Below, piece after piece: positions 1-64,000 of a stretch of 64,000 nt of DNA. The notes under the pieces are model-generated. The model had not been told where the DNA came from. It did not search any database and saw only the letters and a program-made list of their open reading frames with translations. Source of the stretch: Arthrobacter sp. S41 (GTDB taxonomy: Bacteria; Actinomycetota; Actinomycetes; Actinomycetales; Micrococcaceae); the NCBI RefSeq assembly GCF_004320535.1, contig NZ_SIHY01000001.1, positions 1,798,001 to 1,862,000 of the forward strand, read 5' to 3'. Position 1 is the stretch's first letter. Each line of letters begins with the position of its first letter. A program made the position numbers and the translations under genes.

Positions 1-1108
1 CCGGCGAGGACAACCACGAGAAGGTGTACATGGTTGACGAGACAGCCTTGCCGCTGGAGTCCACCACTTCCCCATATAGTCCTGGCCAACCGAACTTGAT
101 GTCAGTACTAGCCAGCCACGCTGGGATGTCGATTCCCAATTTCCACAGTTTGGCCAGGCCGAAGATGACGATGACCAGCAAGTATGGGAACAGCGCCATC
201 CAGGTATTTAGTCCGTGCAATTTAGTGCCCTGCTCCACCGGCAATGCAGCAGCCTCAGCGGTCAACACGCGCTGGCGTGCTTCGGATGCACCCTTAGGAG
301 TCCAGAAGCGCAATAAGATAACCGCCGCGGCCAAACCAACCAAGGAGGCAACGATATCGGTGAGCTCATAGGAGAAGTACGTGGAGCACAACCACTGGGC
401 GATGCCGAAGGAAATACCGATGATCAACGTGGCCGGTAAAGTCTGGCGCACACCCCGCCAGCCATCAAGAATGAGCACCAAGATGGTTGGTACAAACAAC
501 GCCAACAGTGGCGATTGGTGGCCTACCACAGCACCAATTTCATGAGCCGGGATTCCGGTCAATGCTCCGGCGGTAGTGATGGGTATGGCCACCGCACCAA
601 AAGCCACTGGTGCAGTGTTGGCAATCAGCACGGCACAAGCCGCACGCAGCGGAGATAGCCCCAAAGCCAGCAGCATGGTGGCGGTAATGGCCACCGGTGC
701 GCCAAATCCAGCCAGCGCTTCAAGCAAGCCACCAAAGCAGAAGGCGATCAGCACGGCCTGGATTCTTACGTCCCCTCCACCGATCACATCAAAGACTCGA
801 CGCAGGTCTTCGAAGCGTCCTGATTTGACGGTGACTTGGTAAAGGAAGATCGCCATTACGACAATCCAGACAATCGGGAAGGCACCAAACACCATCCCCA
901 TCGCCCCGGAGTTTAGTGCCATCAATACCGGCATTTTCCAGCCAATAATGGCGACAATAATGGCCACGGCAAGAGATCCCAACCCGGCCCAGTGCGCCTT
1001 GGTTTTGATCACCGCCAGCAGCACAAAAAAGGTGATCAACGGGATCAATGCAACCAGCGCGGAGAGGGCGACACTGCCCGCTATCGGCTCGGTGGATGGT
1101 GTAAACAC
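1..1108 (-). CDS. lctP: L-lactate permease, LctP/LldP family (3' end beyond window)
   Basis: Membrane permease that imports lactate (and probably glycolate) by proton symport. The reverse-strand frame opens VFTPSTEPIAGSVAL, followed by hydrophobic segments and the family motif GFGAPVAITA near residue 140; reading is open to the window edge, so the C-terminal third or so is missing. I chose GTG at 1108 because AAGGA lies 10 nt upstream and because related permeases begin with MFTP. An in-frame ATG at 1144 falls inside an operator and has no ribosome binding site. The gene is divergent from lutABC and shares a regulatory region with it, which supports lactate as substrate. Confidence 0.9.
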   Translation of the reverse strand, partial: MFTPSTEPIAGSVALSALVALIPLITFFVLLAVIKTKAHWAGLGSLAVAIIVAIIGWKMPVLMALNSGAMGMVFGAFPIVWIVVMAIFLYQVTVKSGRFEDLRRVFDVIGGGDVRIQAVLIAFCFGGLLEALAGFGAPVAITATMLLALGLSPLRAACAVLIANTAPVAFGAVAIPITTAGALTGIPAHEIGAVVGHQSPLLALFVPTILVLILDGWRGVRQTLPATLIIGISFGIAQWLCSTYFSYELTDIVASLVGLAAAVILLRFWTPKGASEARQRVLTAEAAALPVEQGTKLHGLNTWMALFPYLLVIVIFGLAKLWKLGIDIPAWLASTDIKFGWPGLYGEVVDSSGKAVSSTMYTFSWLSSP

Positions 1109-1132
1109 GGTGTGGGCGTCCTTACTAGAAGA

Positions 1133-1158
1133 TGGTCTGACCATATGTGGTCCGACCA
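1133..1158. promoter_or_regulatory. Two tandem GntR/FadR-type (LldR-like) operators
   Basis: Two perfect 11-bp inverted repeats lie side by side: TGGTCTGACCA at 1133-1143 and TGGTCCGACCA at 1148-1158. Both fit the TNGTNNNACNA consensus known for FadR-subfamily GntR regulators such as LldR/LutR. They sit just upstream of the lctP start. No GntR gene is visible in the window, so the regulator must be encoded elsewhere. The sites are seen directly; the regulator is inferred. Confidence 0.75.
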
Positions 1159-1194
1159 CCAAGAGTACAAGGTGATCGCCATCACGGCAAGCTC

Positions 1195-1234
1195 TTGACT
1201 ATTACAAAAGATCCTGCATAGTATGGTCAGACCA
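1195..1234 (+). promoter_or_regulatory. lutABC promoter with a third LldR-like operator
   Basis: TTGACT at 1195-1200 is a near-consensus -35 box. A -10 candidate follows after 16-18 nt (CATAGT 1217-1222 or TAGTAT 1219-1224). The operator TGGTCAGACCA at 1224-1234 abuts the -10 region, a position suited to repression. It is the third copy of the motif in 100 bp, and lutA starts 23 nt further on. Confidence 0.7.
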
Positions 1235-1256
1235 CACTCTGAAAGAGTCATTTATT

Positions 1257-2021
1257 ATGCGAATCGCTCTCTTTGCCACGTGCATAGTGGACGCTATGTA
1301 CCCAGAAACCGCCAAGTCGACAGTGAAGTTGCTCGAACGCTTGGGACATGAGGTAATTTTCCCCAAGGCACAAGCCTGCTGCGGGCAGATGCACATGAAC
1401 TCCGGCTACATGCCCGAAGCCTTGCCCGTGGTCGAAAACCACATCAATGCCTTCGACACCGACGACTACGACGTTGCAGTCGCCCCTTCCGGTTCCTGCG
1501 TTGCCTCGGTTAAGCACCAGCACCCCTACCTAGCTGATCGCTTGGGCAAACCAGAACTCAAGGAACGAGCCAAGGCCGTTGGGGCGCGCACTTATGAACT
1601 GACCCAGCTACTGGTGGACGTTCTTGGCATCACCAATGCGGCCGAACAACTAGGCAGCTACTTCCCCGAAACCATCACCTACCACCCGTCCTGCCACGGC
1701 ATGCGGTCCTTGGGACTAGGCGATCGACAGCTGGACCTACTCAAGACCGTCGGCGGTATTACCGTCAATGAACTTCCCGAAGCTGACCAGTGCTGCGGTT
1801 TTGGTGGAACCTTCTCGATCAAAAACGCGGATGTCTCCTCGGCCATGCTTGATGACAAGGTGAAGAACATCTGCTCCACCGGCGCCTCAGCGTGCTCCGG
1901 TGGCGATGCCTCCTGCCTGATGCACATCGGCGGCGGCCTCTCCCGCACCGGCGCCAAGCCCAAGACCCTGCACCTGGCCGACATCCTGGCCAGCACCATG
2001 GAAGAGACGGTGTCACTGTGA
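1257..2021 (+). CDS. lutA: LutA, lactate utilization Fe-S oxidoreductase subunit
   Basis: Subunit of the cytoplasmic LutABC complex that oxidises L-lactate to pyruvate. It is 254 residues, the usual length for LutA/YkgE. Two cysteine-rich CCG-type motifs are visible: CCGQMHMNSG near residue 41, and SCHG followed by CCGFGGTFS near residues 144-185. ATG at 1257 begins 23 nt after the third operator; the ribosome binding site is weak (GAAAGAG about 12 nt upstream). The 3' end overlaps lutB by four bases (GTGA), so the three lut genes are probably translated in a coupled way. Confidence 0.95.
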   Translation: MRIALFATCIVDAMYPETAKSTVKLLERLGHEVIFPKAQACCGQMHMNSGYMPEALPVVENHINAFDTDDYDVAVAPSGSCVASVKHQHPYLADRLGKPELKERAKAVGARTYELTQLLVDVLGITNAAEQLGSYFPETITYHPSCHGMRSLGLGDRQLDLLKTVGGITVNELPEADQCCGFGGTFSIKNADVSSAMLDDKVKNICSTGASACSGGDASCLMHIGGGLSRTGAKPKTLHLADILASTMEETVSL

Positions 2022-3490
2022 CTCAGGTATTCCTCGGCATGCCGGCCGGCGGACAGGGCAACCTGTTCGAATCCGAGCCTTTCCCCAAGGCAGCGCACCG
2101 CGAACTGGGCAACACCCAGATGCGCAAAAACCTGCGCCATGCCACCCACACCATCCGCGATAAGCGCCTGAAGGTCGTTGGTGAACTCCCCGACTGGGAA
2201 GCCCTGCGTGATGCGGGCAGCGTCATCAAGAACAATTCGATGGCCACCCTTGAAGAGCGTCTGCTGGAATTCGAAAAGAACTTCACGGCACGCGGCGGTA
2301 TTGTCCACTGGGCCCGTGACGCGGATGAAGCGAACCAGATTGTCACCGATCTTGTTAAAGCCACCGGCTCCACCGAGGTGGTCAAGGTTAAGTCCATGGC
2401 CACTCAGGAAATTGGTCTCAACGAGCACTTGGAAACCGAAGGTATTAGTGCTTTTGAAACCGACCTTGCCGAACTGATTGTCCAGCTAGGCCACGACAAG
2501 CCAAGCCACATCCTGGTTCCTGCCATCCACAAAAACCGCACCGAGGTGCGCGACATCTTCCTGAAGGAGATGCCGGTGGTGGATCCGAACCTGACCGATG
2601 AGCCAGCCAAGTTGGCCGAAGCGGCTCGTGCCCACCTACGCAAGAAGTTCTTGGCTGCCAAGGTCGCGATCTCCGGAGCCAACTTTGCCCTAGCCGATAC
2701 CGGCACCTTGGGCGTGGTCGAGTCCGAAGGCAACGGCCGCATGTGCCTGACCCTGCCAGAAACCCTGATCACCGTGATGGGTATCGAGAAGGTACTGCCG
2801 CAGTGGGAGGACATCGAGGTCTTCATGCAGCTGTTGCCACGCTCCTCCACCGGCGAGCGCATGAACCCGTACACCTCACTGTGGACCGGTGTCACCGAAG
2901 ACGACGGCCCGCAGAATGTGCACATCGTCTTGCTCGATAACGGACGCACCCGAGCCCTGGCCGATCGTTTTGGCCGCACCGCGCTGAACTGCATTCGTTG
3001 CTCGGCCTGCATGAACGTCTGCCCGGTCTACGAGCGCACGGGCGGTCACGCCTATGGTTCAACCTACCCGGGCCCGATCGGCGCGATCCTCTCCCCGCTG
3101 CTCACCGGCATCGAGGTTGAGGAAAACGGATCTCTTCCTTACGCTTCCTCACTGTGTGGGGCTTGTTATGAAGCCTGCCCGGTAAAGATCAACATCCCAG
3201 AAATCCTTGTGCACCTGCGCGGCGAAGATGTGGATGCCAAACGTGAGAAGCACAAACTGCCTACCCAGATGGATCTATTGATGAAGGGCGGATCTTGGGC
3301 TTTGGGCAAGGGCAAAAATATTGGTCTGCTCGAAAAAGCACTGCCACTGGGTCGATTGGCCGCCGGTAAGGATAGGAAGATCAAAAAGCTGCCGGGCATC
3401 GCTGCCGGGTGGACCCAGAGCCGCGACATTCCCGCACCACCAAGTAAGTCTTTCCGCGACTGGTGGAGCGACGAAAAGGAGTCCAAGTGA
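2018..3490 (+). CDS. lutB: LutB, lactate utilization Fe-S protein with LUD domain
   Basis: Iron-sulfur subunit of the LutABC lactate dehydrogenase, 490 residues from GTG at 2018. That GTG overlaps the lutA stop, has GGAAGAG about 12 nt upstream, and is followed by TQVFLGMPAGGQ. The open frame extends further upstream, but that part is a shadow of lutA. The N-terminal two thirds form the LUD domain. The C-terminal part has two ferredoxin-like clusters, CIRCSACMNVCPVY near residue 325 and CGACYEACPVKINIP near residue 382. The end overlaps lutC. Confidence 0.95.
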   Translation: MTQVFLGMPAGGQGNLFESEPFPKAAHRELGNTQMRKNLRHATHTIRDKRLKVVGELPDWEALRDAGSVIKNNSMATLEERLLEFEKNFTARGGIVHWARDADEANQIVTDLVKATGSTEVVKVKSMATQEIGLNEHLETEGISAFETDLAELIVQLGHDKPSHILVPAIHKNRTEVRDIFLKEMPVVDPNLTDEPAKLAEAARAHLRKKFLAAKVAISGANFALADTGTLGVVESEGNGRMCLTLPETLITVMGIEKVLPQWEDIEVFMQLLPRSSTGERMNPYTSLWTGVTEDDGPQNVHIVLLDNGRTRALADRFGRTALNCIRCSACMNVCPVYERTGGHAYGSTYPGPIGAILSPLLTGIEVEENGSLPYASSLCGACYEACPVKINIPEILVHLRGEDVDAKREKHKLPTQMDLLMKGGSWALGKGKNIGLLEKALPLGRLAAGKDRKIKKLPGIAAGWTQSRDIPAPPSKSFRDWWSDEKESK

Positions 3491-4119
3491 GCGCCAAAGA
3501 TGAGATCCTCTCAAGGATTCGTACGGCCCTAGCCGATACCCCGGTGACCGAAGAAGTGCCGCGCGAATACCGCACCACCTCCGCCATGAATGAAGAGCAG
3601 CTCATCGAACTCTTGGTAGACCGTTTGGTGGATTACAAGGCCGGCGTTGAGGTCATCGATGCGGCGCAGATTCCTGAATTTGTGGCAGCCAAGCTCAAGG
3701 ACGCCAGCAGTGTTGTCTACCCGCAGGGCCTAGATAGCAACTGGCTTTCGGCGCTAGACAAAGATGTGGAACAGCGTCTTGATGCTCCCGGCGCCCGCTT
3801 GAGTGTGGCCGAACTAGATGCCACCAGCGCGGTAGTGACTTCTTCAGCAGTCTCCGTCGCGGAGTCGGGCACCATCATCCTTGATGGTCAGCCAGATCAG
3901 GGACGTCGTGCCATCTCGTTGGTACCGGATCACCACGTGTGCATTGTGCCGATCTCCACGATTGTGCAGCTACTGCCCGAAGCCATGCCACGGCTTTCTA
4001 TCACCCGCCCGCTAACTTGGATTTCTGGGCCTTCGGCCACCAGTGATATCGAGCTCGAACGTGTTGAGGGTGTGCACGGTCCACGAACCTTGGATGTACT
4101 GATGGTGCGCGGTCTGTAA
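3487..4119 (+). CDS. lutC: LutC, lactate utilization LUD-domain protein
   Basis: Third member of the LutABC complex: a LUD-domain protein without Fe-S cysteines, 210 residues. GTG at 3487 overlaps the lutB stop (GTGA) and is preceded by AAAAGGAG. The conserved C-terminal stretch with VAESGTIIL and QGRRAISLVPDHH is typical of LutC/YkgG. The gene ends 16 nt before a strong hairpin that closes the operon. Confidence 0.93.
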   Translation: MSAKDEILSRIRTALADTPVTEEVPREYRTTSAMNEEQLIELLVDRLVDYKAGVEVIDAAQIPEFVAAKLKDASSVVYPQGLDSNWLSALDKDVEQRLDAPGARLSVAELDATSAVVTSSAVSVAESGTIILDGQPDQGRRAISLVPDHHVCIVPISTIVQLLPEAMPRLSITRPLTWISGPSATSDIELERVEGVHGPRTLDVLMVRGL

Positions 4120-4135
4120 TTCGACGCGCTCAGAC

Positions 4136-4181
4136 TTGTGGCCGATTCCCCACCCAGATTCGGGCGGGCAATCGGCCACAA
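4136..4181. terminator. Bidirectional terminator between lutC and aztD
   Basis: Inverted repeat with perfect 12-bp arms (TTGTGGCCGATT and AATCGGCCACAA) and an additional GC-rich inner stem. It lies between two convergent genes, so it probably serves both. Confidence 0.85.
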
Positions 4182-4199
4182 CTATTTCTTCTGCAAGCT

Positions 4200-5366
4200 C
4201 TACTTGGTGGTCACAGCCATTTCGTTAGGCTCCGCGTCCAGTTTCACGGTCGCAGTCTTTTTACCGGTCTCAAGGTCGATGGCGTACACCGACTTCTTAG
4301 CTGGTTCGCTGACGTAGGCGGTGTTGCCATCAATGCGCAGGGACGGGTGGGCTTCCTGCCATTCGGCCGGTCCTTCCCACGGGTCAATAACATCGATGTC
4401 ACGGGTGATCTTCCCGGTGCTTGGATCAATCACGTGGATCTTACCGTCGGTACCTAACAGGTAACCAAGATCCTGTGGACCACGGGTGAGTCCGCGCCAG
4501 GTGTATTCAATTCCCTTGGGCAGATCTACTACCTTGTAGCTGAGCTTGGCGGTATCGATCAGGGTGATCTGGTGCAGCAAATTGCCCTCGGCATCTGGGT
4601 CATCCTTGTAGTCGCCAATGACTAATTCACTGGTTGGTGAGACGTAGGCGTTGCCCATGCGACCGTAGGTATCAGGTGCGGTGAGCTTCGTGAATTTTCC
4701 GTCAGCAAATACCAATGCCCCGTCCTCACAGCCGAAGACTGCACGGCCATCTGCAGCGGTACCTTCACCGTGCACTCCCGGGCAATCGGTGCTTTCGGCG
4801 ATCTTCTGCTGTTTGTCATCAAGCAGTTTCACACCGGTACGTGAGGTGTCATCACCAACGGTGGTCAACAAGGAACCGTCGTCCAAGGCCACCGAGACCC
4901 CGTGATGAGCTGGGGATTCGACAGTTTGAACCTCCGGCAATTTTCCATCGGCCTCTGCGAGCTTATCGGTGTCGAAGATCGTGGTGGTTCCGCTGCCGTC
5001 GTCAAAGAGCGCTGTCTTGCCAGCATGTGGAACCACATGTCCAGCAGCTCCGGCGTCAAAGGTGGTCTCGGTCAGTTCAGGAGCCGTTGCATCCAGAACT
5101 TGGAATCCTTTGGAGGTGGTGAGCAGGAAGTTTTTGCCATCTCCTGCCGAGTTCAATCGCGTGAATTCTTCGGTGTCAAAACTCTTGAGTACTTTCAGTG
5201 ACTTCCCGTCGAGTACTGAGACGCCGTCTTTATAGGTCACCGCGATCCTAGTTGGTGACACAGTTTCGGATTCGGCAGCACTGGGTGCGGTGCATGCGGT
5301 GGCCAGTAGACCTAGGACGGCTAGAGCTGACCCGGCTTTGAGGGTGCGAGGCGAGATGAGATTCAT
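4200..5366 (-). CDS. aztD: AztD-like zinc metallochaperone lipoprotein
   Basis: Predicted exported beta-propeller protein, about 388 residues, of the AztD zinc-chaperone type that delivers Zn(II) to the AztC solute-binding protein. ATG at 5366 has AAAGGAA upstream and gives a lipoprotein signal ending LLATACTAPS, with the lipobox Cys near residue 26. Repeating blade-like segments follow, with histidine-bearing turns such as HVVPHAGKTALF and SPAHHGVSV. It is the last gene of the aztB-aztD-like-aztC-aztD operon. The fold is inferred from sequence character and neighbours. Confidence 0.75.
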   Translation of the reverse strand: MNLISPRTLKAGSALAVLGLLATACTAPSAAESETVSPTRIAVTYKDGVSVLDGKSLKVLKSFDTEEFTRLNSAGDGKNFLLTTSKGFQVLDATAPELTETTFDAGAAGHVVPHAGKTALFDDGSGTTTIFDTDKLAEADGKLPEVQTVESPAHHGVSVALDDGSLLTTVGDDTSRTGVKLLDDKQQKIAESTDCPGVHGEGTAADGRAVFGCEDGALVFADGKFTKLTAPDTYGRMGNAYVSPTSELVIGDYKDDPDAEGNLLHQITLIDTAKLSYKVVDLPKGIEYTWRGLTRGPQDLGYLLGTDGKIHVIDPSTGKITRDIDVIDPWEGPAEWQEAHPSLRIDGNTAYVSEPAKKSVYAIDLETGKKTATVKLDAEPNEMAVTTK

Positions 5367-5385
5367 GATTCCTTTCTTGTTGCGC

Positions 5386-6309
5386 TTAGTTGCGCAGGGC
5401 ATGGGTGATTCGTTCGGTGTTCACTTGCATCATCTGCAGATAGCTATCGGCCCCTTGATGCGGTGGCGTGAGCGATTCTGAATACAATTCGACGATTTGT
5501 ACCTCTACTTGGGCTTCATCGGCCAGGGCGCGTGCCAGCTTGTCCGGCTGGGCCGACTCAACAAAGATCGCAGGGACCTTTGAACTACGAATGGCTTCGG
5601 CCAGCGACGCTAGATCCGCTGCACTTGGAGAGGCCAGTGTTGTCCCCGAAGGGATCACTGCCCCAATGGTTTTGAATCCGAAGCGTTCGGCGAGATAACC
5701 AAAAACATGGTGGTTGGTTACCAACGCCCGAGACTGTTCGGGAATCTGCGCGAAAGAAGCGGTCATCTGCTGTTCAAGCTCAGTGAGCTCGGCGCGGTAC
5801 CCCTGGGTATCGGAAGCCAACTGTTCCGCAGAAATTCCGGGGAGATCCTTGAGTTGCTGGTGTAAGGCGTCAACCACCTGGATCATCTTTGCTGGGTCGG
5901 TCCAGAAATGTGGGTCGGCTGCACCGTTAGACCCTGCAACCTCTAGAACCTCAAAATGATCGCTGGCGACAAAGTGGTTGTTTTCGGCCTCATCAACCGC
6001 GTCCAGCTGATGTTGCAGGCCTTCTTCCAAATTCAACCCGTTGGAAACCACCAGGTCTGAATCATGGAGCAAGGCGGCTTGCTGCGCGGAGATCTCAAAG
6101 GAGTGCGGATCAACATTCGGTGGCATCAGCGTGTGAACTTGGGCTTGGTCACCGACTAGGTTCTGCACAACATTTCCAAGAATGTTGGTGGTGACCACAA
6201 TGCTCGGTTTCTCATCTTGCTGTGCCGTGCCGATGCAGCCAGTCAGTAACAGCGATACGCCCAGCAGCAAGGCCAGCGCTTTACCTGAGTGCCTTATATT
6301 GTTGCTCAT
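5386..6309 (-). CDS. aztC: AztC-like zinc ABC transporter substrate-binding lipoprotein
   Basis: Cluster A-I (ZnuA/TroA) solute-binding protein, 307 residues. The lipoprotein signal ends LLLTGCIG. Metal-ligand candidates are the His in PPNVDPHSFE, the His in AADPHFWTDP and the His in LVTNHHVFGYLAERFGF, plus a late acidic residue. A long His-rich loop as in ZnuA is absent, which agrees with AztC-type proteins that receive zinc from AztD. ATG at 6309 overlaps the upstream stop as TGATG; the TTG three bases earlier is less likely. Confidence 0.85.
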   Translation of the reverse strand: MSNNIRHSGKALALLLGVSLLLTGCIGTAQQDEKPSIVVTTNILGNVVQNLVGDQAQVHTLMPPNVDPHSFEISAQQAALLHDSDLVVSNGLNLEEGLQHQLDAVDEAENNHFVASDHFEVLEVAGSNGAADPHFWTDPAKMIQVVDALHQQLKDLPGISAEQLASDTQGYRAELTELEQQMTASFAQIPEQSRALVTNHHVFGYLAERFGFKTIGAVIPSGTTLASPSAADLASLAEAIRSSKVPAIFVESAQPDKLARALADEAQVEVQIVELYSESLTPPHQGADSYLQMMQVNTERITHALRN

Positions 6310-7556
6310 CAATTCCCCACCTGAGTCATCCAGGTCGGATCTATTTGCGGGCTAAGGGTGCGGGCGATCCGTGCTGAATCAGCAAAATCGATTTCAAACA
6401 CTCTCTTCTGCGCAGGGGCATTCACGTAGGCTCGCTGAGCATCGACGACCAAATTTGTGCTCGCCAAGGCCTGAGGATTTTTCACAGTTTCCTGAAGCAC
6501 TGGCTTGCTGACTCCGGTAGTTTTTCCGGCTTCTGTGGAGTAGACCAGCACCCGTCCGCTTGCATCTACAGCCACCACGTTGCCGTCTTTATCCCCCACG
6601 GCAGTGACCTTCAGGAGGTTCTGATCCTCCATAATTCTGTTCATGCTCAGGTCTCGGGTATTAATAACCCAAGCCCCTCGCTCCCCTGCCAGACCAGCCA
6701 CCACAGGGCGGGCCTTGCGATGTTCAAGCTGGTCAACTCGTTCATCAGCGGTAGTCCCTTGGGGATATTTCACCAGTTCAAATTCTGGGTGTCCAGGCTG
6801 TTCTTCGTTGGCAACGAGGATGCCTTCTTCACATGCGATAGCGAGTCCTGCAGCAGTCTGTGTGGCATCACTCGGGTTAGCGCAGGGAGCGTTTGCACCG
6901 TCTACCGGGTGGCCCTCGGCGTCCAAATATTGCACTTGTGCCGGAGCCGTTTCACTTTTAGCTTCGCTAGTTATGGCACCTTCTCCCAGCGGAGTCAGTA
7001 GACCTTGATGAGGTGAGGCTTGAGTAGTGAATTGTTCACTGACGTTACCCTTGGCCAGTTCAGAATTCTTTAGAAGAATTCCCCTTCCCGTCTTTGGGAA
7101 ATAAACACCGGTACTTCCTGCGGTGGAGAGCGGTCCACCGATGATCTGCGCTGGTCCCTCGCCATCGAGATGACCGACAGTTTGCGGTGTGCCGCGGTAG
7201 TAATGGAAATGGTCCGTGTGGTTCCAGCTCCACATCCCGCTATCAACGATGTCTACCCCTGCCCCCGTATCTGCAAAGAGGTAGCGTCCCTCGGTTTGGA
7301 GGTTCTGGATGTTCTTTAGCTCGCTCAGTTCAGTTTCTTCATCGGTGAGCAGATCCAGCATTCCGCTTGTGCCGCTAGCGTCCACTGTCACTAGATGTAG
7401 TGGTGCCTCGGGCATTTCTTGTGCTCCTTCAACGGCTCCGTGATCTGCCGGTTCCACGGCGCTATCGTCGTTGGTGGCGGACGGAGAGGCGGCGCATCCC
7501 GCCAGTAGTACTGCGCTTAGTAGTACTGCGGTAAGTGAGTAGGACTGAGCCTTCAT
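6309..7556 (-). CDS. Second AztD-like exported lipoprotein of the zinc operon
   Basis: Lipoprotein of 415 residues; the signal ends VLLAGCAASPS. It is followed by an acidic, low-complexity linker and then beta-rich repeats. Histidine motifs HTDHFHYYRG (near residue 113) and ASPHQGLL resemble the metal-binding turns of the downstream aztD product, so this is probably a diverged paralogue. ATG at 7556 overlaps the aztB stop (ATGA) and the end overlaps aztC. Two propeller chaperones in one zinc operon is unusual. The function is inferred from the operon only. Confidence 0.65.
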   Translation of the reverse strand: MKAQSYSLTAVLLSAVLLAGCAASPSATNDDSAVEPADHGAVEGAQEMPEAPLHLVTVDASGTSGMLDLLTDEETELSELKNIQNLQTEGRYLFADTGAGVDIVDSGMWSWNHTDHFHYYRGTPQTVGHLDGEGPAQIIGGPLSTAGSTGVYFPKTGRGILLKNSELAKGNVSEQFTTQASPHQGLLTPLGEGAITSEAKSETAPAQVQYLDAEGHPVDGANAPCANPSDATQTAAGLAIACEEGILVANEEQPGHPEFELVKYPQGTTADERVDQLEHRKARPVVAGLAGERGAWVINTRDLSMNRIMEDQNLLKVTAVGDKDGNVVAVDASGRVLVYSTEAGKTTGVSKPVLQETVKNPQALASTNLVVDAQRAYVNAPAQKRVFEIDFADSARIARTLSPQIDPTWMTQVGN

Positions 7557-8422
7557 GTGGCACTTTCAACGTGTAGTAGCGATTTATTGTGTGTCGTTTC
7601 AGGCATGCACTTGTGAGTACTCAGAAGCTTTTGAATCAAGGCCGAAATGCCGGCCAACGAAATGGCCAGGCAAGAGATTGAAGGCCCCGCTGCCGTTTGT
7701 GCGTACCAAGAAATTAGTAGTCCGCCGCTCACACTGAGCACTCCGAAAACGGCGGCCAGGATCATGATGGCGGGAATGCGCGCTACCCAAACCTTGGCCG
7801 CTACGACTGGCGCCAGTAGCATGCCAACCACCAGCAACGTTCCGACAGACCGGAAGGAGGCTGTGATAGACAGCGCTACTAAAAGCACCAGCATGATTTG
7901 TGCTAGTCCTGGCTTGAAGCCCAAGGTCAAGGCGATTCGAGTGTCGAACGCACTAGCTACGAAGGCTCGGTGAAACTTCACGGCAATGGCCACGCTCAGC
8001 AACAAGGCACCGGCTAGAAGCCACAGGTCCGCAGTGTTGATGGCCAGGATGTCGCCAAAGAGCATGCTTGTGGCGTCCGTGGCAAAGCTACGTGAGTGGG
8101 AGACGATGATGATTCCCAGTGACAGCATGCCCACGAAGACCAGACCGATGCTGGTGTCGTAGGAAAGTTTTCCTTTCCGTTGCATTGCACCAAGTAGGCC
8201 AGTCATCACCACGGCACTGGCCGCAGCGCCGAGCATTACCGGCAGTCCCAATACGGTCGCGAGGGCAACTCCAGGGAGCATGCCGTGGCCTATCGCTTCG
8301 CCGAGAAAAGCCATCCCACGAATCACGACCCATGTACCGGCGATGGCACAAATAACTGCGACCAAGCTGCCGCCGATCAGGGCGCGCTCCATGAACTCAG
8401 AAGTGAAAGGAAGTATCAACAC
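7553..8422 (-). CDS. aztB: AztB-like zinc ABC transporter permease
   Basis: ZnuB/MntB-type (ABC-3 family) inner-membrane permease, 289 residues, with eight or nine hydrophobic segments and the family motif GEAIGHGMLPGVALA near residue 36. GTG at 8422 is only 7 nt from a -10 box and has no ribosome binding site, so the mRNA is probably leaderless. It is the first gene of the minus-strand zinc operon and divergent from aztA, which supplies the ATPase. A later ATG at 8392 is the alternative start. Confidence 0.88.
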   Translation of the reverse strand: MLILPFTSEFMERALIGGSLVAVICAIAGTWVVIRGMAFLGEAIGHGMLPGVALATVLGLPVMLGAAASAVVMTGLLGAMQRKGKLSYDTSIGLVFVGMLSLGIIIVSHSRSFATDATSMLFGDILAINTADLWLLAGALLLSVAIAVKFHRAFVASAFDTRIALTLGFKPGLAQIMLVLLVALSITASFRSVGTLLVVGMLLAPVVAAKVWVARIPAIMILAAVFGVLSVSGGLLISWYAQTAAGPSISCLAISLAGISALIQKLLSTHKCMPETTHNKSLLHVESAT

Positions 8423-8429
8423 ATGACAC

Positions 8430-8469
8430 AGAGTAACCTTAAATGAGAATCATTATCAATTGCTACACT
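8430..8469. promoter_or_regulatory. Divergent zinc promoters with a Zur box
   Basis: A Fur-family (Zur-type) box, TGAGAATCATTATCA, lies at 8444-8458. On the minus strand a promoter reads TTGATA (8459-8454), 18 nt, TACTCT (8435-8430), pointing at the aztB GTG at 8422. On the plus strand an extended -10 box TGCTACACT (8461-8469) points at the aztA ATG at 8476. The box overlaps the minus-strand -35 and lies immediately upstream of the plus-strand -10, so one bound repressor could close both promoters. Zur rather than Fur is inferred from the zinc genes. Confidence 0.8.
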
Positions 8470-8475
8470 GGAGCT

Positions 8476-9123
8476 ATGACAACACCCAACACTTTGATCC
8501 ACGTTCACTCGGTGCATTTTTCCTATGCTCAGGAAGAAATACTGCATGGAGTATCACTGACTATCAACAGGGGAGAAATACTGGCCATCACAGGCGCCAA
8601 TGGGTCAGGAAAGTCAACATTGCTTGAACTGATTGCTGGTGTCATGCTGCCCAGCCACGGTCACATCGAACGACCGGTTCCAGTTGCGCTGGTGGTTCAA
8701 AGGCCCAACACTCCCCCGGCTCTGCCACTGAGTGTGGCCGATGTTGTAGCGATGGGGACATGGCACACTCGATCCACACGAATAGAACGCAATCGGATCG
8801 TCGCACAGGGACTAGAGCGCGTGGGCCTTAGTGGATTTGAACGCCGAAATTTCTCCACGCTTTCCGGCGGGCAGCGCCAGCGTGCGCTAGTTGCTCAAGG
8901 ATTGGTCCAGCAAACTCCCGTACTACTGCTCGATGAACCTCTGGCTTCGCTGGATACTTCAAGTCGGGATGCGATTCATAAGATTTTGCGCGCCGAAGCG
9001 GACCATGGCCTAGCGGTGGTGCTGGTGACCCATGATCACGATTCTCAAATGCTTGCGGATCGAACCATTACCTTGCGCGACGGCGCTATTGCGCAGCGCC
9101 CAATACCAAGCCTGGCCACCTAA
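8476..9123 (+). CDS. aztA: AztA-like zinc ABC transporter ATPase
   Basis: ABC ATPase of 215 residues that powers the AztBC zinc importer. Walker A GANGSGKST (near residue 38), Q-loop VVQRP, signature LSGGQRQRALVAQGL, Walker B VLLLDEPLASLD and switch His VTHDHD are all present. An in-frame ATG at 8443 lies inside the Zur box and upstream of the -10 box, so it cannot be the start. ATG at 8476 follows the -10 box by 6 nt, with GGAGC partly available as a ribosome binding site; the transcript is leaderless or nearly so. Confidence 0.88.
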   Translation: MTTPNTLIHVHSVHFSYAQEEILHGVSLTINRGEILAITGANGSGKSTLLELIAGVMLPSHGHIERPVPVALVVQRPNTPPALPLSVADVVAMGTWHTRSTRIERNRIVAQGLERVGLSGFERRNFSTLSGGQRQRALVAQGLVQQTPVLLLDEPLASLDTSSRDAIHKILRAEADHGLAVVLVTHDHDSQMLADRTITLRDGAIAQRPIPSLAT

Positions 9124-9181
9124 CGCTAGCTATCGATGCTACGGATGCCTTCTCGATATGAGTGTTATGCCGTGCCTCGTT

Positions 9182-9835
9182 CTAAAAGAACGCGTGGACA
9201 AGTACGCCCACACCCATGATGAATAGCGCTGCGCAAGCAATCCATTCCAAGCGCAAAGCGATCTCTGGGCGCTTGAACCAGTGCATCGCTTTTGACGCTG
9301 CCGTGCTCAAAATCAGCATGTAGATGAATCCAACCGAAGCGAAGATTGCGCCCAGCCCCATGCCCCACACGAAGGTATTAGAACCTTGGGGAATAAAGCT
9401 TGGCATCATCGCTAGAAACAGTAGGCCCAGCTTCGGATTGAGCGCAGCCGAGAGCATGCCGGCGGTAAAAGTTTTGCCCAGCGAGTGAACCTGCCGCGCG
9501 GTGGTGGAACGGGTTTCGGTGCGAGCGATAGCGCTGTCGGCTTTAGCGACCGCTCGTGATTTGAAAAAACCAGAGAGCCCGAGATAGATCAGATACAGTC
9601 CACCGAGAGTCGAGATGACCGTCTCAACGATAGGGAATCGTTGAATGACCGAAGCTGCCCCAGCCCCTGCCAGAGTGGCCCAAGCAAAGATGGCCACCAT
9701 CATCCCGAGAGCCGCGATGACTCCGTGTAGCTGACGAACCAGCGAATAGCGCAGTACCAAAAAAGTATCCGGTCCGGGTGAAAGTGTCACCATCACGCAC
9801 ACGCCAAGATACGCGCAAAACGAAGCCCAAGTCAT
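9182..9835 (-). CDS. LysE/RhtB-family amino-acid exporter
   Basis: Inner-membrane exporter of 217 residues with about six hydrophobic segments. The family signature SPGPDTFLVLRYSLV stands near residue 19, and LNPKLGLLFLAMMPSF near residue 133. Substrates of the family are amino acids and homoserine lactone-like compounds; the specific substrate cannot be told. It is transcribed alone, convergent with aztA, with 159 nt upstream before the divergent DUF4190 gene. Confidence 0.88.
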   Translation of the reverse strand: MTWASFCAYLGVCVMVTLSPGPDTFLVLRYSLVRQLHGVIAALGMMVAIFAWATLAGAGAASVIQRFPIVETVISTLGGLYLIYLGLSGFFKSRAVAKADSAIARTETRSTTARQVHSLGKTFTAGMLSAALNPKLGLLFLAMMPSFIPQGSNTFVWGMGLGAIFASVGFIYMLILSTAASKAMHWFKRPEIALRLEWIACAALFIMGVGVLVHAFF

Positions 9836-9994
9836 GATTCACCATTCTAGAAACCAATTGGCTTGCCCGACTAACTGATGACTTTTCTTAGCGCCTCGAA
9901 GTGACATCTCATTGACCCAAACACAATCTATTTGGGTGAATTGGCCGCATGATTGATTTAATGAACTAACCACCTAGTCTGAAAGCAGGCCGCA

Positions 9995-10441
9995 ATGTCG
10001 ACTCCGAATGGCGAACCACAGAATCCGTACACTTCAGGCCAGCCAAACCAAGGACAAAATCAGCAGAATGGCCAGTCCCGTCAGTATCAGCAGTTCGGAT
10101 ACCAACAGTCGCCTAATCAGAGCTCGCCGTACCAACAGGGTTATCAGGGTTACCCAAATCAGGGGTACCCAAATCAGAATCAGATCGTAGGCAGCCAGCT
10201 CGCGCAAACTTCAATGATTCTGGGCACCATCTCACTCTTCCTTCTCGGAATCATCCTCGGCCCCATCGCCATCATCAAGGCTCGTCAGGCCGAGCGCGAG
10301 TTTAATACTCCAGCAACCGTTGGCAAGGTAACCGGCTGGATCGGCTTAATCCTTGGCCTCATCTACGTGCTGAGTTTTGTCGGTGTGATCGTATTTGCGA
10401 TCATGGCACCGGAAGCGCCTGAATCCGCTTACAGTTACTAA
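9995..10441 (+). CDS. DUF4190 membrane protein with Gln/Tyr/Pro-rich N-terminus
   Basis: Small membrane protein of 148 residues. Residues 1-62 are low-complexity and hydrophilic (repeats such as YQGYPNQGYPNQNQ), as in many actinobacterial DUF4190 proteins. Two hydrophobic helices follow, with a short basic loop between them (IKARQAEREF) and a GWIGLILGLIY motif. Function is unknown. It is a single-gene unit ended by a strong terminator. GAAAGCAGG upstream of ATG 9995 is a plausible ribosome binding site. Confidence 0.8.
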   Translation: MSTPNGEPQNPYTSGQPNQGQNQQNGQSRQYQQFGYQQSPNQSSPYQQGYQGYPNQGYPNQNQIVGSQLAQTSMILGTISLFLLGIILGPIAIIKARQAEREFNTPATVGKVTGWIGLILGLIYVLSFVGVIVFAIMAPEAPESAYSY

Positions 10442-10467
10442 GCTCAGAAAACGCTTCATACAACAAC

Positions 10468-10501
10468 AAAGCCTCCGAACCACGAATGGTTCGGAGGCTT
10501 T
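10468..10501. terminator. Strong bidirectional terminator
   Basis: Perfect 15-bp stem (AAAGCCTCCGAACCA and its complement) with a CGAA tetraloop between convergent genes. A-rich and T-rich flanks make it work in both directions. Confidence 0.92.
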
Positions 10502-10557
10502 GTCTGTATCGGCCCTCTATTCCGTCACCCCATGCGACGGCCTTCGGGAAGTTTTAT

Positions 10558-11106
10558 TTAGGCTTCGGTTGGAAGCACGAAGGAAGCATCGATTTCGATC
10601 TTGACCTTGTCGCTGACCAAAACACCGCCAGCTTCAAGAGCTGCGTTCCAGGTGATGCCGAATTCCTTGCGGGAAATGGTGGTGCTTGCGAAGAAGCCAG
10701 CGCGGGTTGCACCGAATGCGTCCACTGCCTGGCCACCAAGCTCTACGTCGAATTCAACTTCCTTCGAAACGCCACGGACGGTCAGCTCGCCGACCAAGAC
10801 GAATTCTTCCGAGTCACCCTTGATGCCGGTGGACTTGAAGGTCATGGCTGGGAACTGCTCGGCGTCGAAGAAGTCAGCGCTCTTGAGGTGTCCATCGCGG
10901 TTTGCGTCCTTGGTGTTGACCGAGGCGATCTGAACGTTGGCAACAACGCTGGAGTCAGCCAGGGTTTCGCCGACGGTCAGGGTTGCATCGAATTCGGTGA
11001 AGCTACCGCGAACCTTGGAGATACCAGCGTGACGGACCGAGAAGCCGACCTCGGAGTGTGAAGCGTCAAGGTTCCAGGTGCCGGAAGTCAGTGCAGATTC
11101 AGTCAT
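10558..11106 (-). CDS. YceI-family polyisoprenoid-binding-like protein
   Basis: Lipocalin-like YceI protein, 182 residues, without a signal peptide. Typical features are the opening GTWNLDASHSEVGFSVRH, the SVNTKDANRDGHLKSADFFD motif near residue 64, MTFKST and a late SRKEFGITWN. Some family members bind isoprenoid quinones; the physiological role here is unknown. GAAAGGAC precedes ATG 11106. Two copies of a palindrome upstream suggest regulation by a MarR-type or similar dimeric repressor. Confidence 0.9.
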   Translation of the reverse strand: MTESALTSGTWNLDASHSEVGFSVRHAGISKVRGSFTEFDATLTVGETLADSSVVANVQIASVNTKDANRDGHLKSADFFDAEQFPAMTFKSTGIKGDSEEFVLVGELTVRGVSKEVEFDVELGGQAVDAFGATRAGFFASTTISRKEFGITWNAALEAGGVLVSDKVKIEIDASFVLPTEA

Positions 11107-11136
11107 ATCTAAGTCCTTTCATCACGCCAACAATTA

Positions 11137-11197
11137 GTTGACGGTTCAATTTGTTTTGCTGATACAAGTATTGCACGAAGAAAGTTGAAGCGTCAAC
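11137..11197. promoter_or_regulatory. Paired palindromic operators upstream of yceI
   Basis: GTTGACGGTTCAAT (11137-11150) and GTTGAAGCGTCAAC (11184-11197) are the same element in opposite orientation: GTTGACG[G/C]TTCAA. Their centres are 47 bp apart. A promoter reading towards yceI can be drawn between them on the minus strand (TTGACG about 18 nt before AATACT), with the -35 box inside the distal copy. The repeat is seen directly; the binding protein is unknown. Confidence 0.6.
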
Positions 11198-11274
11198 AAC
11201 TTTGCTAAAAATTTTCCTCGTTTTAGAGACTCAACCCGATAAATCGTTTCTGACTTGAATGTTTGCCAGAAAAC

Positions 11275-11397
11275 TTATTTTGCCTCGGCTCCTGTGACGC
11301 CCTGAACGTGTCCGCGAACAGCCACACCAGTCTCATTCACCTTTTCAATCATGCGCCCATCACTTGCCGTTGGGAATAACTTCCCGTGAATCTTCAA
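11275..11397 (-). CDS. Possible 40-residue ORF in the yceI-opuC gap
   Basis: The 11107-11485 gap holds the yceI operators, this short frame and a terminator. The frame starts with TTG at 11397 and encodes a peptide beginning LKIHGKLFPTASDGRM and ending GVTGAEAK. It has no ribosome binding site and lies just past the opuC terminator, so it may be a decayed gene fragment and not a gene. I do not recognise it. Confidence 0.2.
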   Translation of the reverse strand: MKIHGKLFPTASDGRMIEKVNETGVAVRGHVQGVTGAEAK

Positions 11398-11400
11398 TGA

Positions 11401-11446
11401 CAAAGGCTGGATCCCGACACTTTCAAGTGTCAGGATCCAGCCTTTG
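11401..11446. terminator. Terminator of the opuC-type operon
   Basis: Perfect 14-bp outer arms (CAAAGGCTGGATCC and complement), extended by an inner GACACT/AGTGTC stem with a TTCA loop. It lies 39 nt past the last gene of the minus-strand operon. Confidence 0.85.
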
Positions 11447-11485
11447 GTAGTGAGCAGTTGTCATTGAGCAGTAAGAAGATCAGGC

Positions 11486-12463
11486 CTACGGCTTGGAGAC
11501 TAGCCCCTCGCCAACCATCCATTCAAAGGCGACGTCCGCCGGTTCGCGCCCAACCACATCAACTTGGTAGTTCAGTTCCATCAACACCTCATCGGTGAGC
11601 AATGGAGCGATCTCACCCATGATCTTTTTGACGTCTGGATGTTCCTTCAAGAATGCCTCGTTGAAGGCCGGAGCAGCGTTGTAACTTGGGAAGTACTTCT
11701 TATCGTCCTCCAGCACCGTCAGATTCAGCGCCTTGATACGACCGTCGGTGGTGAACACCTCTCCGAAGTCACAGGCTCCTGAAGCCGTTGCTTGATAGAT
11801 GGCACCTACGTCGTAGAGACCGATGTTGTTCTCAGATACTTGAGACCCACGATCAATGCCATAGTGTTCCAGCATTGGAGTCAAACCATCACGACGTGAG
11901 TTGAATTCAGGATCAACACAGAAGGTTAGGTCTTTCGTATCCAAACTCTTCAGCTCTGAGAGCTTAGTGATGCCCAGACGCTTTGCCGTCTTTTCGTTCA
12001 TGGCCATGGCGTACGTATTGTTCAGTGGTGCCGGCTTGCCCCAGTTGATGCCATTGGGCACGTCTTCCTTCTGCACCGCTTCCCACTGAGCTTTTTCGCC
12101 AACCACTGGTTTCTCATGCCCGAGGTACGTCAACCAGGCTGTGCCGGTATATTCCCACAGCATGCTTGCATCTCCAGAGAGCAAGAGCTGACGTGCAGGC
12201 TGAGATCCCGGAACGTTGGTCAAGTCGGTGACATCATATCCGGCAGCTTCCAAGGCAATCACGGAGATCTTGCCCAACAGCAGCTGCTCGGTGAACGACT
12301 TAGAAGTCACGGTCACCTTCGGAGCATCAGCAGCGTCGGCAACCGGCTGAATTTTCCCGGGCCCCACTTCTGGAACGGTGCCAGTGGATGGACTCAGGCC
12401 ACAACCGGTCAAACCGATCACGGCGGCAACGGACAACACCGAGAGTTTTAGTACGTGTTTCAT
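11486..12463 (-). CDS. Glycine betaine/choline-type ABC transporter substrate-binding lipoprotein (OpuCC/ProX)
   Basis: Lipoprotein of 325 residues: the signal ends VIGLTGCGLSPS, followed by the type 2 periplasmic OpuAC domain with KSFTEQLLLGKI near residue 57 and WEYTGTAWLTYLG near residue 109. It captures a quaternary amine osmolyte. It is the last gene of a four-gene operon and its ATG overlaps the stop of the preceding permease (ATGA). The exact substrate (betaine, choline, carnitine, proline betaine) cannot be read from sequence. Confidence 0.9.
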   Translation of the reverse strand: MKHVLKLSVLSVAAVIGLTGCGLSPSTGTVPEVGPGKIQPVADAADAPKVTVTSKSFTEQLLLGKISVIALEAAGYDVTDLTNVPGSQPARQLLLSGDASMLWEYTGTAWLTYLGHEKPVVGEKAQWEAVQKEDVPNGINWGKPAPLNNTYAMAMNEKTAKRLGITKLSELKSLDTKDLTFCVDPEFNSRRDGLTPMLEHYGIDRGSQVSENNIGLYDVGAIYQATASGACDFGEVFTTDGRIKALNLTVLEDDKKYFPSYNAAPAFNEAFLKEHPDVKKIMGEIAPLLTDEVLMELNYQVDVVGREPADVAFEWMVGEGLVSKP

Positions 12464-13188
12464 GACAGTCCCTTCGGACGTGCAACCTGTTCAACTACTC
12501 GCCCCAGCCAATCAATGGTCAGAGCCAGCAAAGCCACCAGCAAGGAACCGGTAATCAGTACGACGTTCAGGTTCAGGTTCACGCCGGTAGTGATCAAGAT
12601 GCCCAGTCCACCGCCGTTGATGAAAGTGGCCAGCGTTGCTGTACCCACCAAGAGGACCAACGCGGTGCGGATGCCCGAAAGCATGACCGGAACTGCCAGA
12701 GGCAGCTCTACCTTGAACAGCACAGACATCAAAGACATGCCAATACCGCGCCCGGCTTCCACGATGCGCTGGTCAACCTGTTGCAATCCCACGATGGTGT
12801 TGGAGAGCACCGGAAGAATCGCGTAGATCACCAGTGAAACGATGGCAGTTTTCGATCCAAAGCCAAGCCAAAAAGCTAACAAGACAATGACACCGATAGC
12901 CGGTGCAGCTTGCCCGAAGTTAGCGATGGCGCGAACGATTGGGGCAGCGCGCCGCAATGAGGGACGGGTCAGTAGGATGCCCAACGGGATGGCGATAATC
13001 AGAACAATGATCGTTGCAATCACCGTCAGTTGCAGATGCTGAAGCGTGTAGCCCCAAATGGTGGCGGGATCCAGTGTCTGGCGCTCAGTCTCGGTGAGAT
13101 CTGCGCTTAACAGCCAGATAACCAGCACCGCGAAGGCGATGGCAATGCCAATGATCTGCCATATCAGGCTTCGTTTTTCTCCGCTCAT
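12460..13188 (-). CDS. OpuC/ProW-type ABC transporter permease
   Basis: Inner-membrane permease, 242 residues, with a binding-protein-dependent transport domain. Visible are the motifs GQAAPAIGVIVLLAFWLGFG and the EAA-like loop VEAGRGIGMSLMSVLFKVELP. ATG 13188 overlaps the ATPase stop (ATGA) and the end overlaps the binding-protein gene. It pairs with the permease at 14440-15081 to form a heterodimeric channel. Confidence 0.9.
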   Translation of the reverse strand: MSGEKRSLIWQIIGIAIAFAVLVIWLLSADLTETERQTLDPATIWGYTLQHLQLTVIATIIVLIIAIPLGILLTRPSLRRAAPIVRAIANFGQAAPAIGVIVLLAFWLGFGSKTAIVSLVIYAILPVLSNTIVGLQQVDQRIVEAGRGIGMSLMSVLFKVELPLAVPVMLSGIRTALVLLVGTATLATFINGGGLGILITTGVNLNLNVVLITGSLLVALLALTIDWLGRVVEQVARPKGLS

Positions 13189-14447
13189 ACGGGTTCACCA
13201 TCCGGCGTGATGGCTTCACTTTCAATGTCCACCACATTGATCGCACCAGAATTCAAACCGACCGGCGCGTTGTGGGCTCCATCCTGGGAACCGTTAGCTG
13301 CCGCAATGGCTTCCATAACGGTCTGCACCGAGATGACGCCAAGAAGCACGTCGCGACGACCGGTGACCAAAGCGGACTCGGAACTGGCTACCAGCATCGT
13401 ATCCAGCGCGTCATTCAGGGTTGCCTGCTCGCCAACTACTGGCAGATTCTGATCACGCGTGCCATCGATGATTTCTGCACGCGATAGCTGACGTCGATCC
13501 AAGCGACGCAATGGGCGGCCACGCGAGTCCAAGACCACAGCGTGTTTGCGCCCGGCACCCTGCAGATGGGAAAGCACCTCTGAAGCTCGCTTGCCCGGAG
13601 TGGTTGTGACTGCTTCTTCCAGCTCAACTTCGTTGACTCGGGTCAAGGTCAGCTGCTTGAGCCCGGCGCCTGAGCCGATGAAGTTTTCGACAAACTCGCT
13701 GGCGGGGTTGGCCAGAATTCGTTCTGGCGAATCGTACTGCTCCAGTTGTGCACCTTCGTTGAAGATGGCAATCCAATCCCCCAGCTTCACGGCCTCATCA
13801 AAGTCGTGGGTGACACAGACGATGGTTTTCTGAACTTCAGACTGAATATTCAGAAGCTCATCCTGAAGTCGCTGACGGGTAATCGGATCCACCGCGCCAA
13901 AAGGCTCATCCATCAGCAAGACCGGTGGATCAGCGGCCAAGGCGCGGGCTACACCAACACGCTGCTGTTGTCCGCCGGAAAGTTCCTTCGGGAAGCGGTC
14001 GCGGTACATCTCGGGATCCAGCGAGACCAACTCGAGAAGCTCATCAACACGAGCAGCGATCTTTTCCTTTGACCAGCCCAGCATCTTAGGAACCATGGCG
14101 ATGTTAGTTGCCACGGTCATGTGCGGGAACAGGCCGCCAGCCTGAATGACGTAACCGATGCGACGACGTAGTTCATCGCCGTTCATTCCGGTCACGTCTT
14201 CGCCGTTGATGACGATTTTTCCGCTGGTGGGCTCGATCAGACGGTTGATCATCTTCAGTGTGGTGGTCTTGCCACAACCGGAAGGACCAACAAACATCAC
14301 GATTGAACCGGCTGGAATTTCCAGGGTGAGTCCCCCGACGGCAGATTTCTTCTGCCCGGGGTAGGTTTTGGTGACTTCTTCAAGCATGATCGAAGCGCCA
14401 GTGACATTCTGGGCAGTCAAAGTTTCGGAATTCTTATTTTCAGACAC
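13185..14447 (-). CDS. OpuCA/ProV-type ATPase with C-terminal CBS domains
   Basis: ABC ATPase of 420 residues for compatible-solute import. Walker A GPSGCGKTTT (near residue 54), signature LSGGQQQRVGVARALA, Walker B VLLMDEPFGAVDP and switch VTHDFDEA are present. Residues from about 280 form a tandem CBS region (RKHAVVLDSRGRPLRR, and later ASSESALVTGRRDVLLGVIS), which in OpuA-type systems senses ionic strength or c-di-AMP. GTG 14447 has GAGG upstream and overlaps the previous permease end. Confidence 0.92.
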   Translation of the reverse strand: MSENKNSETLTAQNVTGASIMLEEVTKTYPGQKKSAVGGLTLEIPAGSIVMFVGPSGCGKTTTLKMINRLIEPTSGKIVINGEDVTGMNGDELRRRIGYVIQAGGLFPHMTVATNIAMVPKMLGWSKEKIAARVDELLELVSLDPEMYRDRFPKELSGGQQQRVGVARALAADPPVLLMDEPFGAVDPITRQRLQDELLNIQSEVQKTIVCVTHDFDEAVKLGDWIAIFNEGAQLEQYDSPERILANPASEFVENFIGSGAGLKQLTLTRVNEVELEEAVTTTPGKRASEVLSHLQGAGRKHAVVLDSRGRPLRRLDRRQLSRAEIIDGTRDQNLPVVGEQATLNDALDTMLVASSESALVTGRRDVLLGVISVQTVMEAIAAANGSQDGAHNAPVGLNSGAINVVDIESEAITPDGEPV

Positions 14448-15081
14448 GGATACCTCGCGGGGTAGTTAGTCGGCCGATGCCGAGCAAAATCAGGTCAAGA
14501 ATGAGAGCCAGAATCACGACGCCGACAACGCCGGTAACCACTGATTCAAGGGCATTAGCGCCGCCTAAACGGGAAAGACCTTGGAAGATAAATCCGCCAA
14601 GTCCAGGGCCCAAGGCGTAGGAAACAACGGCGGCTACACCCATCACCATCTGCGCCGAAACACGCACGCCGGTGAGGATCACTGGCCAAGCAATGGGCAG
14701 TTCAACGGAAACAAGGGTTTTCATTCGGCTCATGCCGATGCCCCTGGCTGATTCGACAATGGTTGGTTCAATGTTGTTCAGGCCTACGATGGCGTTGCGC
14801 AGAATCGGCAAGGCGGCAAAGAAGGTCACAACGATCACTGCTGGTGCGACACCAAAACCAAACGGGACAATGAGCAAACCGATCAGTGCAAAGGATGGGA
14901 CGGTCAGGCCGATGGCACTGACGGAGTTCGCGATTCCAGATAATGCCTTATTGCGATACACCAGTACGGCAAGCACTACTGAAATGATGGTTGCCAGAAT
15001 CAGGCACTGCAGGACAAGCGAAAAGTGTTGCCAGGAGGAGAAGAGGATATTGCGATATCGCTCCTCAAAAAATTCACCCAC
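14440..15081 (-). CDS. OpuC/ProW-type ABC transporter permease, first gene of operon
   Basis: Permease of 213 residues with about five hydrophobic helices and the EAA-like loop IVESARGIGMSRMKTLVSVELP. Start GTG 15081 has GAAGTAGG upstream. Order permease-ATPase-permease-binding protein, all with 4-8 nt overlaps, points to one transcript from the 215-nt gap shared with the divergent FAH gene. I saw no obvious operator there. Confidence 0.88.
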   Translation of the reverse strand: MGEFFEERYRNILFSSWQHFSLVLQCLILATIISVVLAVLVYRNKALSGIANSVSAIGLTVPSFALIGLLIVPFGFGVAPAVIVVTFFAALPILRNAIVGLNNIEPTIVESARGIGMSRMKTLVSVELPIAWPVILTGVRVSAQMVMGVAAVVSYALGPGLGGFIFQGLSRLGGANALESVVTGVVGVVILALILDLILLGIGRLTTPRGIRV

Positions 15082-15296
15082 ATTAAAACCTACTTCACTT
15101 TAGTTACGTATCAAGCTCGATCTCAGGACGCATAAATCGCCCTGTTCCTGCCCTGAGCTTACCGGGGGTTATCTAGCTCACCAAGGTTCGCGGCGTTTCC
15201 TGACTTGGTACATGGGCAGTTAGCTTGCTCAAAACAATGCTTGTGGGAACCTGAAACAGGGTGTGATTTCAACGAGAAATGTAGTGAGATGGAACC

Positions 15297-16154
15297 ATGA
15301 AACTTGCAACGCTCCGCCTCACCAGCGAACCAGGACACACCACCGCAGCCGTCATCGAAGATGGCCGAGCCTACTACCTAGACAACCTTGATACCGTCCA
15401 GCGATTCCTGCGCTTGGATGAGCCAACGCAGCAGGAAGTCATCGCTCGTGCACTGGTGGGTGAGTCTATTGCTGAAGGTGAAGCTCACTACGCGCCGCTG
15501 ATTCCTAACCCGTCAAAGATCTACTGCATCGGACTGAACTACAAGTCCCACGCTGCTGAAGTTGGTCAAGAGTTGCCTAAATACCCCACAGTGTTCGCGA
15601 AGTTCGCTTCGTCGCTGTGCGGCGCAAACGACGAAGTAGAAATCCCTGTCGAAGATCACCGGGTGGACTATGAAGCTGAACTAGCAATCATCATTGGTAC
15701 GCCGGGCCGGCGTATCGCCGAAGAAGATGCCGCATCACATATCGCGGGTTACGCCGTATCCAGTGACGTGTCGATGCGAGGCTTCCAAGGACGAAGCTCC
15801 GAATGGCTTCAAGGAAAGATTTGGGACCACTCCACTCCGCTAGGTCCATGGCTGGTGACGCCAGATGAGCTAGATCCGGCAGCAAAAATCACCAGTGCCG
15901 TGAACGGAGTTATCGTCCAGGAAGGCCAGATTGATGATTTGATCTTCAACGCTGAGCAGTTGGTGTCCTACTTGTCGACGTTTAACGAACTTCAGCCAGG
16001 CGATGTCATCCTCACCGGTACTCCTGCTGGAGTGGCACTGGGACGTCGCGACGAAAACGGTCGTCACCCGTGGCTCAAGCATGGTGACGTGCTGGAAACT
16101 CGCATCGATGGCCTAGGTGTTGCTCGCACAACCTTCAACGCTGCACAGCACTAG
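15297..16154 (+). CDS. Fumarylacetoacetate hydrolase-family protein
   Basis: FAH-fold enzyme of 285 residues. The family core begins at IYCIGLNYKSHAAE (near residue 77); the metal ligands are expected in the EIP and DYEAELAIIIG segment (near residues 115-132). A long C-terminal catalytic part follows with GDVILTGTPAGV. Members hydrolyse or decarboxylate beta-diketo acids, acylpyruvates or oxaloacetate. The N-terminal 70 residues are a FAH-associated extension. Monocistronic, with a hairpin terminator after it. Substrate unknown. Confidence 0.88.
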   Translation: MKLATLRLTSEPGHTTAAVIEDGRAYYLDNLDTVQRFLRLDEPTQQEVIARALVGESIAEGEAHYAPLIPNPSKIYCIGLNYKSHAAEVGQELPKYPTVFAKFASSLCGANDEVEIPVEDHRVDYEAELAIIIGTPGRRIAEEDAASHIAGYAVSSDVSMRGFQGRSSEWLQGKIWDHSTPLGPWLVTPDELDPAAKITSAVNGVIVQEGQIDDLIFNAEQLVSYLSTFNELQPGDVILTGTPAGVALGRRDENGRHPWLKHGDVLETRIDGLGVARTTFNAAQH

Positions 16155-16167
16155 CTAGCTTTCCCTC

Positions 16168-16197
16168 ATGGCCTGTCAGTTAGAACTGGCAGGCCAT
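16168..16197 (+). terminator. Rho-independent terminator after FAH gene
   Basis: 14-bp stem (ATGGCCTG.. with one G-T pair), dinucleotide loop, followed by TTTTTG. It lies 14 nt after the FAH stop. Confidence 0.85.
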
Positions 16198-16217
16198 TTT
16201 TGTCCGCGCTTCATTAT

Positions 16218-16245
16218 TTGTTATTGAGACTCATTCTCATATAGT
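16218..16245 (+). promoter_or_regulatory. Zur-box promoter of the COG0523-rpmJ operon
   Basis: TTGTTA (16218-16223), a 16-nt spacer and TATAGT (16240-16245) form a promoter. The 15-mer TGAGACTCATTCTCA fills 16225-16239, exactly between the two boxes. It matches the aztA/aztB box TGAGAATCATTATCA at 13 of 15 positions. The GTG start lies 9 nt after the -10, so the transcript is leaderless or nearly so. Confidence 0.8.
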
Positions 16246-16254
16246 CTTCAAGAC

Positions 16255-17295
16255 GTGAATGTTATCGTCCTCTCTGCCCTCGACACCTCCTGCCGCGATG
16301 CTGGGCTGGAACACCTACGGCGCCACTATCCAGAGGCCATAATCCTTTCCTACGATTTCATCGAGGGAAATCGTTTGGTACGCACCGTTGCAGGGAACGC
16401 TGCAGTCGAGCATGGTGAAGCGGTCCTCGAACATCCGTGCATCGGTTGCGCCGTCAAATACGAAATCTTTCCCGCTATTGAACGGCTGGCGCCCGAGGAT
16501 AACGAAGCCACAATGCTCCTAGGTCGGCCCGCAACGTGGCATAGCGGGTCGGTGCTGGAAACATTGGCCCAAAAGCTTGCCACTGTTGACATCAGCATCA
16601 ACAGCATCGCACTCTCGCTGGACCCCACTGAACTTGAAGATCACATGTGGGACAAGCACTCCTTATGGGAGTCAGGATTCAGCTCCATGGAGCGCGACCA
16701 ACGCACCGCCGGAGAGTTTTTCTTCACCGAGCTCATGCAAGCTGACACGGTCCTACCCGTAGAAGGGATGCACACACGGCTGCTGGAATCCCCCAAGGGG
16801 CCTCGTCGCATTGGCGGCGAAGACTTTGACACCGGACTTGGCGTGGTTCAACAGATGGCCCCACACGCCACTATCTGCAGTCATGACAGCCAGGTCGGCT
16901 CGTTCAATCCCGGTGCCGCCCAGCAACGTACCAGTGCTGGGCACATACCTGATATCTCAGAAGCCTCGTCACCAACAAAACACGCACCAATCCACCTAAT
17001 CGCAGAACGACCCCTTCATCCCGAACGGTTCCGTGAAGCGCTCCCTGCGCTAGCCGCGACCTGTACCTGCATCCGGGGACGACTCTGGGTGGCCAGTGCA
17101 CTAAGTGAACGAGTAGCCATCGGAAGTGCAGGACCGCGTCTCTGGATGGAAAATACCGGCTCATGGTCAACTGAAATCGCCGCTTCCGAGCTCTTGGTCT
17201 ACGGCTCAGAACACGAAGCAAACGAGATTACTAACCTATTCCACCAATGCCAGGTGACAGAGGAAGAGCTGCAAGGGCTATTCTCCGCATCCTGA
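16255..17295 (+). CDS. Zur-linked COG0523 (CobW-like) protein with degenerate P-loop
   Basis: Protein of 346 residues related to the CobW/COG0523 metal-chaperone GTPases, of the subtype seen in actinobacterial Zur regulons (for example Mycobacterium tuberculosis Rv0106). The usual GFLGAGKTT Walker A is absent: the N-terminus reads MNVIVLSALDTSCRDAG. A CxxC-type motif CIGC stands at residues 62-65 and the CobW C-terminal domain with HPERFREAL and RGRLWVAS near residue 255. GTP hydrolysis is therefore doubtful. No ribosome binding site precedes GTG 16255. It is followed after 38 nt by rpmJ. Confidence 0.8.
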   Translation: MNVIVLSALDTSCRDAGLEHLRRHYPEAIILSYDFIEGNRLVRTVAGNAAVEHGEAVLEHPCIGCAVKYEIFPAIERLAPEDNEATMLLGRPATWHSGSVLETLAQKLATVDISINSIALSLDPTELEDHMWDKHSLWESGFSSMERDQRTAGEFFFTELMQADTVLPVEGMHTRLLESPKGPRRIGGEDFDTGLGVVQQMAPHATICSHDSQVGSFNPGAAQQRTSAGHIPDISEASSPTKHAPIHLIAERPLHPERFREALPALAATCTCIRGRLWVASALSERVAIGSAGPRLWMENTGSWSTEIAASELLVYGSEHEANEITNLFHQCQVTEEELQGLFSAS

Positions 17296-17333
17296 GTTAC
17301 CGCCAACATGACCTGCCCCAAAGGAGGTGAAAA

Positions 17334-17456
17334 ATGAAAGTTCGCAACTCTCTTCGCGACCTCAAAAATGCGCCAGGATCCCAAGTGGTTCGGCGTCGCG
17401 GACGTATCTACGTCATCAATAAAAAGAATCCAAGACTCAAGGCTCGTCAGGGCTAA
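17334..17456 (+). CDS. rpmJ: Zinc-independent ribosomal protein bL36 paralogue
   Basis: A 40-residue protein, [12 protein letters not shown]...NPRLKARQG, that matches bL36 from end to end but has none of the zinc-binding Cys/His residues of the standard form. Such C-minus paralogues replace zinc-binding bL36 during zinc starvation. AAAGGAGGTGA gives an excellent ribosome binding site 3 nt before the ATG, in contrast to the leaderless gene upstream. It is 38 nt downstream of the COG0523 gene and is therefore probably under the same Zur box. Confidence 0.93.
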
Positions 17457-17465
17457 CGGTCCTCT

Positions 17466-17497
17466 CTTGCCGGCATCGCGTCTTCGATGCCGGCAAG
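17466..17497. terminator. Hairpin after rpmJ
   Basis: Perfect 13-bp stem (CTTGCCGGCATCG and complement) with a 6-nt loop, 10 nt after the rpmJ stop. There is no T-run after it, so termination efficiency is uncertain. Confidence 0.65.
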
Positions 17498-17631
17498 GCG
17501 CCGTCCATCGTGATGATTACCCCGCTCACCAGAGCATTCAGTGACACACATCGCACTCTGCCATAAGATGTCAGCTATGGGAGCTACAAGCTTTCTCTTT
17601 GTCACTCACTCGCACAAGGGATGTTGTATAC

Positions 17632-19122
17632 ATGGAAGCTCTGGGAACTCTCTTCGGAGATATTTCATCAGTTATTTGGGGACCATTCTGTCTGATCCCG
17701 TTGCTACTAGGCACTGGCCTGTACCTGACCATTCGCCTCGGCGGATTGCAATTTATCAAGCTCGCCGCTTCGCTTCGCCTAGGATTGCTCAAACGCAAAG
17801 ATGATGGTGCTGAAGGCGACGTCTCGCAGTTCCAAGCGTTGACGACGGCCTTGGCCGCCACGGTTGGAACTGGCAATATCGTCGGCGTGGCAACAGCCAT
17901 CGGCATTGGCGGACCGGGCGCGCTGTTCTGGATGTGGGTCACCGGCCTGCTGGGAATGGCATCCAAGTACTCCGAGGCTTACCTCGGCGTCCGCTACCGC
18001 GGCACGGATATTGCAGGTGAAAAATCCGGCGGACCGCAGTACTACCTGCAGCGCGGTATCAAAGGCCCATTCGGTAAATTCTTGGCTTTGTTCTTCGCTG
18101 TCGCCGCGACTCTGGCCAGCTTCGGCATCGGCAATATGACCCAGGGAAACTCGATCGCCGCCAACCTGGATAATTCCTTTGGCGTCACCCCGTGGGTCAC
18201 GGGCCTGATCCTCACCATTCTGTCACTGGCTGTCCTTGTTGGTGGCATCAAGTCCATCGGCAAGGTCACCGCCGGCTTCGTGCCGATCATGATCGTGTTC
18301 TATGTGGTTGCTTCGATCTACATCTTGATTGCCAATGTCGGTGGCATCCCCGCCGCTTTTGCAGAGATCTTCACTGACGCCTTCACCGGCACCTCGGCCG
18401 TAGGTGGCTTCGCCGGGTCTGCAATCATCATCGCCGTACAGTACGGTGTTGCTCGCGGTATTTTCTCCAACGAATCCGGCATGGGCTCGGCGGCTATCGC
18501 GGCTGCCGCGGCACAGACCACCCACCCGGTCCGTCAGGGTCTGGTCTCCATGACTCAGACCTTCATCGACACGATCATCGTAGTTACCTGCACCGGATTG
18601 GTGATCATCACCACCGGTACTTGGAACAAGATTGATGAAGCCACCGGCGAGCAAGTCTCCGCCGCGTTGATGACCGGCCAAGCCTTCACCCACGGCCTGC
18701 CCGGCCAGTGGGGACACTGGGTTGTCACCATCGGCCTGGTTATGTTCGCCTTCTCAACCATCCTTGGCTGGTGCTACTACGGTGAACGCAATATTGAGCG
18801 TTTGATTGGTCGACGCGCAGTGATGCCATTCCGCGTTCTCTTCTCGTTGATTGTCTACGTAGGTTGCACCACCGAGCTGACCGCCGTATGGAACTTCTCC
18901 GACATGATGAACGGTCTTATGGCCCTACCAAACCTCGTGGGCTTGCTCATCATGTCCGGTTTGATTGCTCGTGAAACCCGCTGGTACCTCAAGAATGATC
19001 CGAAGCTGGAAGCCAACAAGGCACAGATTGAGGACTTCATGAAGGACCGCGATGGCTGGAGCGAGTGGAAGTCCGGTGACGTTGTTGGTTCCTCCCAACA
19101 TCGTCAAGCACATAGCGGATAA
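17632..19122 (+). CDS. Sodium:alanine/glycine symporter, AGCS family
   Basis: Membrane transporter of about 496 residues with ten or more hydrophobic segments. AGCS motifs are visible: TALAATVGTGNIVGVATAI near residue 82, GPGALFWMWVTGLLGMASKYSEA near residue 103, and NESGMGSAAIAAAAAQT. It imports alanine or glycine with Na+. ATG 17632 is preferred because it starts the MEALGTLFG helix; AAGGGA lies 14 nt upstream, a long spacing. A TTG start 11 codons earlier is possible. Monocistronic, with a terminator downstream. Confidence 0.92.
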   Translation: MEALGTLFGDISSVIWGPFCLIPLLLGTGLYLTIRLGGLQFIKLAASLRLGLLKRKDDGAEGDVSQFQALTTALAATVGTGNIVGVATAIGIGGPGALFWMWVTGLLGMASKYSEAYLGVRYRGTDIAGEKSGGPQYYLQRGIKGPFGKFLALFFAVAATLASFGIGNMTQGNSIAANLDNSFGVTPWVTGLILTILSLAVLVGGIKSIGKVTAGFVPIMIVFYVVASIYILIANVGGIPAAFAEIFTDAFTGTSAVGGFAGSAIIIAVQYGVARGIFSNESGMGSAAIAAAAAQTTHPVRQGLVSMTQTFIDTIIVVTCTGLVIITTGTWNKIDEATGEQVSAALMTGQAFTHGLPGQWGHWVVTIGLVMFAFSTILGWCYYGERNIERLIGRRAVMPFRVLFSLIVYVGCTTELTAVWNFSDMMNGLMALPNLVGLLIMSGLIARETRWYLKNDPKLEANKAQIEDFMKDRDGWSEWKSGDVVGSSQHRQAHSG

Positions 19123-19161
19123 CACCTCGCTTAATGAGCTAAGCCTGAATTGATGCAAAAA

Positions 19162-19211
19162 AAATGATCCCGGTGCGGATCCTGTTTCCAGGATCCTCAC
19201 CGAGATCATTT
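19162..19211. terminator. Bidirectional terminator between symporter and citE-like genes
   Basis: Long interrupted stem: AAATGATC...GGATCCTG, loop TTTC, CAGGATCC...GATCATTT. A-rich on the left and T-rich on the right; serves both convergent genes. Confidence 0.85.
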
Positions 19212-19248
19212 GCTGTTAAACCAGGTTCGCAACTAGCCCTCGGAAAGC

Positions 19249-20094
19249 TTAGGCGTTCCACAGTCCGTAGGAGTCAGCCAGATCCGCAATCTTCTGCGCA
19301 CGGGCCAAACGCGGCAAGTACGAGCCGTCACCCACCGAAGCGCCAGCGGCGTGGGCTTCGAGCAGTTCCATGGCCCATGACAGTTCGTCTTCGCTCGGAG
19401 CCAAGGCCGCGTTGATGCCGTCCACGTGGTCGCGGGAGAGCGAGAGCTTGCCGGTCATACCCATGGATGCGGTGACGCGAGTTTCCTCAGAAACCTTAGC
19501 CGCATCAGAACCAGCTGGTGGTGGACCATCAATGGCGCCGGGAAGCTTTCCAACACGTGATGCGATGACCAGCTTGCCGCGAGCATAGGCCAGCGCCAGT
19601 GGGTCATCGGAGACACCGGTGTCTTTGCGGAAGTCATTCACGCCGAAGGCTAGACGGAAAGTGCCAGGAGCCGATGCGATCGAGGTAGCATTCTCGATAC
19701 CCAATGCGGTTTCGATCAAGGCCAGCACCGGGGTGCCCGCGCGCAGACGCATGGCGCTGTAGGTGACCTGCTCTGGCTGCTCGGTCATGGCCAGCATAAT
19801 GCCGCGCAGACCTGGTGCCTCAGACAGGGCTGCAAGATCATCGGCCCAGAAGTCGGTATCAATGCCGTTGACGCGCACCCATGCGGTCATGCCATTGGAC
19901 AGCGCGCGGACTACATTGTCGCGAGCTTGAAGTTTTTTGTCATCAGGGACAGCAGCTTCCATATCGAAGATGACTGAGTCGGCCTCGCTCGCGAGAGCCG
20001 GCGCAAAGTCCTCCTCTTTTGCTGCGTTCACCAAAAGCCAGGAACGGGACAGTTTTGCCGGAAGAGCCGCTGCTCGACGATTTCGAATTGCCAT
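19249..20094 (-). CDS. HpcH/HpaI-type CoA ester lyase (CitE-like)
   Basis: Aldolase of 281 residues with the CitE/MclA-like fold: SRSWLLVNAA opening, DSVIFDMEAAVPDDKK near residue 40 (metal-site region), VRVNGIDTDFWADDL, VLALIETALGIENA and GVNDFRKDTGV. Members cleave citramalyl-CoA, malyl-CoA or related esters, and free-standing CitE proteins are common in actinobacteria. ATG 20094 is used because upstream codons lack similarity and sit in the divergent promoter region. Substrate not determinable. Confidence 0.82.
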   Translation of the reverse strand: MAIRNRRAAALPAKLSRSWLLVNAAKEEDFAPALASEADSVIFDMEAAVPDDKKLQARDNVVRALSNGMTAWVRVNGIDTDFWADDLAALSEAPGLRGIMLAMTEQPEQVTYSAMRLRAGTPVLALIETALGIENATSIASAPGTFRLAFGVNDFRKDTGVSDDPLALAYARGKLVIASRVGKLPGAIDGPPPAGSDAAKVSEETRVTASMGMTGKLSLSRDHVDGINAALAPSEDELSWAMELLEAHAAGASVGDGSYLPRLARAQKIADLADSYGLWNA

Positions 20095-20301
20095 AGTTCC
20101 CAGACTACTCACTTGGGCCTGAGGGCTTCCACTAGGTATGTACACTATTTGCCTCAATTGAGCCGACCAACACAGTCTGATGTGAGGACAATTACAAACA
20201 ACGAGACGTTTTCCGGTAATGTCACTAGACGTGGCACTAGGCGAATCTGTCTCCACAAAGATTTATGCTTCACGATGAAGCTGCACGATAAAGGACCCTG
20301 C

Positions 20302-21777
20302 GTGGCAAATATAGAAACTACTGATCCCGCAGAGACTGGACCCGAGCTTAAACGAGCGTTGTCCAACCGACACATTCAGCTCCTTGCCATTGGCGGTGCA
20401 ATCGGCACTGGCCTATTCATGGGCTCGGGAAAAACCATCTCTGTTGCTGGCCCATCGGTCATCCTGGTCTACATGGTCATCGGCTTCATGTTGTACTTCG
20501 TGATGCGCGCTATGGGCGAATTACTGCTCAGCCGCACCGATTACCGCAACTTCTCCGACTTCGCCGGAGACATCCTTGGACCATGGGCTGGCTTCTTCAC
20601 CGGCTGGACCTACTGGTTCTGCTGGATTGTTACCGGCGTCGCCGACGTAATTGTGATCGCCTCGGTGTACGTCACTTACTGGCTGCCAACCATTCCGCTG
20701 TGGATCCCAGCATTGGCAGTCATCGTGCTGCTGATTCTGCTGAACCTACCTTCAGTACGCGGATTTGGTGAAACCGAGTTCTGGTTCGCATTGATCAAGA
20801 TTGTCGCGATTGTTGTCTTGATTGTCGTCGGCCTGGTCATGATCGTCACCGGCTTCGAGCACGATGGCGCTCAGGCTTCCTTCCTGAACCTATTCAACGG
20901 TGAAGGCGGATTCTTCGGTGGCGGACTCATGGGCTTCGTTATGGGCTTCCAAATCGCCGTCTTCGCCTTTGTTGGTATTGAGCTAGTTGGTACCGCAGCT
21001 GCTGAAACAAAGAACCCGGAACACAACCTGCCAAAGGCTATCAACGCCATCCCAGTGCGTATTCTGCTCTTCTACGTAGGTTCGCTGGCCATCTTGATGT
21101 CGGTCGTTCCTTGGGATCGCTTCACCGCTGATCAGTCGCCATTCGTGATGCTCTTCTCGCTGGCAGGCCTTGGCGCTGCAGCTCACCTGGTTAACGCCGT
21201 GGTGCTGACTTCTGCGACGTCATCGGCTAACTCGGGCATCTACTCAACTTCGCGTATGGTCTTCGGACTGGCAACCGACGGTGATGCACCAAAGCTCTTC
21301 GGCAAACTCACCAGCCGTCAGGTTCCACGCAATGCGTTGTTCCTTTCCGGCGTTGTGTTGCTCAGTTCGATTGTTCTGCTGGTCTTCGGTCTGGATAAGT
21401 CCACCGGCTTCTCGGTAGTCACCACGATCTCCTCGCTGTGCTTCATGTTCGTCTGGACGATCATCTTGATCAGCTACTTGGTCTACCGCAAGCGTCGTCC
21501 GCAGGCTCATGACACGTCGGTCTTCAAGATGCCGGGCGGCACCTTCATGCCGTACGTAGTCATGGCGTTCTTCGTGTTCCTACTGTGGGCTTTCACTAAG
21601 GATGCAGACACCTTAACTGGCCTGTTGGCAACGCCAATCTGGTTCGTTGTGGTTGGTATCGGCTATCTGTTGCTGCGCAACAATCCTCAGCATCATAAGC
21701 TGCGTCAAGCACATGTGGAGCGTGTAGCTGCAGAGAAGCGTGAGGCAGCAGCCTACTTCGCTTCGAAGAAGCACTAA
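20302..21777 (+). CDS. CycA-like amino-acid permease (APC family)
   Basis: Twelve-helix amino-acid permease, 491 residues from GTG 20302, which has AAAGGA 7 nt upstream; the longer open frame starting at 20113 lies in the promoter region. The opening IQLLAIGGAIGTGLFMGSGKTIS and the stretch RAMGELLLSRTDYRNFSDFA closely resemble CycA, the D-serine/D-alanine/glycine permease. Later motifs are TGWTYWFCWIVTGVAD and NAVVLTSATSSANSGIYSTSRM. D-serine transport would fit the D-amino-acid-type enzyme at 62.2 kb, but that is speculative. Confidence 0.88.
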   Translation: MANIETTDPAETGPELKRALSNRHIQLLAIGGAIGTGLFMGSGKTISVAGPSVILVYMVIGFMLYFVMRAMGELLLSRTDYRNFSDFAGDILGPWAGFFTGWTYWFCWIVTGVADVIVIASVYVTYWLPTIPLWIPALAVIVLLILLNLPSVRGFGETEFWFALIKIVAIVVLIVVGLVMIVTGFEHDGAQASFLNLFNGEGGFFGGGLMGFVMGFQIAVFAFVGIELVGTAAAETKNPEHNLPKAINAIPVRILLFYVGSLAILMSVVPWDRFTADQSPFVMLFSLAGLGAAAHLVNAVVLTSATSSANSGIYSTSRMVFGLATDGDAPKLFGKLTSRQVPRNALFLSGVVLLSSIVLLVFGLDKSTGFSVVTTISSLCFMFVWTIILISYLVYRKRRPQAHDTSVFKMPGGTFMPYVVMAFFVFLLWAFTKDADTLTGLLATPIWFVVVGIGYLLLRNNPQHHKLRQAHVERVAAEKREAAAYFASKKH

Positions 21778-21802
21778 TAAGGATCAATCTTCCTTTTTAG
21801 GC

Positions 21803-21845
21803 AAAGCCGTGATCATCCGAATCCATTCGGGTGATCACGGCTTTT
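21803..21845. terminator. Terminator after cycA-like gene
   Basis: Stem of about 18 bp (AAAGCCGTGATCA.CCGAAT and complement) with a short loop, followed by TTTTCTTT. Confidence 0.88.
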
Positions 21846-21872
21846 CTTTATCCAGGCAAGGACTGCAACGGG

Positions 21873-22300
21873 TCAATTATTTGGGGATATCATCGCGCCA
21901 AAGGGAAGATCTCGACTCACAAAGAGCACTTCTAGCAGTCTCATATTCTCGCCGTACCGACTAAAAGCCCATGGTGCCTCGTGCCTGATCCCTCTGGAAA
22001 TCTTCGAGAAGTACAACAACGCGGTCTCATTCCACGAACAGTTATGGCCGTGCGCAAAAACTTCATTGTCCTCTAACACTGATCCTGAAAGGCCGTTGAG
22101 CAGGTACAAACTATCGGCAAAGTTCAGGCCACGAACCAAAATTCTGGATGCCCTCGCAGGCTGAGCCCGATGGTGTAGGCGTAGGGCTGGCTGAATCGGC
22201 CCGGTTCTACAAAAAGTACCTGACGTCCAAAATCACGAATGCACTGATCGCTTCTGACCTCCACATCTGCAAGGCTCATCCCATCACACATATCGCACAT
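21873..22300 (-). pseudogene. Frameshifted DUF4262 protein
   Basis: ATG 22300 with AAGGAG upstream begins MCDMCDGMSLADV, the hallmark N-terminus of DUF4262 proteins, and reads to ...RGHPEFWFVA before a stop at 22124. The rest of the domain (VRGLNFADSLYLLNGL to the stop at 21873) continues in another frame. Adding one T to the TTTT run near 22142 would restore PEFLVRGLNF and a product of about 142 residues, the normal family length. So this is a single-base frameshift in a short homopolymer: either a recent pseudogene or a sequencing error. Confidence 0.75.
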
Positions 22301-22338
22301 GCTTGCGCTCCTTCTTACTTCGATTGCTGTCCATGAGC

Positions 22339-22857
22339 TCAGGCTGCTTTGCATTGGACCTGGTGCAGCGCCTTGCGTGCCGGCGTTGATCTGCGCGATG
22401 GAGACTCGCAAACTAACAAACGTGGACGATACTCGCCCAGCGCGTCGTCAAAGTCATCAAGATCGTCAAAGTCCTCAGGGTCTTCAAAGTCGTCAAAATC
22501 CTCAAAGGCATCAAGGAGATACGCCTCGGCAGACAAGTCGTGGAACTTCAATTCTCCAAAGAAGGCTGTTCCGCTGGTTCCCTCTGTGAAATGTCGGCCG
22601 TGGTCGAGGACTTGTTCAGCAAGGTACTTCAATAAGCCAAAGGCTTCGTCTTCACTGCCGGCAAGGGTGGCGATTTCAGCGTGGCCCGAATCCTCAAGAC
22701 CCTTGGTTGATGCCATGACAAGCGGCGACAGAGGAATACGGTAGGCAAACAACGCATAGCCGCGGCGCTTTATCTCTAATTCGGCCAGAAAGGCCGCTTC
22801 TTCCGCAGTGGATAAGGTGCTTCTGATCGTGCACCATTTCGTTACGAAGTCTCTCAC
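22339..22857 (-). CDS. Unrecognised protein with acidic DDF-repeat region
   Basis: About 172 residues from GTG 22857, which has AAGGAGG at good spacing; ATG 22875 is inside that site. The N-terminal 110 residues look like a small alpha/beta domain (TAEEAAFLAELEIKRRGYALFAYRIPLSP). Residues about 120-145 are a very acidic repeat, FEDFDDFEDPEDFDDLDDF, encoded by a degenerate short tandem repeat at about 22440-22510. The C-terminus becomes basic. I do not recognise a family. It lies directly upstream of the broken DUF4262 gene on the same strand and may be co-transcribed with it. Confidence 0.55.
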   Translation of the reverse strand: MRDFVTKWCTIRSTLSTAEEAAFLAELEIKRRGYALFAYRIPLSPLVMASTKGLEDSGHAEIATLAGSEDEAFGLLKYLAEQVLDHGRHFTEGTSGTAFFGELKFHDLSAEAYLLDAFEDFDDFEDPEDFDDLDDFDDALGEYRPRLLVCESPSRRSTPARKALHQVQCKAA

Positions 22858-22943
22858 TACTACTCCTCCTTGCATGATGTGATGTCAGCAAGTCTCACGC
22901 TGATATCAGGCTTGGAGGTTAAGAATCAAACTCGGTGTGGACA

Positions 22944-22989
22944 ACAAAAAAGCGCTGCCCGCAATCACATCGATTGCAGGCAACGCCTT
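22944..22989 (-). terminator. Terminator of the malic enzyme gene
   Basis: Stem AAGGCG.TGCC.GCAATC (minus strand) with a short loop, followed on the minus strand by TTTTTTGTTG. It lies 30 nt past the malic enzyme stop. Confidence 0.88.
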
Positions 22990-23018
22990 AGGTGCGACAC
23001 CGACAGGTGCCTACGAGA

Positions 23019-24194
23019 CTACTTAGCCGACTGTGCTTCAGCAGCCACCGCGGCGGCTACAGCTGGCATCACTCGATCATCCAGAGCCGAAGGAACAATG
23101 TAGTCCTCAGCCAAGTCATCACCGACCAAATCAGCGATGGCATGAGCCGCGGCGACCTTCATTTCCTCGGTAATTTTCGTGGCGCCCGAGTCCAGCGCAC
23201 CACGGAAGATTCCAGGGAAGGCCAGAACGTTGTTGATCTGGTTTGGGAAGTCACTTCGTCCGGTGGCAACCACTGCCGCATACATCTTGGCCACATCCGG
23301 CATGATTTCCGGAGTCGGGTTAGACAGCGCAAAGATGATGCCATCCTTGTTCATCTTGGCCAATGCTGCTTCGTCAAACTTCGACGAAGATAGTCCCACC
23401 ACTACGTCAGCGCCTTCCAAGGCTTCAGCCAATCCGCCCATCACGTCATCACGGTTGGTGCGTCCTGCCAATTCGGCCTTGATGGGGTTCAAGTCATCAC
23501 GCTCGCGGTGAATGGTTCCCCGCGAATCGAGAACGATCACGTCATCCACTCCTGCCTTGAGCAACAGGTTAGTCACGGCTACACCGGCTGAACCCGCACC
23601 GGAGACAACAACCTTCAACGAGCTGATGTCCCGTTTGGTCTGACGAGCGGCCCCAATAAGTGCAGCCAGGACCACCACGGCGGTGCCGTGCTGATCATCG
23701 TGCATCACTGGGATATCCAACGCTTCTATGAGGCGCTTTTCGATCTCGAAACAACGAGGCGCCGAGATGTCTTCGAGGTTTACCGCACCGAAGCTTGGGC
23801 GTAGACGAATCACTGTCTCAACGATTTCATCAACGTCGGTGGTGTTCAGTACCAGCGGGATGGAATCTAGTTCAGCGAATTCTTTGAATAGTGCGCTCTT
23901 ACCTTCCATCACCGGCAGCGACGCTGCTGCACCGATGTTGCCTAGGCCTAGCACTGCGGTGCCGTCGGAGATGACGGCAACCAGACGCGAGGCCCAGGTG
24001 TGGGTGGAGTGCATGGCTGGATTGTCAGCGATCGCTTGGGAAACCTTGGCTACTCCGGGAGTGTACGCAATGGACAGATCACGCTTGGACTTCAGTGGCA
24101 TCTGCGACTGAACGGTGAGTTTGCCACCGATGTGAGCGTCGAATACTTCTGCATCGGTGATGGTGGACAGGTCTTTGGCGGATTCAATCGACAT
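23019..24194 (-). CDS. NAD(P)-dependent malic enzyme
   Basis: Oxidative decarboxylation of malate to pyruvate and CO2, cytoplasmic. At 391 residues this is the short bacterial form without a phosphotransacetylase tail. Visible are AYTPGVAKVSQAIADNP near residue 44, LGLGNIGAAASLPVMEGK near residue 80, EDISAPRCFEIE, VMHDDQHGTAVVVLAAL and the nucleotide fold VVSGAGSAGVAV. ATG 24194 follows a weak AAGAAG site. Cofactor preference is not certain from sequence. Confidence 0.93.
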   Translation of the reverse strand: MSIESAKDLSTITDAEVFDAHIGGKLTVQSQMPLKSKRDLSIAYTPGVAKVSQAIADNPAMHSTHTWASRLVAVISDGTAVLGLGNIGAAASLPVMEGKSALFKEFAELDSIPLVLNTTDVDEIVETVIRLRPSFGAVNLEDISAPRCFEIEKRLIEALDIPVMHDDQHGTAVVVLAALIGAARQTKRDISSLKVVVSGAGSAGVAVTNLLLKAGVDDVIVLDSRGTIHRERDDLNPIKAELAGRTNRDDVMGGLAEALEGADVVVGLSSSKFDEAALAKMNKDGIIFALSNPTPEIMPDVAKMYAAVVATGRSDFPNQINNVLAFPGIFRGALDSGATKITEEMKVAAAHAIADLVGDDLAEDYIVPSALDDRVMPAVAAAVAAEAQSAK

Positions 24195-24565
24195 TGAATG
24201 ATTCTTCTTTCAAGAAAGTTTTGAACGACGAAAACGCAGTACCCACAAAGCTTGTGGCATAGCGTAGGAACGCGCATGACCATTCATCCGACCGCAACAG
24301 AGCTTGACCCGACGCAATTAAGGAGGGCATCAAGCTTCTATGTACACAGTTCCCCGAGGAGCTCAGCCGGGTAAGGCTGAAGGTTCCGTCGTGGTGTGCC
24401 GGAAGATGGCTGGTCAGTACTTTCTTTAGACCTACAATTTCCACCATACGGGAACCGTTTGTCGCAATACAACCCCCTTTCGTCGTGGAGCTCTAATATG
24501 ACTTGCCGTAGCAATATCCACCTCTGGTGCTCATTGCACGCACTTGGTGCGCATCTTGAGGCAAA
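24195..24565. other. 371-nt non-coding gap between malic enzyme and HTH gene
   Basis: Divergent upstream region for the two flanking genes. It contains a small hairpin TCAGCC-GGGTAA-GGCTGA at about 24363-24380 and no open frame with a convincing start. I recognise no riboswitch, tRNA or operator in it. Confidence 0.4.
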
Positions 24566-24964
24566 ATGAATTCCATGGCATCACCGACTTCAGCCTTGGG
24601 CAGAGTACGTACTTTCGAGTCACTCGACGAAAAGACCACCACACGGTTACGACGCGCGCTGGATGAATCAAACGACACCACGGTGTTTGTGAATGGCACT
24701 GCACTACAGCTACCTAAGGAAGCTCATCAGGCGCTCATTGAAGTGCTCGCGCGTTTTGCCAATGGAGAGTCGGTCAGCATCGGAACTCCAGAGTTACTGC
24801 TGAACACTTCTCAGGCAGCTCAGATGGCTGGCATTTCAAATAGCTACCTTCGAAAGCTTGCTGATGCAGGAATTATCGAGGTGGAATACCGCGGCACACA
24901 CCGGCGTATCCGCCCTAGCTCCATTCAGGATTGGTTAGATTCTCGCGCCGAATCCGAGAAGTAG
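24566..24964 (+). CDS. Excisionase-type HTH DNA-binding protein (solo antitoxin-like)
   Basis: Protein of 132 residues. Residues 1-75 are a helical part of the type found in Xre/Phd-like antitoxins of this class (FESLDEKTTTRLRRALDES, TALQLPKEAHQALIEVL). Residues 80-130 are a MerR/excisionase-like HTH_17 domain (LLNTSQAAQMAGISNSYLRKLADAGIIEVEYRGTHRRI). Homologous proteins often precede a PIN-domain toxin, but none follows here: the next gene is an aminotransferase 178 nt away. GAGG precedes ATG 24566; ATG 24575 is a second option. Confidence 0.75.
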   Translation: MNSMASPTSALGRVRTFESLDEKTTTRLRRALDESNDTTVFVNGTALQLPKEAHQALIEVLARFANGESVSIGTPELLLNTSQAAQMAGISNSYLRKLADAGIIEVEYRGTHRRIRPSSIQDWLDSRAESEK

Positions 24965-25142
24965 CCGGACGAATACCTGTCCTAGGTTAAGGGCAATGGC
25001 CGCACATTGCTGAAGTTCTTGCCAACCGCGAGTTTTCCTGTTGGAATACCAAAGTATTCTATTTGAAAACACATCCTCGCATGGAGCCTGAATGCGAGGA
25101 GCGCGCTCCTTACATCAGTAGGAGCCTTGGCCAAGGAGGACC

Positions 25143-26384
25143 ATGAGCACCGCACCCCAGTCCCTAACATCTGCCCACGAAGAATTGCTCTCCGAGCGGG
25201 CAGCAGGTATCAAACAGTCTGCGGTACGAGACGTTTTTGAACTCTCCTTGGATCCTTCATTGGTTTCCCTTGCTGGCGGCAATCCTTTTTTGCAATTACT
25301 GCCACTGGAAAAGATTGGTGAAATCTCCCAGCGCATCATCACCGAGCAGGGGCCTGAAGCGTTACAGTACGGCTCCGGTTTGGGCACCGCTCAACTCCGC
25401 GCGCAGATCCTCGATGTCATGGCCGCAGAAGGAATCACCAACGTCAAAGTTGAAGACGTAGTGGTAACCAACGGATCCCAATCGGCACAAGATATGGCCT
25501 GCAAGGTCTTCTGCGATCCTGGGGATACCGTACTGTGCGAGGACCCGACCTATGTTGGTGCGCTGAATACTTTTGAGGCCTACCAGGTCAAAGCACGTCC
25601 GGTAGGCACCGACGATAATGGTCTGATTCCTCAAGCGTTGCGTGAGCGCATCACTGAGCTGCGAGCCTCCGGGGAACGCATCAAGTTCCTCTACACCATT
25701 CCGAATTTTAACAACCCTTCAGGCATCACGCTGGCAGCCGAGCGACGCGAAGAAATCGTGGCCATCTGCCGTGAAGAAGGCATTCTGATTCTGGAAGATA
25801 ACCCTTACGGAATGCTGCGTTACGAGGGAGAAGCGGCGCCAACCCTGCGCAGCTTGGATCCCGAGAACGTCATCTACATGGGTTCCTTCTCCAAGATCTT
25901 TGCACCCGGTCTACGCATTGGCTGGGCCGCAGTGCCTACCCATCTGTTCCGTCGTTTCTACTTGGCTGGCGAAGCTGTGGCGCTGTGCCCACCAACCCTG
26001 AATCAGATGATCATCAGTGCTTATCTTGAAGAGCATGACTGGAAGGGACAGATCACTAAATACAACGATCTGTACCGTTCCCGTCGCGACGCAATGCTTG
26101 ATGCCCTAGAAAAGTACCTACCAGCAGAGGTCAGCTACACGCGACCTGAAGGTGGATTTTTCATCTGGTTGACTCTTCCCCAAGGAATCGACACGTATGC
26201 ACTGCTGCAACTTGGCGTGAAGGCCGGAGTCATTTTCATTCCAGGAGCGGCGTTCAGCCCAAGCGGACAGGCAGATAACAAGCTTCGTCTAGCGTTCTGC
26301 GCCGTTGATGAGGCCACCATCGCTGAAGGTGTGCAGCGTCTATCGACCCTGCTAGCTTCCGCTATCGAAGCAAACGCTAGCTAG
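25143..26384 (+). CDS. PLP-dependent aminotransferase (2-aminoadipate/LysN-like)
   Basis: Fold-type I aminotransferase of 413 residues, related to the aminotransferase domain of MocR regulators and to LysN. Conserved elements are PNFNNPSGITLAAERREEIV near residue 195, EDNPYGMLRYEG, the PLP lysine in GSFSKIFAPGLRIGW (near residue 245) and a C-terminal RLAFC. AAGGAGG lies immediately upstream of ATG 25143. It is convergent with the iclR gene. Donor and acceptor are not determinable. Confidence 0.88.
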   Translation: MSTAPQSLTSAHEELLSERAAGIKQSAVRDVFELSLDPSLVSLAGGNPFLQLLPLEKIGEISQRIITEQGPEALQYGSGLGTAQLRAQILDVMAAEGITNVKVEDVVVTNGSQSAQDMACKVFCDPGDTVLCEDPTYVGALNTFEAYQVKARPVGTDDNGLIPQALRERITELRASGERIKFLYTIPNFNNPSGITLAAERREEIVAICREEGILILEDNPYGMLRYEGEAAPTLRSLDPENVIYMGSFSKIFAPGLRIGWAAVPTHLFRRFYLAGEAVALCPPTLNQMIISAYLEEHDWKGQITKYNDLYRSRRDAMLDALEKYLPAEVSYTRPEGGFFIWLTLPQGIDTYALLQLGVKAGVIFIPGAAFSPSGQADNKLRLAFCAVDEATIAEGVQRLSTLLASAIEANAS

Positions 26385-26398
26385 GGTCCGCCTCTCGC

Positions 26399-27169
26399 TT
26401 AGCTCAGGCGACCGCCAAAGTCATCAGCGATTTCTTTGGCGGTACGTCGCAGCCTTGGCAACAGCTCTTCTTCGATGACTTCAGAGTTGTTCCGGCTGGT
26501 CTGTACCGAGATGTTCAGCGCGCCTAGAAGTTTCCCACCGCGAAGCACCGGAACAGCCAGTCCGCGCAGTCCCTCGTCGAGTTCCTGATTAACCAGTGAC
26601 CATCCCTGCTCGCGGACCTTTGCCAGTTCCTTCTTTAATGCCGCAAGATCAGCCACCGTGTGTTCGGTGTACGGGTGCAGATCTACCCGCTCAAGGAATG
26701 CCTCTTGCTCGGCAGGCTCTAGGTGAGCGATCAGCACACGGCCCATCGATGTCACCCAGGCCGGCAGTCGATTGCCGATGGAGACGTTTAGCGCGTGCAG
26801 TCGTGGTGCAGTAACGCGTTCAACGTACAGAATGTCTTGGCCTTCAAGCACACATAATGAAGCGGTCTCTTCCAAGTCGCGCGCCAGAGACTGTAGGTGA
26901 CCCACCGCTGCCTGTGGCAGAGTGAGTCCCGACAAATAGGCAGCACCGATATCCAAAACGCGCGGGGTCATCCGATACGCGTTGCCGTTAGCTTGTAGAT
27001 AGCCAAGGTCCGTAAGGGTCAGCAGGAACCGGCGAGCCGAAGCGCGGGTCTGGTCCGTTGCCGTAGCCACTTGAGAGACGGTCAATTCGGTGTTGCCAGC
27101 TGAAAATGCGAGCAGCACGGCCAAAGTCTTATCCGCAGACTTAACAAAGTAATCTGGCCGCTCTGCCAC
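26399..27169 (-). CDS. IclR-family regulator of the shikimate module (PcaR/PobR type)
   Basis: Transcription factor of 256 residues. The N-terminal winged helix (residues about 10-70: ADKTLAVLLAFSAGNTELTVSQVATATDQTRASARRFL split across two helices) is followed by the IclR effector domain (SLCVLEGQDILYVERV, GRVLIAHL, LVNQELDEGLRGLAVPV). The family includes PcaU, PcaR and PobR, which sense protocatechuate-pathway compounds. It is the last gene of the qsuD-qsuB-iclR unit, 18 nt after qsuB, so it probably controls that operon and the divergent transporter. Confidence 0.88.
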   Translation of the reverse strand: MAERPDYFVKSADKTLAVLLAFSAGNTELTVSQVATATDQTRASARRFLLTLTDLGYLQANGNAYRMTPRVLDIGAAYLSGLTLPQAAVGHLQSLARDLEETASLCVLEGQDILYVERVTAPRLHALNVSIGNRLPAWVTSMGRVLIAHLEPAEQEAFLERVDLHPYTEHTVADLAALKKELAKVREQGWSLVNQELDEGLRGLAVPVLRGGKLLGALNISVQTSRNNSEVIEEELLPRLRRTAKEIADDFGGRLS

Positions 27170-27187
27170 GTGTATTTCTCCCCAGCT

Positions 27188-29041
27188 TTATAGGTTTCTG
27201 CTCCAGCGGTTGCTCTCAAACTGAGAGGCCAGTCGCACCGGAGCATTAGGCGCTCCATACCCATCGTAGCTAGAACGACGTTCAACTACCTCCAAGAACA
27301 TGTTGCCAATGGTCTTGGTGTAGAAATGCAAGAACTCCCCCGCTTCATCACGATCATAGAGCAGGTGCAATTCTTTGAGCGTTGTGAGCAGTTGCGAATC
27401 AAGGTCAAAGCGTGCGGCCAAGTCTTCATAGTAGTTCGCCGGAACCTGCAAGAACTCCATGCCTCGTGCGCGAGCATCCTTGGCCAACCCAATAATGTCC
27501 TCGGTGCGCAGGGCAACATGTTCTGGATATTCATGGTTGCGCTCGATGGCGCTCTCCAGACCATGCGGAACAATATTCAACGCCAGACGCACGCTGGAAT
27601 CCTCGGTGGAAAGCACCTGCGAACGCACCAGACCCATGGGGCTAGGAACTTCGGTTCCCGGCTGTGCTTTGAGGTTGATGACACTGCTGTAAAACAGCAC
27701 GGATTCATCAAAGCACTGCCATGGTTGAGCCAGGTTGATGTGGTCAATGCACAGGATGGGCCCATCGTTGACGCCCGTATTAGGCAGCGTCGCTTCTTCA
27801 AATTCAATGATCCAGTTTTGTGTATTCTCTGGCGAACTAAAGAAAATCTCGGTGCTGTCAGGGGCAACAAATCCTGGAAGTTCTTGTTCATTAAAGGTTC
27901 GCAAGCGCGGGACCTTGGTGGCCAACAAGCTGTTGCCCCGTTCGCCGCTCGCACCGGGATCTAGTACCTGAACGCCAAAACCGGACACCGCTGCTTCAAC
28001 TCCGCGACTGCGCTGCGAGTTGATGATGATCCGCGCGTCCCCCGAGGTCCATAGCTGCACCGGCTTACGGCGGTGTTGGCCGCGGAAACTAAAGCCCAGT
28101 TGGGCCAGCATCCCGCCGACAAGTTCAGGATCCTCGGTACGAATCTCAGCAAAGTCGAATCCGGTGGCGTCTTGAATGCCCGGAAGTTCTTTGAGCTCCA
28201 GCGCGTACTGTTCGCCGTTGGATTTTAGTAGCTGTGCCGTCTGAGACTGAAGCCATTGCAGGGACCGCAGGCCGTCGATGGCAGTACGCTCTACGTTGGA
28301 CTGACGGAATACGTCATTGAAGATTTCAAGGGAAATGATGCCGCTGTATCCCGAGCGCACCAGTTCCGCCAAGAACTGATCGAGTGCAAATCCACCCTGC
28401 CCCGGGAAGAGCCGGTAGTGGCGGGACCACGACAAGATATCCATCGAAAGCACTGGGGCGTCAGCCAACTGAACAAAGAATATTTTCTCGCCAGGGATAT
28501 TCGCAATCTCTGCCGGGTCATCCCCGCGCGAAAGAATGTGAAAGCTATCGATGCACAGGCCCACATTCGCGCGGTCCACCTGCTTCACGATCTCCCAAGA
28601 GTGCTGATAGGTGTCAACGTACTTGCCCCAGGCCAGCGCCTCATAGGCAATGCGCACATTGTATTTTGCCGCCAGATCCGAGAGCTGTCGGATCTGCTCG
28701 ATAAACACTTGGTCGTCGTTGATGGTTGCGGTGCCAACGTTGGAGCACAACAACATCAAATCCATGCCCAGTCGATTCATGAGTTGGAACTTCGCTTCGG
28801 CCCGATGCAGGTTAGCTTTCAGCTGACTCTCGGTGACTCCCTCAAAATCTCTGAAGGGTTGGAACAGATCCAAGGTTAGCCCCAGTCGTTGCGCCATGGC
28901 TTTGACTTCTTCTGGTGACATCGGGCTAACCAGGAGGTCTTGTTCAAAGATTTCGATGCCGTCAAACCCTGCTTTGGCGCAGGCCAGCAGTTTCTCTTCG
29001 AGTGTTCCTGAGAGGCATACGGTGGCGATGGATGTACGCAT
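27188..29041 (-). CDS. qsuB: QsuB-like 3-dehydroshikimate dehydratase
   Basis: Converts 3-dehydroshikimate to protocatechuate. It is 617 residues, matching Corynebacterium QsuB. The N-terminal half is a sugar-isomerase-like TIM barrel (GFDGIEIFEQDL, VRIAYEALAWGKYVDTY, VGLCIDSFHIL, GIISLEIFNDVFRQ carry the expected metal ligands Glu, Asp and Glu). The C-terminal half, from about residue 290, is a 4-hydroxyphenylpyruvate dioxygenase-like domain (GFDFAEIRTEDPELVGGMLAQLGF, later HVALRTEDI and FLEVVER). ATG 29041 overlaps the dehydrogenase gene end by one base. Confidence 0.92.
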   Translation of the reverse strand: MRTSIATVCLSGTLEEKLLACAKAGFDGIEIFEQDLLVSPMSPEEVKAMAQRLGLTLDLFQPFRDFEGVTESQLKANLHRAEAKFQLMNRLGMDLMLLCSNVGTATINDDQVFIEQIRQLSDLAAKYNVRIAYEALAWGKYVDTYQHSWEIVKQVDRANVGLCIDSFHILSRGDDPAEIANIPGEKIFFVQLADAPVLSMDILSWSRHYRLFPGQGGFALDQFLAELVRSGYSGIISLEIFNDVFRQSNVERTAIDGLRSLQWLQSQTAQLLKSNGEQYALELKELPGIQDATGFDFAEIRTEDPELVGGMLAQLGFSFRGQHRRKPVQLWTSGDARIIINSQRSRGVEAAVSGFGVQVLDPGASGERGNSLLATKVPRLRTFNEQELPGFVAPDSTEIFFSSPENTQNWIIEFEEATLPNTGVNDGPILCIDHINLAQPWQCFDESVLFYSSVINLKAQPGTEVPSPMGLVRSQVLSTEDSSVRLALNIVPHGLESAIERNHEYPEHVALRTEDIIGLAKDARARGMEFLQVPANYYEDLAARFDLDSQLLTTLKELHLLYDRDEAGEFLHFYTKTIGNMFLEVVERRSSYDGYGAPNAPVRLASQFESNRWSRNL

Positions 29042-29913
29042 TACAGTCCCTTTTCCAGCAGTTCCAGCAGGTGCTCGCGCACCTGCTGGGCATCTGGCTT
29101 GATGCCGGTGATGATTTCAAAAGCGTCCACGGCTTGTCCCACAGCCATATGTCCGCCGTCCAGAACTTGGCAGCCCAAGTTTCGAGCGGCCACGATCAGT
29201 TCTGTATCCACCGGGCGGTAGATGCAATCTGCGACCCAGTGTCGGGCTTCCAGAGCGGCAATATCTAGTGGCACCCCTGGGTGGTGATGCATGCCAATCG
29301 GCGTGGCATTAAGTAGCCCATCAACTTGTGCCAGCAACTCAGGCACCTGATCTGGCGTGGCAGCGTGGATGCTGGCCTTGGGGAAGTTTTTGCGAAGTTC
29401 TTGGACTCGATGATTCACGCGCTCTTCATCAAGATCAACGATATGCAGTTCTTGGGTTCCAGAATCCAGCAATGCGTACGCGACGGCGGCACCGGCGCCG
29501 CCGGCTCCTAGCTGCAGGACGCGCTGCTTGTTAGCTGCGGGAAGACCGGTGTCGAGAGCGCGAGAGAATCCTGAGGCGTCGGTGTTGTGCCCGTGGAATT
29601 TGCCGTCGGTGATGACCACGGTGTTAACCGCACCGATGGCTTTGGCGGTGGGTGAGATGTCATCTAAGTGATCAAGTACGAGTTGTTTGCAAGGATGGGT
29701 AACGTTGAATGCGTTAAAACCAAGCTTTGCTCCGGCAATGAGCAATTCTCCGATGTCGCTGGCCGGTAGTTTCAGTTCGGTCAGGTCAATAGGCCGGTAG
29801 AGGTATCGCAGACCGTGAACCTCGGCAGCTCTTTCGTGCATCGGTGGGGTGAGCGACGGCATCACACCATCACCGATCAAACCGACCAGATAAGACTCCG
29901 CACGTGTACTCAT
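29041..29913 (-). CDS. Shikimate/quinate 5-dehydrogenase (QsuD/AroE-like)
   Basis: NAD(P)-dependent dehydrogenase, 290 residues, that oxidises shikimate (and perhaps quinate) to the dehydro acid used by QsuB. The catalytic Lys is in FNVTHPCKQLV near residue 67; the dinucleotide fold shows LQLGAGGAGAAVAYALLD. The substrate motif is SLTPPMH instead of the biosynthetic SxSxxxHN, as in catabolic quinate/shikimate dehydrogenases. ATG 29913 has GGGAG upstream; the TTG four codons earlier is unlikely. No dehydroquinase gene lies nearby, which favours shikimate as the local substrate. Confidence 0.88.
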   Translation of the reverse strand: MSTRAESYLVGLIGDGVMPSLTPPMHERAAEVHGLRYLYRPIDLTELKLPASDIGELLIAGAKLGFNAFNVTHPCKQLVLDHLDDISPTAKAIGAVNTVVITDGKFHGHNTDASGFSRALDTGLPAANKQRVLQLGAGGAGAAVAYALLDSGTQELHIVDLDEERVNHRVQELRKNFPKASIHAATPDQVPELLAQVDGLLNATPIGMHHHPGVPLDIAALEARHWVADCIYRPVDTELIVAARNLGCQVLDGGHMAVGQAVDAFEIITGIKPDAQQVREHLLELLEKGL

Positions 29914-29984
29914 TTTCTCCCGCAACTCTTCTTGTTTACTTCAGGTATTGCCTGAGATGTGATTTACATCTACTGTAATGCAAT

Positions 29985-30018
29985 GAACACATTCCGAACA
30001 AGTGTACGCATAGCGAAC
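29985..30018. promoter_or_regulatory. Putative IclR-family operators in the qsu/shiA intergenic region
   Basis: GTACGCATAGCGAAC at 30004-30018 resembles the PcaU-type site GTTCGATAATCGCAC read on the other strand (11 of 15 positions by eye). A second, weaker copy, GAACACATTCCGAAC, lies at 29985-29999, 19 bp away. Both sit between the divergent dehydrogenase and transporter genes. Seen motif, inferred regulator. Confidence 0.5.
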
Positions 30019-30065
30019 ACTGTTCTTGAGCTTCAGCTTTAAACACTCGACGAGGAGTACCTCCG

Positions 30066-31403
30066 ATGCCATCTCCAGATAGCCTCAACGCATCAGCCGA
30101 TTCAGGCAGTCAGGGCCGCACCCCGGTCAAAGCTGCCGTCGCTAGCTTCATGGGAAGCGCTGTTGAATACTATGACTTCTTCATCTTCGGTTCAGCGGCT
30201 GCACTGATTTTTCCGCACATATTCTTCCCTGATACAAACACCAACGCCGCCGTTATGTCGCTGGCAACCTTCGGCTTCGCCTATGTCGCCCGGCCAGTTG
30301 GCGCGATCTTTGTGGGCCACTTTGGTGATCGCATTGGACGGCAAAAAGTCTTGATGTTCACCCTCATCTTGATGGGTGCTTCAACCTTCCTTATCGGCTG
30401 CCTGCCTACCTTTGACCAGGTCGGCTGGCTGGCGCCTATCTTGTTGGTCTTCGCCCGCCTCTGCCAAGGACTGTCGGCAGCTGGCGAGCAGGCAGGTGCT
30501 TCCTCTATGTCACTGGAACACGCGCCGGATAACCGCCGTAGCTTCTTCACCTCGTGGACGTTGACGGGCACTCAGGGTGGTCAGATTCTTGCCGCCATGA
30601 TCTTTATTCCTGTGGTGGCCTTGCCTGATGAGATCAAGTACGGCATCGGCTGGCGTATCCCGTTCTGGCTTTCGGCCCTGGTTGTTATCGTTACCTTCTT
30701 CATTCGTCGTTCGTTGAATGAGACTCCAGAATTTGAAGAAGCCAAGAAGAACAATGAAATCGCCAAGCTTCCGTTGGCTGTACTGCTTCGTTTCCACTGG
30801 AAGGACGTTCTGCGCGTCGTATTCTGTGCCTTCATCGCAGCCGTTTCTACCGTTTATGGAACCCTGGCTATTTCCTACGGCAAGACCATCGGCAACATGG
30901 ACGAATCCATTACTCTCTGGCTGGTTGTCGCCGGTAATATCGGCGCCCTGATTTCGCAGCCGCTGTTCGGCATGCTGGCAGACAAGATCGGCCGCAAGCC
31001 GGTGTTCATCTACGGCGCGCTGGGTTCGGCGGCCATCATGCCGTTCTACCTGCGGTCCATGGAGTCGAGCAACGCGCTGGCGCAGTTCACCCTTTCGGTG
31101 CTGGTGTTCTCCTGCGCCTATGCGGCAGCGAACGCTGTCTGGCCGAGCTTCTACGCAGAGATGTTCTCCTCGCAGGTGCGCTTCTCCGGGCTGGCCATCG
31201 GCACCCAGCTGGGCTTCCTGATGGCGGGCTTCGCGCCGTCCATCGTCGCCGCCTTGGGCGGGCTTGAAGCCAATGGCTGGGTCCAGATCAGCCTGTTCAC
31301 CGCGGCGATCGCCGTCATTTCCTCGCTCTCGGCGTTGACTGCACGCGAGACCTATCGGGTTCCCACCAAGCAGCTGGGCCACGCGGTCGAGAAGGTCTCC
31401 TAG
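30066..31403 (+). CDS. ShiA-like MHS-family shikimate/aromatic acid transporter
   Basis: MFS transporter of the metabolite:H+ symporter family, 445 residues, twelve helices. Typical motifs are SFMGSAVEYYDFFIFGSAAAL near residue 30, HFGDRIGRQKVL, RLCQGLSAAGEQAGASSMSLEHAP and, in the second half, GMLADKIGRKPVF. Divergence from the dehydrogenase-QsuB operon suggests shikimate uptake. GAGGAG precedes ATG 30066. Oddity: base composition changes inside the gene, from 45-55% GC per 60-base line before about 30940 to about 65% after. Confidence 0.9.
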   Translation: MPSPDSLNASADSGSQGRTPVKAAVASFMGSAVEYYDFFIFGSAAALIFPHIFFPDTNTNAAVMSLATFGFAYVARPVGAIFVGHFGDRIGRQKVLMFTLILMGASTFLIGCLPTFDQVGWLAPILLVFARLCQGLSAAGEQAGASSMSLEHAPDNRRSFFTSWTLTGTQGGQILAAMIFIPVVALPDEIKYGIGWRIPFWLSALVVIVTFFIRRSLNETPEFEEAKKNNEIAKLPLAVLLRFHWKDVLRVVFCAFIAAVSTVYGTLAISYGKTIGNMDESITLWLVVAGNIGALISQPLFGMLADKIGRKPVFIYGALGSAAIMPFYLRSMESSNALAQFTLSVLVFSCAYAAANAVWPSFYAEMFSSQVRFSGLAIGTQLGFLMAGFAPSIVAALGGLEANGWVQISLFTAAIAVISSLSALTARETYRVPTKQLGHAVEKVS

Positions 31404-31417
31404 CCGTCTTTGCAAGC

Positions 31418-31470
31418 ATCCCGGCCCGTTTGGCCTGCCTTCCCTTCAAGGAATGCCAAACGGCCGGGAT
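31418..31470. terminator. Terminator between shiA-like and LysR genes
   Basis: Arms ATCCCGGCC(C)GTTTGGC and complement, 16 bp with one bulge, and a 19-nt loop; followed by ACTGATTTTA. Convergent genes flank it. Confidence 0.75.
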
Positions 31471-31516
31471 ACTGATTTTAAGGGACGCAAGAATGCCGCC
31501 CGGGACCGCCTGGATC

Positions 31517-32446
31517 TCAAGCGTTGGGAGACTCGTTGATGGCGATGCCAAGGAGCGTCCGCTCATTGGCATTCAGCGCACGCTCTTCACGCCAAATGGC
31601 GCGCAACTCGCGCATTAACGCCGGGCCGGCAAACGGTACTTCAACCAACGACCCTTGATTGAGCAGGTTCTCCACCGCCAGCTGGCTGAGCACTGCCGGC
31701 CCCATGCCTCCGGCTACCAGCTGGGCGATGGTCGCATTGCTATTGAATTCCGCAATCGGCTTGGCCCGTTCAACGGCGGACAAGGAATTCAAAAAGGCCC
31801 TGGTCCCCGAGCCTTCCTCGCGCTCGATGAGCGCGGTTTCCTGCAGCTCTTCCAAGGTCACCGGATTCTTCCGCGCTGCCCAAGGATGGGTAGGCGAAAC
31901 CACGACCAGCATTTCATCGCGGAACACTTCACGGCTCCTGAGAGACGTGGGCAGCTGAGGTGTTTCAACAAATCCGAAGCCGAGCTGCTCCTGTTCCACC
32001 GCCTGGATCACGTCGTGGGAATTCATGATCCTCATTCGCGGAATGACGCTGGGCAGCTTCTCATGCAGCTGCCCGATCCATGACGGGGCCAGGTATTCTG
32101 CCACCGTCATGCTGGCCCCGAATTCCAGCTCCTTGTTGCCATGTTCGGCCAGCGAGCGCACACCGGCGGAAAATGCGTTCAACCCGGCGAGCGCCTCACG
32201 CGCCCACTGGACGGTCAGCACTCCTTCTGCGGTCAGAGTTGATCCGCTGGTTTTCCTGGTCACCAGCGCATATCCCAATCGGCGCTCGAGGGTTTTCAGC
32301 GCCCGCGAGGCGTTGGATTGCGCCATGCCGGCCGCCCGGGCGCCTGCGCTGAGGCTCCCGTGATCGGCAATGCCAACCAGCAACTCCAATGATGAGAATT
32401 GCAGCCAATGAGACAGGCTCTGCCCTGCTGGCGAATCGCTATCCAT
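31517..32446 (-). CDS. LysR-family regulator paired with YeiH-like exporter
   Basis: LysR-type regulator of 309 residues: N-terminal winged HTH (SSLELLVGIADHGSLSAGARAAGMAQSN split over the recognition helix, then RALKTLERRLG) and a periplasmic-binding-like effector domain (GFGFVETPQLP, HPWAARKNPVTLEEL, LIEREEGSGTRAFL). It is divergent from a YeiH-type gene with about 70 nt between them, the same pairing as YeiE/YeiH. This gene is markedly GC-rich compared with the flanks outside this block. Confidence 0.88.
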   Translation of the reverse strand: MDSDSPAGQSLSHWLQFSSLELLVGIADHGSLSAGARAAGMAQSNASRALKTLERRLGYALVTRKTSGSTLTAEGVLTVQWAREALAGLNAFSAGVRSLAEHGNKELEFGASMTVAEYLAPSWIGQLHEKLPSVIPRMRIMNSHDVIQAVEQEQLGFGFVETPQLPTSLRSREVFRDEMLVVVSPTHPWAARKNPVTLEELQETALIEREEGSGTRAFLNSLSAVERAKPIAEFNSNATIAQLVAGGMGPAVLSQLAVENLLNQGSLVEVPFAGPALMRELRAIWREERALNANERTLLGIAINESPNA

Positions 32447-32518
32447 ATCATGATCATATGCCCGCGATAGCCAGGAGGCGAATACCGCTGGCTAGCGCAT
32501 CGGCGGAGAATGGTGAGC

Positions 32519-33580
32519 ATGAACCGCCTCTCGGGCTCGACCAGCACTGCTTCTGCTTCCGATGCCGGCATGGCCAGCAGAACGCCGCTGGCCACCCGGC
32601 TGCTCTCCGGCCCGGTCCCTGGCGTGCTGTTGTGCCTGGCCGTCGGCGCGCTGTGCATGCTCGCCCGCCATTTCACCAGTTCCGTGAGCGCGTTGCTCAT
32701 CGCCATTGTGCTTGGCGCCCTGTGGCGCAACCTGGCGCCAGTGCCTCATGTTGTTGATTCCGGAGTGGCACTTTCGGCAAAGAAGCTGCTGCGGTGGGGA
32801 ATCGTCTTTCTGGGATTCCAATTGTCCTTGGAATCCATCCTTGCTCTTGGCCCCGGCGTGCTGCTGGTGGTGGTTTCATCGGTGACCGTCACGTTCCTGC
32901 TCACCGCCTGGATCGGCAAGCTGATGGGTCTGGACCTGGAACAACGGCTGTTGATTGCCATTGGCTTTTCCATCTGCGGCGCGGCAGCTGTGGCTGGGGC
33001 TGAAGGAACAATCAAGGCCAAGGAGCATCAAGTAGCCACAGCAGTTGGCCTAGTGGTGCTTTTCGGAACCCTGATGATTCCGGCCATGCCCGCGCTGGGC
33101 CTGCTTTTGGGTTTGGATGAACGCGGCATCGGCATGCTCGTGGGCGCTTCAACCCATGAGGTGGCACAGGTTGTGGCCGGCGCTGGCTCGGTGTCGGCAG
33201 CCGCCTTGGCCGTGGCCGTCACCGTGAAACTGGCCAGGGTTCTCCTGCTCGCTCCGGTGGTTGCCGGAGTCGGAATCTATATGCGGCGCAAGCACAGCGT
33301 TCGCGGCGACAAGAATCCGCCGCTGGTGCCCTTGTTCATTATTGGTTTCCTGGCCACCATGCTGGTGCGCACCACCATGGATCTCCCCGAGGTGTTCATC
33401 GACGGCGCTTCCACCGTGCAAACCCTGCTCTTGTCTGCGGCCATGTTTGCCCTGGGGCTCGGGGTCCACCTGCGCAGCATCTTCACTACCGGCGTCAAGG
33501 CGTTGCTTCTGGGCGTGATCGCAACACTCATCATCATCACGGTGGCAGCCAGCGGAACCGTGCTTTTCCCACCGGCCTAG
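32519..33580 (+). CDS. YeiH-family putative sulfate exporter (UPF0324)
   Basis: Membrane protein of about 353 residues with ten hydrophobic segments. Family motifs are LLRWGIVFLGFQLSL near residue 90, GFSICGAAAVAGAEG near residue 150 and GASTHEVAQVVAGAG near residue 205. The family is annotated as a putative sulfate/sulfite exporter; evidence for transport is limited. Several starts are possible (ATG 32510, GTG 32513, ATG 32519). GGCGGAG fits best with 32519. The gene ends at the right edge of the left GC-rich block. Confidence 0.85.
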   Translation: MNRLSGSTSTASASDAGMASRTPLATRLLSGPVPGVLLCLAVGALCMLARHFTSSVSALLIAIVLGALWRNLAPVPHVVDSGVALSAKKLLRWGIVFLGFQLSLESILALGPGVLLVVVSSVTVTFLLTAWIGKLMGLDLEQRLLIAIGFSICGAAAVAGAEGTIKAKEHQVATAVGLVVLFGTLMIPAMPALGLLLGLDERGIGMLVGASTHEVAQVVAGAGSVSAAALAVAVTVKLARVLLLAPVVAGVGIYMRRKHSVRGDKNPPLVPLFIIGFLATMLVRTTMDLPEVFIDGASTVQTLLLSAAMFALGLGVHLRSIFTTGVKALLLGVIATLIIITVAASGTVLFPPA

Positions 33581-33928
33581 TTTTGTAGCCAGCAGAGGAC
33601 GTCGGCCACGCGAGACTTTCCTCGAAACGGGCCTTGGCCAAAAGCCAATATTGACGCGCTAGTTCTATTGGCAAATATTAAGCCAAGTTGTCTTTTAGGA
33701 CCCTTCATCACGGATTGCGGGTCACCTTCTGGGAGCGGCACGACTTTGCCTCTTGAAGTCTCCAGAGAATGCGGCAAAGGAACTTGCCTGAATTCAGAAC
33801 TCGATCATCCGAAGCTCTGAATCCTGGACAAGTCCCTTTGCCGCGCACTTTAAGACCAAGGATCACGATGGCGCACCAAGCCGGTCCGCTGTAAACCTTT
33901 CCCACTAACCCTCTGGTTCCGTTGTCGT
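33581..33928. repeat. Intergenic boundary with a 31-bp imperfect inverted repeat
   Basis: This 348-nt stretch has no convincing gene. At 33771-33801 and 33814-33844 it holds an imperfect palindrome: GCGGCAAAGG.ACTTG on the left and its complement on the right, about 27 of 31 positions pairing across a 12-nt loop. It lies exactly where the GC-rich block ends and the catabolic island begins. It could be a remnant of a mobile element or an attenuator-like hairpin; no transposase is present. Confidence 0.5.
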
Positions 33929-34153
33929 TTAGTCAGACGCTATCTCGCGATGTTGTCTCTTGAAGAACGACAAAATCCTTTCCGCAGGAGTGGCAAGGAA
34001 TTCGAAATCTACATGATCTTCTCTCTCGACGACTTCTTCGTCATTTTGCCGGCTACGCCCCGCGGCTGGTATGCCTCGCTCGCCTGCAGCATTTACGCCT
34101 TGGGGATCCAAAGCACGTAATAGAGTATTGATGACTACATCTTCGTAAGCCAT
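33929..34153 (-). CDS. Small hypothetical protein at the end of the sugar operon
   Basis: A 74-residue frame from ATG 34153 (AAGAGG upstream), MAYEDVVINTLLRALDPQG, with a charged middle and the end AERILSFFKRQHREIASD. No family recognised, no signal peptide or membrane segment. It follows the isomerase gene by 76 nt on the same strand and could be a real small gene of the operon or a fragment left at the island boundary. Confidence 0.35.
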   Translation of the reverse strand: MAYEDVVINTLLRALDPQGVNAAGERGIPAAGRSRQNDEEVVEREDHVDFEFLATPAERILSFFKRQHREIASD

Positions 34154-34229
34154 GGTGATGCCTCTTAACCCTTGCTCCTCAGGCACTATGAAATTACCGA
34201 ACTGCCTTAAGAGACCGGAACATTAGTGA

Positions 34230-35234
34230 TCAATTCTGGGAGAGTTCAGAATCGTAGTATTCGATTCCATCACGAATTTCACGAATCGGATCAACAGACA
34301 TATCGATTTCCGCTACACCCCAGCCAGACCACTGCTGTTCTTTCAGAGTCATGGTCCATTTGCGCCAATCAACAATTCCCTTTTCACCCATAACTCGGAA
34401 CGATTTGATCATCACGTCATGCCGTTCCATCGGTGTTCCGCTCAATTTGTGCGGGGGTAAATGTGCTGCACAGTCTTTCCAATGAAGTATCGGCGCACGT
34501 AGAGCATGCTTGCGAACCACGCTCACCGCGTCGCTTCCGTCAAGAGCGATATGCCCCGCATCTATGCACAGCTTCACCAAATTCGGATCCGTAATGCTCA
34601 TCAGGGTGTCTATATCCTCGACTCGTGATGCCAGTGAATAGGCGTCTGTATGAATCGCGAGATGCACTCCGCTCTCGGAAGCAATTTTCCCTGCGCCTTC
34701 CAGCACGTCAGCGATGGATCCCATAAGATCAGGATCGGCAGGCTTCGCGAATGAATCGGCCGATGCTTCGACTCCGGCCGTTTCCGAGAACTCTGCCCTG
34801 GGCACGGTGCTAGTAATCAACGTTTGGCATCCCACCTCACGAAGAAATTCGGCATGTTGCGCCGTCTCCTCATGAAGCCGGTTCAGGGCAACGGCCCTGC
34901 TCTTGGCGTCTGGGGCGTCCACGACTGCCTTGAGCGCTATCGGCAACACATAGCTCGATGAAAGTACGAGGCCGCGCCGGTCTAGCTCCTTCTTGAAAGC
35001 AGTAGCGGTCCCATAAGCACGCAACGCATTAACCCAACCACCGGGTGCTGGCGCTAATTCGATGCCGCTAAGTTGTGCTTCGGCAGCGCCGTCCAGCATT
35101 TTGTCAAAGAACCGATGAGGGTCCTCGTCAACTTTTCTTTCCCACTCGCTGTAGGCCTGCTCAGCGGGCATATCCCAATATTCAGGGTTGAAAAAAGTGA
35201 CAATGTCAGTGCTCCATCTCAAGTCCAGGCTCAT
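34230..35234 (-). CDS. TIM-barrel sugar isomerase/epimerase (MocC/IolE-like superfamily)
   Basis: Xylose-isomerase-like TIM-barrel protein, 334 residues. ATG 35234 overlaps the dehydrogenase stop (ATGA). Metal-ligand candidates follow the fold: Glu in QLSGIELAPAPGGW, Glu/His in HLAIHTDAYSL, Asp/His in LVKLCIDAGHIALDG, and Glu in WGVAEIDMSVDP. IolE, MocC and many 3-keto-sugar epimerases belong here. It is the last clear gene of a seven-gene operon. The substrate is unknown, but the neighbouring Gfo/Idh/MocA and IolC-like proteins suggest a keto-sugar or keto-cyclitol. Confidence 0.8.
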   Translation of the reverse strand: MSLDLRWSTDIVTFFNPEYWDMPAEQAYSEWERKVDEDPHRFFDKMLDGAAEAQLSGIELAPAPGGWVNALRAYGTATAFKKELDRRGLVLSSSYVLPIALKAVVDAPDAKSRAVALNRLHEETAQHAEFLREVGCQTLITSTVPRAEFSETAGVEASADSFAKPADPDLMGSIADVLEGAGKIASESGVHLAIHTDAYSLASRVEDIDTLMSITDPNLVKLCIDAGHIALDGSDAVSVVRKHALRAPILHWKDCAAHLPPHKLSGTPMERHDVMIKSFRVMGEKGIVDWRKWTMTLKEQQWSGWGVAEIDMSVDPIREIRDGIEYYDSELSQN

Positions 35235-36370
35235 GCCGTCACCTCGTCTACCGCTACCCATTGGTGGCTATCAGCAGATTGCATTACAGCTTCAATGACG
35301 CGCTGAGTACGTGTCGCTTCCGCGAACCCTGGCGTACCCGGCCGTCCTTCGACGATGGCACGTACGAACTTTTGAAGCTGCAGGGATGCATCATCTGCAT
35401 AACCCGTTCCCATACCGCCCAATGGGTACCAGTAATCCTGGTGATTTTCGTTCAACGTGATAGTCCGGAAGCCTTGCTTGTCTGGGTCATCACTGACCAA
35501 GCTGAGCTTGATTTCGTCAGTGTGGTTCCAGTCAAATTCAACGGTGCCGCCCGTGCATTCAAGTTCAAAAAATAGCCGGTTCTTGCGCCCCGAGGCGTAC
35601 ACCGTCGCCGCGAATGAACCAATTGCGCCGTTTTCGAATTTGGTCATCCACAAAGCCGCGTCATCGAGATGGTCTCCGGCTTTCCTTTCTTCGTCCGAAA
35701 GCCACGCAGTGTTACTTTTCGGATTCTTTGCGCCGACAATTGCGTTAACCGATTCAATGTCTCCAACGAGATACGAAGCCAAATCGATGATGTGAGAACC
35801 GATATCGCCTGTAACGCCAGATCCACCGGCAGACTTCTTGGCGCGCCACCCGCTCAAGACACGTCCGAGCGCTCCGACATCTTGCGTGTAGTGAGCACGG
35901 AATTGCAATGGATGGCCCAGGGTCCCGTCGTCAAGCATGTTCTTGATCAAGGTAATTGCAGCTGCATGGCGATAGTTGAAGCCCACTTGGCTCACCGATG
36001 AGCTCTTTTCGGCCGCTGCTTGCATGATCTCTGCGTCCTGAAGCGTATTGCTGATGGGCTTCTCGACGAACACATGCTTACCGGCCTGCAGAGCTGCCAC
36101 AGCGATTTCTGCATGCGACCCTGGAGGAGTCACAATATCGACAACATCAATGTCGTCCCTGGCGATAACAGCACGCCAGTCATCCGACCATTCTTCCCAA
36201 TTTAGTCGTTGCGCTGCCGACTTTGCCCGTTCTTCATCGGCTTCAACAAGTACGGCCTTGCGAACGACTGCACCTGCATCGGCTGTGATGGGAGCCAATG
36301 CCCATCCAAGGCTGTGGGCATACCCCATGAAGCCGCCACCACCGATAATTGCAACTCTAATCTCGTTCAT
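35231..36370 (-). CDS. Gfo/Idh/MocA-family oxidoreductase
   Basis: NAD(P)-dependent sugar or cyclitol dehydrogenase, 379 residues. The Rossmann motif AIIGGGGFMGYAHSLGW is at the N-terminus, DIVTPPGSHAEIAVAALQAGKHVFVEKPIS near residue 77 contains the family EKP catalytic lysine, and the DIGSH motif (GVTGDIGSHIIDLASYLVGD) stands near residue 186. At full length it resembles inositol 2-dehydrogenase relatives. Overlap with the isomerase gene suggests that the ketone it makes is the isomerase's substrate. Confidence 0.88.
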   Translation of the reverse strand: MNEIRVAIIGGGGFMGYAHSLGWALAPITADAGAVVRKAVLVEADEERAKSAAQRLNWEEWSDDWRAVIARDDIDVVDIVTPPGSHAEIAVAALQAGKHVFVEKPISNTLQDAEIMQAAAEKSSSVSQVGFNYRHAAAITLIKNMLDDGTLGHPLQFRAHYTQDVGALGRVLSGWRAKKSAGGSGVTGDIGSHIIDLASYLVGDIESVNAIVGAKNPKSNTAWLSDEERKAGDHLDDAALWMTKFENGAIGSFAATVYASGRKNRLFFELECTGGTVEFDWNHTDEIKLSLVSDDPDKQGFRTITLNENHQDYWYPLGGMGTGYADDASLQLQKFVRAIVEGRPGTPGFAEATRTQRVIEAVMQSADSHQWVAVDEVTA

Positions 36371-36448
36371 TGTTTTTCCTTATGCTCGTTATTTCTGTTT
36401 TATGCAGATCAGATGGGAATGCACCTGGTAATCCTGCAGAGTCGTTCA

Positions 36449-37423
36449 TCAGTTGGCTGGAATGCCGTGTGCCTGAACGGAAAACTCATGGAGCTCGTCC
36501 CAGCTCGGCATGGCCAATGAACATTGCGGTCTCGTCGCGACCAGAGCGCCTGCGGCATTAGCGAGGTCCAGTGTTTCCTGCAACGACATCCCTCTGAGCA
36601 GCGCATGGCACAATGCGCCTCCGAATGCGTCACCTGCTCCCAGGCCGTTGATTACATCTACTGGAATCGGCTTGGACTCAACGCGTTGCGTACGGGTTCT
36701 TGCCATTACGCCTTCGGGGCCCATCTTGACGATCGCCAATTCCACGCCACGATCCAGCAAGGCCTCTGCTGCCCGGTCCGGGTCAGTTTCCCCTACTGCA
36801 ACTCGACACTCTTCGAGATTTCCAACTGTCACCGTGACATGGTCCAGCGCCTTGGAAACGGCTTGGTGCGCTTGGTCCTCGTCTTTCCAGAACATCGGAC
36901 GATAATCCAGGTCCAAGATGGTGTTGGGCTTACGCCCGCGTTTTTCCCAGGCCATGATGTGGGCAGACTGCGTCGGTTCCTTAGACAAGCCCGTGGCGGT
37001 TGCCCAGAAAATAGGGCTCTTCGCAATGAGGTCCAAAGGCAGTTCGTCACCATTAATGTACATATCCGGAGCAGTAGGCTCGCGATAGATATACAGAGGG
37101 AAATTATCCGGTGGGAAGACTTCGCAAAAAGTCAGCACCGATTTCATTCCGGCTACGGCTGTTATCCCCGTGTTGTCTACACCAAGGCGGGCAATTTCAT
37201 TTTTGGCATACTCCCCGAACGGGTCGTCACCGACGCGACTGATCAGCCGTACGGAATTTCCGAGCTGTGCTGCAGCTACCGCAACGTTCGTTGCGCTGCC
37301 TCCAATCGACTTGCTGAAGCTGGTGATTTCCTCAAGCCCGACTCCGAATTGTTCCGGATACAGGTCGATGCAAACTCGACCTATCACCACGACATCGGCT
37401 TTTTGGTCCATCCTGTTGTTCAT
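36449..37423 (-). CDS. iolC: IolC-like 5-dehydro-2-deoxygluconokinase (PfkB family)
   Basis: PfkB carbohydrate kinase, 324 residues from ATG 37423. The N-terminus VVVIGRVCIDLYPEQFGVGLEE, then SIGGSATNVAVAAAQLG and FCEVFPPDNFPLYIYREPTAPDM are strongly like actinobacterial IolC, which phosphorylates 5-dehydro-2-deoxy-D-gluconate. The anion hole and base are in VINGLGAGDAFGGALCHALL near residue 255. It overlaps the aldolase gene by 4 nt. The other inositol genes (iolA, iolB, iolD) are not in the window, so the true substrate may differ. Confidence 0.8.
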   Translation of the reverse strand: MNNRMDQKADVVVIGRVCIDLYPEQFGVGLEEITSFSKSIGGSATNVAVAAAQLGNSVRLISRVGDDPFGEYAKNEIARLGVDNTGITAVAGMKSVLTFCEVFPPDNFPLYIYREPTAPDMYINGDELPLDLIAKSPIFWATATGLSKEPTQSAHIMAWEKRGRKPNTILDLDYRPMFWKDEDQAHQAVSKALDHVTVTVGNLEECRVAVGETDPDRAAEALLDRGVELAIVKMGPEGVMARTRTQRVESKPIPVDVINGLGAGDAFGGALCHALLRGMSLQETLDLANAAGALVATRPQCSLAMPSWDELHEFSVQAHGIPAN

Positions 37424-38331
37424 CGTTCTTCTGTCTTTCGAATTCGCTCTGCTATTGATTGCAAGTTCTTTGGCGCATGAGAGCGCAGGTAATCGCCAGG
37501 ATCTGCCGCCCTCGTTGCACGGCTCCAAACAGCCCGACCAGCCAGAAACCCGCTTGCTCCACCCGTCACTGCTGCCAAAACCGCTTCAGGAAATTCTTCG
37601 GCAGAAACGCCGGAGGAAAGAACAACCCAAGGGCAGTCAAGTTCGCGAGTGATTGATTTGGCTGTTGCTACTGCCAGTGCTCGATCTTGTTCGCCACCAT
37701 AGAGGACCTCGGTCTTATATAGGTCTGGCTGCACCTTGGACAGGTCCGATGCGGCCATGATGAGCGCTTCCGAGAAGCCTTCGGCCGATTCCAGATGCCC
37801 CTCGCGTGGCCTGACAACGCCCTCGAGCACTCCCGGAATTCCAAACTCGCGGCACCGCTCCATGAAGGCATGAGCAAGCTCGACGGCTTCGGTTCTGCGG
37901 TTGGGCTGCCAGGGCAGTAGAAACTTCAAAGCCTTCGCGCCAAAAGCTTGAACAGTTTCGAGAGTCACAGAATCATCAAGTTGAGCGATGTCCATGGGAC
38001 CACCAGGCTGGCTGGAGCTCAAGATATCGGCGGCCAGGATTACCGGGCACTGTGCGTTTCTCGCTGCTGCTAGCCCGTAATCTTGGTCAAGCAATAGGCC
38101 GCTTGCCTGGTCCCCGATAGCCAGAGCCAAGTCAGTCTTGAAACTGGACAATTCATCGTCCGCAATTGCAGCACCCTGCCGGCCTTCACTCAGCATGTGA
38201 CGTAGCGAGCCTCGCTGATCTACTGCGACCATACTGAACATTCCGTACTCATCACGGAACACATCGATTGGGCCACGTGGGACAGGATCGACATTTGTCT
38301 CGTAGCTTGTTTCTTCGATATGAGCGCTCAT
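37420..38331 (-). CDS. LacD/YihT-type class I aldolase
   Basis: Aldolase of 303 residues related to tagatose-bisphosphate aldolase LacD and sulfofructose-phosphate aldolase YihT. Shared motifs are FSMVAVDQRGSLRHML near residue 32, GLLLDQDYGLAAA, GAKALKFLLPW, PDLYKTEVLYGG (catalytic Lys candidate) and WVVLSSGVSAEEFPEAV followed by GASGFLAGRAVW. It would split the phosphorylated product of the neighbouring kinase into two three-carbon units. ATG 38331 overlaps the cyclase-family stop, and the end overlaps the kinase gene. Confidence 0.82.
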   Translation of the reverse strand: MSAHIEETSYETNVDPVPRGPIDVFRDEYGMFSMVAVDQRGSLRHMLSEGRQGAAIADDELSSFKTDLALAIGDQASGLLLDQDYGLAAARNAQCPVILAADILSSSQPGGPMDIAQLDDSVTLETVQAFGAKALKFLLPWQPNRRTEAVELAHAFMERCREFGIPGVLEGVVRPREGHLESAEGFSEALIMAASDLSKVQPDLYKTEVLYGGEQDRALAVATAKSITRELDCPWVVLSSGVSAEEFPEAVLAAVTGGASGFLAGRAVWSRATRAADPGDYLRSHAPKNLQSIAERIRKTEER

Positions 38332-39296
38332 CGGATCACCACCGGATTAACTGGGGCGCCGCTTGCGCCAACAATCTTGAGGGGCGCAGCAGTGTAGAGA
38401 AACTTCCACCGCTTGTCTGCTGCACAGGCATCAGCCAACGAATCCAATTGGCACAGTTCAGTGAAGGCGACCCCGAGATTGCGCATCAAGGCGCAATGCA
38501 GCGGAAGCTGGAGCCCCCCGGGGTAGAAGCTCAATTCGTTCGCAATGGTGTCAGTAACCAAGTTCGGGATTTCCATTTCCTGGAACCAATCCACTAGTTC
38601 GGGACTGTAGATCAATCCTGGTTCGTTCCAATCGTCAAAGAACTCAGAGCTCTGGGTCCGATAGTACGAGCCAATCCAGCCGGTTCTAATCAGCAATATG
38701 TCGCGATTGGAAATTTCGATATTTTGAAGCTTGGCGACATCCAAAAGATCTTGCAGAGTGATGGTTTCACCGCGTTGAAGCGCATCTTTGCCGCGGGCAC
38801 GCGCCACGTCGATCAGAACACCTCGGCCAACGACACCGCGTTCAGCAATTGGCAGTACCGATGCCTTGCTCAATTCGCCCACAGTGCTTTCCGCCGGATA
38901 ACCATTCCAGACCTTGCCGTCGTACCAGTAGTGAGCTAGCGCGTCGTACTGCGTCGACCCCTGCGTGAACATTTCGATCTTGTCGTCCGCCCAATGATGG
39001 CCATCGGACGGTTCTTCTTCTTCACCCCTGATGAAATAACCTTCGTCCATGACTGGGGTGCGTACTGCGGGCTCACGGCCGGGCCACACCGGATCAGGAA
39101 GGTCGGGGTCACCGATGGGTACCTGAAGCGTATGAACCTCACCGGACTGGACTGATGCAATTCCTTTCAGAATTTGGGCTGCATCCAAGTAATTGAGGCT
39201 GCCGACCTCATCTTGCTCGCCCCACTTGCCCCAATTCTTCGGCGCGTTCGGGCCAAGCAGTTCGTTGATAGTAGTGGCAATGACGTTCTGAGACAT
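38328..39296 (-). CDS. Cyclase-family hydrolase (kynurenine-formamidase-like fold)
   Basis: Metal-dependent hydrolase of 322 residues in the cyclase family (Pfam Cyclase). The family motif is STQYDALAHYWYDGKVWNG (near residue 115, the usual HxGTHxD region being replaced by GSTQYDALAH), with ILLIRTGWIG near residue 202 and a C-terminal LHCALMRNLGVAFTELCQLD. Members open lactones, lactams or formamides. ATG 39296 has AAAGGTGG upstream. In this operon a lactone-hydrolysing role after the dehydrogenases is plausible but not shown. Confidence 0.78.
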   Translation of the reverse strand: MSQNVIATTINELLGPNAPKNWGKWGEQDEVGSLNYLDAAQILKGIASVQSGEVHTLQVPIGDPDLPDPVWPGREPAVRTPVMDEGYFIRGEEEEPSDGHHWADDKIEMFTQGSTQYDALAHYWYDGKVWNGYPAESTVGELSKASVLPIAERGVVGRGVLIDVARARGKDALQRGETITLQDLLDVAKLQNIEISNRDILLIRTGWIGSYYRTQSSEFFDDWNEPGLIYSPELVDWFQEMEIPNLVTDTIANELSFYPGGLQLPLHCALMRNLGVAFTELCQLDSLADACAADKRWKFLYTAAPLKIVGASGAPVNPVVIR

Positions 39297-39391
39297 GTGT
39301 CCACCTTTCAAATTTGAGTGGCCATCAAGGGCCCGCGTCCAATTTTGTAAATCTTCGGATACCGCCTATGGCACCAGGCAATCCGAATTAC

Positions 39392-40267
39392 TTAGTTGGC
39401 GGTCTTTGCTTGTTCAAGCAATCGCTGGATATAGAGGGCTCGATTCACGTCAATCTCGTGAGAATTGCCAGACCTTACGACTTCGGCGAATTCTCGGCGA
39501 ATAACGTGAGGCGTCTCAGGGTCACCGTCTTTGCCCACGAATTCGCATTCGAGTTCGCCGTCTTCGGTATATACCTTGACGCCGGCTACGTCAGTGACGA
39601 CGGGGCTAGTGAGCGACAAAGCGGCCTGGCTCAAAACCCCGTTCTCATGAGTAGCCGTCAAGATGTACCAGCGCTGTGGATCGCCTTCACCGCGAACTTG
39701 GGTAATAGGCCCAACTGCCGCGTCCAAAGTGTCCAGAACGTGCGGCCCAAGATCGAGGAGGCCGCCTTTTTCAATTCGCCAAGGAGTTGCAAAAGTGCCA
39801 CCTGGAAGTGCTGCCTGATTGATGTAGCTTCCAACAGCGCCAATCGGCTTCTGTTTCCGTGCATCAGCCAAGAATTCACGAATGCGTGGGCTGAACCGGT
39901 TAGTGAACATGACCTGCGTAGCTACGTTGGCTTCGTTCAGGGTGCTCGTTAATTTCTCGGCCTGTTCAAGATCCACACCAAGTGGTTTTTCCAACAACAT
40001 CGGTTTGCCGGCCGGCGCGGCCTTTGCCGCCAGTTCCGCCTGAATGAATGGCGGGACGGCGAAGACAATTGCATCTACGGACTCGACCAAGTCTTCGAAG
40101 GAGCCGGAGACCACGCCTCCGAACTCATCAACGATTTCCTGGGCAGCTTCTTGTCGACGAGCCCAGACAGCCGTAAGCTCCGCTTCAGGGCCTCCGGTGA
40201 TCATTGGCGCATGAAAAATCTTTGCCCACGGGCCGGCGCCAACGAGTCCAATTTTTACTGCAGTCAT
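39392..40267 (-). CDS. Second Gfo/Idh/MocA-family oxidoreductase (short form)
   Basis: NAD(P)-dependent dehydrogenase, 291 residues: short compared with the usual 330-390. The Rossmann motif IGLVGAGPWAKIFHAPMI is at the N-terminus, then AVPPFIQAELAAKAAPAGKPMLLEKPLG with the EKP lysine near residue 93, and a DLGPHVLDTLDAA motif near residue 173, where the commonly conserved His is kept. AGGAC precedes ATG 40267. Two different MocA-type dehydrogenases in one operon suggest two oxidation steps, or oxidation followed by re-reduction at another carbon. Confidence 0.85.
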   Translation of the reverse strand: MTAVKIGLVGAGPWAKIFHAPMITGGPEAELTAVWARRQEAAQEIVDEFGGVVSGSFEDLVESVDAIVFAVPPFIQAELAAKAAPAGKPMLLEKPLGVDLEQAEKLTSTLNEANVATQVMFTNRFSPRIREFLADARKQKPIGAVGSYINQAALPGGTFATPWRIEKGGLLDLGPHVLDTLDAAVGPITQVRGEGDPQRWYILTATHENGVLSQAALSLTSPVVTDVAGVKVYTEDGELECEFVGKDGDPETPHVIRREFAEVVRSGNSHEIDVNRALYIQRLLEQAKTAN

Positions 40268-40385
40268 CTTGTCCTACTTTCTTTTGTTGTTTCTGTTCAT
40301 TGCGGAGACAGTCGACGTCTTCCGCAATGCAATGAATTCAATGAGCGATTTAGCCCACTTCAAATTTCCGAGCTTGAAAGCTCCG

Positions 40386-41855
40386 CTAGGATCGGTCACC
40401 TTCTGCACGGCCAAGGCAGCCATACAAATTGGGATGCAGACGTTTCATCCGAATCGCAACCAGACAGCCCGCGCTGATGAACAGGATCGGGATCAGCAGG
40501 AGCCAAAGCCGTTCTCCTGGCTCTCCGCCGACGAGAAGATCGAATCGAACAAGCGCAAACACTACGACTGCACAAAGAATGAATGCGGCGATCAGAGGCG
40601 CAGTTTTCACCCTCCACACTGATTCGCCTGCCGGGCGGCCAGCCATAGCGAAGTATCGGACCACTGCAAAACTCACCAAGGCCATCAGGGACAGAACCCC
40701 TGCCGTTCCCAAGCCACTGCCAGTTCCGATAACTAGGTCCTCGTCGTGAATGATGAGCCCACCAAGAATGAGAAGTACGCCAACCAGAACGGAGTTCGTT
40801 CCCGACGCTTTGTATGGCGACTTGTGAACCGGGTGTACAGCAGCCAAGAAGCTCGGAAGAGCATGATCTGCACCGAGGTTTTGAAGGTATCGTGCAACCA
40901 CATTGTGTGTAGATAGCACCGATGCCAGCGCTGAAGTTGCTACCAAAACCAGCGTCACTGTGGCCAAGCTGTTGCTGACGTAAGTTGCCATCGCTGAATC
41001 AAACATCGTTGTTGGGTCATCAACCGCATGCGAGACCGCGCTTGATCCATAGGCGGTAATCATTGAGTACGCAGAAATCGCGTAGAACCCGCCGATGAGG
41101 AAGACAGCCATATACGTTGCCCGAGGAATCGTCTTTCCTGGATTTCGAACTTCGTCCCGATACAGAGCAGTTGCTTCAAATCCGACGAAATTTCCGAAAG
41201 CAAACAACAATGCCATGCCTGTGCCGGCATTCAAGAACTTGGCTGGGTTCAGGGGCTCAACTGACAGCCCGCTTTCACCGCCCTTGCCGAGAACGACGAC
41301 GTTGAAAATTGCTACCAAGATAATCTCCAGGACCATGACGATGCCCAGTACCTTGGCGGAAAGTTCAATTTGGAAGTGGCCAAGGACGGTGATGACAATC
41401 CAACTGGCTGCAGTGCACAAGTACCACGGGATAATTGGTCCGCCTAAGGCTTCCACAGCAGAAGAAACCATTGTCCCGGTAAATGTATAGATGCCAACCG
41501 TAATCAGCATGTACGAAACCGTTGCTAGGTAGGCTCCGCCAAGTCCAAGCGTCTTCCCGAGCCCCAGTGAAATGTAGGCGTAGAAAGCTCCTGGGCGTTT
41601 GATGTGCTTAGTCATGGTGGTGTAGCCAACCGAAAAGATCGCTAGACCGATAGTTGCCACGACCCAGGCCAGAGGCGCCGTTTCACCAACAAAGCCAATT
41701 GCGAAGGCAATATATCCCGAAACGGTCACAATGGGAGCGGAAAAGGCGAGGACGCTCAGAACTAGCGACGTTGCACCTAGATTTCCTGACAATCGAGTAG
41801 TTGATGACGGGAGTTGCGTAGGCAACGCCCCTACATCCTTGGATGTTTTAGTCAT
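40386..41855 (-). CDS. APC-superfamily permease, first gene of the sugar operon
   Basis: Membrane transporter of 489 residues, about twelve helices, with the APC opening LSGNLGATSLVLSVLAFSAPI and the mid-protein LFAFGNFVGFEATALYRDEVRNPGKTIPRATY. APC carriers move amino acids, polyamines and other organic cations, which is odd for an otherwise sugar/cyclitol-like operon and hints at an amine-containing substrate. ATG 41855 is chosen because AAGGAACC precedes it; the longer frame runs into the operator region. An operator lies 86 nt upstream. Confidence 0.85.
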   Translation of the reverse strand: MTKTSKDVGALPTQLPSSTTRLSGNLGATSLVLSVLAFSAPIVTVSGYIAFAIGFVGETAPLAWVVATIGLAIFSVGYTTMTKHIKRPGAFYAYISLGLGKTLGLGGAYLATVSYMLITVGIYTFTGTMVSSAVEALGGPIIPWYLCTAASWIVITVLGHFQIELSAKVLGIVMVLEIILVAIFNVVVLGKGGESGLSVEPLNPAKFLNAGTGMALLFAFGNFVGFEATALYRDEVRNPGKTIPRATYMAVFLIGGFYAISAYSMITAYGSSAVSHAVDDPTTMFDSAMATYVSNSLATVTLVLVATSALASVLSTHNVVARYLQNLGADHALPSFLAAVHPVHKSPYKASGTNSVLVGVLLILGGLIIHDEDLVIGTGSGLGTAGVLSLMALVSFAVVRYFAMAGRPAGESVWRVKTAPLIAAFILCAVVVFALVRFDLLVGGEPGERLWLLLIPILFISAGCLVAIRMKRLHPNLYGCLGRAEGDRS

Positions 41856-41940
41856 GGTGGGTTCCTTGGAGAGAGGGAGGGAACGAACCGCACTTGCCGG
41901 TCGTGTGATGCGCAGCACCGGTGCGATTGTCACCACGCTA

Positions 41941-41955
41941 CCTAACGATCGTAAG
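41941..41955. promoter_or_regulatory. Operator copy 1 of the P450-region regulon
   Basis: CCTAACGATCGTAAG, upstream of the permease operon. It matches operator copy 2 at 13 of 15 positions, and the similarity extends outwards: CGCTACCTAACG.TCGT is shared with copy 2 in the opposite orientation. The core ACGATCGT is palindromic. Confidence 0.7.
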
Positions 41956-42023
41956 TTAGGGAAGAGGTTGTTTGTTTTTGTTTACAAGACGTTTACGAAC
42001 TCCGAAAAATTCACCCTAGACAT

Positions 42024-42038
42024 CCTAACGAACGTTAG
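42024..42038. promoter_or_regulatory. Operator copy 2 of the P450-region regulon
   Basis: CCTAACGAACGTTAG, part of a 16-bp near-perfect palindrome (42024-42039), 73 nt upstream of the reductase ATG. Copies 1 and 2 lie in the 256-nt divergent gap. The TetR protein encoded at 45382 is the obvious candidate ligand. A TATAGT -10 candidate for the reductase gene lies downstream at 42090-42095. Confidence 0.75.
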
Positions 42039-42111
42039 GTAGCGTTATGGTAATCAAGAATCATGTTCTACATAGATACTAGACGTGTCTATAGTCTCAT
42101 TAGGAGATATT

Positions 42112-43401
42112 ATGTCCATTTCTACAAATTATTTGTCAGGCATCATGCCGGACAGTGGACAAAATGATGAAAAAATTTCAGCCCACGTTGCGATTGTTGG
42201 CTCCGGCCCAACCGGATGTTTCGCCGCACTCGCAATGCTCAAATGTATCCCCGAAGTACGCATTACAGTCTTCGAAGCCAGGCCTGCTCCATACGGACTT
42301 TTACGCTACGGAGTGGCTCCTGACCATCAAGGAATGAAAAACGTGACTCGGCAGTTTGAGCGGTTATTCGGATCGAACCAAGTCGAATTCGTAGGCAACG
42401 TTCGAATCGGGCAAGATCTCCCTTTTGAAGTCCTCCAGGAAAACTTTGATTTTGTAGTCATAGCGACAGGGCTTCCTTCTGAACGGGCACTTCCTGTGCC
42501 GGTCCACCCCGGTGCCAAGATTTGGGGTGCCAGCCAGTTGCTTCGCTACCTCAACGCCGATCCAGACAGTGACCTTCGCACAAAAGAAACTGTGGAGTTA
42601 GGCGACTCTGTTCTCATCATCGGCTCAGGAAATGTCGCAATGGATGTAGCGAGATTACTCGCCAAGTCAGATGAGGGTTTTGATGGATCGGATGTCGATG
42701 ACGCGGCTCGAGAAGCGTTAGCGCCGTCGAAAATCACTCGCATCACGTTGCTCTCCCGAAGCCCCTACGAACAAGTTCGTTGGGACCCGTCGATGTTCAA
42801 GGAGCTGTGCTCCATCCCCGGTGTTGAGGTCTATCTGGACGGAAGACGCTCCACGGAAAGGACTGACACATTCTCGGGGCCAACGCGCCATCAACGACTT
42901 CGCGTCGAAGTTTTCTTCAACCAGAAACTGCGCGAAATCGACCTCCAAGAAGACAATGCCTATGCCAATCAAATAACTGTCAGAACTCAAAATGGAACAT
43001 CTGACGCTCACCTGTCCGCAGAGTCTCCCAAAACGTCCTTTCGGGCATCGGCTGTCATTACTGCGATTGGCTTCGAAGAGCGTCGTATCGGTTTTGGCGA
43101 AGTTCCTGCCGACAATGTATTTCGCGCCGGCGGGTGCGCTACCGGCCGGCTAGGAAACCTCGCCGAAAACCGAGCGCTTGCAAAACAGACTGCGCAACTG
43201 GTCGCCGCAAAGGTGGGAAAACAATCTAAACTCACGGGTTTGGCCGGCGTTGCACCATTCCTGGCTCAAACTCCGGTTTCGTTTTCTGATTGGAAAGCCA
43301 TTGATGAAGCTGAAGTAACTAGGGCACGGCCCGGTCGCATCAGGCAAAAGTTCACATCATGGTCCGAAATGAGCGACGTAGTCGCACAGACGCGCAGCTA
43401 A
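42112..43401 (+). CDS. Adrenodoxin-reductase-type flavoprotein, XplB-like P450 reductase partner
   Basis: FAD-dependent NADPH reductase of the FprA/adrenodoxin-reductase family, 429 residues from ATG 42112 (AGGAGAT upstream). FAD site VAIVGSGPTGCFAALAML is near residue 25, the LLRYGVAPDHQGMKNV loop follows, and the NADP site VLIIGSGNVAMDVARLL is near residue 170. The C-terminal FAD-binding ATG-like motif reads VFRAGGCATGRLGNLAENRALA. It is 57 nt upstream of a flavodoxin-P450 fusion gene. The same two-gene arrangement is known for XplB-XplA of Rhodococcus, where XplB reduces the flavodoxin domain. Confidence 0.88.
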   Translation: MSISTNYLSGIMPDSGQNDEKISAHVAIVGSGPTGCFAALAMLKCIPEVRITVFEARPAPYGLLRYGVAPDHQGMKNVTRQFERLFGSNQVEFVGNVRIGQDLPFEVLQENFDFVVIATGLPSERALPVPVHPGAKIWGASQLLRYLNADPDSDLRTKETVELGDSVLIIGSGNVAMDVARLLAKSDEGFDGSDVDDAAREALAPSKITRITLLSRSPYEQVRWDPSMFKELCSIPGVEVYLDGRRSTERTDTFSGPTRHQRLRVEVFFNQKLREIDLQEDNAYANQITVRTQNGTSDAHLSAESPKTSFRASAVITAIGFEERRIGFGEVPADNVFRAGGCATGRLGNLAENRALAKQTAQLVAAKVGKQSKLTGLAGVAPFLAQTPVSFSDWKAIDEAEVTRARPGRIRQKFTSWSEMSDVVAQTRS

Positions 43402-43458
43402 TAACTTCTTGCTTCACCGCACTAATCAACCAACACCTAATCACAAAAGGAAACACCG

Positions 43459-45117
43459 ATGACTCGAGTCAACGTTTGGTATGGAACAGAATCCGGAAAC
43501 GCAGAAATGGTGGGAGATGAGATCGCCGCAGCGCTTTCCTCCACGGGGTTCACGAGCAATTTAGGCGAACTGCCCGACACCAGTGTTTCAGACGTTTCCA
43601 ACGCAGAACTCACCATTTTCGTTACTTCCACCTACGGCGAGGGCGGGCTGCCGGCAACGACAGAACCTTTCTACGACGCGCTGTCGGCTGAACGCCCAGA
43701 TCTAAGCGGACTCAAGTTCGCCGCTTTCGGATTGGGAGATCGCACCTACGAAAACTACAACAACGCGGTAGCAACAGTTTCTACGCTTTTGATCGACCTA
43801 GGAGCTGAACAAATCGGGCCAACCGGAAAGCATGACGCAGTGACCGGACTCGATCCCGCGCAGGTTGCCCAAGAATGGCTCACGAACGAGATCCTGCCCA
43901 TCCTCAATGCCGAAGGTGAATCCGAACAAGTGGAAAAAAGCTCACACTCTTCAGACCTGTTCCCATGGAGCAACGAAGACTTCCAAAAAAATCCTCATCC
44001 CTGGTACGACGCAGCTCGCGAACTGGGCCCCGTTCATCAGACTGACGACACGACATTCGTCGTTCTTGGCTACGATGAGGCGATGAAATTCGTCAAGGAA
44101 CCAAGCATGAGCATCCGTGAGCCAGATTGGATTCAAGAGAATCCATGGAAGGCTTTTGGAAATACCGTTCTCTCTCTTGACCCGCCTAATCACACAAAGG
44201 CACGTCGATTGTTTTCTCGCTGGTTCACCCCGAAGCTGATCAAGCAGTGGGTCGAAGCGACGAAGACTTCCATGGAGGAAATCCTCGCTGGGTACAAGCC
44301 AGGACAGGTAATCGACGGCCACTTCGATTTGGGCGTTGTTCCGACTCATACAACCATGGCGCAGGTACTGGGATTCCCAGACGGCGAAGTAGAGCCGCTG
44401 TTCTGGGCACTGTGGAATGCAATGTTGATTCAGGCAACTGATCCTGCCCCTGGAACGCGCGAAAAGTCCATCGAAAGCCTAGACTACATGTTTAACACAA
44501 CCGCGAAGCTGCTCAAGGAAAAGGAAGAGAGTCCAGGCAACGGTTTGGCAGATGAGCTGCTAGCGGCAAGCAAACGGGGTGAAATCACCGAACGAGAAGT
44601 TCTGGAAAATATGGTACTTTTCTACATGTCAGGCGCCCCGAATCCAGCATATCTAGTAGGCGCCGGACTTGAGATCTTCGCCGAGCATCCAGAAGTCCTT
44701 CGAGAGTACCGGGATAATCCAGGAGCCCGCGAACAGATTGTCAACGAGATCGCTCGGCTAAATCCCGTCGAACTCCTGCTTACCCGATTCCCGACCCAAG
44801 ACATCGAAATTGCGGGCATCTCCATTCCGGCTGGTTCAATGGTCAAATTCCCTATCGGGGCCGTGAATCGCGATCCGAAAATTTTTGACAGCCCACACAA
44901 GTTTGATTTCACGCGGCCGATCGATGCGAGCCGAAACCTTACCTTCGGTTTGGGTACCCATAGTTGTGCAGGTCAGTTGATTGCCCGTGCTGAAATTGAC
45001 ATCATCTTCACAATGATTGCGGAGCGATTTACCGAAGTCACGATTGCTCAGGAGCCAATTCGCGTCATCACGGATCGATTAGTCGCATACGACAAGTTGC
45101 CTGTCACTCTGTCGTAG
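43459..45117 (+). CDS. Flavodoxin-cytochrome P450 fusion, XplA-like
   Basis: Single protein of 552 residues, the length of XplA (CYP177A1). Residues 1-145 are a flavodoxin: FMN loop WYGTESGNAEMV at residue 7, TSTYGEGGLPATT near 56 and FGLGDRTYENYN near 93. Residues about 165-552 are a P450: EIAR (ExxR) in helix K and the heme loop FGLGTHSCAG with Cys503. Helix I reads FYMSGAPNPAYL around residue 390, so the usual acid-Thr pair is replaced by Pro394-Asn395. XplA also lacks that pair and works reductively on RDX. AAAGGA precedes the ATG; GC is about 48%. The native substrate is unknown. Confidence 0.92.
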   Translation: MTRVNVWYGTESGNAEMVGDEIAAALSSTGFTSNLGELPDTSVSDVSNAELTIFVTSTYGEGGLPATTEPFYDALSAERPDLSGLKFAAFGLGDRTYENYNNAVATVSTLLIDLGAEQIGPTGKHDAVTGLDPAQVAQEWLTNEILPILNAEGESEQVEKSSHSSDLFPWSNEDFQKNPHPWYDAARELGPVHQTDDTTFVVLGYDEAMKFVKEPSMSIREPDWIQENPWKAFGNTVLSLDPPNHTKARRLFSRWFTPKLIKQWVEATKTSMEEILAGYKPGQVIDGHFDLGVVPTHTTMAQVLGFPDGEVEPLFWALWNAMLIQATDPAPGTREKSIESLDYMFNTTAKLLKEKEESPGNGLADELLAASKRGEITEREVLENMVLFYMSGAPNPAYLVGAGLEIFAEHPEVLREYRDNPGAREQIVNEIARLNPVELLLTRFPTQDIEIAGISIPAGSMVKFPIGAVNRDPKIFDSPHKFDFTRPIDASRNLTFGLGTHSCAGQLIARAEIDIIFTMIAERFTEVTIAQEPIRVITDRLVAYDKLPVTLS

Positions 45118-45128
45118 TAACCCGTTTT

Positions 45129-45164
45129 GCTTGGTGGAGAGCTCCGCAAAGCTCTCCACCAAGC
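45129..45164. terminator. Hairpin terminator after the P450 gene
   Basis: Perfect 15-bp stem (GCTTGGTGGAGAGCT and complement) with a CCGCAA loop, 11 nt after the stop. No T-run follows, but the stem is very stable. Confidence 0.8.
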
Positions 45165-45220
45165 GATCGCCTTGATCGCACCAACGCAAACTAGTCAGCT
45201 TTTGCCTCAATGAAGGTCTA

Positions 45221-45385
45221 ATGATCAGCTCCAACTGGACTCGACTTTTACGTAGGAAAGATCATTGCGTCGAAAACTCGCAATCTCGAATTGAACAGTA
45301 CATTCGAACGGGAGACAACAGTTTTTACAGTGGAGCAGAGCAAGCTGCGAGCAAGTTAGATTTGCAGGATAAACAGATAAGATGA
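45221..45385 (+). CDS. Possible 54-residue protein translationally coupled to tetR
   Basis: Uninterrupted frame from ATG 45221 (GAAGG 5 nt upstream) to TGA 45383-45385, which overlaps the tetR ATG by four bases (ATGA). The peptide begins MISSNWTRLLRRKDHC, is strongly basic at first, and ends AEQAASKLDLQDKQIR, a likely helix. I do not recognise it. The tetR start itself has only a poor ribosome binding site, so coupling through this frame is plausible. A chance frame cannot be excluded. Confidence 0.4.
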   Translation: MISSNWTRLLRRKDHCVENSQSRIEQYIRTGDNSFYSGAEQAASKLDLQDKQIR

Positions 45386-46092
45386 TGGTTATGACCGCTA
45401 ATGGAGCAACGACAAAAAAGAAAAAGACAACGTCAGAGCCTATGGCGACAACTTTTCGCCAGCTTGCGTTGGATGAATTCGCGCGTCAGTTCGATACCGC
45501 TCATATAGACGACATGTCTCCTGCTAAGCGTCGTGTCGTCGAAGCATTCCTAAGGCTGTGCGTAGTACACGGGATGCAGTCCGTTAGCATGCGTACGTTG
45601 GCAAAAGAACTTGATATCAAGGCACCTACAATTTATTCGCATTTCCCAGGTGGTCGCGACGAAATCATCGCGGAATCCCTGCGCTGGCACTTCCATCATT
45701 TTTGCAGCGCCCTTGTTGATGCAGTTCGCCCCGCGAAGGACGCTTCGTCCTTTCTCGACTCGATGATCCGGCTCCACTTCGTACGCCAGGTTCAATTGCC
45801 CGAAAGCAATTTGTGGGATTTGATTGTTGGTATCGACCGATCAGTGCAAATCCTTCCTGTGGATCTCAGCGTGCAAGTGGCGCATTGGGTCGATCTATAC
45901 GAATCGCTGTACATTGCGGTTGCTCGTGACCTCGGACTCGAAGATGTCTCGATCAAGGTGAAAATGGTCAACACACTGCTGGAGGGTTCAACCAGATGGT
46001 TCGAACCTACAAAGACAGCCAAGGGCCTGTCTCGAGGCGCTGATCAAGCCGTGGCCATCGCCCGTCAAATTCTCGGATTGGCCGCTTCCTAA
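45382..46092 (+). CDS. TetR/AcrR-family regulator of the P450 region
   Basis: Regulator of 236 residues. After a basic, Lys-rich leader the N-terminal HTH lies at about residues 52-98 (VVEAFLRLCVVHGMQSVSM, then RTLAKELDIKAPTIYSHFPGGRDEII). The C-terminal part is an all-helical ligand domain with no family signature I can name. It is the only regulator between 34 and 48 kb, and three copies of a palindromic motif stand before the three transcription units around it. ATG 45382, 45385 and 45391 are all possible starts. Confidence 0.88.
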   Translation: MMVMTANGATTKKKKTTSEPMATTFRQLALDEFARQFDTAHIDDMSPAKRRVVEAFLRLCVVHGMQSVSMRTLAKELDIKAPTIYSHFPGGRDEIIAESLRWHFHHFCSALVDAVRPAKDASSFLDSMIRLHFVRQVQLPESNLWDLIVGIDRSVQILPVDLSVQVAHWVDLYESLYIAVARDLGLEDVSIKVKMVNTLLEGSTRWFEPTKTAKGLSRGADQAVAIARQILGLAAS

Positions 46093-46168
46093 CCGGCCCG
46101 ATCACCACCAGAATCAACACTTAGTTTCTTTGTCCAATTCTCAACACAAATCCTTATATCCATCTCTG

Positions 46169-46183
46169 CCTACCGACCGTTAG
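46169..46183. promoter_or_regulatory. Operator copy 3 of the P450-region regulon
   Basis: CCTACCGACCGTTAG, 43 nt upstream of the VOC start. It matches operator copy 2 at 13 of 15 positions; the consensus of the three copies is CCTAnCGAnCGTnAG. This ties the VOC and MFS genes to the same regulator as the P450 operon. Confidence 0.65.
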
Positions 46184-46225
46184 TTAGCAGAAGATGCTTT
46201 CGCAACCCTAGACATCGAGAGATAA

Positions 46226-46744
46226 ATGATCACAGTTAAAAGAGCATTCGACCATATCGGCATGTCTGTCCCCGATCTTGAGGAAGCAGTCGACTTTTTT
46301 GTCGATGCCCTAGGATTCGAAGTGGTTATCAAGGCAGGTCCGTTTGATGATTTTGGATATGTCTGGCCTGGTGAGCTGGAACCCGAGCCAGGAACACTGC
46401 GACAAGCGAACCTGGTACTGGGTAATTCATTCAATATCGAGCTACTTGAGTACACGAATCGAACTGCCACCCTTCCTGATGCAGCGCCTCGACCTGCGGA
46501 TCCAGGAGGCTGGCACCTATGCCTGCATGTCGACGACATTGATAAGGCAAGCGACGAATTAGCAAGTCGTCTAGACACCACTCAAATTTCGGACATCATC
46601 CAGGAAGAACAGGATATGGAAGGACTAAGGTGGGCCTATTTCAGAACCACATGGGGGTTAGTACTCGAACTCATTCAGTGGTCTCCTGGAATGCCTTACG
46701 AATCAACGACGCAGGCACGAATGGCATTGCCCCGCTGGGCCTAA
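46226..46744 (+). CDS. VOC (glyoxalase/dioxygenase-like) family protein
   Basis: Protein of 172 residues in the vicinal-oxygen-chelate superfamily. The first beta-alpha module starts with KRAFDHIGMSVPDLEEAVDFF split by the metal-type His (DHIGMSV), and a second module has HLCLHVDDIDKASDEL near residue 94 and a late Glu in LVLELIQW. Metal ligands His, His and Glu are thus plausible. Members are isomerases, dioxygenases, glyoxalases or binding proteins for toxic compounds. GAGATAA precedes the ATG, and an operator copy stands upstream. Confidence 0.82.
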   Translation: MITVKRAFDHIGMSVPDLEEAVDFFVDALGFEVVIKAGPFDDFGYVWPGELEPEPGTLRQANLVLGNSFNIELLEYTNRTATLPDAAPRPADPGGWHLCLHVDDIDKASDELASRLDTTQISDIIQEEQDMEGLRWAYFRTTWGLVLELIQWSPGMPYESTTQARMALPRWA

Positions 46745-46882
46745 TTCCCAAGAAACTGAAAACTGCTGATGTTTTCCGCTGAAGGCATCCGGTAGTTTCC
46801 AAGTTCACTGAACCACTCCCCTACAAGTTCTCAAGCGTTATGCCACACCCGGCTTCCACAATCTTCAAAGGTTAAAATTGCA

Positions 46883-48091
46883 ATGCACATTTCGAATTCC
46901 CCGGCACGAGGCGAACTGACTCGACGTCGGCGCGCCGTGTTCGCGGCATTTGTCGCTTTCGGTCTGGTTCTGGGGTCGTGGGCAGTTCACCTGCCAATTT
47001 TGAAATTCAATCTACACGCAAGTACATCCGAATTAGGGATCATCCTGCTCATACTGGGCGGTGGCGCATTTTTCGGAATGCAGGCCAGCGGATATGCCGC
47101 CAACAAATTCGGGAGCGGGAAAGTCGCAGCCATCGGCTCATTGGCGCTCTCGATAACCATCGTTCCTCCACTTTTCTGCTCGACCTGGGCATCTGCAGCG
47201 ATAGCTTCACTGGCATTGGGCATTAGCGTGGGGATCATTGAAGTAGGAGCTAATGCCGCCGCCGTAGAAGTTGAACGCGAGTACCAACGGCCCATCATGT
47301 CGTCTTTCCACGGCATGTTTTCCGTAGGCAGTGTGCTGGGCTCAGTGATCGGAGCCGGCGCATTTGCTCTAAACATCAGTTATCGGTTCACGCTGCCTAC
47401 CATTGCCCTAATGGTGCTCATTTTGCTTGTTGTCTCAGCAAAAACGCTGATGACAATTCAGACAGACCCGACTCCACCAATTGTGACCGGCTCAACCGCT
47501 ACCTCAAGCAAGGTTCACCGAAGCAAACGCCATACGATGCAGCTCATCGCTTACGGATGCTTGGCGTTCCTGCTCTTGCTGACCGAAGGATCTGCCATGG
47601 ATTGGAGCAGCCTTCACGCCCAGGAGCACTTGGACGCGACATCCAGCGGTGCTGCACTAGCCTTGGCGTGCTTTGTGAGCGCAATGACAATTGGACGATT
47701 CACAATCGACCGTCTCGCGGAACGAATCGGTCCCGCGCGAATTCTCCGTTATGGCGCTGCCCTGTCGATCGCCGGGCTCATAGCCGTCATTTGCTCTCCA
47801 GTCCTTCCGCTTGCGTGCATTGGCTGGGCTGCTACGGGGCTAGGCCTCTCTGGCTGTGTCCCGCAGGTATTTACCGCAACAGGAAACCTTCATGGTTCAA
47901 ATGCCAAAGAATTAGCCCGCGTCGTCGGCGCTGGATATATTGCGGTGCTCGCCGGTCCCGCGATCATCGGTTGGCTCGCCGACCAGCTTGGAATCAACAA
48001 CGCCTTCATCCTGCCAATCATTGGCATGGTTATCTGCCTAGCATCCGCCAACGTATTGGAACCGAAGAAAGAGCCAGTAGCGACCCACTAA
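46883..48091 (+). CDS. MFS transporter (YbjJ/fucose-permease-like)
   Basis: Twelve-helix MFS carrier of 402 residues. Basic N-terminus (ELTRRRRAVF), then FGLVLGSWAVHLPILK, a GGGAFFGMQASGYAANKFGS motif near residue 52 and SFHGMFSVGSVLGSVIGAG near residue 140, as in YbjJ and other fucose-permease-type proteins. It may import or export; direction is unknown. AAAGG lies upstream of ATG 46883. It follows the VOC gene by 138 nt and is the last gene before the right GC-rich block. Confidence 0.85.
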   Translation: MHISNSPARGELTRRRRAVFAAFVAFGLVLGSWAVHLPILKFNLHASTSELGIILLILGGGAFFGMQASGYAANKFGSGKVAAIGSLALSITIVPPLFCSTWASAAIASLALGISVGIIEVGANAAAVEVEREYQRPIMSSFHGMFSVGSVLGSVIGAGAFALNISYRFTLPTIALMVLILLVVSAKTLMTIQTDPTPPIVTGSTATSSKVHRSKRHTMQLIAYGCLAFLLLLTEGSAMDWSSLHAQEHLDATSSGAALALACFVSAMTIGRFTIDRLAERIGPARILRYGAALSIAGLIAVICSPVLPLACIGWAATGLGLSGCVPQVFTATGNLHGSNAKELARVVGAGYIAVLAGPAIIGWLADQLGINNAFILPIIGMVICLASANVLEPKKEPVATH

Positions 48092-48133
48092 GCAAGTACG
48101 CACAGGCCTGCTTCGGGGAAACGCCCCCTGAAT

Positions 48134-48913
48134 CTACCGCGCGCTCCACCCGCCGTCCATGGTGTAGGAGGCACCGGTAACCATGCCGGCCTTATCGGAG
48201 CTGAGCCAAGCAGCCAGGGAAGCGACTTCATCAGGCTCGACGAGCCTCTTGATTGCGGACTCGGTGAGCATGATTTTCTGTACCACTTCCGACTCCGGAA
48301 TCTGATGCAGCTTGGCCTGGTCTGCGATCTGCTTTTCCACCAGGGCCGTACGGACGTAGCCCGGGTTGATGCAGTTGCTGGTGATCCCATGCTCCGCGCC
48401 TTCCAGCGCAGTGACCTTGGACAACCCTTCCAGACCGTGCTTGGCCGAAACATAGGCGCTCTTGAAAGCGCTGGCGCGCAGGCCATGAATCGATGAGATG
48501 TTGATGATCCGCCCGAAGCCGCGCTCGCGCATTCCGGGAAGGGTTGCGCGGATCAACAGGAAGGGCGCTTCCAGCATCAGCCGGTGGATCAGCCGCCAGG
48601 CTTCGGGTTCGAATTCGTGGATCGCGGCCACTTTCTGGATGCCGGCGTTGTTGATCAAGATGTCGGTATCAATGCTGAGCTGCTCCAGTGCCGCGGTATC
48701 CGAAAGATCCACTGCCCACGCTGTTCCGCCGATCTTGCTCGCCGCTTTTTGGGCTGCTTCCTCGTTCAGGTCAGCGATTGTCACCTTGGCACCGGCTTGG
48801 GCCAAGGCCTGGGCGCAGGCGAAACCGATTCCCGAGGCTCCCCCGGTGACCAATGCGCGCCGGCCGTGCAATCCGCCCGTGGTGCTCGTTGGCAGTTCTG
48901 ATTCTTGAGTCAT
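48134..48913 (-). CDS. 3-hydroxybutyrate dehydrogenase-like SDR
   Basis: Short-chain dehydrogenase of 259 residues. Cofactor site VTGGASGIGFACAQALA, NNAG motif LINNAGIQKV, catalytic Ser in NISSIHG and YxxxK in SAYVSAKHGLEGLSK. The stretch VEKQIADQAKLHQIPESEVVQKIML and the end GASYTMDGGWSAR are typical of D-3-hydroxybutyrate dehydrogenase, which makes acetoacetate. ATG 48913 is preferred; AAGGGAT lies about 12 nt upstream. The longer frame to 49000 has no support. First gene of the right GC-rich block. Confidence 0.85.
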   Translation of the reverse strand: MTQESELPTSTTGGLHGRRALVTGGASGIGFACAQALAQAGAKVTIADLNEEAAQKAASKIGGTAWAVDLSDTAALEQLSIDTDILINNAGIQKVAAIHEFEPEAWRLIHRLMLEAPFLLIRATLPGMRERGFGRIINISSIHGLRASAFKSAYVSAKHGLEGLSKVTALEGAEHGITSNCINPGYVRTALVEKQIADQAKLHQIPESEVVQKIMLTESAIKRLVEPDEVASLAAWLSSDKAGMVTGASYTMDGGWSAR

Positions 48914-49170
48914 GGCCGGTGATATCCCTTCATGCGCACCATTGCGGCAGGCACCCGAACCTCGGGTGTTTACTGCAAAGTTATGGCCAGTTCCCGACAC
49001 GGGTCAACGATTCACGCTGTGCAGATTCCGCAGGTCAATGTGCGTTCATGCACAAGGAAGGATCCGAGGCAGCACACAGCGGTCAACCTCCGGAGGATAT
49101 GCTGAAACAAGATCACCTGCCCCTGCCTCACAAGTCAGGGCCGTACATCATTCAAAGGAATCGGCAGCCA

Positions 49171-49878
49171 ATGACGACTTTACCGACCAACGATCCAGCA
49201 CCTGCGGTTCCAATTCGGCGCGCAGCCAGTGTCCTGATGCTGCGCGAAGGCGCTGAAGGCTTTGAGGTTTTTGTCCAGCATCGCGTAGCCACCATGGATT
49301 TTGCCGCTGGCATGGTGGTTTATCCCGGGGGCAGGGTTGATCCCAAGGACAGCGAAACGGCCGGCAGCGGCCAGCTGGATCCGATGATCATCAGGACTCA
49401 CGCCGAACGCTGGGCGCGTACCTCCGTTTGGGATCAGGGCGAAGCCAACGCCCAGCAGAAGGCCGGTGAAATCCTGGCCGCCGCCCTGCGCGAGGTGTTC
49501 GAGGAAACCGGATTGGTCCTCGACCCCGGCCAGCTCTTCCCGTGGGCCAATTGGGTGACTCCCGCGGGCTTCCCTCGCCGGTTCGATACCTACTTTTTTG
49601 TCGCGGCGCTGGCTGCGGATCAGGAACCTGCACACCAGACCACCGAAGCCGTGCGCTCCGACTGGGCTAAGCCGCAGGAGCTTTTTGCGGCGCTTGAACG
49701 CGGTGAGCTGAAGATGATGCGCCCAACCCAGCGGACCCTGCTTGATGCCATGGAGCTGGGAACAGTGCAGGCCATTATCGCCAATGATGCGGTGATCACC
49801 GCGGTGCATCCAGACCCCCGCGATTCGTATTCCGCGCACCCGGTGCGCGCCAGCGAAATCGGCACACCAGGTTCCTGA
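49171..49878 (+). CDS. NUDIX hydrolase of the long-insertion (NUDT19-like) type
   Basis: NUDIX protein of 235 residues from ATG 49171 (AAAGGAA upstream). It begins with PIRRAASVLMLREGAEGFEVFVQHR and MVVYPGGRVD; the Nudix box is split by a long insertion before AALREVFEETGLVL, as in coenzyme A-type NUDT19/NUDT7 hydrolases. The REVFEETG core residues are intact, so it is probably active. It is convergent with an acyl-CoA dehydrogenase 7 nt away, which fits a CoA-ester-related substrate. Confidence 0.83.
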   Translation: MTTLPTNDPAPAVPIRRAASVLMLREGAEGFEVFVQHRVATMDFAAGMVVYPGGRVDPKDSETAGSGQLDPMIIRTHAERWARTSVWDQGEANAQQKAGEILAAALREVFEETGLVLDPGQLFPWANWVTPAGFPRRFDTYFFVAALAADQEPAHQTTEAVRSDWAKPQELFAALERGELKMMRPTQRTLLDAMELGTVQAIIANDAVITAVHPDPRDSYSAHPVRASEIGTPGS

Positions 49879-49885
49879 TTCCTGC

Positions 49886-51025
49886 TCAGTTATCGAGCAG
49901 GCTGCGCCCGACAATCAGGGACATGATCTCGTTGGTTCCTTCCAGGATCTGGTGCACTCGCAGATCACGGAAGATCTTCTCCATGCCGTAGTCCGCAAGG
50001 TACCCATAGCCTCCGTGCAATTGGATGGCGCTATTGGCCACGTTGAATCCGGCATCGGCGGCAACCTTCTTGGCCATGGCGCACAGTCGTACCATATCGG
50101 GGCTTTTGGCATCCAATGCGCTGGCCGCGCGGCGCAGCAGTGATCTCGCCGCTTCGAGTTTCATGTCCATGTCGGCGAGCTTGAAGACCAGCGCTTCCTG
50201 CTTGGCCAGCGGGCCGCCGAAGGCTTGGCGTTCTTTGAGGTACGCGGCCGATTTTTCCAGTGCCAGCTGGCCGCCGCCCAGCGAGCAGGCGGCAATGTTC
50301 AGGCGCCCGCCGTTCAGGGCTTTCATGGCCATGGAGAATCCTTGGCCTTCCTCGCCCAGCAGGTTTTCGGCGGGAATGCGCACGCCTTCCATGATGACCT
50401 GGCGTGTGGGCTGCGCCTTCCAGCCCATCTTCTTCTCATTGGCGCCAAAGCTCAGTCCCGGCAGATCCGCTGGAACCAGGAAGGCGCTGATGCCACGAGC
50501 GCCGGTATCCGCGGTGCGGGCCATGACGATGTAGAGTCCGGAACTTCCGGCACCAGAGATGAATTGCTTGACACCGCTGAGCACGTATTCGTCTCCGTCT
50601 TTGCGGGCGCGGGTGCTCAGGGCCGCGGCATCGGAGCCGATACCCGGTTCTGTCAGGCAGTACGAGCCGAGCTGTTCCATGCTGATCAGGTCCGGCAGCC
50701 ATTTTGCGCGTTGTTCGTCGTTGCCGAAGCTATCGACCATCCAGACCACCATGTTGTGGATGGAAATGTAGGCGGCAAGGGTCGGGTCTGCCTTGGCCAG
50801 TTCCTCGAAGACCAGCACCGCGTCGCTGCGGGTGAGCGCCGAGCCGCCGTGCTCCTCCGAGGCATAAATGCCACCCATGCCCAGTTGTCCTGCCTGGGCG
50901 AGGACATCAATGGGGAAATGCTGCTCTTCATCCCATTTTTGGGCCATCGGTGCGATCTTGGTTTCCGCGAAATCATGGACCATGCCGATCAGCGATTTCT
51001 GGTCGTCGCTTATTTCAAACACCAC
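49886..51025 (-). CDS. Acyl-CoA dehydrogenase
   Basis: FAD enzyme of 379 residues that forms the trans-2,3 double bond in acyl-CoA. Motifs: YCLTEPGIGSDAAALSTRA near residue 128, KQFISGAGSSGLYIVMART, the C-terminal AIQLHGGYGYLADYGMEKIFRDLRVHQILEGTNEIM, in which the EGTNE Glu is the usual catalytic base. Overall character is close to short/branched-chain (isobutyryl-CoA type) dehydrogenases. GC about 63%, unlike genes to the right of 51.05 kb. Confidence 0.92.
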   Translation of the reverse strand: MVFEISDDQKSLIGMVHDFAETKIAPMAQKWDEEQHFPIDVLAQAGQLGMGGIYASEEHGGSALTRSDAVLVFEELAKADPTLAAYISIHNMVVWMVDSFGNDEQRAKWLPDLISMEQLGSYCLTEPGIGSDAAALSTRARKDGDEYVLSGVKQFISGAGSSGLYIVMARTADTGARGISAFLVPADLPGLSFGANEKKMGWKAQPTRQVIMEGVRIPAENLLGEEGQGFSMAMKALNGGRLNIAACSLGGGQLALEKSAAYLKERQAFGGPLAKQEALVFKLADMDMKLEAARSLLRRAASALDAKSPDMVRLCAMAKKVAADAGFNVANSAIQLHGGYGYLADYGMEKIFRDLRVHQILEGTNEIMSLIVGRSLLDN

Positions 51026-51096
51026 CGGCTCCTTTGCCCGTTATTGCTCTATGTGAGCACAGTCTATGTGACTTGGGCGACAACTCAAGGGCGAGG

Positions 51097-51480
51097 TCAG
51101 CTACGGATCAGATCATCGCGGGCATCGAACTCGTCTCGCGCTTGGAGCACCTTGGATGCGTGGCTCTCGGACCACTTGCGCAGTATTTCCATCGGACCCA
51201 AGAGGCTGTGGCCGATGTCGGTGAGCTCGTAGTCCACACGGACCGGGACCTGCGCAAAAACCGTACGCTTGACCAGTCCGTCGCGTTCTAAGGTGCGCAG
51301 GGTGCTGGTCAGTACCTTTGGGGTGACGCTACCGATCCGCGAACGTAATACAGAGAAACGTTGTGGTCCTTCAGCAAGCGCGAGCAGCACCAGAGGTGTC
51401 CATTTATCCCCTAGTCGTTGCATAATTTCACGTGAAGGACAGTTTTGCACGAAGACGTTAAATGACTCATGGCTATCCAT
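51097..51480 (-). CDS. HxlR-family transcriptional regulator
   Basis: Winged-helix regulator of 127 residues with the family pattern: CPSREIMQRLGDKWTPLVLLALAEG split at the conserved Cys14, then RFSVLRSRIGSVTPKVLTSTLRTLERDGLVKRTV and VDYELTDIG. A single N-terminal cysteine in this position is a redox sensor in several HxlR proteins (HypR, YodB). Divergent from a NAD(P)-binding protein gene, a common pairing. Confidence 0.9.
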   Translation of the reverse strand: MDSHESFNVFVQNCPSREIMQRLGDKWTPLVLLALAEGPQRFSVLRSRIGSVTPKVLTSTLRTLERDGLVKRTVFAQVPVRVDYELTDIGHSLLGPMEILRKWSESHASKVLQARDEFDARDDLIRS

Positions 51481-51509
51481 TAGGAAACCTAGTTTCGTTG
51501 TAGTAGTCA

Positions 51510-51524
51510 GTATTCAAAGGATAC
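51510..51524. promoter_or_regulatory. Putative HxlR operator
   Basis: GTATTCAAAGGATAC, an imperfect inverted repeat (5 of 6 arm positions pair) midway in the 84-nt divergent gap. Low-complexity evidence; assigned to HxlR by position only. Confidence 0.4.
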
Positions 51525-51564
51525 CATCGTGTCATAACGCATTCCACTACCAAGGAGATTCACT

Positions 51565-52173
51565 ATGAAGATTGCAGTTTACGGAGCCACTGGCATGGTC
51601 GGCACTGAAGTTGTTGCAGAAGCCATTTCCCGCGGACACGAAGTCACCTCGGTAACTCGTTCAGGCAACGAAGTTGCCGGCACCACCGCCGTCGCAGCTG
51701 AACTCAACGACATCGCAACCTACCGCGATCTAGGCAAGAACAATGACGTTATCGTCATTTCCGTGCCACCATCGCGCACGGGCGGGGACCACCAGGAATA
51801 CCTGGATGCCTTCGAGGAAATCACCGAAACCCTCATCCCAGCTCGCCTGATCGTTGTTGGCGGCGCAGGCGCAACCGAAGTTAACGGTGTTCGCTTGGTC
51901 GAAAGCCCAGACTTCCCAGAAGCTTACAAGGCTGAAGCACTGACCGCAGCAGCTGTTTATGACATGTTCACCTCGGTCTCTGGAATCACCTGGACCGTTG
52001 TTGCACCAGCTCCAGTGATTGCACCAGGTCGCCGCACCGGTAGCTACGCGCAGGGCACCGATTCACCTGCTGGCGATTTTGTTTCCAGCCAGGACTTCGC
52101 CGTCGCAATTCTCGACGAAATCGAAACTCCAGCTCACGAGAACCGTCGCCTGACCGTAGCCAGCGAAAAGTAA
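51565..52173 (+). CDS. NAD(P)-binding atypical SDR (NmrA/YwnB-like)
   Basis: Protein of 202 residues with an N-terminal dinucleotide fold MKIAVYGATGMVGTEVVAEAISRGHEV, later RLIVVGGAGATEV and ITWTVVAPAPVIAPGRRTG. This is the YwnB/NmrA-like class of atypical short-chain dehydrogenases. Proteins beside HxlR regulators often answer electrophile or quinone stress. The reaction is unknown. AAGGAG precedes the ATG. A perfect hairpin terminator follows. Confidence 0.87.
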   Translation: MKIAVYGATGMVGTEVVAEAISRGHEVTSVTRSGNEVAGTTAVAAELNDIATYRDLGKNNDVIVISVPPSRTGGDHQEYLDAFEEITETLIPARLIVVGGAGATEVNGVRLVESPDFPEAYKAEALTAAAVYDMFTSVSGITWTVVAPAPVIAPGRRTGSYAQGTDSPAGDFVSSQDFAVAILDEIETPAHENRRLTVASEK

Positions 52174-52202
52174 AAACTGGCGTTGCCCAACCTGCGTTGA
52201 AG

Positions 52203-52240
52203 TTCGTCAGATCGGCGCCATAGTGCGCCGATCTGACGAA
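52203..52240. terminator. Perfect 16-bp hairpin terminator
   Basis: TTCGTCAGATCGGCGC and its exact complement around a CATAGT loop, 30 nt after the NmrA-like gene; followed by TTCTC. Confidence 0.88.
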
Positions 52241-52304
52241 TTCTCTGCACAGGGCTAAAGTTGGAATGGTCATTCCACTAGCTCACCGAGGTAAGTCACT
52301 TCTC

Positions 52305-53966
52305 ATGCAACGCAACTCGCGCTCTTCGCGCATTCTGGCCGGGGCTTTTGCCCTGCCTCTGATCGGCGCACTTCTGGCCAGCTGCTCATCTGCGGGCAGC
52401 ACCGGCTCATCAACACAAGATGCAAAACCGGTCACCGGCGGCACCATGGTTTACGCTTCGGGCGATGCCGAGCCAAGCTGCCTCGATCCGCATGTGGGCG
52501 GCAATTACCCACAAGCCCTGGTAGCAAGCCAATTCCTTGAATCCTTGTTCACCAAAGATTCTGAAGGCAAGATCATCCCTTGGCTGGCCGAAAAGACCGA
52601 AGTCTCCGAAGACGGATTGACCCGCACGATTACCTTGCATGACGGTATCAAGTTCACCGACGGCACCAAGCTCACCGCCGAGGCAATCAAAAAGAACATT
52701 GAACACCTCAAGGACCCAAACACCGCTTCCTCCACCGGCTACCTCGCGGTGGGCAAGGTTGTTCGGGTTGAGGTTAAAGATGAGCTGACCGCGACGCTGA
52801 AACTCTCCTCCCCAGATAACGCTCTGCTTGAATCGCTCTCTATGCCTTGGACCGCCATCGAGTCCCCCAAAGCACTAGAGCGAGATCAGGCCACCAATTG
52901 CACTTCGCCAGTTGGCACCGGTCCCTTCAAGGTGGCTTCGTGGGAACACCAGAAGGCCGTCAATTTGGTCCGCAACGATGACTACGTCTTGCCGGTCCCT
53001 AATGATCAGCGGGCTAATTCCACGTCTTACCTCGACGGCATTACCTGGCGCTTCATCCCGGAAGCGGCCACCCGTTATGCGGCCCTGCAGTCCGGCGAAG
53101 TTGATGTCATTGATAACGCCCAGCCAGATACCATCGCGTCTGCAGCAGATGCTGGCCTAGGCCACCTGGATGCACCGCGTCCGGGTTCGGCAAACCGCAT
53201 TGAGCTCAACAGCTCCAAGGCACCATTTAATGACCAAAAAGTGCGTGAAGCCTTTATCCGCGCAGTGGACGCCAACACCGGTGTTGGCGCATTATTCTTC
53301 GGCACAGCGAAGCGTAGCTACTCGTTGCTCTCCTCGGTAGAACCACTGGGTTACTCCGATGAAGCGCTCTTTGGCACCGATACTGCCAAGGCCAATACCC
53401 TGCTTGATGAGGCCGGCTGGAGCGAACGTGATGCTCAGGGTTACCGCACCAAGAATGGCAAGCGCCTTTCCGTGCGTTTCCCGGTATCCACCAACCAGTC
53501 TGTACCTGCCGAGCAGTCCCTGTTTGAGCAGTTCCAAGCACAGGCCAAGGCCGTGGGCTTTGAAGTGAAGATCGACTTGCTTGACCTGTCCAGCTGGTAC
53601 GGCGCACTGGCCAAGCATGAGTACAACCTAGTCTCGGCTCCTTACACCAAGGTTGGCCCATCGGTACTGCGCGTGCTGTACCACTCCGATTCCACCGTTC
53701 CAGCACCGTCGGGTTACTTCGCCAACAATGCACAGGTGAAAAACGACAAACTAGACAAGTTGCTGGTGCAGGCCGAGGAGACCGAGGACGAAGCGCAGCG
53801 CGCATCGCTCTACGAGCAGGCACAGAAGATTGTGCTTGAGGGCTACTACGTTTTGCCGCTCTATGACCAGCAGAACCACTTCCTCTACGGCAAGAACGTG
53901 CACGGTGTCGGCGCCACCACTGCGGTGTCCTCCCCGATCTACTTCGACACCTTCTTGGATCAGTAA
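52305..53966 (+). CDS. Peptide/nickel-type ABC transporter substrate-binding lipoprotein
   Basis: Cluster C (DppA/OppA) binding protein, 553 residues. Lipoprotein signal ends IGALLASCSSAGS; family motifs are CLDPHVGGNYPQALVASQFLESLF and LTRTITLHDGIKFTDGTKLTAEAIKKN in two parts, and GTGPFKVASWEHQKAV near residue 205. ATG 52305 gives a compact signal peptide; ATG 52266, 13 codons earlier, is also in frame and its lack of a leader sequence could mean leaderless translation. First gene of a four-gene operon. Confidence 0.88.
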   Translation: MQRNSRSSRILAGAFALPLIGALLASCSSAGSTGSSTQDAKPVTGGTMVYASGDAEPSCLDPHVGGNYPQALVASQFLESLFTKDSEGKIIPWLAEKTEVSEDGLTRTITLHDGIKFTDGTKLTAEAIKKNIEHLKDPNTASSTGYLAVGKVVRVEVKDELTATLKLSSPDNALLESLSMPWTAIESPKALERDQATNCTSPVGTGPFKVASWEHQKAVNLVRNDDYVLPVPNDQRANSTSYLDGITWRFIPEAATRYAALQSGEVDVIDNAQPDTIASAADAGLGHLDAPRPGSANRIELNSSKAPFNDQKVREAFIRAVDANTGVGALFFGTAKRSYSLLSSVEPLGYSDEALFGTDTAKANTLLDEAGWSERDAQGYRTKNGKRLSVRFPVSTNQSVPAEQSLFEQFQAQAKAVGFEVKIDLLDLSSWYGALAKHEYNLVSAPYTKVGPSVLRVLYHSDSTVPAPSGYFANNAQVKNDKLDKLLVQAEETEDEAQRASLYEQAQKIVLEGYYVLPLYDQQNHFLYGKNVHGVGATTAVSSPIYFDTFLDQ

Positions 53967-53972
53967 CATCTA

Positions 53973-54905
53973 ATGAACACGCTTGCTTGGGTCGGTCGCA
54001 AGGTCGGCGGGGCGTTGGTGGTGTTATGGCTGGTGGCTTCGGCCATCTTCATCGCCATCCGGTTGATCCCCGGCGATCCGGCCGAAGCAATTATGGGTGG
54101 ACCAGGCTCTCAAGCCTCAGCTCAAGCTTTGGCCGCGGCCCGAGCCGAGTATGCACTGGACCAACCGGTCATCACCCAGTACTTGCTGTACCTAGGCAAG
54201 CTCGCCACCTTTGATTTTGGCACCTCCTATTCGCTGAAACAGCCGGTGACCCAGGTAATGGGCGAGGTACTGCCCAACACCTTATGGCTATCGTTGATGG
54301 CGCTGGCCGCCGCCTGGCTTTTGGCGCTCTGTTTTTCTGCACTGGCCATGCGTGCAGGCCGCATCGGATCCCAGGTGGGTAACCTGCTAGAGATCATTGC
54401 TGCTGCGGTTCCACACTTCTGGCTTGGTGCCGTGCTGATCATGCTCTTCTCCTCAGCGCTGGGTTGGCTTCCAGCGGTGGATAACGGCACCGGCCACGGG
54501 TTGGTACTTCCGATTCTCACCCTGGCTCTGCCTTTGGCTGGATTCCTCACCCAGCTAATGCGAGATTCACTCAGCGAAGCGATGGGTAGCCAGTTTGCGC
54601 TGGCCGCCCGAGCTCGCGGTGAAAGCCGACTGAAACTCTTCTGGCGCCATGGCCTGCGCCATGCCGCCCTGCCCGCACTGAGCCTGACCGGTTGGGCATT
54701 TTCTTCATTACTCTCCGGCGCGGTAGTGGTTGAGGCGATTTTTGCCCGCCCGGGACTGGGACGTTCTTTACTCTCAGCGGTGCTGGCCCGGGATATTCCC
54801 ATGGTTACCGGTATCGCTTTGTTCTCTGCGTTGGTTTACATCGTGGTTATGGCCATCTCCGAAGGCATTGAACGAATGATCAATCCAGCAGGTGAGTCAC
54901 GATGA
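53973..54905 (+). CDS. Dipeptide/oligopeptide ABC transporter permease (DppB/OppB-like)
   Basis: Permease of 310 residues with six hydrophobic segments. N-terminal motif ASAIFIAIRLIPGDPAEAIMGG, then a long first external region (YLLYLGKLATFDFGTSYSLKQPV) and the EAA loop with ALAARARGESRLKLFWRHGLRHAALPAL. It follows the binding-protein gene by 6 nt and overlaps the next permease gene by 4 nt. Confidence 0.92.
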   Translation: MNTLAWVGRKVGGALVVLWLVASAIFIAIRLIPGDPAEAIMGGPGSQASAQALAAARAEYALDQPVITQYLLYLGKLATFDFGTSYSLKQPVTQVMGEVLPNTLWLSLMALAAAWLLALCFSALAMRAGRIGSQVGNLLEIIAAAVPHFWLGAVLIMLFSSALGWLPAVDNGTGHGLVLPILTLALPLAGFLTQLMRDSLSEAMGSQFALAARARGESRLKLFWRHGLRHAALPALSLTGWAFSSLLSGAVVVEAIFARPGLGRSLLSAVLARDIPMVTGIALFSALVYIVVMAISEGIERMINPAGESR

Positions 54906-55699
54906 GCCGCACCGCAAAAATCTGTTGCCTACTGGTTATCGGCCTATGGCTACTGATGGCGTTGGCACCATCTGTTTTGGCTCCCGGTGACCCACTGGCC
55001 ATCAACCCAACGCAAGCGTTTGCAAAGCCAGGGCTGGCCCACTTTTTCGGTACCGACGAATCGGGCCGCGATATCTATACTCGCGTCATCCACGGGGCCG
55101 GCGATTCGCTAGCCATTGGTTTGGCCGCGACGGCATTGGGCATGGGACTAGCCATCGTGCTGGGCACCATTGCTGCGCTGTCTCCGCGCTGGCTTGATGA
55201 GATCATCTTGCGCATCCTTGAGGCCCTCTACGCTATTCCATCTCTGTTGATGGCCCTGCTGATCATTGCTTTCACCGGGCCCGGCGTCGGACCGGCCATT
55301 GTTGCCGTGGGCCTGTCAACGGCCCCTGGTTATGCCCGACTGGTACGCAGCCAAATCCGTAGTCTGAAGAATTCAGAGATGCTTGAAGCTGCCACGGTCC
55401 TAGGACGTGGCACGTGGCGCAAGTCGCGCAACCACTTAATCCCGAACGCACTGAAACCACTGTTGGCGCTGGTCACCTTGGGCATCGGTCAAGCAGTGAT
55501 TTGGGCGGCAGCGCTATCCTTCCTCGGCTTGGGCACGCCCCCTCCAGCACCTGAGTGGGGCGCCATGTTGTCGGCAGGACGCACCTACCTTCACCTCGCG
55601 TGGTGGATGAGTCTGTTCCCTGGCTTGGCCATCGTTGCCGTGGCAGTTTCTGCAACCCTGATTGGCCGCGCTTTGGGCGGAAAGGTGAAGTCACTATGA
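54902..55699 (+). CDS. Dipeptide/oligopeptide ABC transporter permease (DppC/OppC-like)
   Basis: Permease of 265 residues. Typical DppC elements are HFFGTDESGRDIYTRVIHGA near residue 45, SIG-type start of the membrane domain (SLAIGLAATALGMG), EAA loop EAATVLGRGTWRKSRNHLIPNAL and the end PPPAPEWGAML. Start ATG 54902 overlaps the previous stop; the end overlaps the ATPase gene. Confidence 0.92.
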   Translation: MSRTAKICCLLVIGLWLLMALAPSVLAPGDPLAINPTQAFAKPGLAHFFGTDESGRDIYTRVIHGAGDSLAIGLAATALGMGLAIVLGTIAALSPRWLDEIILRILEALYAIPSLLMALLIIAFTGPGVGPAIVAVGLSTAPGYARLVRSQIRSLKNSEMLEAATVLGRGTWRKSRNHLIPNALKPLLALVTLGIGQAVIWAAALSFLGLGTPPPAPEWGAMLSAGRTYLHLAWWMSLFPGLAIVAVAVSATLIGRALGGKVKSL

Positions 55700-57300
55700 G
55701 CGAGCAAACTCTGATCACCGTCAAAGATCTGTCCGTAAGTTTTGACGGAACACCGGCAGTAAAAAACATTTCCTTTACCGTTCAGGCGGGAAAGGTCCTT
55801 GCCTTGGTGGGCGAATCAGGGTCTGGAAAATCGGTGACCGCACGAAGTCTTCTCGGACTTTCCGGTGGCACCGTCACCGCAAGTACCTTGGACATCTGTG
55901 GGCACGATGCTCGTTCGCTTTCGGACCGAGCCTGGCAGAAAATCCGCGGAAATACTCTCTCCCTGATCTTGCAAGATGCCTTAATGGCGTTGGATCCTTT
56001 ACGCCCGGTGGGACGCGAGATCAATGACGGGCTCAAAGAACACACTGCGTTGAAATCCGCAGAACGCAAACAGCGAGTTCTCGAAGTGCTCAAATCCGTA
56101 CGCATGCCAGAACCTGACGTGCGAGCCAAGCAGCGCTCCACCGAACTCTCGGGCGGTATGCGTCAGCGTGCGTTGATTGCGCAGGCTTTGGTTGGCAACC
56201 CGCAGGTGGTCATTGCCGATGAGGCCACCACCGCGTTGGACTCGCAACTTACCGCTCTAGTCCTCTCGCAGCTTCGCGCGCTGAAACAACAGGGCCGTGG
56301 CATCCTCATGATCAGCCACGACTTGGCCCAGGTAGCCCACCTCGCCGATGACATTGCAGTGATGCGCCACGGTGAGATTGTTGAGTCCGGACCTACACAG
56401 CAAATCCTGGAACACCCGCAACATGACTACACCCGCAAGCTCTTACGGGCCGTGCCTTCCTCGGTCCCTCGCTTCACCGCGCTCTCGGATCTTGGAGCCG
56501 AGGAAACAACAAGTCCGGCACGAAAGATTCAGGACTCCGAACAACACTCCCCGGCATTGTCGGTAAAAGACTTATCCAAGAGCTTCGGCAAGCACCTAGC
56601 CGTCAGCTCGGTCAGCTTTGAGCTACCGCGAGGTAAAACGCTGGGCATTGTGGGCGAATCAGGCTCGGGAAAAACCACGACCGCGCGTATGGTTTTGGGT
56701 CTGGAAAAGCCCGATAGCGGCACCGTCGAATTGCTCGGCGAGCGCTTCTCCCCCAGCACTGCCTCACAGCGACAGAACCTGCGAGAGCAGATGGGTGCGA
56801 TCTATCAGAACCCGCTGGGCTCATTTGATCCGCGCTACACCGTAGGACAGTTGCTCACCGATGCGTTGAGCCGCGGAAAATCCAAGCGCGCCAGCGAATA
56901 CCGAAAGCCCATAACTCAGCTTTTGGAACAGGTAGAACTTTCCGCAGACCTCTTGGCCCGCAACCCACGCGAGCTCTCCGGGGGTCAGCGCCAGCGCTTA
57001 GCTATCGCCCGTGCGCTGGCACCGAAACCCTCGGTGTTAGTTCTTGATGAACCGGTATCGGCGTTGGATGTGTCCATTCAGGCCACCGTGCTGGATCTGC
57101 TGGATCGGATCCAGTTGGAGACCGGAACCAGCTACCTGTTCATCAGCCATGATCTGTCGGTCATTGAACACATGAGCGACACCGTGGCCGTGATGCACCA
57201 AGGAAAGCTCATCGAGCACGGTGATACCGCGTCGATCTTCGGCTCCCCGCAGCGCGAGTACACCCAGAAGTTGCTCTCGGCGATGCCACGCTTACGTTAG
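55696..57300 (+). CDS. Fused double ABC ATPase (DppD-DppF type)
   Basis: One 534-residue protein with two complete ATPase domains: domain 1 about 5-255 (GESGSGKSVTARSL, LSGGMRQRALIAQALV, VIADEATTALD), then a short linker, and domain 2 about 285-530 (GESGSGKTTTARMVL, LSGGQRQRLAIARALA, LVLDEPVSALD). In most peptide transporters these are two genes (dppD, dppF). ATG 55696 overlaps the permease stop (ATGA); the longer frame upstream is a shadow of the permease gene. It meets the convergent ligase gene with 4 nt overlap and no terminator between. Confidence 0.93.
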   Translation: MSEQTLITVKDLSVSFDGTPAVKNISFTVQAGKVLALVGESGSGKSVTARSLLGLSGGTVTASTLDICGHDARSLSDRAWQKIRGNTLSLILQDALMALDPLRPVGREINDGLKEHTALKSAERKQRVLEVLKSVRMPEPDVRAKQRSTELSGGMRQRALIAQALVGNPQVVIADEATTALDSQLTALVLSQLRALKQQGRGILMISHDLAQVAHLADDIAVMRHGEIVESGPTQQILEHPQHDYTRKLLRAVPSSVPRFTALSDLGAEETTSPARKIQDSEQHSPALSVKDLSKSFGKHLAVSSVSFELPRGKTLGIVGESGSGKTTTARMVLGLEKPDSGTVELLGERFSPSTASQRQNLREQMGAIYQNPLGSFDPRYTVGQLLTDALSRGKSKRASEYRKPITQLLEQVELSADLLARNPRELSGGQRQRLAIARALAPKPSVLVLDEPVSALDVSIQATVLDLLDRIQLETGTSYLFISHDLSVIEHMSDTVAVMHQGKLIEHGDTASIFGSPQREYTQKLLSAMPRLR

Positions 57301-58997
57301 ATCGTGTCGGTCAGCTCGTCTTTGACTTGCTTGCGAAGGATCTTGCCAAGCAATGAGCGGGGCAATTCCTCGACCGCCACTACACGCTTGGGTACCTTGT
57401 AGGCAGCTAGTAGTTCACGGCAATGGGTCCGCAGGCCGTCTTCGTTCAGTTCAACACCTGGTTCCAGCTGGACCGCCGCTACAACCATCTCGCCACCGCG
57501 AGCCAAAGGCTTGCCGAAGACCGCCGCGTCAACCACATCGGCGTGCTGGCGCAGGGCTACTTCAACTTCTGTGGGGGAAACATTAAACCCACCGGTAATG
57601 ATCAGTTCCTTGGCACGGTCAACCACCTGGGTGAAACCATCTTCATCCACGGTGACCACATCACCTGAGTGTAGCCAGCCATCGGCAGTTTTGGTTTTGG
57701 CAGTCTCTTCAGGATTGTTCCAATAGCCTTGGAAGACCTGCGGTCCCTTGATCATCAGCTCGCCAGCTTCACCTTGAGCTACTTCCTTGGAGGGATCTTC
57801 CACGTCAACAACCTTCATCAGGGTTGATGGGAATGGAACACCAATGGTTCCGGTACGACGGGTTGGGTGGAAAGGATTGCCCAGTGCTACCGGGGAGGAC
57901 TCGGTCATACCGTATCCCTCAACCAATAGGCCGCCGGACATCGATTCCCACAGTTCCACTACGTGGTCTGGAAGATTCATCGCGCCAGAGATGCAGTACT
58001 TGGCACTCTTGAGCGACATGCCACGTTCCTTAGCAGCCAACGCGGTGCGCTCATAAATTGGTGGAACTGCGCAGTAGACCGTGGCTGGAGATTTCTTCCA
58101 GGCATCAAGAATCATTTCGGCATCAAACTTCGGGAAGAGCACCAGCAGGCCCTGTTTTTTCACCCCGAAGGTTAGATAAAGGGTCATGCCAAAGGCATGG
58201 AACATTGGCAGGATCGCGTAGAGAATTTCTTCGCGTTCCTTGGCCCCTAGCATCCACGCTTCACCCTGCAAGGCGTTGGAATAAAGGTTGAAGTGGGTGA
58301 GCATTGCGCCCTTGGGATGGCCGGTCGTTCCAGAGGTGTACTGGATGACAGCCAGGTCATCTACCCCAGGGTGTGGATGACTCGCATCCAGACGTCCGCC
58401 GCTGAGCAGCTCTTTCCAGCTGGTGGTTCCCGAAGTGCGCACCGTCAGCGAAGCCTTGGTTTCACGCAGTTTTTTGACCGGAAGGTTTAGTGCCAAACGC
58501 TTCATCGGTGGGAACGCGTCAAGTAGGTTGACCGACACAATGGCGTCGATCTGCACGTCCTGAGGGAACTTTTGCACCGTTGAAACAACTTTGTCCCAGA
58601 CAATGACCACACGTGCTTGGTGGTCCTCAAACTGGTGGCGAAGTTCGCGGGAGGTATACAGCGGATTGTGTTCCACTACAACTGCGCCAAGACGCAATAC
58701 CGCGTAGAAGGCGATGACGTGCTGTGGGCAGTTGGGAAGGATCAGCGCCACGCGATCCCCGGCACGCACTCCCAGTTTGCGCAAGCCTTCGGCAGCCTGT
58801 TCAACCTGTTCGCCTAGTTGCGTGTAGCTGGTGCGGCGACCGAAAAATTCAGTGGCTGGACTCGCTCCGGCTTCTGCCACCGACTGCTCAAACATACGGC
58901 TCAGTGGTTCAGTAGGCAGATCGATCTCGGCAGGGACACCGGGCTGATAATTAGCTACCCAAGCGGGCGCAGCGCTTTTCTCCATAGCCTCTATCAT
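57297..58997 (-). CDS. Long-chain fatty acid-CoA ligase
   Basis: AMP-forming acyl-CoA synthetase of 566 residues. Motifs: P-loop YTSGTTGHPKGAMLTHFN near residue 215, GYGMTESSPV near residue 360, GWLHSGDVVTVDEDGFTQVVDRAKELIITGG in two parts and the catalytic Lys near the C-terminus in RSLLGKILRKQ. Activates fatty acids for beta-oxidation or lipid synthesis; chain length is inferred from overall similarity to FadD. Two ATG starts, 58997 and 58985, are equally supported. Confidence 0.92.
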   Translation of the reverse strand: MIEAMEKSAAPAWVANYQPGVPAEIDLPTEPLSRMFEQSVAEAGASPATEFFGRRTSYTQLGEQVEQAAEGLRKLGVRAGDRVALILPNCPQHVIAFYAVLRLGAVVVEHNPLYTSRELRHQFEDHQARVVIVWDKVVSTVQKFPQDVQIDAIVSVNLLDAFPPMKRLALNLPVKKLRETKASLTVRTSGTTSWKELLSGGRLDASHPHPGVDDLAVIQYTSGTTGHPKGAMLTHFNLYSNALQGEAWMLGAKEREEILYAILPMFHAFGMTLYLTFGVKKQGLLVLFPKFDAEMILDAWKKSPATVYCAVPPIYERTALAAKERGMSLKSAKYCISGAMNLPDHVVELWESMSGGLLVEGYGMTESSPVALGNPFHPTRRTGTIGVPFPSTLMKVVDVEDPSKEVAQGEAGELMIKGPQVFQGYWNNPEETAKTKTADGWLHSGDVVTVDEDGFTQVVDRAKELIITGGFNVSPTEVEVALRQHADVVDAAVFGKPLARGGEMVVAAVQLEPGVELNEDGLRTHCRELLAAYKVPKRVVAVEELPRSLLGKILRKQVKDELTDTI

Positions 58998-59037
58998 GCC
59001 CTACGCGGCGGTAACCTTGCGATTTTTATGCAGGTTT

Positions 59038-59676
59038 TTATGCGTTCTCGGCCCACTGCCACCGTGCCGGTGGGCGACCGGTGCCCACGGCCACGGCCGG
59101 TAGTTTGGCTACCGACTTGTTGGTGGCCAGTGCGCGGCCAACATTGTTCATCACTGGTTCGGGTCGGCCGGCGGCTACTGCCAGCTCTTTCATGCGTGCC
59201 ACCACATCTGCGGTGGTGAATTGCTCACCCAGCAGAGCCCTAGTCACTTCCTGATTGATCCACAGCGAGTCCAATAACATTGCTGCGGTGCGGGTGATGA
59301 TGATGTTGTGGTCAAACGGAAGGACTGGCAGGTTCAGCAGGGGTTCCGCTGCAACGTTCTCATCCGCGGGCATGTGGCTCAGGATCACTAGGTGCGCCAT
59401 GGACAACGTGGGCCCACGCTCATCACGCTCAAAGTCGTCAAAGACAGCAACCAGCTGGGGAGTGACTTTTTCAGTGACTCCGGCCTTGTCGGCCAGTGCC
59501 CGTGCCACGGCTTCATTGAGTCGTTCGTGCGCGTTGAGCAAAACACCTGGCAGTGCGTACTGCCCGATAAATGGGTCCCACTGGCGACGTGCGGTGATCA
59601 CGTGCAGTGAATCGTCCACGACGATAAAGGGTACGGCGTCAATGGAGACCAGGGGCTGTTGCGGCATAACTCCCAT
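59038..59676 (-). CDS. nrtR: NrtR-type NUDIX-related regulator of NAD metabolism
   Basis: Protein of 212 residues: N-terminal NUDIX fold (VDDSLHVITARRQWDPFIGQYALPGVLL) and a C-terminal winged-helix-like part (LGEQFTTADVVARM...). The Nudix box is degenerate: the region corresponding to REVxEExG reads RALADKAG, so catalysis is unlikely and ligand (ADP-ribose type) sensing likely, as in NrtR. It follows nadV by 36 nt in a PRPP synthetase-nadV-nrtR operon, the classical NrtR context. ATG 59676 is chosen (GCAGG upstream); a TTG at 59706 is possible. Confidence 0.82.
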   Translation of the reverse strand: MGVMPQQPLVSIDAVPFIVVDDSLHVITARRQWDPFIGQYALPGVLLNAHERLNEAVARALADKAGVTEKVTPQLVAVFDDFERDERGPTLSMAHLVILSHMPADENVAAEPLLNLPVLPFDHNIIITRTAAMLLDSLWINQEVTRALLGEQFTTADVVARMKELAVAAGRPEPVMNNVGRALATNKSVAKLPAVAVGTGRPPARWQWAENA

Positions 59677-59712
59677 CTTATTCGCCTGCTCCTGTCCTGT
59701 GCTCAATGCCGA

Positions 59713-61254
59713 CTACGCGATGTTGCCCAAGACGTTGCGGACATCCTTGAAGGACTGGGTCTTGAGGAACCCGCCGTCCTTCCACACAGCCTCCAATAGT
59801 GAGGCTGCTTGGGCCTTGGCATCTGCACGTTCTACCAAGTACAGCTCCCCTTGTTCATCACGTAGCACCGCTAATCGACCCGTTGCGGACTTTTTCATGC
59901 CCGAGTCAGTGACTGGATCTTTGAGCAAGTCATACCCCTGACCATCAATTTCTGCCCAGGTGGCCTTGACTGCCGAAGAGAAGGTATCGCGGGTGACGTA
60001 CTGGTAGGTGAATGAGCCAACACCAAAGACAATATTTGAGGCGGCAAACCCGGCCTTTTCCAACCGTTCGGTGATGTCCTTGGCCCGAGCCGGGGTAATG
60101 GAGTCCCCATAGATCAGTCCGATGTGCGGATCGAGTTCTTTGAAGCCTGCGGCGTTGATAGTGCCACCAAATTCATTCCAGAGCAGTTGCACGGCTCCGA
60201 AGTAGGCGGGGTTTTGTTCAGGTGTTTGATCCTGCTCGGGCTCTGGGATCTCGGGGTTGCTTCGGGTACCGCAGACGATGTCAGCGGGGTCTCCCGAATC
60301 CGGGCGGATCACCAGTTTTCCTTCGCGGGCCATGATCTTGTTCTTAAGCGTTGGCAGGATTTCTCCCAGTACACTCCAGAAATTCATGGTGTCCGAAACT
60401 ACCGACACATTGCCTACCGGGTGCTTTTCGAGGATGCGTTCAAAGGTTGCTTGTTCATCTTCGTGGGCAATTCCGGCACACATGACCGAGTGCTCGGTGG
60501 CCGGGATGGATCCAAGGATCTGTCCGTTCTCACTTCCAGCAGTTGATGGGTAGTAGCGGTTGACCCAGTCGATGGTTCCCAGTGAATCTGACCCGGTGAA
60601 GGAGAGCAGGTGACCGGCGCCGGACATGGCTGCCGCGTGGGCTCCACCCATGCCGCGGAAGCTGAAGTCGTGGAGTTGCCAATTCACAAAAGCCGAGTCG
60701 CCGCCGGTGCGCTGCGCTGCCGCGTCCAGTAACTGGCGGTAGACATCTGCGGTGGTTGCCGAGGTGGAGGCCTGCCAGATTTCAGCCGACAGGATGGTCT
60801 CGATGTAGTTGGTCAACCAGAAGAAGTCAGCTTCCGTGTTTTCCACGGTGAAGCTTGGTACACGCAATGGGACTCGTGTGCCTTCAGGCAACGAGCGGAA
60901 GACCAGCGGCAGGTAACCGAGCTGGTGCAATTCGCGGATGTGGCTGGTATCAATGCCGTGCTCCGGGCCCAAGACGCTCACTAAAGTTTTTTCATACTCG
61001 GCGATAGCTTCGTCTTCATCAGCGGCAAAGAAGGGAGCAAAGGCTTCAACGCAGTAGGACTGGATGAAGGCTTGTAGACCAAAATGCACTACGTGATCTA
61101 CCCCGTCGATGCGGGAGGCACGGTTGGTGTAGTTCGAGTAGACCTTGGTGGTGCCGGTCGGGTAGAGGTCCTTGTGTCCGAGCTTGTAGCAGTCGGTGAG
61201 GAACAGCGGTGCGGTGATCGCGGCAGTGGTGGTGGTGTCGGCGAGCAGGTTCAT
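59713..61254 (-). CDS. nadV: Nicotinamide phosphoribosyltransferase
   Basis: Makes nicotinamide mononucleotide from nicotinamide and PRPP, in the cytoplasm. It is 513 residues, the size of NadV/NAMPT. Features: FLTDCYKLGHKDLYPTGTTKVYSNY split near residue 20, DFSFRGMGGAHAAAMSGAGHLLSF near residue 190 and GDPADIVCG near residue 318. AAGGAG precedes ATG 61254. The preceding gene encodes a PRPP synthetase, which supplies the co-substrate, and the following gene a regulator. Confidence 0.92.
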   Translation of the reverse strand: MNLLADTTTTAAITAPLFLTDCYKLGHKDLYPTGTTKVYSNYTNRASRIDGVDHVVHFGLQAFIQSYCVEAFAPFFAADEDEAIAEYEKTLVSVLGPEHGIDTSHIRELHQLGYLPLVFRSLPEGTRVPLRVPSFTVENTEADFFWLTNYIETILSAEIWQASTSATTADVYRQLLDAAAQRTGGDSAFVNWQLHDFSFRGMGGAHAAAMSGAGHLLSFTGSDSLGTIDWVNRYYPSTAGSENGQILGSIPATEHSVMCAGIAHEDEQATFERILEKHPVGNVSVVSDTMNFWSVLGEILPTLKNKIMAREGKLVIRPDSGDPADIVCGTRSNPEIPEPEQDQTPEQNPAYFGAVQLLWNEFGGTINAAGFKELDPHIGLIYGDSITPARAKDITERLEKAGFAASNIVFGVGSFTYQYVTRDTFSSAVKATWAEIDGQGYDLLKDPVTDSGMKKSATGRLAVLRDEQGELYLVERADAKAQAASLLEAVWKDGGFLKTQSFKDVRNVLGNIA

Positions 61255-61270
61255 GATGACTCCTTGAGGA

Positions 61271-62098
61271 TTAGAGGTAGGTGGGGATGATTGAGGCGAT
61301 GGGCAAGATGCGGGCGTTGACCTCTGGGTTGGTATGTCCAGGGTGAGAGTCGGTGGTGAAGATCTGTCCGAAGTGATTTTTCAGTTCACCGGCGGCTCCC
61401 GAGAACACCCCGTGGCTAACCCAGAGATCCAGGTTTTCCTTTGGCAGCCCGGTCGCAGCGGCTAGACCTCTGAAGGTCCCTCCCCCGTCGCAGATATCGT
61501 CAACTACTAGGTAGCGGCCGCCAACAGGAAGCTCTTCGCAGTGAAAGCCGGTGAGCTTCCCGGTTTCAAAGTCGCGCTTCTTTCCTGCTTTATAGACCGG
61601 CAGTCCGAAGGCCTTGGCTGCCTTAGTTGCCCGGTTCACCGCTCCGGCGTCCGGAGCGATAATGCCGTCGTAGTGCTGGTCGAAGTGCCCCAGCCATTTG
61701 GCTAGCGGTTCAGCTGGATCAATAACAGTCAGGTTATTGACCAAGGTGGTGATCACTGGTGAGTGTGGATCAAAGCAGATCACCCGATCAGCTTCAAGCG
61801 CGTTGATCATATTTGCGTAGACCTTGGCACCGAAGGGTTCTCCACGGTCGGCCCGCGCTGCTGGCAGATATGGAATGACCGCACTGACCTTGTGACCATG
61901 CTGGTGTGCGTAGTCAATCCAGAGACCAGCTCGCATGAAGTCGTTGGCGTCAGTACCGGTGATGATGATGTGGCTTGGGGTCTGCTCGTTGGCTGCGGAT
62001 CCAATTTTGAAGTGTGCTTCCCCGGCAGGAAAGTTCATGAATTCAACGTCGGAGTAGACCGTGTATCCGGCTGCAACGGTGGCGTATGGCTTGATCAT
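61271..62098 (-). CDS. Ribose-phosphate pyrophosphokinase-like protein (PRPP synthetase)
   Basis: PRPP synthetase paralogue of about 275 residues, shorter than the 310-330 of the housekeeping enzyme. ATG 62098 is used because upstream codons contain the operator. ARADRGEPFGAKVY, ICFDPHSPV and IIAPDAGAVNRATKAA correspond to the ATP- and metal-binding parts; the PRPP loop reads VVDDICDGGGTFRGLA. It probably provides PRPP specifically for NadV, 16 nt downstream. Confidence 0.87.
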   Translation of the reverse strand: MIKPYATVAAGYTVYSDVEFMNFPAGEAHFKIGSAANEQTPSHIIITGTDANDFMRAGLWIDYAHQHGHKVSAVIPYLPAARADRGEPFGAKVYANMINALEADRVICFDPHSPVITTLVNNLTVIDPAEPLAKWLGHFDQHYDGIIAPDAGAVNRATKAAKAFGLPVYKAGKKRDFETGKLTGFHCEELPVGGRYLVVDDICDGGGTFRGLAAATGLPKENLDLWVSHGVFSGAAGELKNHFGQIFTTDSHPGHTNPEVNARILPIASIIPTYL

Positions 62099-62114
62099 GA
62101 ATTCAGCGTAACAC

Positions 62115-62136
62115 ATAAACATCACTTGATGTTTAT
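62115..62136. promoter_or_regulatory. 22-bp palindrome, candidate NrtR operator
   Basis: Perfect inverted repeat with 10-bp arms ATAAACATCA and TGATGTTTAT separated by CT, 16 nt upstream of the PRPP synthetase start. It is the only palindrome upstream of the NAD-salvage operon. A -35-like TTGCCA on the minus strand lies just before it. NrtR binding is inferred from the operon; the motif itself is clear. Confidence 0.7.
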
Positions 62137-62212
62137 TGCTGGCAAAAAAACTTCCCTGCCCACTTTTGGGGTCAGCTAACCGCCAAACCACCTTAGAGAG
62201 CTAGGGAAGTAT

Positions 62213-63313
62213 TTAGTAGTTCAGCCCGCGAGCAGCCACGTCCCACACCTCGGTGGAATCATCGGGGTGCACGGCCAACACAGAATCAACCAGGTTCACT
62301 GCCTGGCACACATGATTCGGGATCACCTGCAGGCGAGTGCCGTGCGCAGGCAGCTCAAGATTTTCGGGCCACAGGACCGTGGAGTGGTGTTCGGAGAGTG
62401 CACTAATTCTGGCGTCCGGACATTCCACAATGCGCCCGTACCCGGTGGCCCAGCTAGGACGGTCACTGCCAAGAATTTTGCTACCGGCATCCAGTACTAC
62501 TCGGCGAGGGATCTGCTCATTTCCTTCATGACGGCTCACCACGGTTGCCGCAACAGTCAATGAGATCTCGTCAAAGCCAATACGTCCAAGTTCAAATTGC
62601 TGAGCGTCCCCAAAAACGTAAACACCTGGACGTACTTCGGTCAGCACAGAGCTATCGCTCAAGGCAGCGGTCGGTGAGGAGCCACCGCTGATGCGTTTGA
62701 TTTCAAATCCGGCTTCACGCAACAACCTTGTCGCCTCGGCCAACGCTTTAAATTCATCATTAACCGCAGCGTCGATTCCATCGGGATCATAGCTGTGCCC
62801 AGGGAAGGTAAAGACTCCGTGCACGCGCATGCCAGCTGCGCTGGCGGCTTGGGCGATGGCCACCGCATCTTGTGGTCGCACACCGCTGCGGTGATGCCCG
62901 CTATCAATCTCAATCATGAGCCTGATTTTTGCGGCCTTCTCCCCCAGCATCTGGGACATCTGCTGGACGGCTTCGACCGAATCAGTACCGATGCTCAGCT
63001 TCGCACGTCGCATCAACTCCACAATGCGAGTTGCTTGAGACTCATCAACCCATAACGGATAAGCAATAAAGATCTTGGCCACGCCCTGCAGCGCAAAGCT
63101 TAAGGCCTCACCGACGGTAGCCACGGTCAGCCCGACGGCACCAGAGTCTAGTTGACGGCCAGCGACTTCCAGCATCTTGTGGGTTTTTGCGTGCGGGCGT
63201 AATTTCAAACCTTGGCTGGCGACCCGTTGGGCCATTTTGGAAATGTTCTTTTCCAGCTGGGCCACATCGATCATGATGTGTGGCGTGCTGATGCCAGCAG
63301 GGATTGAGACCAC
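62213..63313 (-). CDS. D-threonine aldolase/D-serine dehydratase-family PLP enzyme
   Basis: Fold-type III PLP enzyme, 366 residues from GTG 63313 (AAAGGAA upstream). The PLP lysine is in LRPHAKTHKMLEVAG near residue 41; the metal-binding His and Cys of the DSD/DTA class are in IPNHVCQAVNLVD near residue 340. It may cleave D-threonine or dehydrate D-serine. Its upstream neighbour on the same strand is an IclR-type regulator. Confidence 0.85.
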   Translation of the reverse strand: MVSIPAGISTPHIMIDVAQLEKNISKMAQRVASQGLKLRPHAKTHKMLEVAGRQLDSGAVGLTVATVGEALSFALQGVAKIFIAYPLWVDESQATRIVELMRRAKLSIGTDSVEAVQQMSQMLGEKAAKIRLMIEIDSGHHRSGVRPQDAVAIAQAASAAGMRVHGVFTFPGHSYDPDGIDAAVNDEFKALAEATRLLREAGFEIKRISGGSSPTAALSDSSVLTEVRPGVYVFGDAQQFELGRIGFDEISLTVAATVVSRHEGNEQIPRRVVLDAGSKILGSDRPSWATGYGRIVECPDARISALSEHHSTVLWPENLELPAHGTRLQVIPNHVCQAVNLVDSVLAVHPDDSTEVWDVAARGLNY

Positions 63314-63418
63314 GTCTACCGTTCCTTTAATACTTGTACTGCGTCGCGGTGACGGTCGTGTCTTGTTGAATCCGCCGATCAAAAAGATTACCGCAGCTTT
63401 CTAGCAACCAGCTAAGCG

Positions 63419-64000
63419 CTACATCCGAGCACCACTGGTCCGCGCGGCCAGCTTGGTCGAGAGCTCATGGGCGTGGTGCAAAAGAAGTTGCCCCAATTCC
63501 TCGCGACGATCTTGTTCAAAGCGCGTGTGTATGCCGGTCAAGCTCAACGCCCAGGCAGGTTGTCCAGAGCTATCAAAGACCACTGCACCCATTCCCCAGC
63601 TGCCCTCAACGATGAGTCCGGGGTTGATGGAGTAACCAGCTTTTCTGGTTTCGGCGATCTTCTTACGCAATTCCTTAGCACTGTGCGCAGAACCGTATTC
63701 GGCCTCTAACTGAGCTCTAGCGAGATAGCGCTTCATACTCTCCTCGGGCAGGAAAGCAAGGATGGCCATGCCCGCCGATGCCACACCCAGCGGGAAGCGA
63801 CGCCCTTCGTAAAGCACAAAGGAACGAATGGGGAAGGCGCCATCTTGACGTAGGAGGCACACCGTTTCATCTGAGCGTCGCGCAGAAAGAAAGGCAGATT
63901 CTCCGGTAGCTTCTGCCAATGCCGTGACGTGTTCACGAGCCAGCTCGCTGATGTCGTATCGCTCGGCGGCCACCGCTCCCATGAGGTAGAGCTCCGGGCC
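63419..64000 (-). CDS. IclR-family regulator, C-terminal part (cut by window edge)
   Basis: Open frame to the window edge; the visible 193 residues begin GPELYLMGAVAAERYDI, the junction between winged helix and effector domain in IclR proteins. The effector domain follows (ETVCLLRQDGAFPIRSFVLYEGRRFPLG, AILAFLP, AGYSINPGLIVEGSWGMGAVVFD). The DNA-binding part lies outside. It precedes the D-amino-acid enzyme gene by about 105 nt and may regulate it. Confidence 0.88.
   Translation of the reverse strand, partial: GPELYLMGAVAAERYDISELAREHVTALAEATGESAFLSARRSDETVCLLRQDGAFPIRSFVLYEGRRFPLGVASAGMAILAFLPEESMKRYLARAQLEAEYGSAHSAKELRKKIAETRKAGYSINPGLIVEGSWGMGAVVFDSSGQPAWALSLTGIHTRFEQDRREELGQLLLHHAHELSTKLAARTSGARM

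Follow-up and report, generated by a model that had tools for sequence, protein, structure and literature searches.

RDX is man-made. The presence in Arthrobacter sp. S41 of a relative of XplA, a CYP177A1-type RDX denitrase, raises the question of which natural compound such an enzyme consumes. Searches of the open-licence PMC literature brought up no paper on a native substrate of the family, judging by titles and abstract openings. We analysed the window, a stretch of 64,000 nucleotides, in which the gene lies among sugar-type catabolic genes that a preliminary description had proposed as a possible key to the native function.

The reductase-fusion gene pair

An XplB-like FAD/NADPH reductase of the adrenodoxin-reductase type (42112..43401, forward strand) was recognized by Pfam, PDB search and homologue comparison. 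Its start is the ATG at 42112, preceded by AGGAGA, and its stop lies at 43401; a GTG 27 nt upstream is an alternative start, with the frame open from there too. The flavodoxin-P450 fusion of 552 aa (43459..45117, forward strand) follows after 57 nt. It consists of a flavodoxin at about residues 1-150 (Flavodoxin_1, E = 1.9e-26) and a P450 at about residues 161-552 (p450, E = 7.7e-28) with the haem ligand Cys503 present. The top PDB matches are XplA for the fusion (2wiv, E = 1.5e-115) and adrenodoxin reductase for its partner (E = 4e-37). The reductase shares 36% identity with XplB of KTR9 and 54% with its counterpart in R138. Full-length identity of the fusion with XplA is 44%; the P450 domain taken alone gives the same value, above the rule of thumb of at least 40% identity for a P450 family. 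The XplA/XplB-like pair, its spacing and its size were thus described correctly from the start, and so was its rarity: it occurs in one of 396 genomes of the phylum, the host's own, and in 3 of 18 genomes of the genus. It is the sole PF00067 match in the host genome. A perfect inverted repeat with 12-bp arms (45131..45162, forward strand) stands directly past the P450 stop. It recurs in JC586, and UNC23 and AT1 have imperfect repeats at the equivalent place. The repeat is a possible transcription terminator, although it lacks a T-run and is absent from the consensus terminator list.

The pair resembles XplA/XplB, the RDX denitration system of Rhodococcus, Gordonia and Williamsia, in the flavodoxin placed N-terminal to the P450, in the length of 552 aa and in the adrenodoxin-reductase-type gene directly upstream. 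Both fusions are without the Asp/Glu-Thr pair, and its loss in XplA is described in PMC8081977. The flavodoxin domain in the window matches cindoxin (4oxx, E = 9e-30). The window P450 has Asn at the Thr position, as does P450cin (Asn242), whose redox partners are separate proteins.

Probably two fusions in one P450 family

Phylogenetic analysis showed that the P450s of the fusion and of XplA belong to the same wider family, in which most members have a separate flavodoxin gene or none adjacent. The P450 tree rejected one common origin for all fused proteins (AU test, p = 0.000282; 3 of 37 rows omitted, namely two outgroups and the long-branched G1030). On this tree and on the reductase tree the fusion state changes twice, whereas the short flavodoxin tree gave no rejection of one group (p = 0.136). 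By the first two trees the window fusion probably arose separately from that of XplA, an ancestral fusion followed by several fissions being less probable. Orthology to XplA through a common fusion was rejected on this basis, although the flavodoxin tree taken by itself is compatible with it. The preliminary description had named an independent fusion in an unrelated CYP family as counter-evidence: the fusion is indeed independent on the P450 tree, but the family is shared. The cluster therefore informs on what a cousin of XplA does, and the expectation that it would reveal the role of XplA itself is not supported.

Split modules close to the window system occur in Streptomyces RP5T, Nocardia vaccinii and Brachybacterium SGAir0954, whose sister P450s (54-62%, on a 100/100 branch) have the flavodoxin as its own gene and the same operator palindrome in the locus. 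A hydroxyacid-dehydrogenase/LysR/ALDH/FAH cassette, joined in Streptomyces by a BVMO, replaces the polyol operon in the Streptomyces and N. vaccinii modules. The module of reductase, flavodoxin, P450, permease and TetR is found in both actinobacteria and proteobacteria. Of the 33 loci compared, 25 have an XplB-like gene, 26 a flavodoxin, 23 an APC permease and 22 a TetR gene no more than 10.5 kb from the P450; these counts rest on analyst-set bit thresholds and are too low for loci at contig ends. The other counter-evidence named in the preliminary description, neighbourhoods that never keep the pair together, is thus not borne out. The loci were picked by similarity, from one search of genome contigs (20 loci) plus plasmid and genome searches, and three of them lie on a single Mycolicibacterium contig; L028 was dropped (a 29% match over 80 residues), and L002 and L029, being the same place as L015, were counted once.

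XplA differs from the window fusion in its setting and in its residues. Its gene in KTR9 lies in a GS-like/FCD/cupin setting, as opposed to the TetR-operator block with polyol genes. Among its nearest kin in this set, G1097, G1280 and G1222 likewise have genes for a glutamine-synthetase-like protein, an FCD regulator and a cupin beside them, and no operator box was found at these three loci. The GS-like ligase, present in some of XplA's kin, had no match in the window (query, the GS-like protein of G1222; E 1e-5). Positions 394/395/438 are Pro/Asn/Glu in the window fusion and Met/Ala/Gln in XplA. Of 35 family P450s, 34 have Glu at position 438 (28 of 29 after removal of rows 90% alike) and 27 have Asn at 395, where XplA alone has Ala. 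By comparison with XplA both residues would lie in the pocket, and Glu438 would suit an ammonium-bearing substrate.

A common operator box and an inositol-like operon

Three units share an operator-like box: the reductase-fusion pair, the polyol operon that diverges from it with the APC permease and IolC-like genes, and the unit of VOC and MFS genes. Copy A, CTACCTAACGATCGTAAG (41938..41955, forward strand), is on the APC side, and copy B, CTACCTAACGTTCGTTAG (42025..42042, reverse strand), on the XplB side. Copy C (46170..46187, no strand assigned), with two mismatches, stands ahead of the genes for the VOC (glyoxalase-fold) protein (46226..46744, forward strand) and the MFS transporter (46883..48091, forward strand), both assigned by domain match. 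At up to two mismatches, no further site was found beyond the cluster in the 3.47 Mb genome, while the reversed control pattern matched three times. Each of the seven fusion loci has all three positions filled (at most two mismatches of the palindrome core); among these loci the window and JC586 are near-copies. With a relaxed pattern in ten genomes or records, 38 of 38 places among the matches listed fell on the cluster contig or (one) on pRme41a; palindromes were counted on both strands, places were assigned by coordinates, and the reversed control gave 14 matches. The TetR-family regulator encoded between the fusion and the VOC gene (45382..46092, forward strand; domain match) is the proposed reader of the box and would bind it. 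The regulated block of the preliminary description is thereby substantiated as to a common, genome-unique operator-like box. At the same core threshold, no box was found near the reductase in the modules of P. mosselii, Pseudomonas ICMP22404, Burkholderia and N. vaccinii, three of which still have a TetR gene, and this counts against our preferred reading.

The polyol operon runs on the reverse strand. Behind the APC-family permease (40386..41936, true start probably at about residue 20-28), profile matches identified a weakly IolG-like Gfo/Idh/MocA dehydrogenase 1 (39392..40267), a cyclase-family hydrolase (PF04199; 38328..39311) as the proposed ring hydrolase, a class I LacD/YihT-type aldolase (37420..38331), an IolC-type kinase (36449..37528), a levoglucosan-dehydrogenase-like Gfo/Idh/MocA dehydrogenase 2 (under cut-off; 35231..36370) and an IolE-like TIM-barrel protein (34230..35261). 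The kinase passes its curated cut-off (361 vs 300 bits). The IolE match stays under it (88 of 290 bits required), as do the IolG matches of dehydrogenases 2 (103 bits) and 1 (61 bits) against 355 bits. Compared with inositol (iol) catabolism, the operon shares the IolC-type kinase and IolE- and IolG-like partners; it differs in that no IolD, IolB or IolJ type matched among the operon genes scanned, and in having the cyclase-family hydrolase and the class I aldolase. A sulfoquinovose role for the YihT-like aldolase was discarded: Arthrobacter YA7-1 has a kinase/aldolase/SSADH/sulfite-exporter set resembling that pathway, and its aldolase is only 35% identical. The gene table of the R138 block, which is incomplete, shows nothing corresponding to the YeiH/LysR pair at 31517-33580.

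Six of the seven fusion loci have the full set of six polyol genes; on the remaining one, the 7.2 kb contig MycAT1, Gfo/Idh 1 is visible at the edge. None of the six genes was found at E 1e-6 in the other 26 P450 loci, so the P450 and the polyol operon could act separately though co-regulated. In S. meliloti MABNR56, relatives of Gfo/Idh 1 (55%), the cyclase (30%) and the aldolase (33%) are grouped in a single sugar-transporter cluster, and the 40 kb inspected there gave no P450 match; polyol parts of this kind thus also exist where the P450 is not needed. Four inspected relatives of the cyclase (54-60%) have CoA-type or uninformative settings, one of them without any annotation, and name no substrate.

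Proposed pathway and its alternatives

The switch common to the P450 pair and the inositol-like pathway points to a natural role in consuming an amine-bearing ring compound. We infer a substrate class, a reaction and an order of steps, and give this reading about an even chance (0.5): the cluster would be a sporadic TetR-regulated catabolic unit that imports an amine-bearing polyhydroxylated ring, oxidizes it at C-N (or O-methyl) by the P450 and passes it to an inositol-like pathway. The APC permease would take up the small compound. Electrons would flow from NADPH through the XplB-like reductase and the flavodoxin domain to the P450, which may oxidize the carbon adjacent to a heteroatom by oxidative deamination or N-dealkylation, with O-demethylation as a close rival. 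The resulting ring ketone or polyol would enter a second, specialized inositol-type route formed by the two Gfo/Idh dehydrogenases, the IolE-like protein, the IolC-type kinase and the LacD/YihT-type aldolase, with the cyclase-family hydrolase standing in for IolD, to yield triose phosphate and a semialdehyde. The latter might be oxidized by an SSADH, encoded immediately 3' of the P450 in three relatives: R138, whose protein served as query, UNC23 (82%) and P9-22 (77%). A 60% SSADH elsewhere in the host genome is also in favour. Against this reading, the other four fusion loci, the window included, have no SSADH, and the APC gene is absent from two of the seven, AT1 and P9-64. The scheme of a permease followed by a multicomponent P450 resembles the isopropylamine (Ipu) pathway, where, according to PMC6776027, the P450 acts on an amine-derived substrate and the TC1 clusters have ferredoxin partners and a gamma-glutamylamide synthetase; the window differs by its flavodoxin and by giving no GS-like match.

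Alternatively, the P450 might remove the O-methyl group of a methylated cyclitol or a rhizopine-like methyl-inosamine as formaldehyde, the remainder entering the inositol-like route. In rhizobia, demethylation of 3-O-methyl-scyllo-inosamine is attributed to the mocDEF oxygenase, and scyllo-inosamine is used by Arthrobacter isolates without moc genes. The IolC match is consistent with this possibility, as is the distant family member L008, adjoined by S-(hydroxymethyl)glutathione dehydrogenase and formylglutathione hydrolase. We regard it as tentative, as no formaldehyde-named gene occurs among the cluster genes read, and with a second IolC locus elsewhere in the host genome an operon devoted to plain inosose would seem superfluous. 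The MocR-like regulator of Pseudomonas ICMP22404 (under cut-off) was too general to count as rhizopine support.

Equally tentative is the boldest testable case of the main reading, the degradation of a calystegine-type polyhydroxy-nortropane. The P450 would excise the bridge nitrogen, and ring cleavage would fall to a seven-carbon homologue of the inositol route; the products would be dihydroxyacetone phosphate and succinate semialdehyde, where inositol yields malonate semialdehyde. The plasmid pRme41a, the one credited with calystegine catabolism, contains over its whole length no homologue of the P450, XplB, flavodoxin, APC, cyclase or aldolase (E 1e-4). This result goes against the calystegine case and is softened only by the plasmid's 40% identical TetR and its operator box.

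It is unlikely that one regulator governs two separate jobs, with the P450 and MFS detoxifying an alkaloid- or drug-like amine and the polyol operon consuming the sugar portion of that compound or another sugar that occurs with it. Modules in Enterobacter and Klebsiella, which have P450, APC and efflux-type MFS without polyol genes, agree with such a division, but both divergent promoters carry the same box and the block is intact in six of the seven fusion loci. Oxidation of a simple, pyrrolidine-like cyclic amine to a GABA-type product and on to succinate semialdehyde is improbable: it would suit the SSADH behind the P450 at three loci and the aminotransferase genes close to some modules, but leaves the six-gene polyol set unaccounted for. 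XplA-like degradation of RDX or a nitramine is the least credible despite the 44% full-length identity and like domain order, given Pro/Asn/Glu at 394/395/438, the separate fusion and a setting that looks like a native regulon.

These results bear on the ancestry of XplA/B. XplA is now placed in a wider, sparsely distributed P450 family, whose members mostly accompany an XplB-like reductase, a flavodoxin, an APC permease and a TetR regulator. The P450 and reductase trees point to two separate fusion events, and at two positions XplA is the one member that deviates from its relatives; if the calystegine reading were true, XplA would be an offshoot of an amine-ring P450 family, altered at two active-site positions, Glu438 to Gln and 395 to Ala. 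With a genome-unique operator box and clusters in environmental bacteria such as Glutamicibacter and Rhodococcus erythropolis R138, the native substrate is directly testable.

A rare reductase and flavodoxin-P450 pair

The preliminary description had reported an XplB/XplA-like pair, rare in architecture, at 42112–45117, consisting of an adrenodoxin-reductase-type flavoprotein and, 57 nt after this upstream partner, a 552-residue flavodoxin-P450 fusion. These coordinates and domain calls are right; the flavoprotein lies at 42112–43401 and the fusion at 43459–45117, both on the plus strand. The P450 of the fusion is the sole PF00067 match in the 3.47 Mb genome. At E 1e-60, with fused and unfused homologues both counted and the window's own genome included, only one of 396 phylum genomes, that of the window itself, has a homologue; the counts are 2 of 396 for the order, 3 of 245 for the family and 3 of 18 for the genus. 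At the same threshold 7 of 331 genomes have one in the family to which the Mycolicibacterium G993 belongs, as do 2 of 298 in the genus of P. mosselii. The fusion of the closely related Glutamicibacter sp. JC586 is 97% alike.

Downstream of the pair lie TetR, VOC and MFS genes. Divergent to it runs a row of seven genes encoding an APC permease, Gfo/Idh 1, a cyclase-family hydrolase, a LacD/YihT-type aldolase, an IolC-type kinase (361 bits, cut-off 300), Gfo/Idh 2 and an IolE-like protein. A second IolC above the cut-off, 53% to the window's kinase, is encoded elsewhere in the genome with a partial IolE-like match and an aldehyde dehydrogenase nearby; the polyol genes of the window therefore look like a second, specialised set. 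GC3 is 0.47–0.61 in the cluster genes and, among four flanking genes checked, about 0.75 in two and 0.63–0.65 in the other two, a contrast that fits horizontal arrival of the cluster and does not prove it. The window also holds a quinate/shikimate-type catabolic block (26399–31403; IclR, QuiC-like 3-dehydroshikimate dehydratase, shikimate dehydrogenase, MFS) and a divergent pair of a LysR regulator and a YeiH-family putative sulfate exporter (31517–33580).

Probable separate fusions and the branch of XplA

On a P450 tree of 37 rows, the eight fused proteins require two changes and form one group in 0 of 200 bootstrap trees. XplA (KTR9) clusters at 98/96 with P450s without a fused flavodoxin (genomes G514, G1097, G1280, G1222 and G1030, and MycP964b of Mycolicibacterium P9-64), and the window clade clusters at 100/100 with Streptomyces RP5T, N. 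vaccinii and Brachybacterium, in all three of which the flavodoxin is separate. An AU test on 34 rows rejected a single group of fused P450s (p-AU 0.00028), and the reductase tree requires two changes as well. The short flavodoxin alignment did not reject one group (p 0.136), and one old fusion followed by several fissions is still conceivable. Two separate fusions, that of the window being distinct from that of XplA, are the simplest account of these sequences, and we count the separate fusion on the P450 and reductase trees among the strongest results.

XplA also stands alone at positions 395 and 438, likewise among the strongest results. Residue 438, numbered identically in the window fusion and XplA, is Glu in 34 of 35 family P450s and Gln only in XplA. 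Position 395, where Thr is usual, holds Asn in 27, Asp in 6, Ser in 1 and Ala in XplA alone. With rows 90% alike removed, Glu438 is found in 28 of 29 and position 395 is Asn in 21, Asp in 6, Ser in 1 and Ala in 1. Since Thr is missing from position 395 in all 35, its loss looks older than the use of RDX. Position 394 is Pro in 19, His in 8, Met in 6 (including XplA), Gln in 1 and Leu in 1. From structural work on XplA, we take all three residues to face the pocket, where the conserved Glu438 would suit a positively charged amine.

In KTR9 (locus L006:7494–9935), XplB is the C-terminal end of an 814-residue frame whose N-terminal part is glutamine-synthetase-like, and FCD and cupin genes lie nearby. 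A GS-like gene, an FCD regulator and a cupin also stand beside the module in G1097, G1280 and G1222; on the same branch MycP964b has a TetR instead. KTR9 resembles these kin modestly, at 26% in the GS domains and 27% in the FCD proteins. Its cupins have their counterparts in G514 (57%) and G1030 (43%); the cupin of G1222 is no match. Such surroundings are similar to the Ipu route, where, as passages of PMC6776027 describe it, the amine is glutamylated first and the P450 acts afterwards. This analogy suggests that the forebears of XplA also handled amines, by a route other than that of the window.

A conserved module and its operator-like box

Within 10.5 kb of the P450, 25 of 33 family loci carry an XplB-like gene, 26 a flavodoxin, fused or separate, 23 an APC permease and 22 a TetR of the window's TetR family; with two near-copies dropped, the counts are 23, 24, 21 and 20 of 31. 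The polyol genes are confined to the fusion clade: all six are found in 6 of 7 fusion loci, the seventh (MycAT1) being a 7.2 kb contig with Gfo/Idh 1 at its edge, and the remaining 26 loci have none of them (E 1e-6). APC is absent from two fusion loci, AT1 and P9-64.

Alignment of the divergent region of seven relatives revealed two conserved boxes, each a copy of the near-palindrome CTACCTAACGNTMGTWAG and inverted relative to the other. Exact copies lie at 41938 and 42025 of the window, with a third, looser copy at 46170, upstream of VOC-MFS. Allowing up to 3 mismatches gives nine matches in the window, of which eight belong to these three sites and the ninth lies at 9116 (0.10 expected from shuffles); at up to 2, the five matches listed for the whole genome all fall at the three sites (reversed control pattern, 3 matches). 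All seven fusion loci, counting the near-copies window and JC586, carry a pair of boxes in the region ahead of the reductase and a single one ahead of VOC (palindrome core, up to 2 mismatches). With a relaxed pattern in ten genomes or records, palindromes being counted on both strands and places located by coordinates, 37 of 38 listed places lie on the cluster-bearing contig or plasmid, no more than about 22 kb from the P450, and pRme41a holds the other; the reversed control gave a total of 14 matches in the same set. In Streptomyces RP5T the boxes stand upstream of the reductase and of a LysR/hydroxyacid-dehydrogenase cassette, in N. vaccinii solely before the matching cassette, and in Mycolicibacterium P9-64 in both settings. 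A sister palindrome, CGAACGNNCGTTCG, precedes the reductase in Enterobacter, Klebsiella, Serratia and Pseudomonas RIT288, and also APC in the first three; the same scan found neither palindrome near the reductase in P. mosselii, Pseudomonas ICMP22404 or Burkholderia. Position and co-occurrence point to TetR as the probable reader of the box. This genome-unique box linking the P450 with the polyol genes is also among the strongest results. The proposal that a regulated sugar/cyclitol-type block may reveal the native function of the pair is supported in part.

Several loci show further features. The plasmids of Enterobacter hormaechei (L004:10676–17449) and Klebsiella grimontii (L005:10676–17440) carry the entire module of reductase, flavodoxin, P450, MFS, TetR and APC. 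Mycolicibacterium P9-64 has three family P450s (L051, L052, L012) on one 778 kb contig, and two of these share their region with caprolactamase-like hydantoinase A/B genes. In P. mosselii SC006 (L017) and Pseudomonas RIT288 (L021) the module adjoins the same lumazine-synthase-like, RutF-like and chemotaxis receptor genes in opposite order. S. meliloti MABNR56 (L058:15578–26460) has a polyol-type cluster with Gfo/Idh (55%), cyclase (30%), LacD-type aldolase (33%), an SBD_N sugar-binding-domain protein and ABC transporter parts, in which no match to the P450 was found.

Proposed pathway and candidate substrate

We propose that the permease would import an amine-bearing, hydroxylated ring, and that reductase, flavodoxin and P450 would oxidise the carbon next to nitrogen, or an O-methyl group. 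The ring ketone would then be dehydrogenated, opened by the cyclase-family protein, phosphorylated and split. By the logic of inositol breakdown, a seven-carbon ring such as a calystegine would end as dihydroxyacetone phosphate plus succinate semialdehyde, the latter being what SSADH would take; a six-carbon ring should give malonate semialdehyde. The P450 might instead remove the O-methyl group of a methylated cyclitol or inosamine, a reading that is nearly as likely. An SSADH gene immediately follows the P450 in three of seven fusion loci (Rhodococcus erythropolis R138 as query, UNC23 82%, P9-22 77%). The window has none behind its P450, and the best SSADH of its genome (60%) is located elsewhere. 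In JC586 the slot of the R138 SSADH is occupied by an insert of about 937 bp between P450 and TetR, with a 269-residue ORF (L009:11929–12738) that is transposase-like by eye.

Tropine breakdown yields succinate and acetone via a seven-ring trione. Potato makes calystegines, and R138 originates from hydroponic potato pots. The calystegine use of Rm41 is attributed to pRme41a in the relevant passages of PMC3556828. At 158275–159226 (L062:8275–9226) this plasmid carries a TetR gene and its only box (1 mismatch, relaxed pattern), which adjoins it, beside a PotD-type ABC transporter operon. The TetR belongs to the same family as the window's (40% to the latter, 50% to the N. jiangxiensis one) and pairs at 88/88 with the one in the Agrobacterium module, to which it is 47% alike; no P450 or reductase homologue was found on the whole plasmid at E 1e-4. 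As support for a calystegine-type substrate, this TetR/box operon (a candidate calystegine locus), the potato origin of R138 and the tropine parallel are leads.
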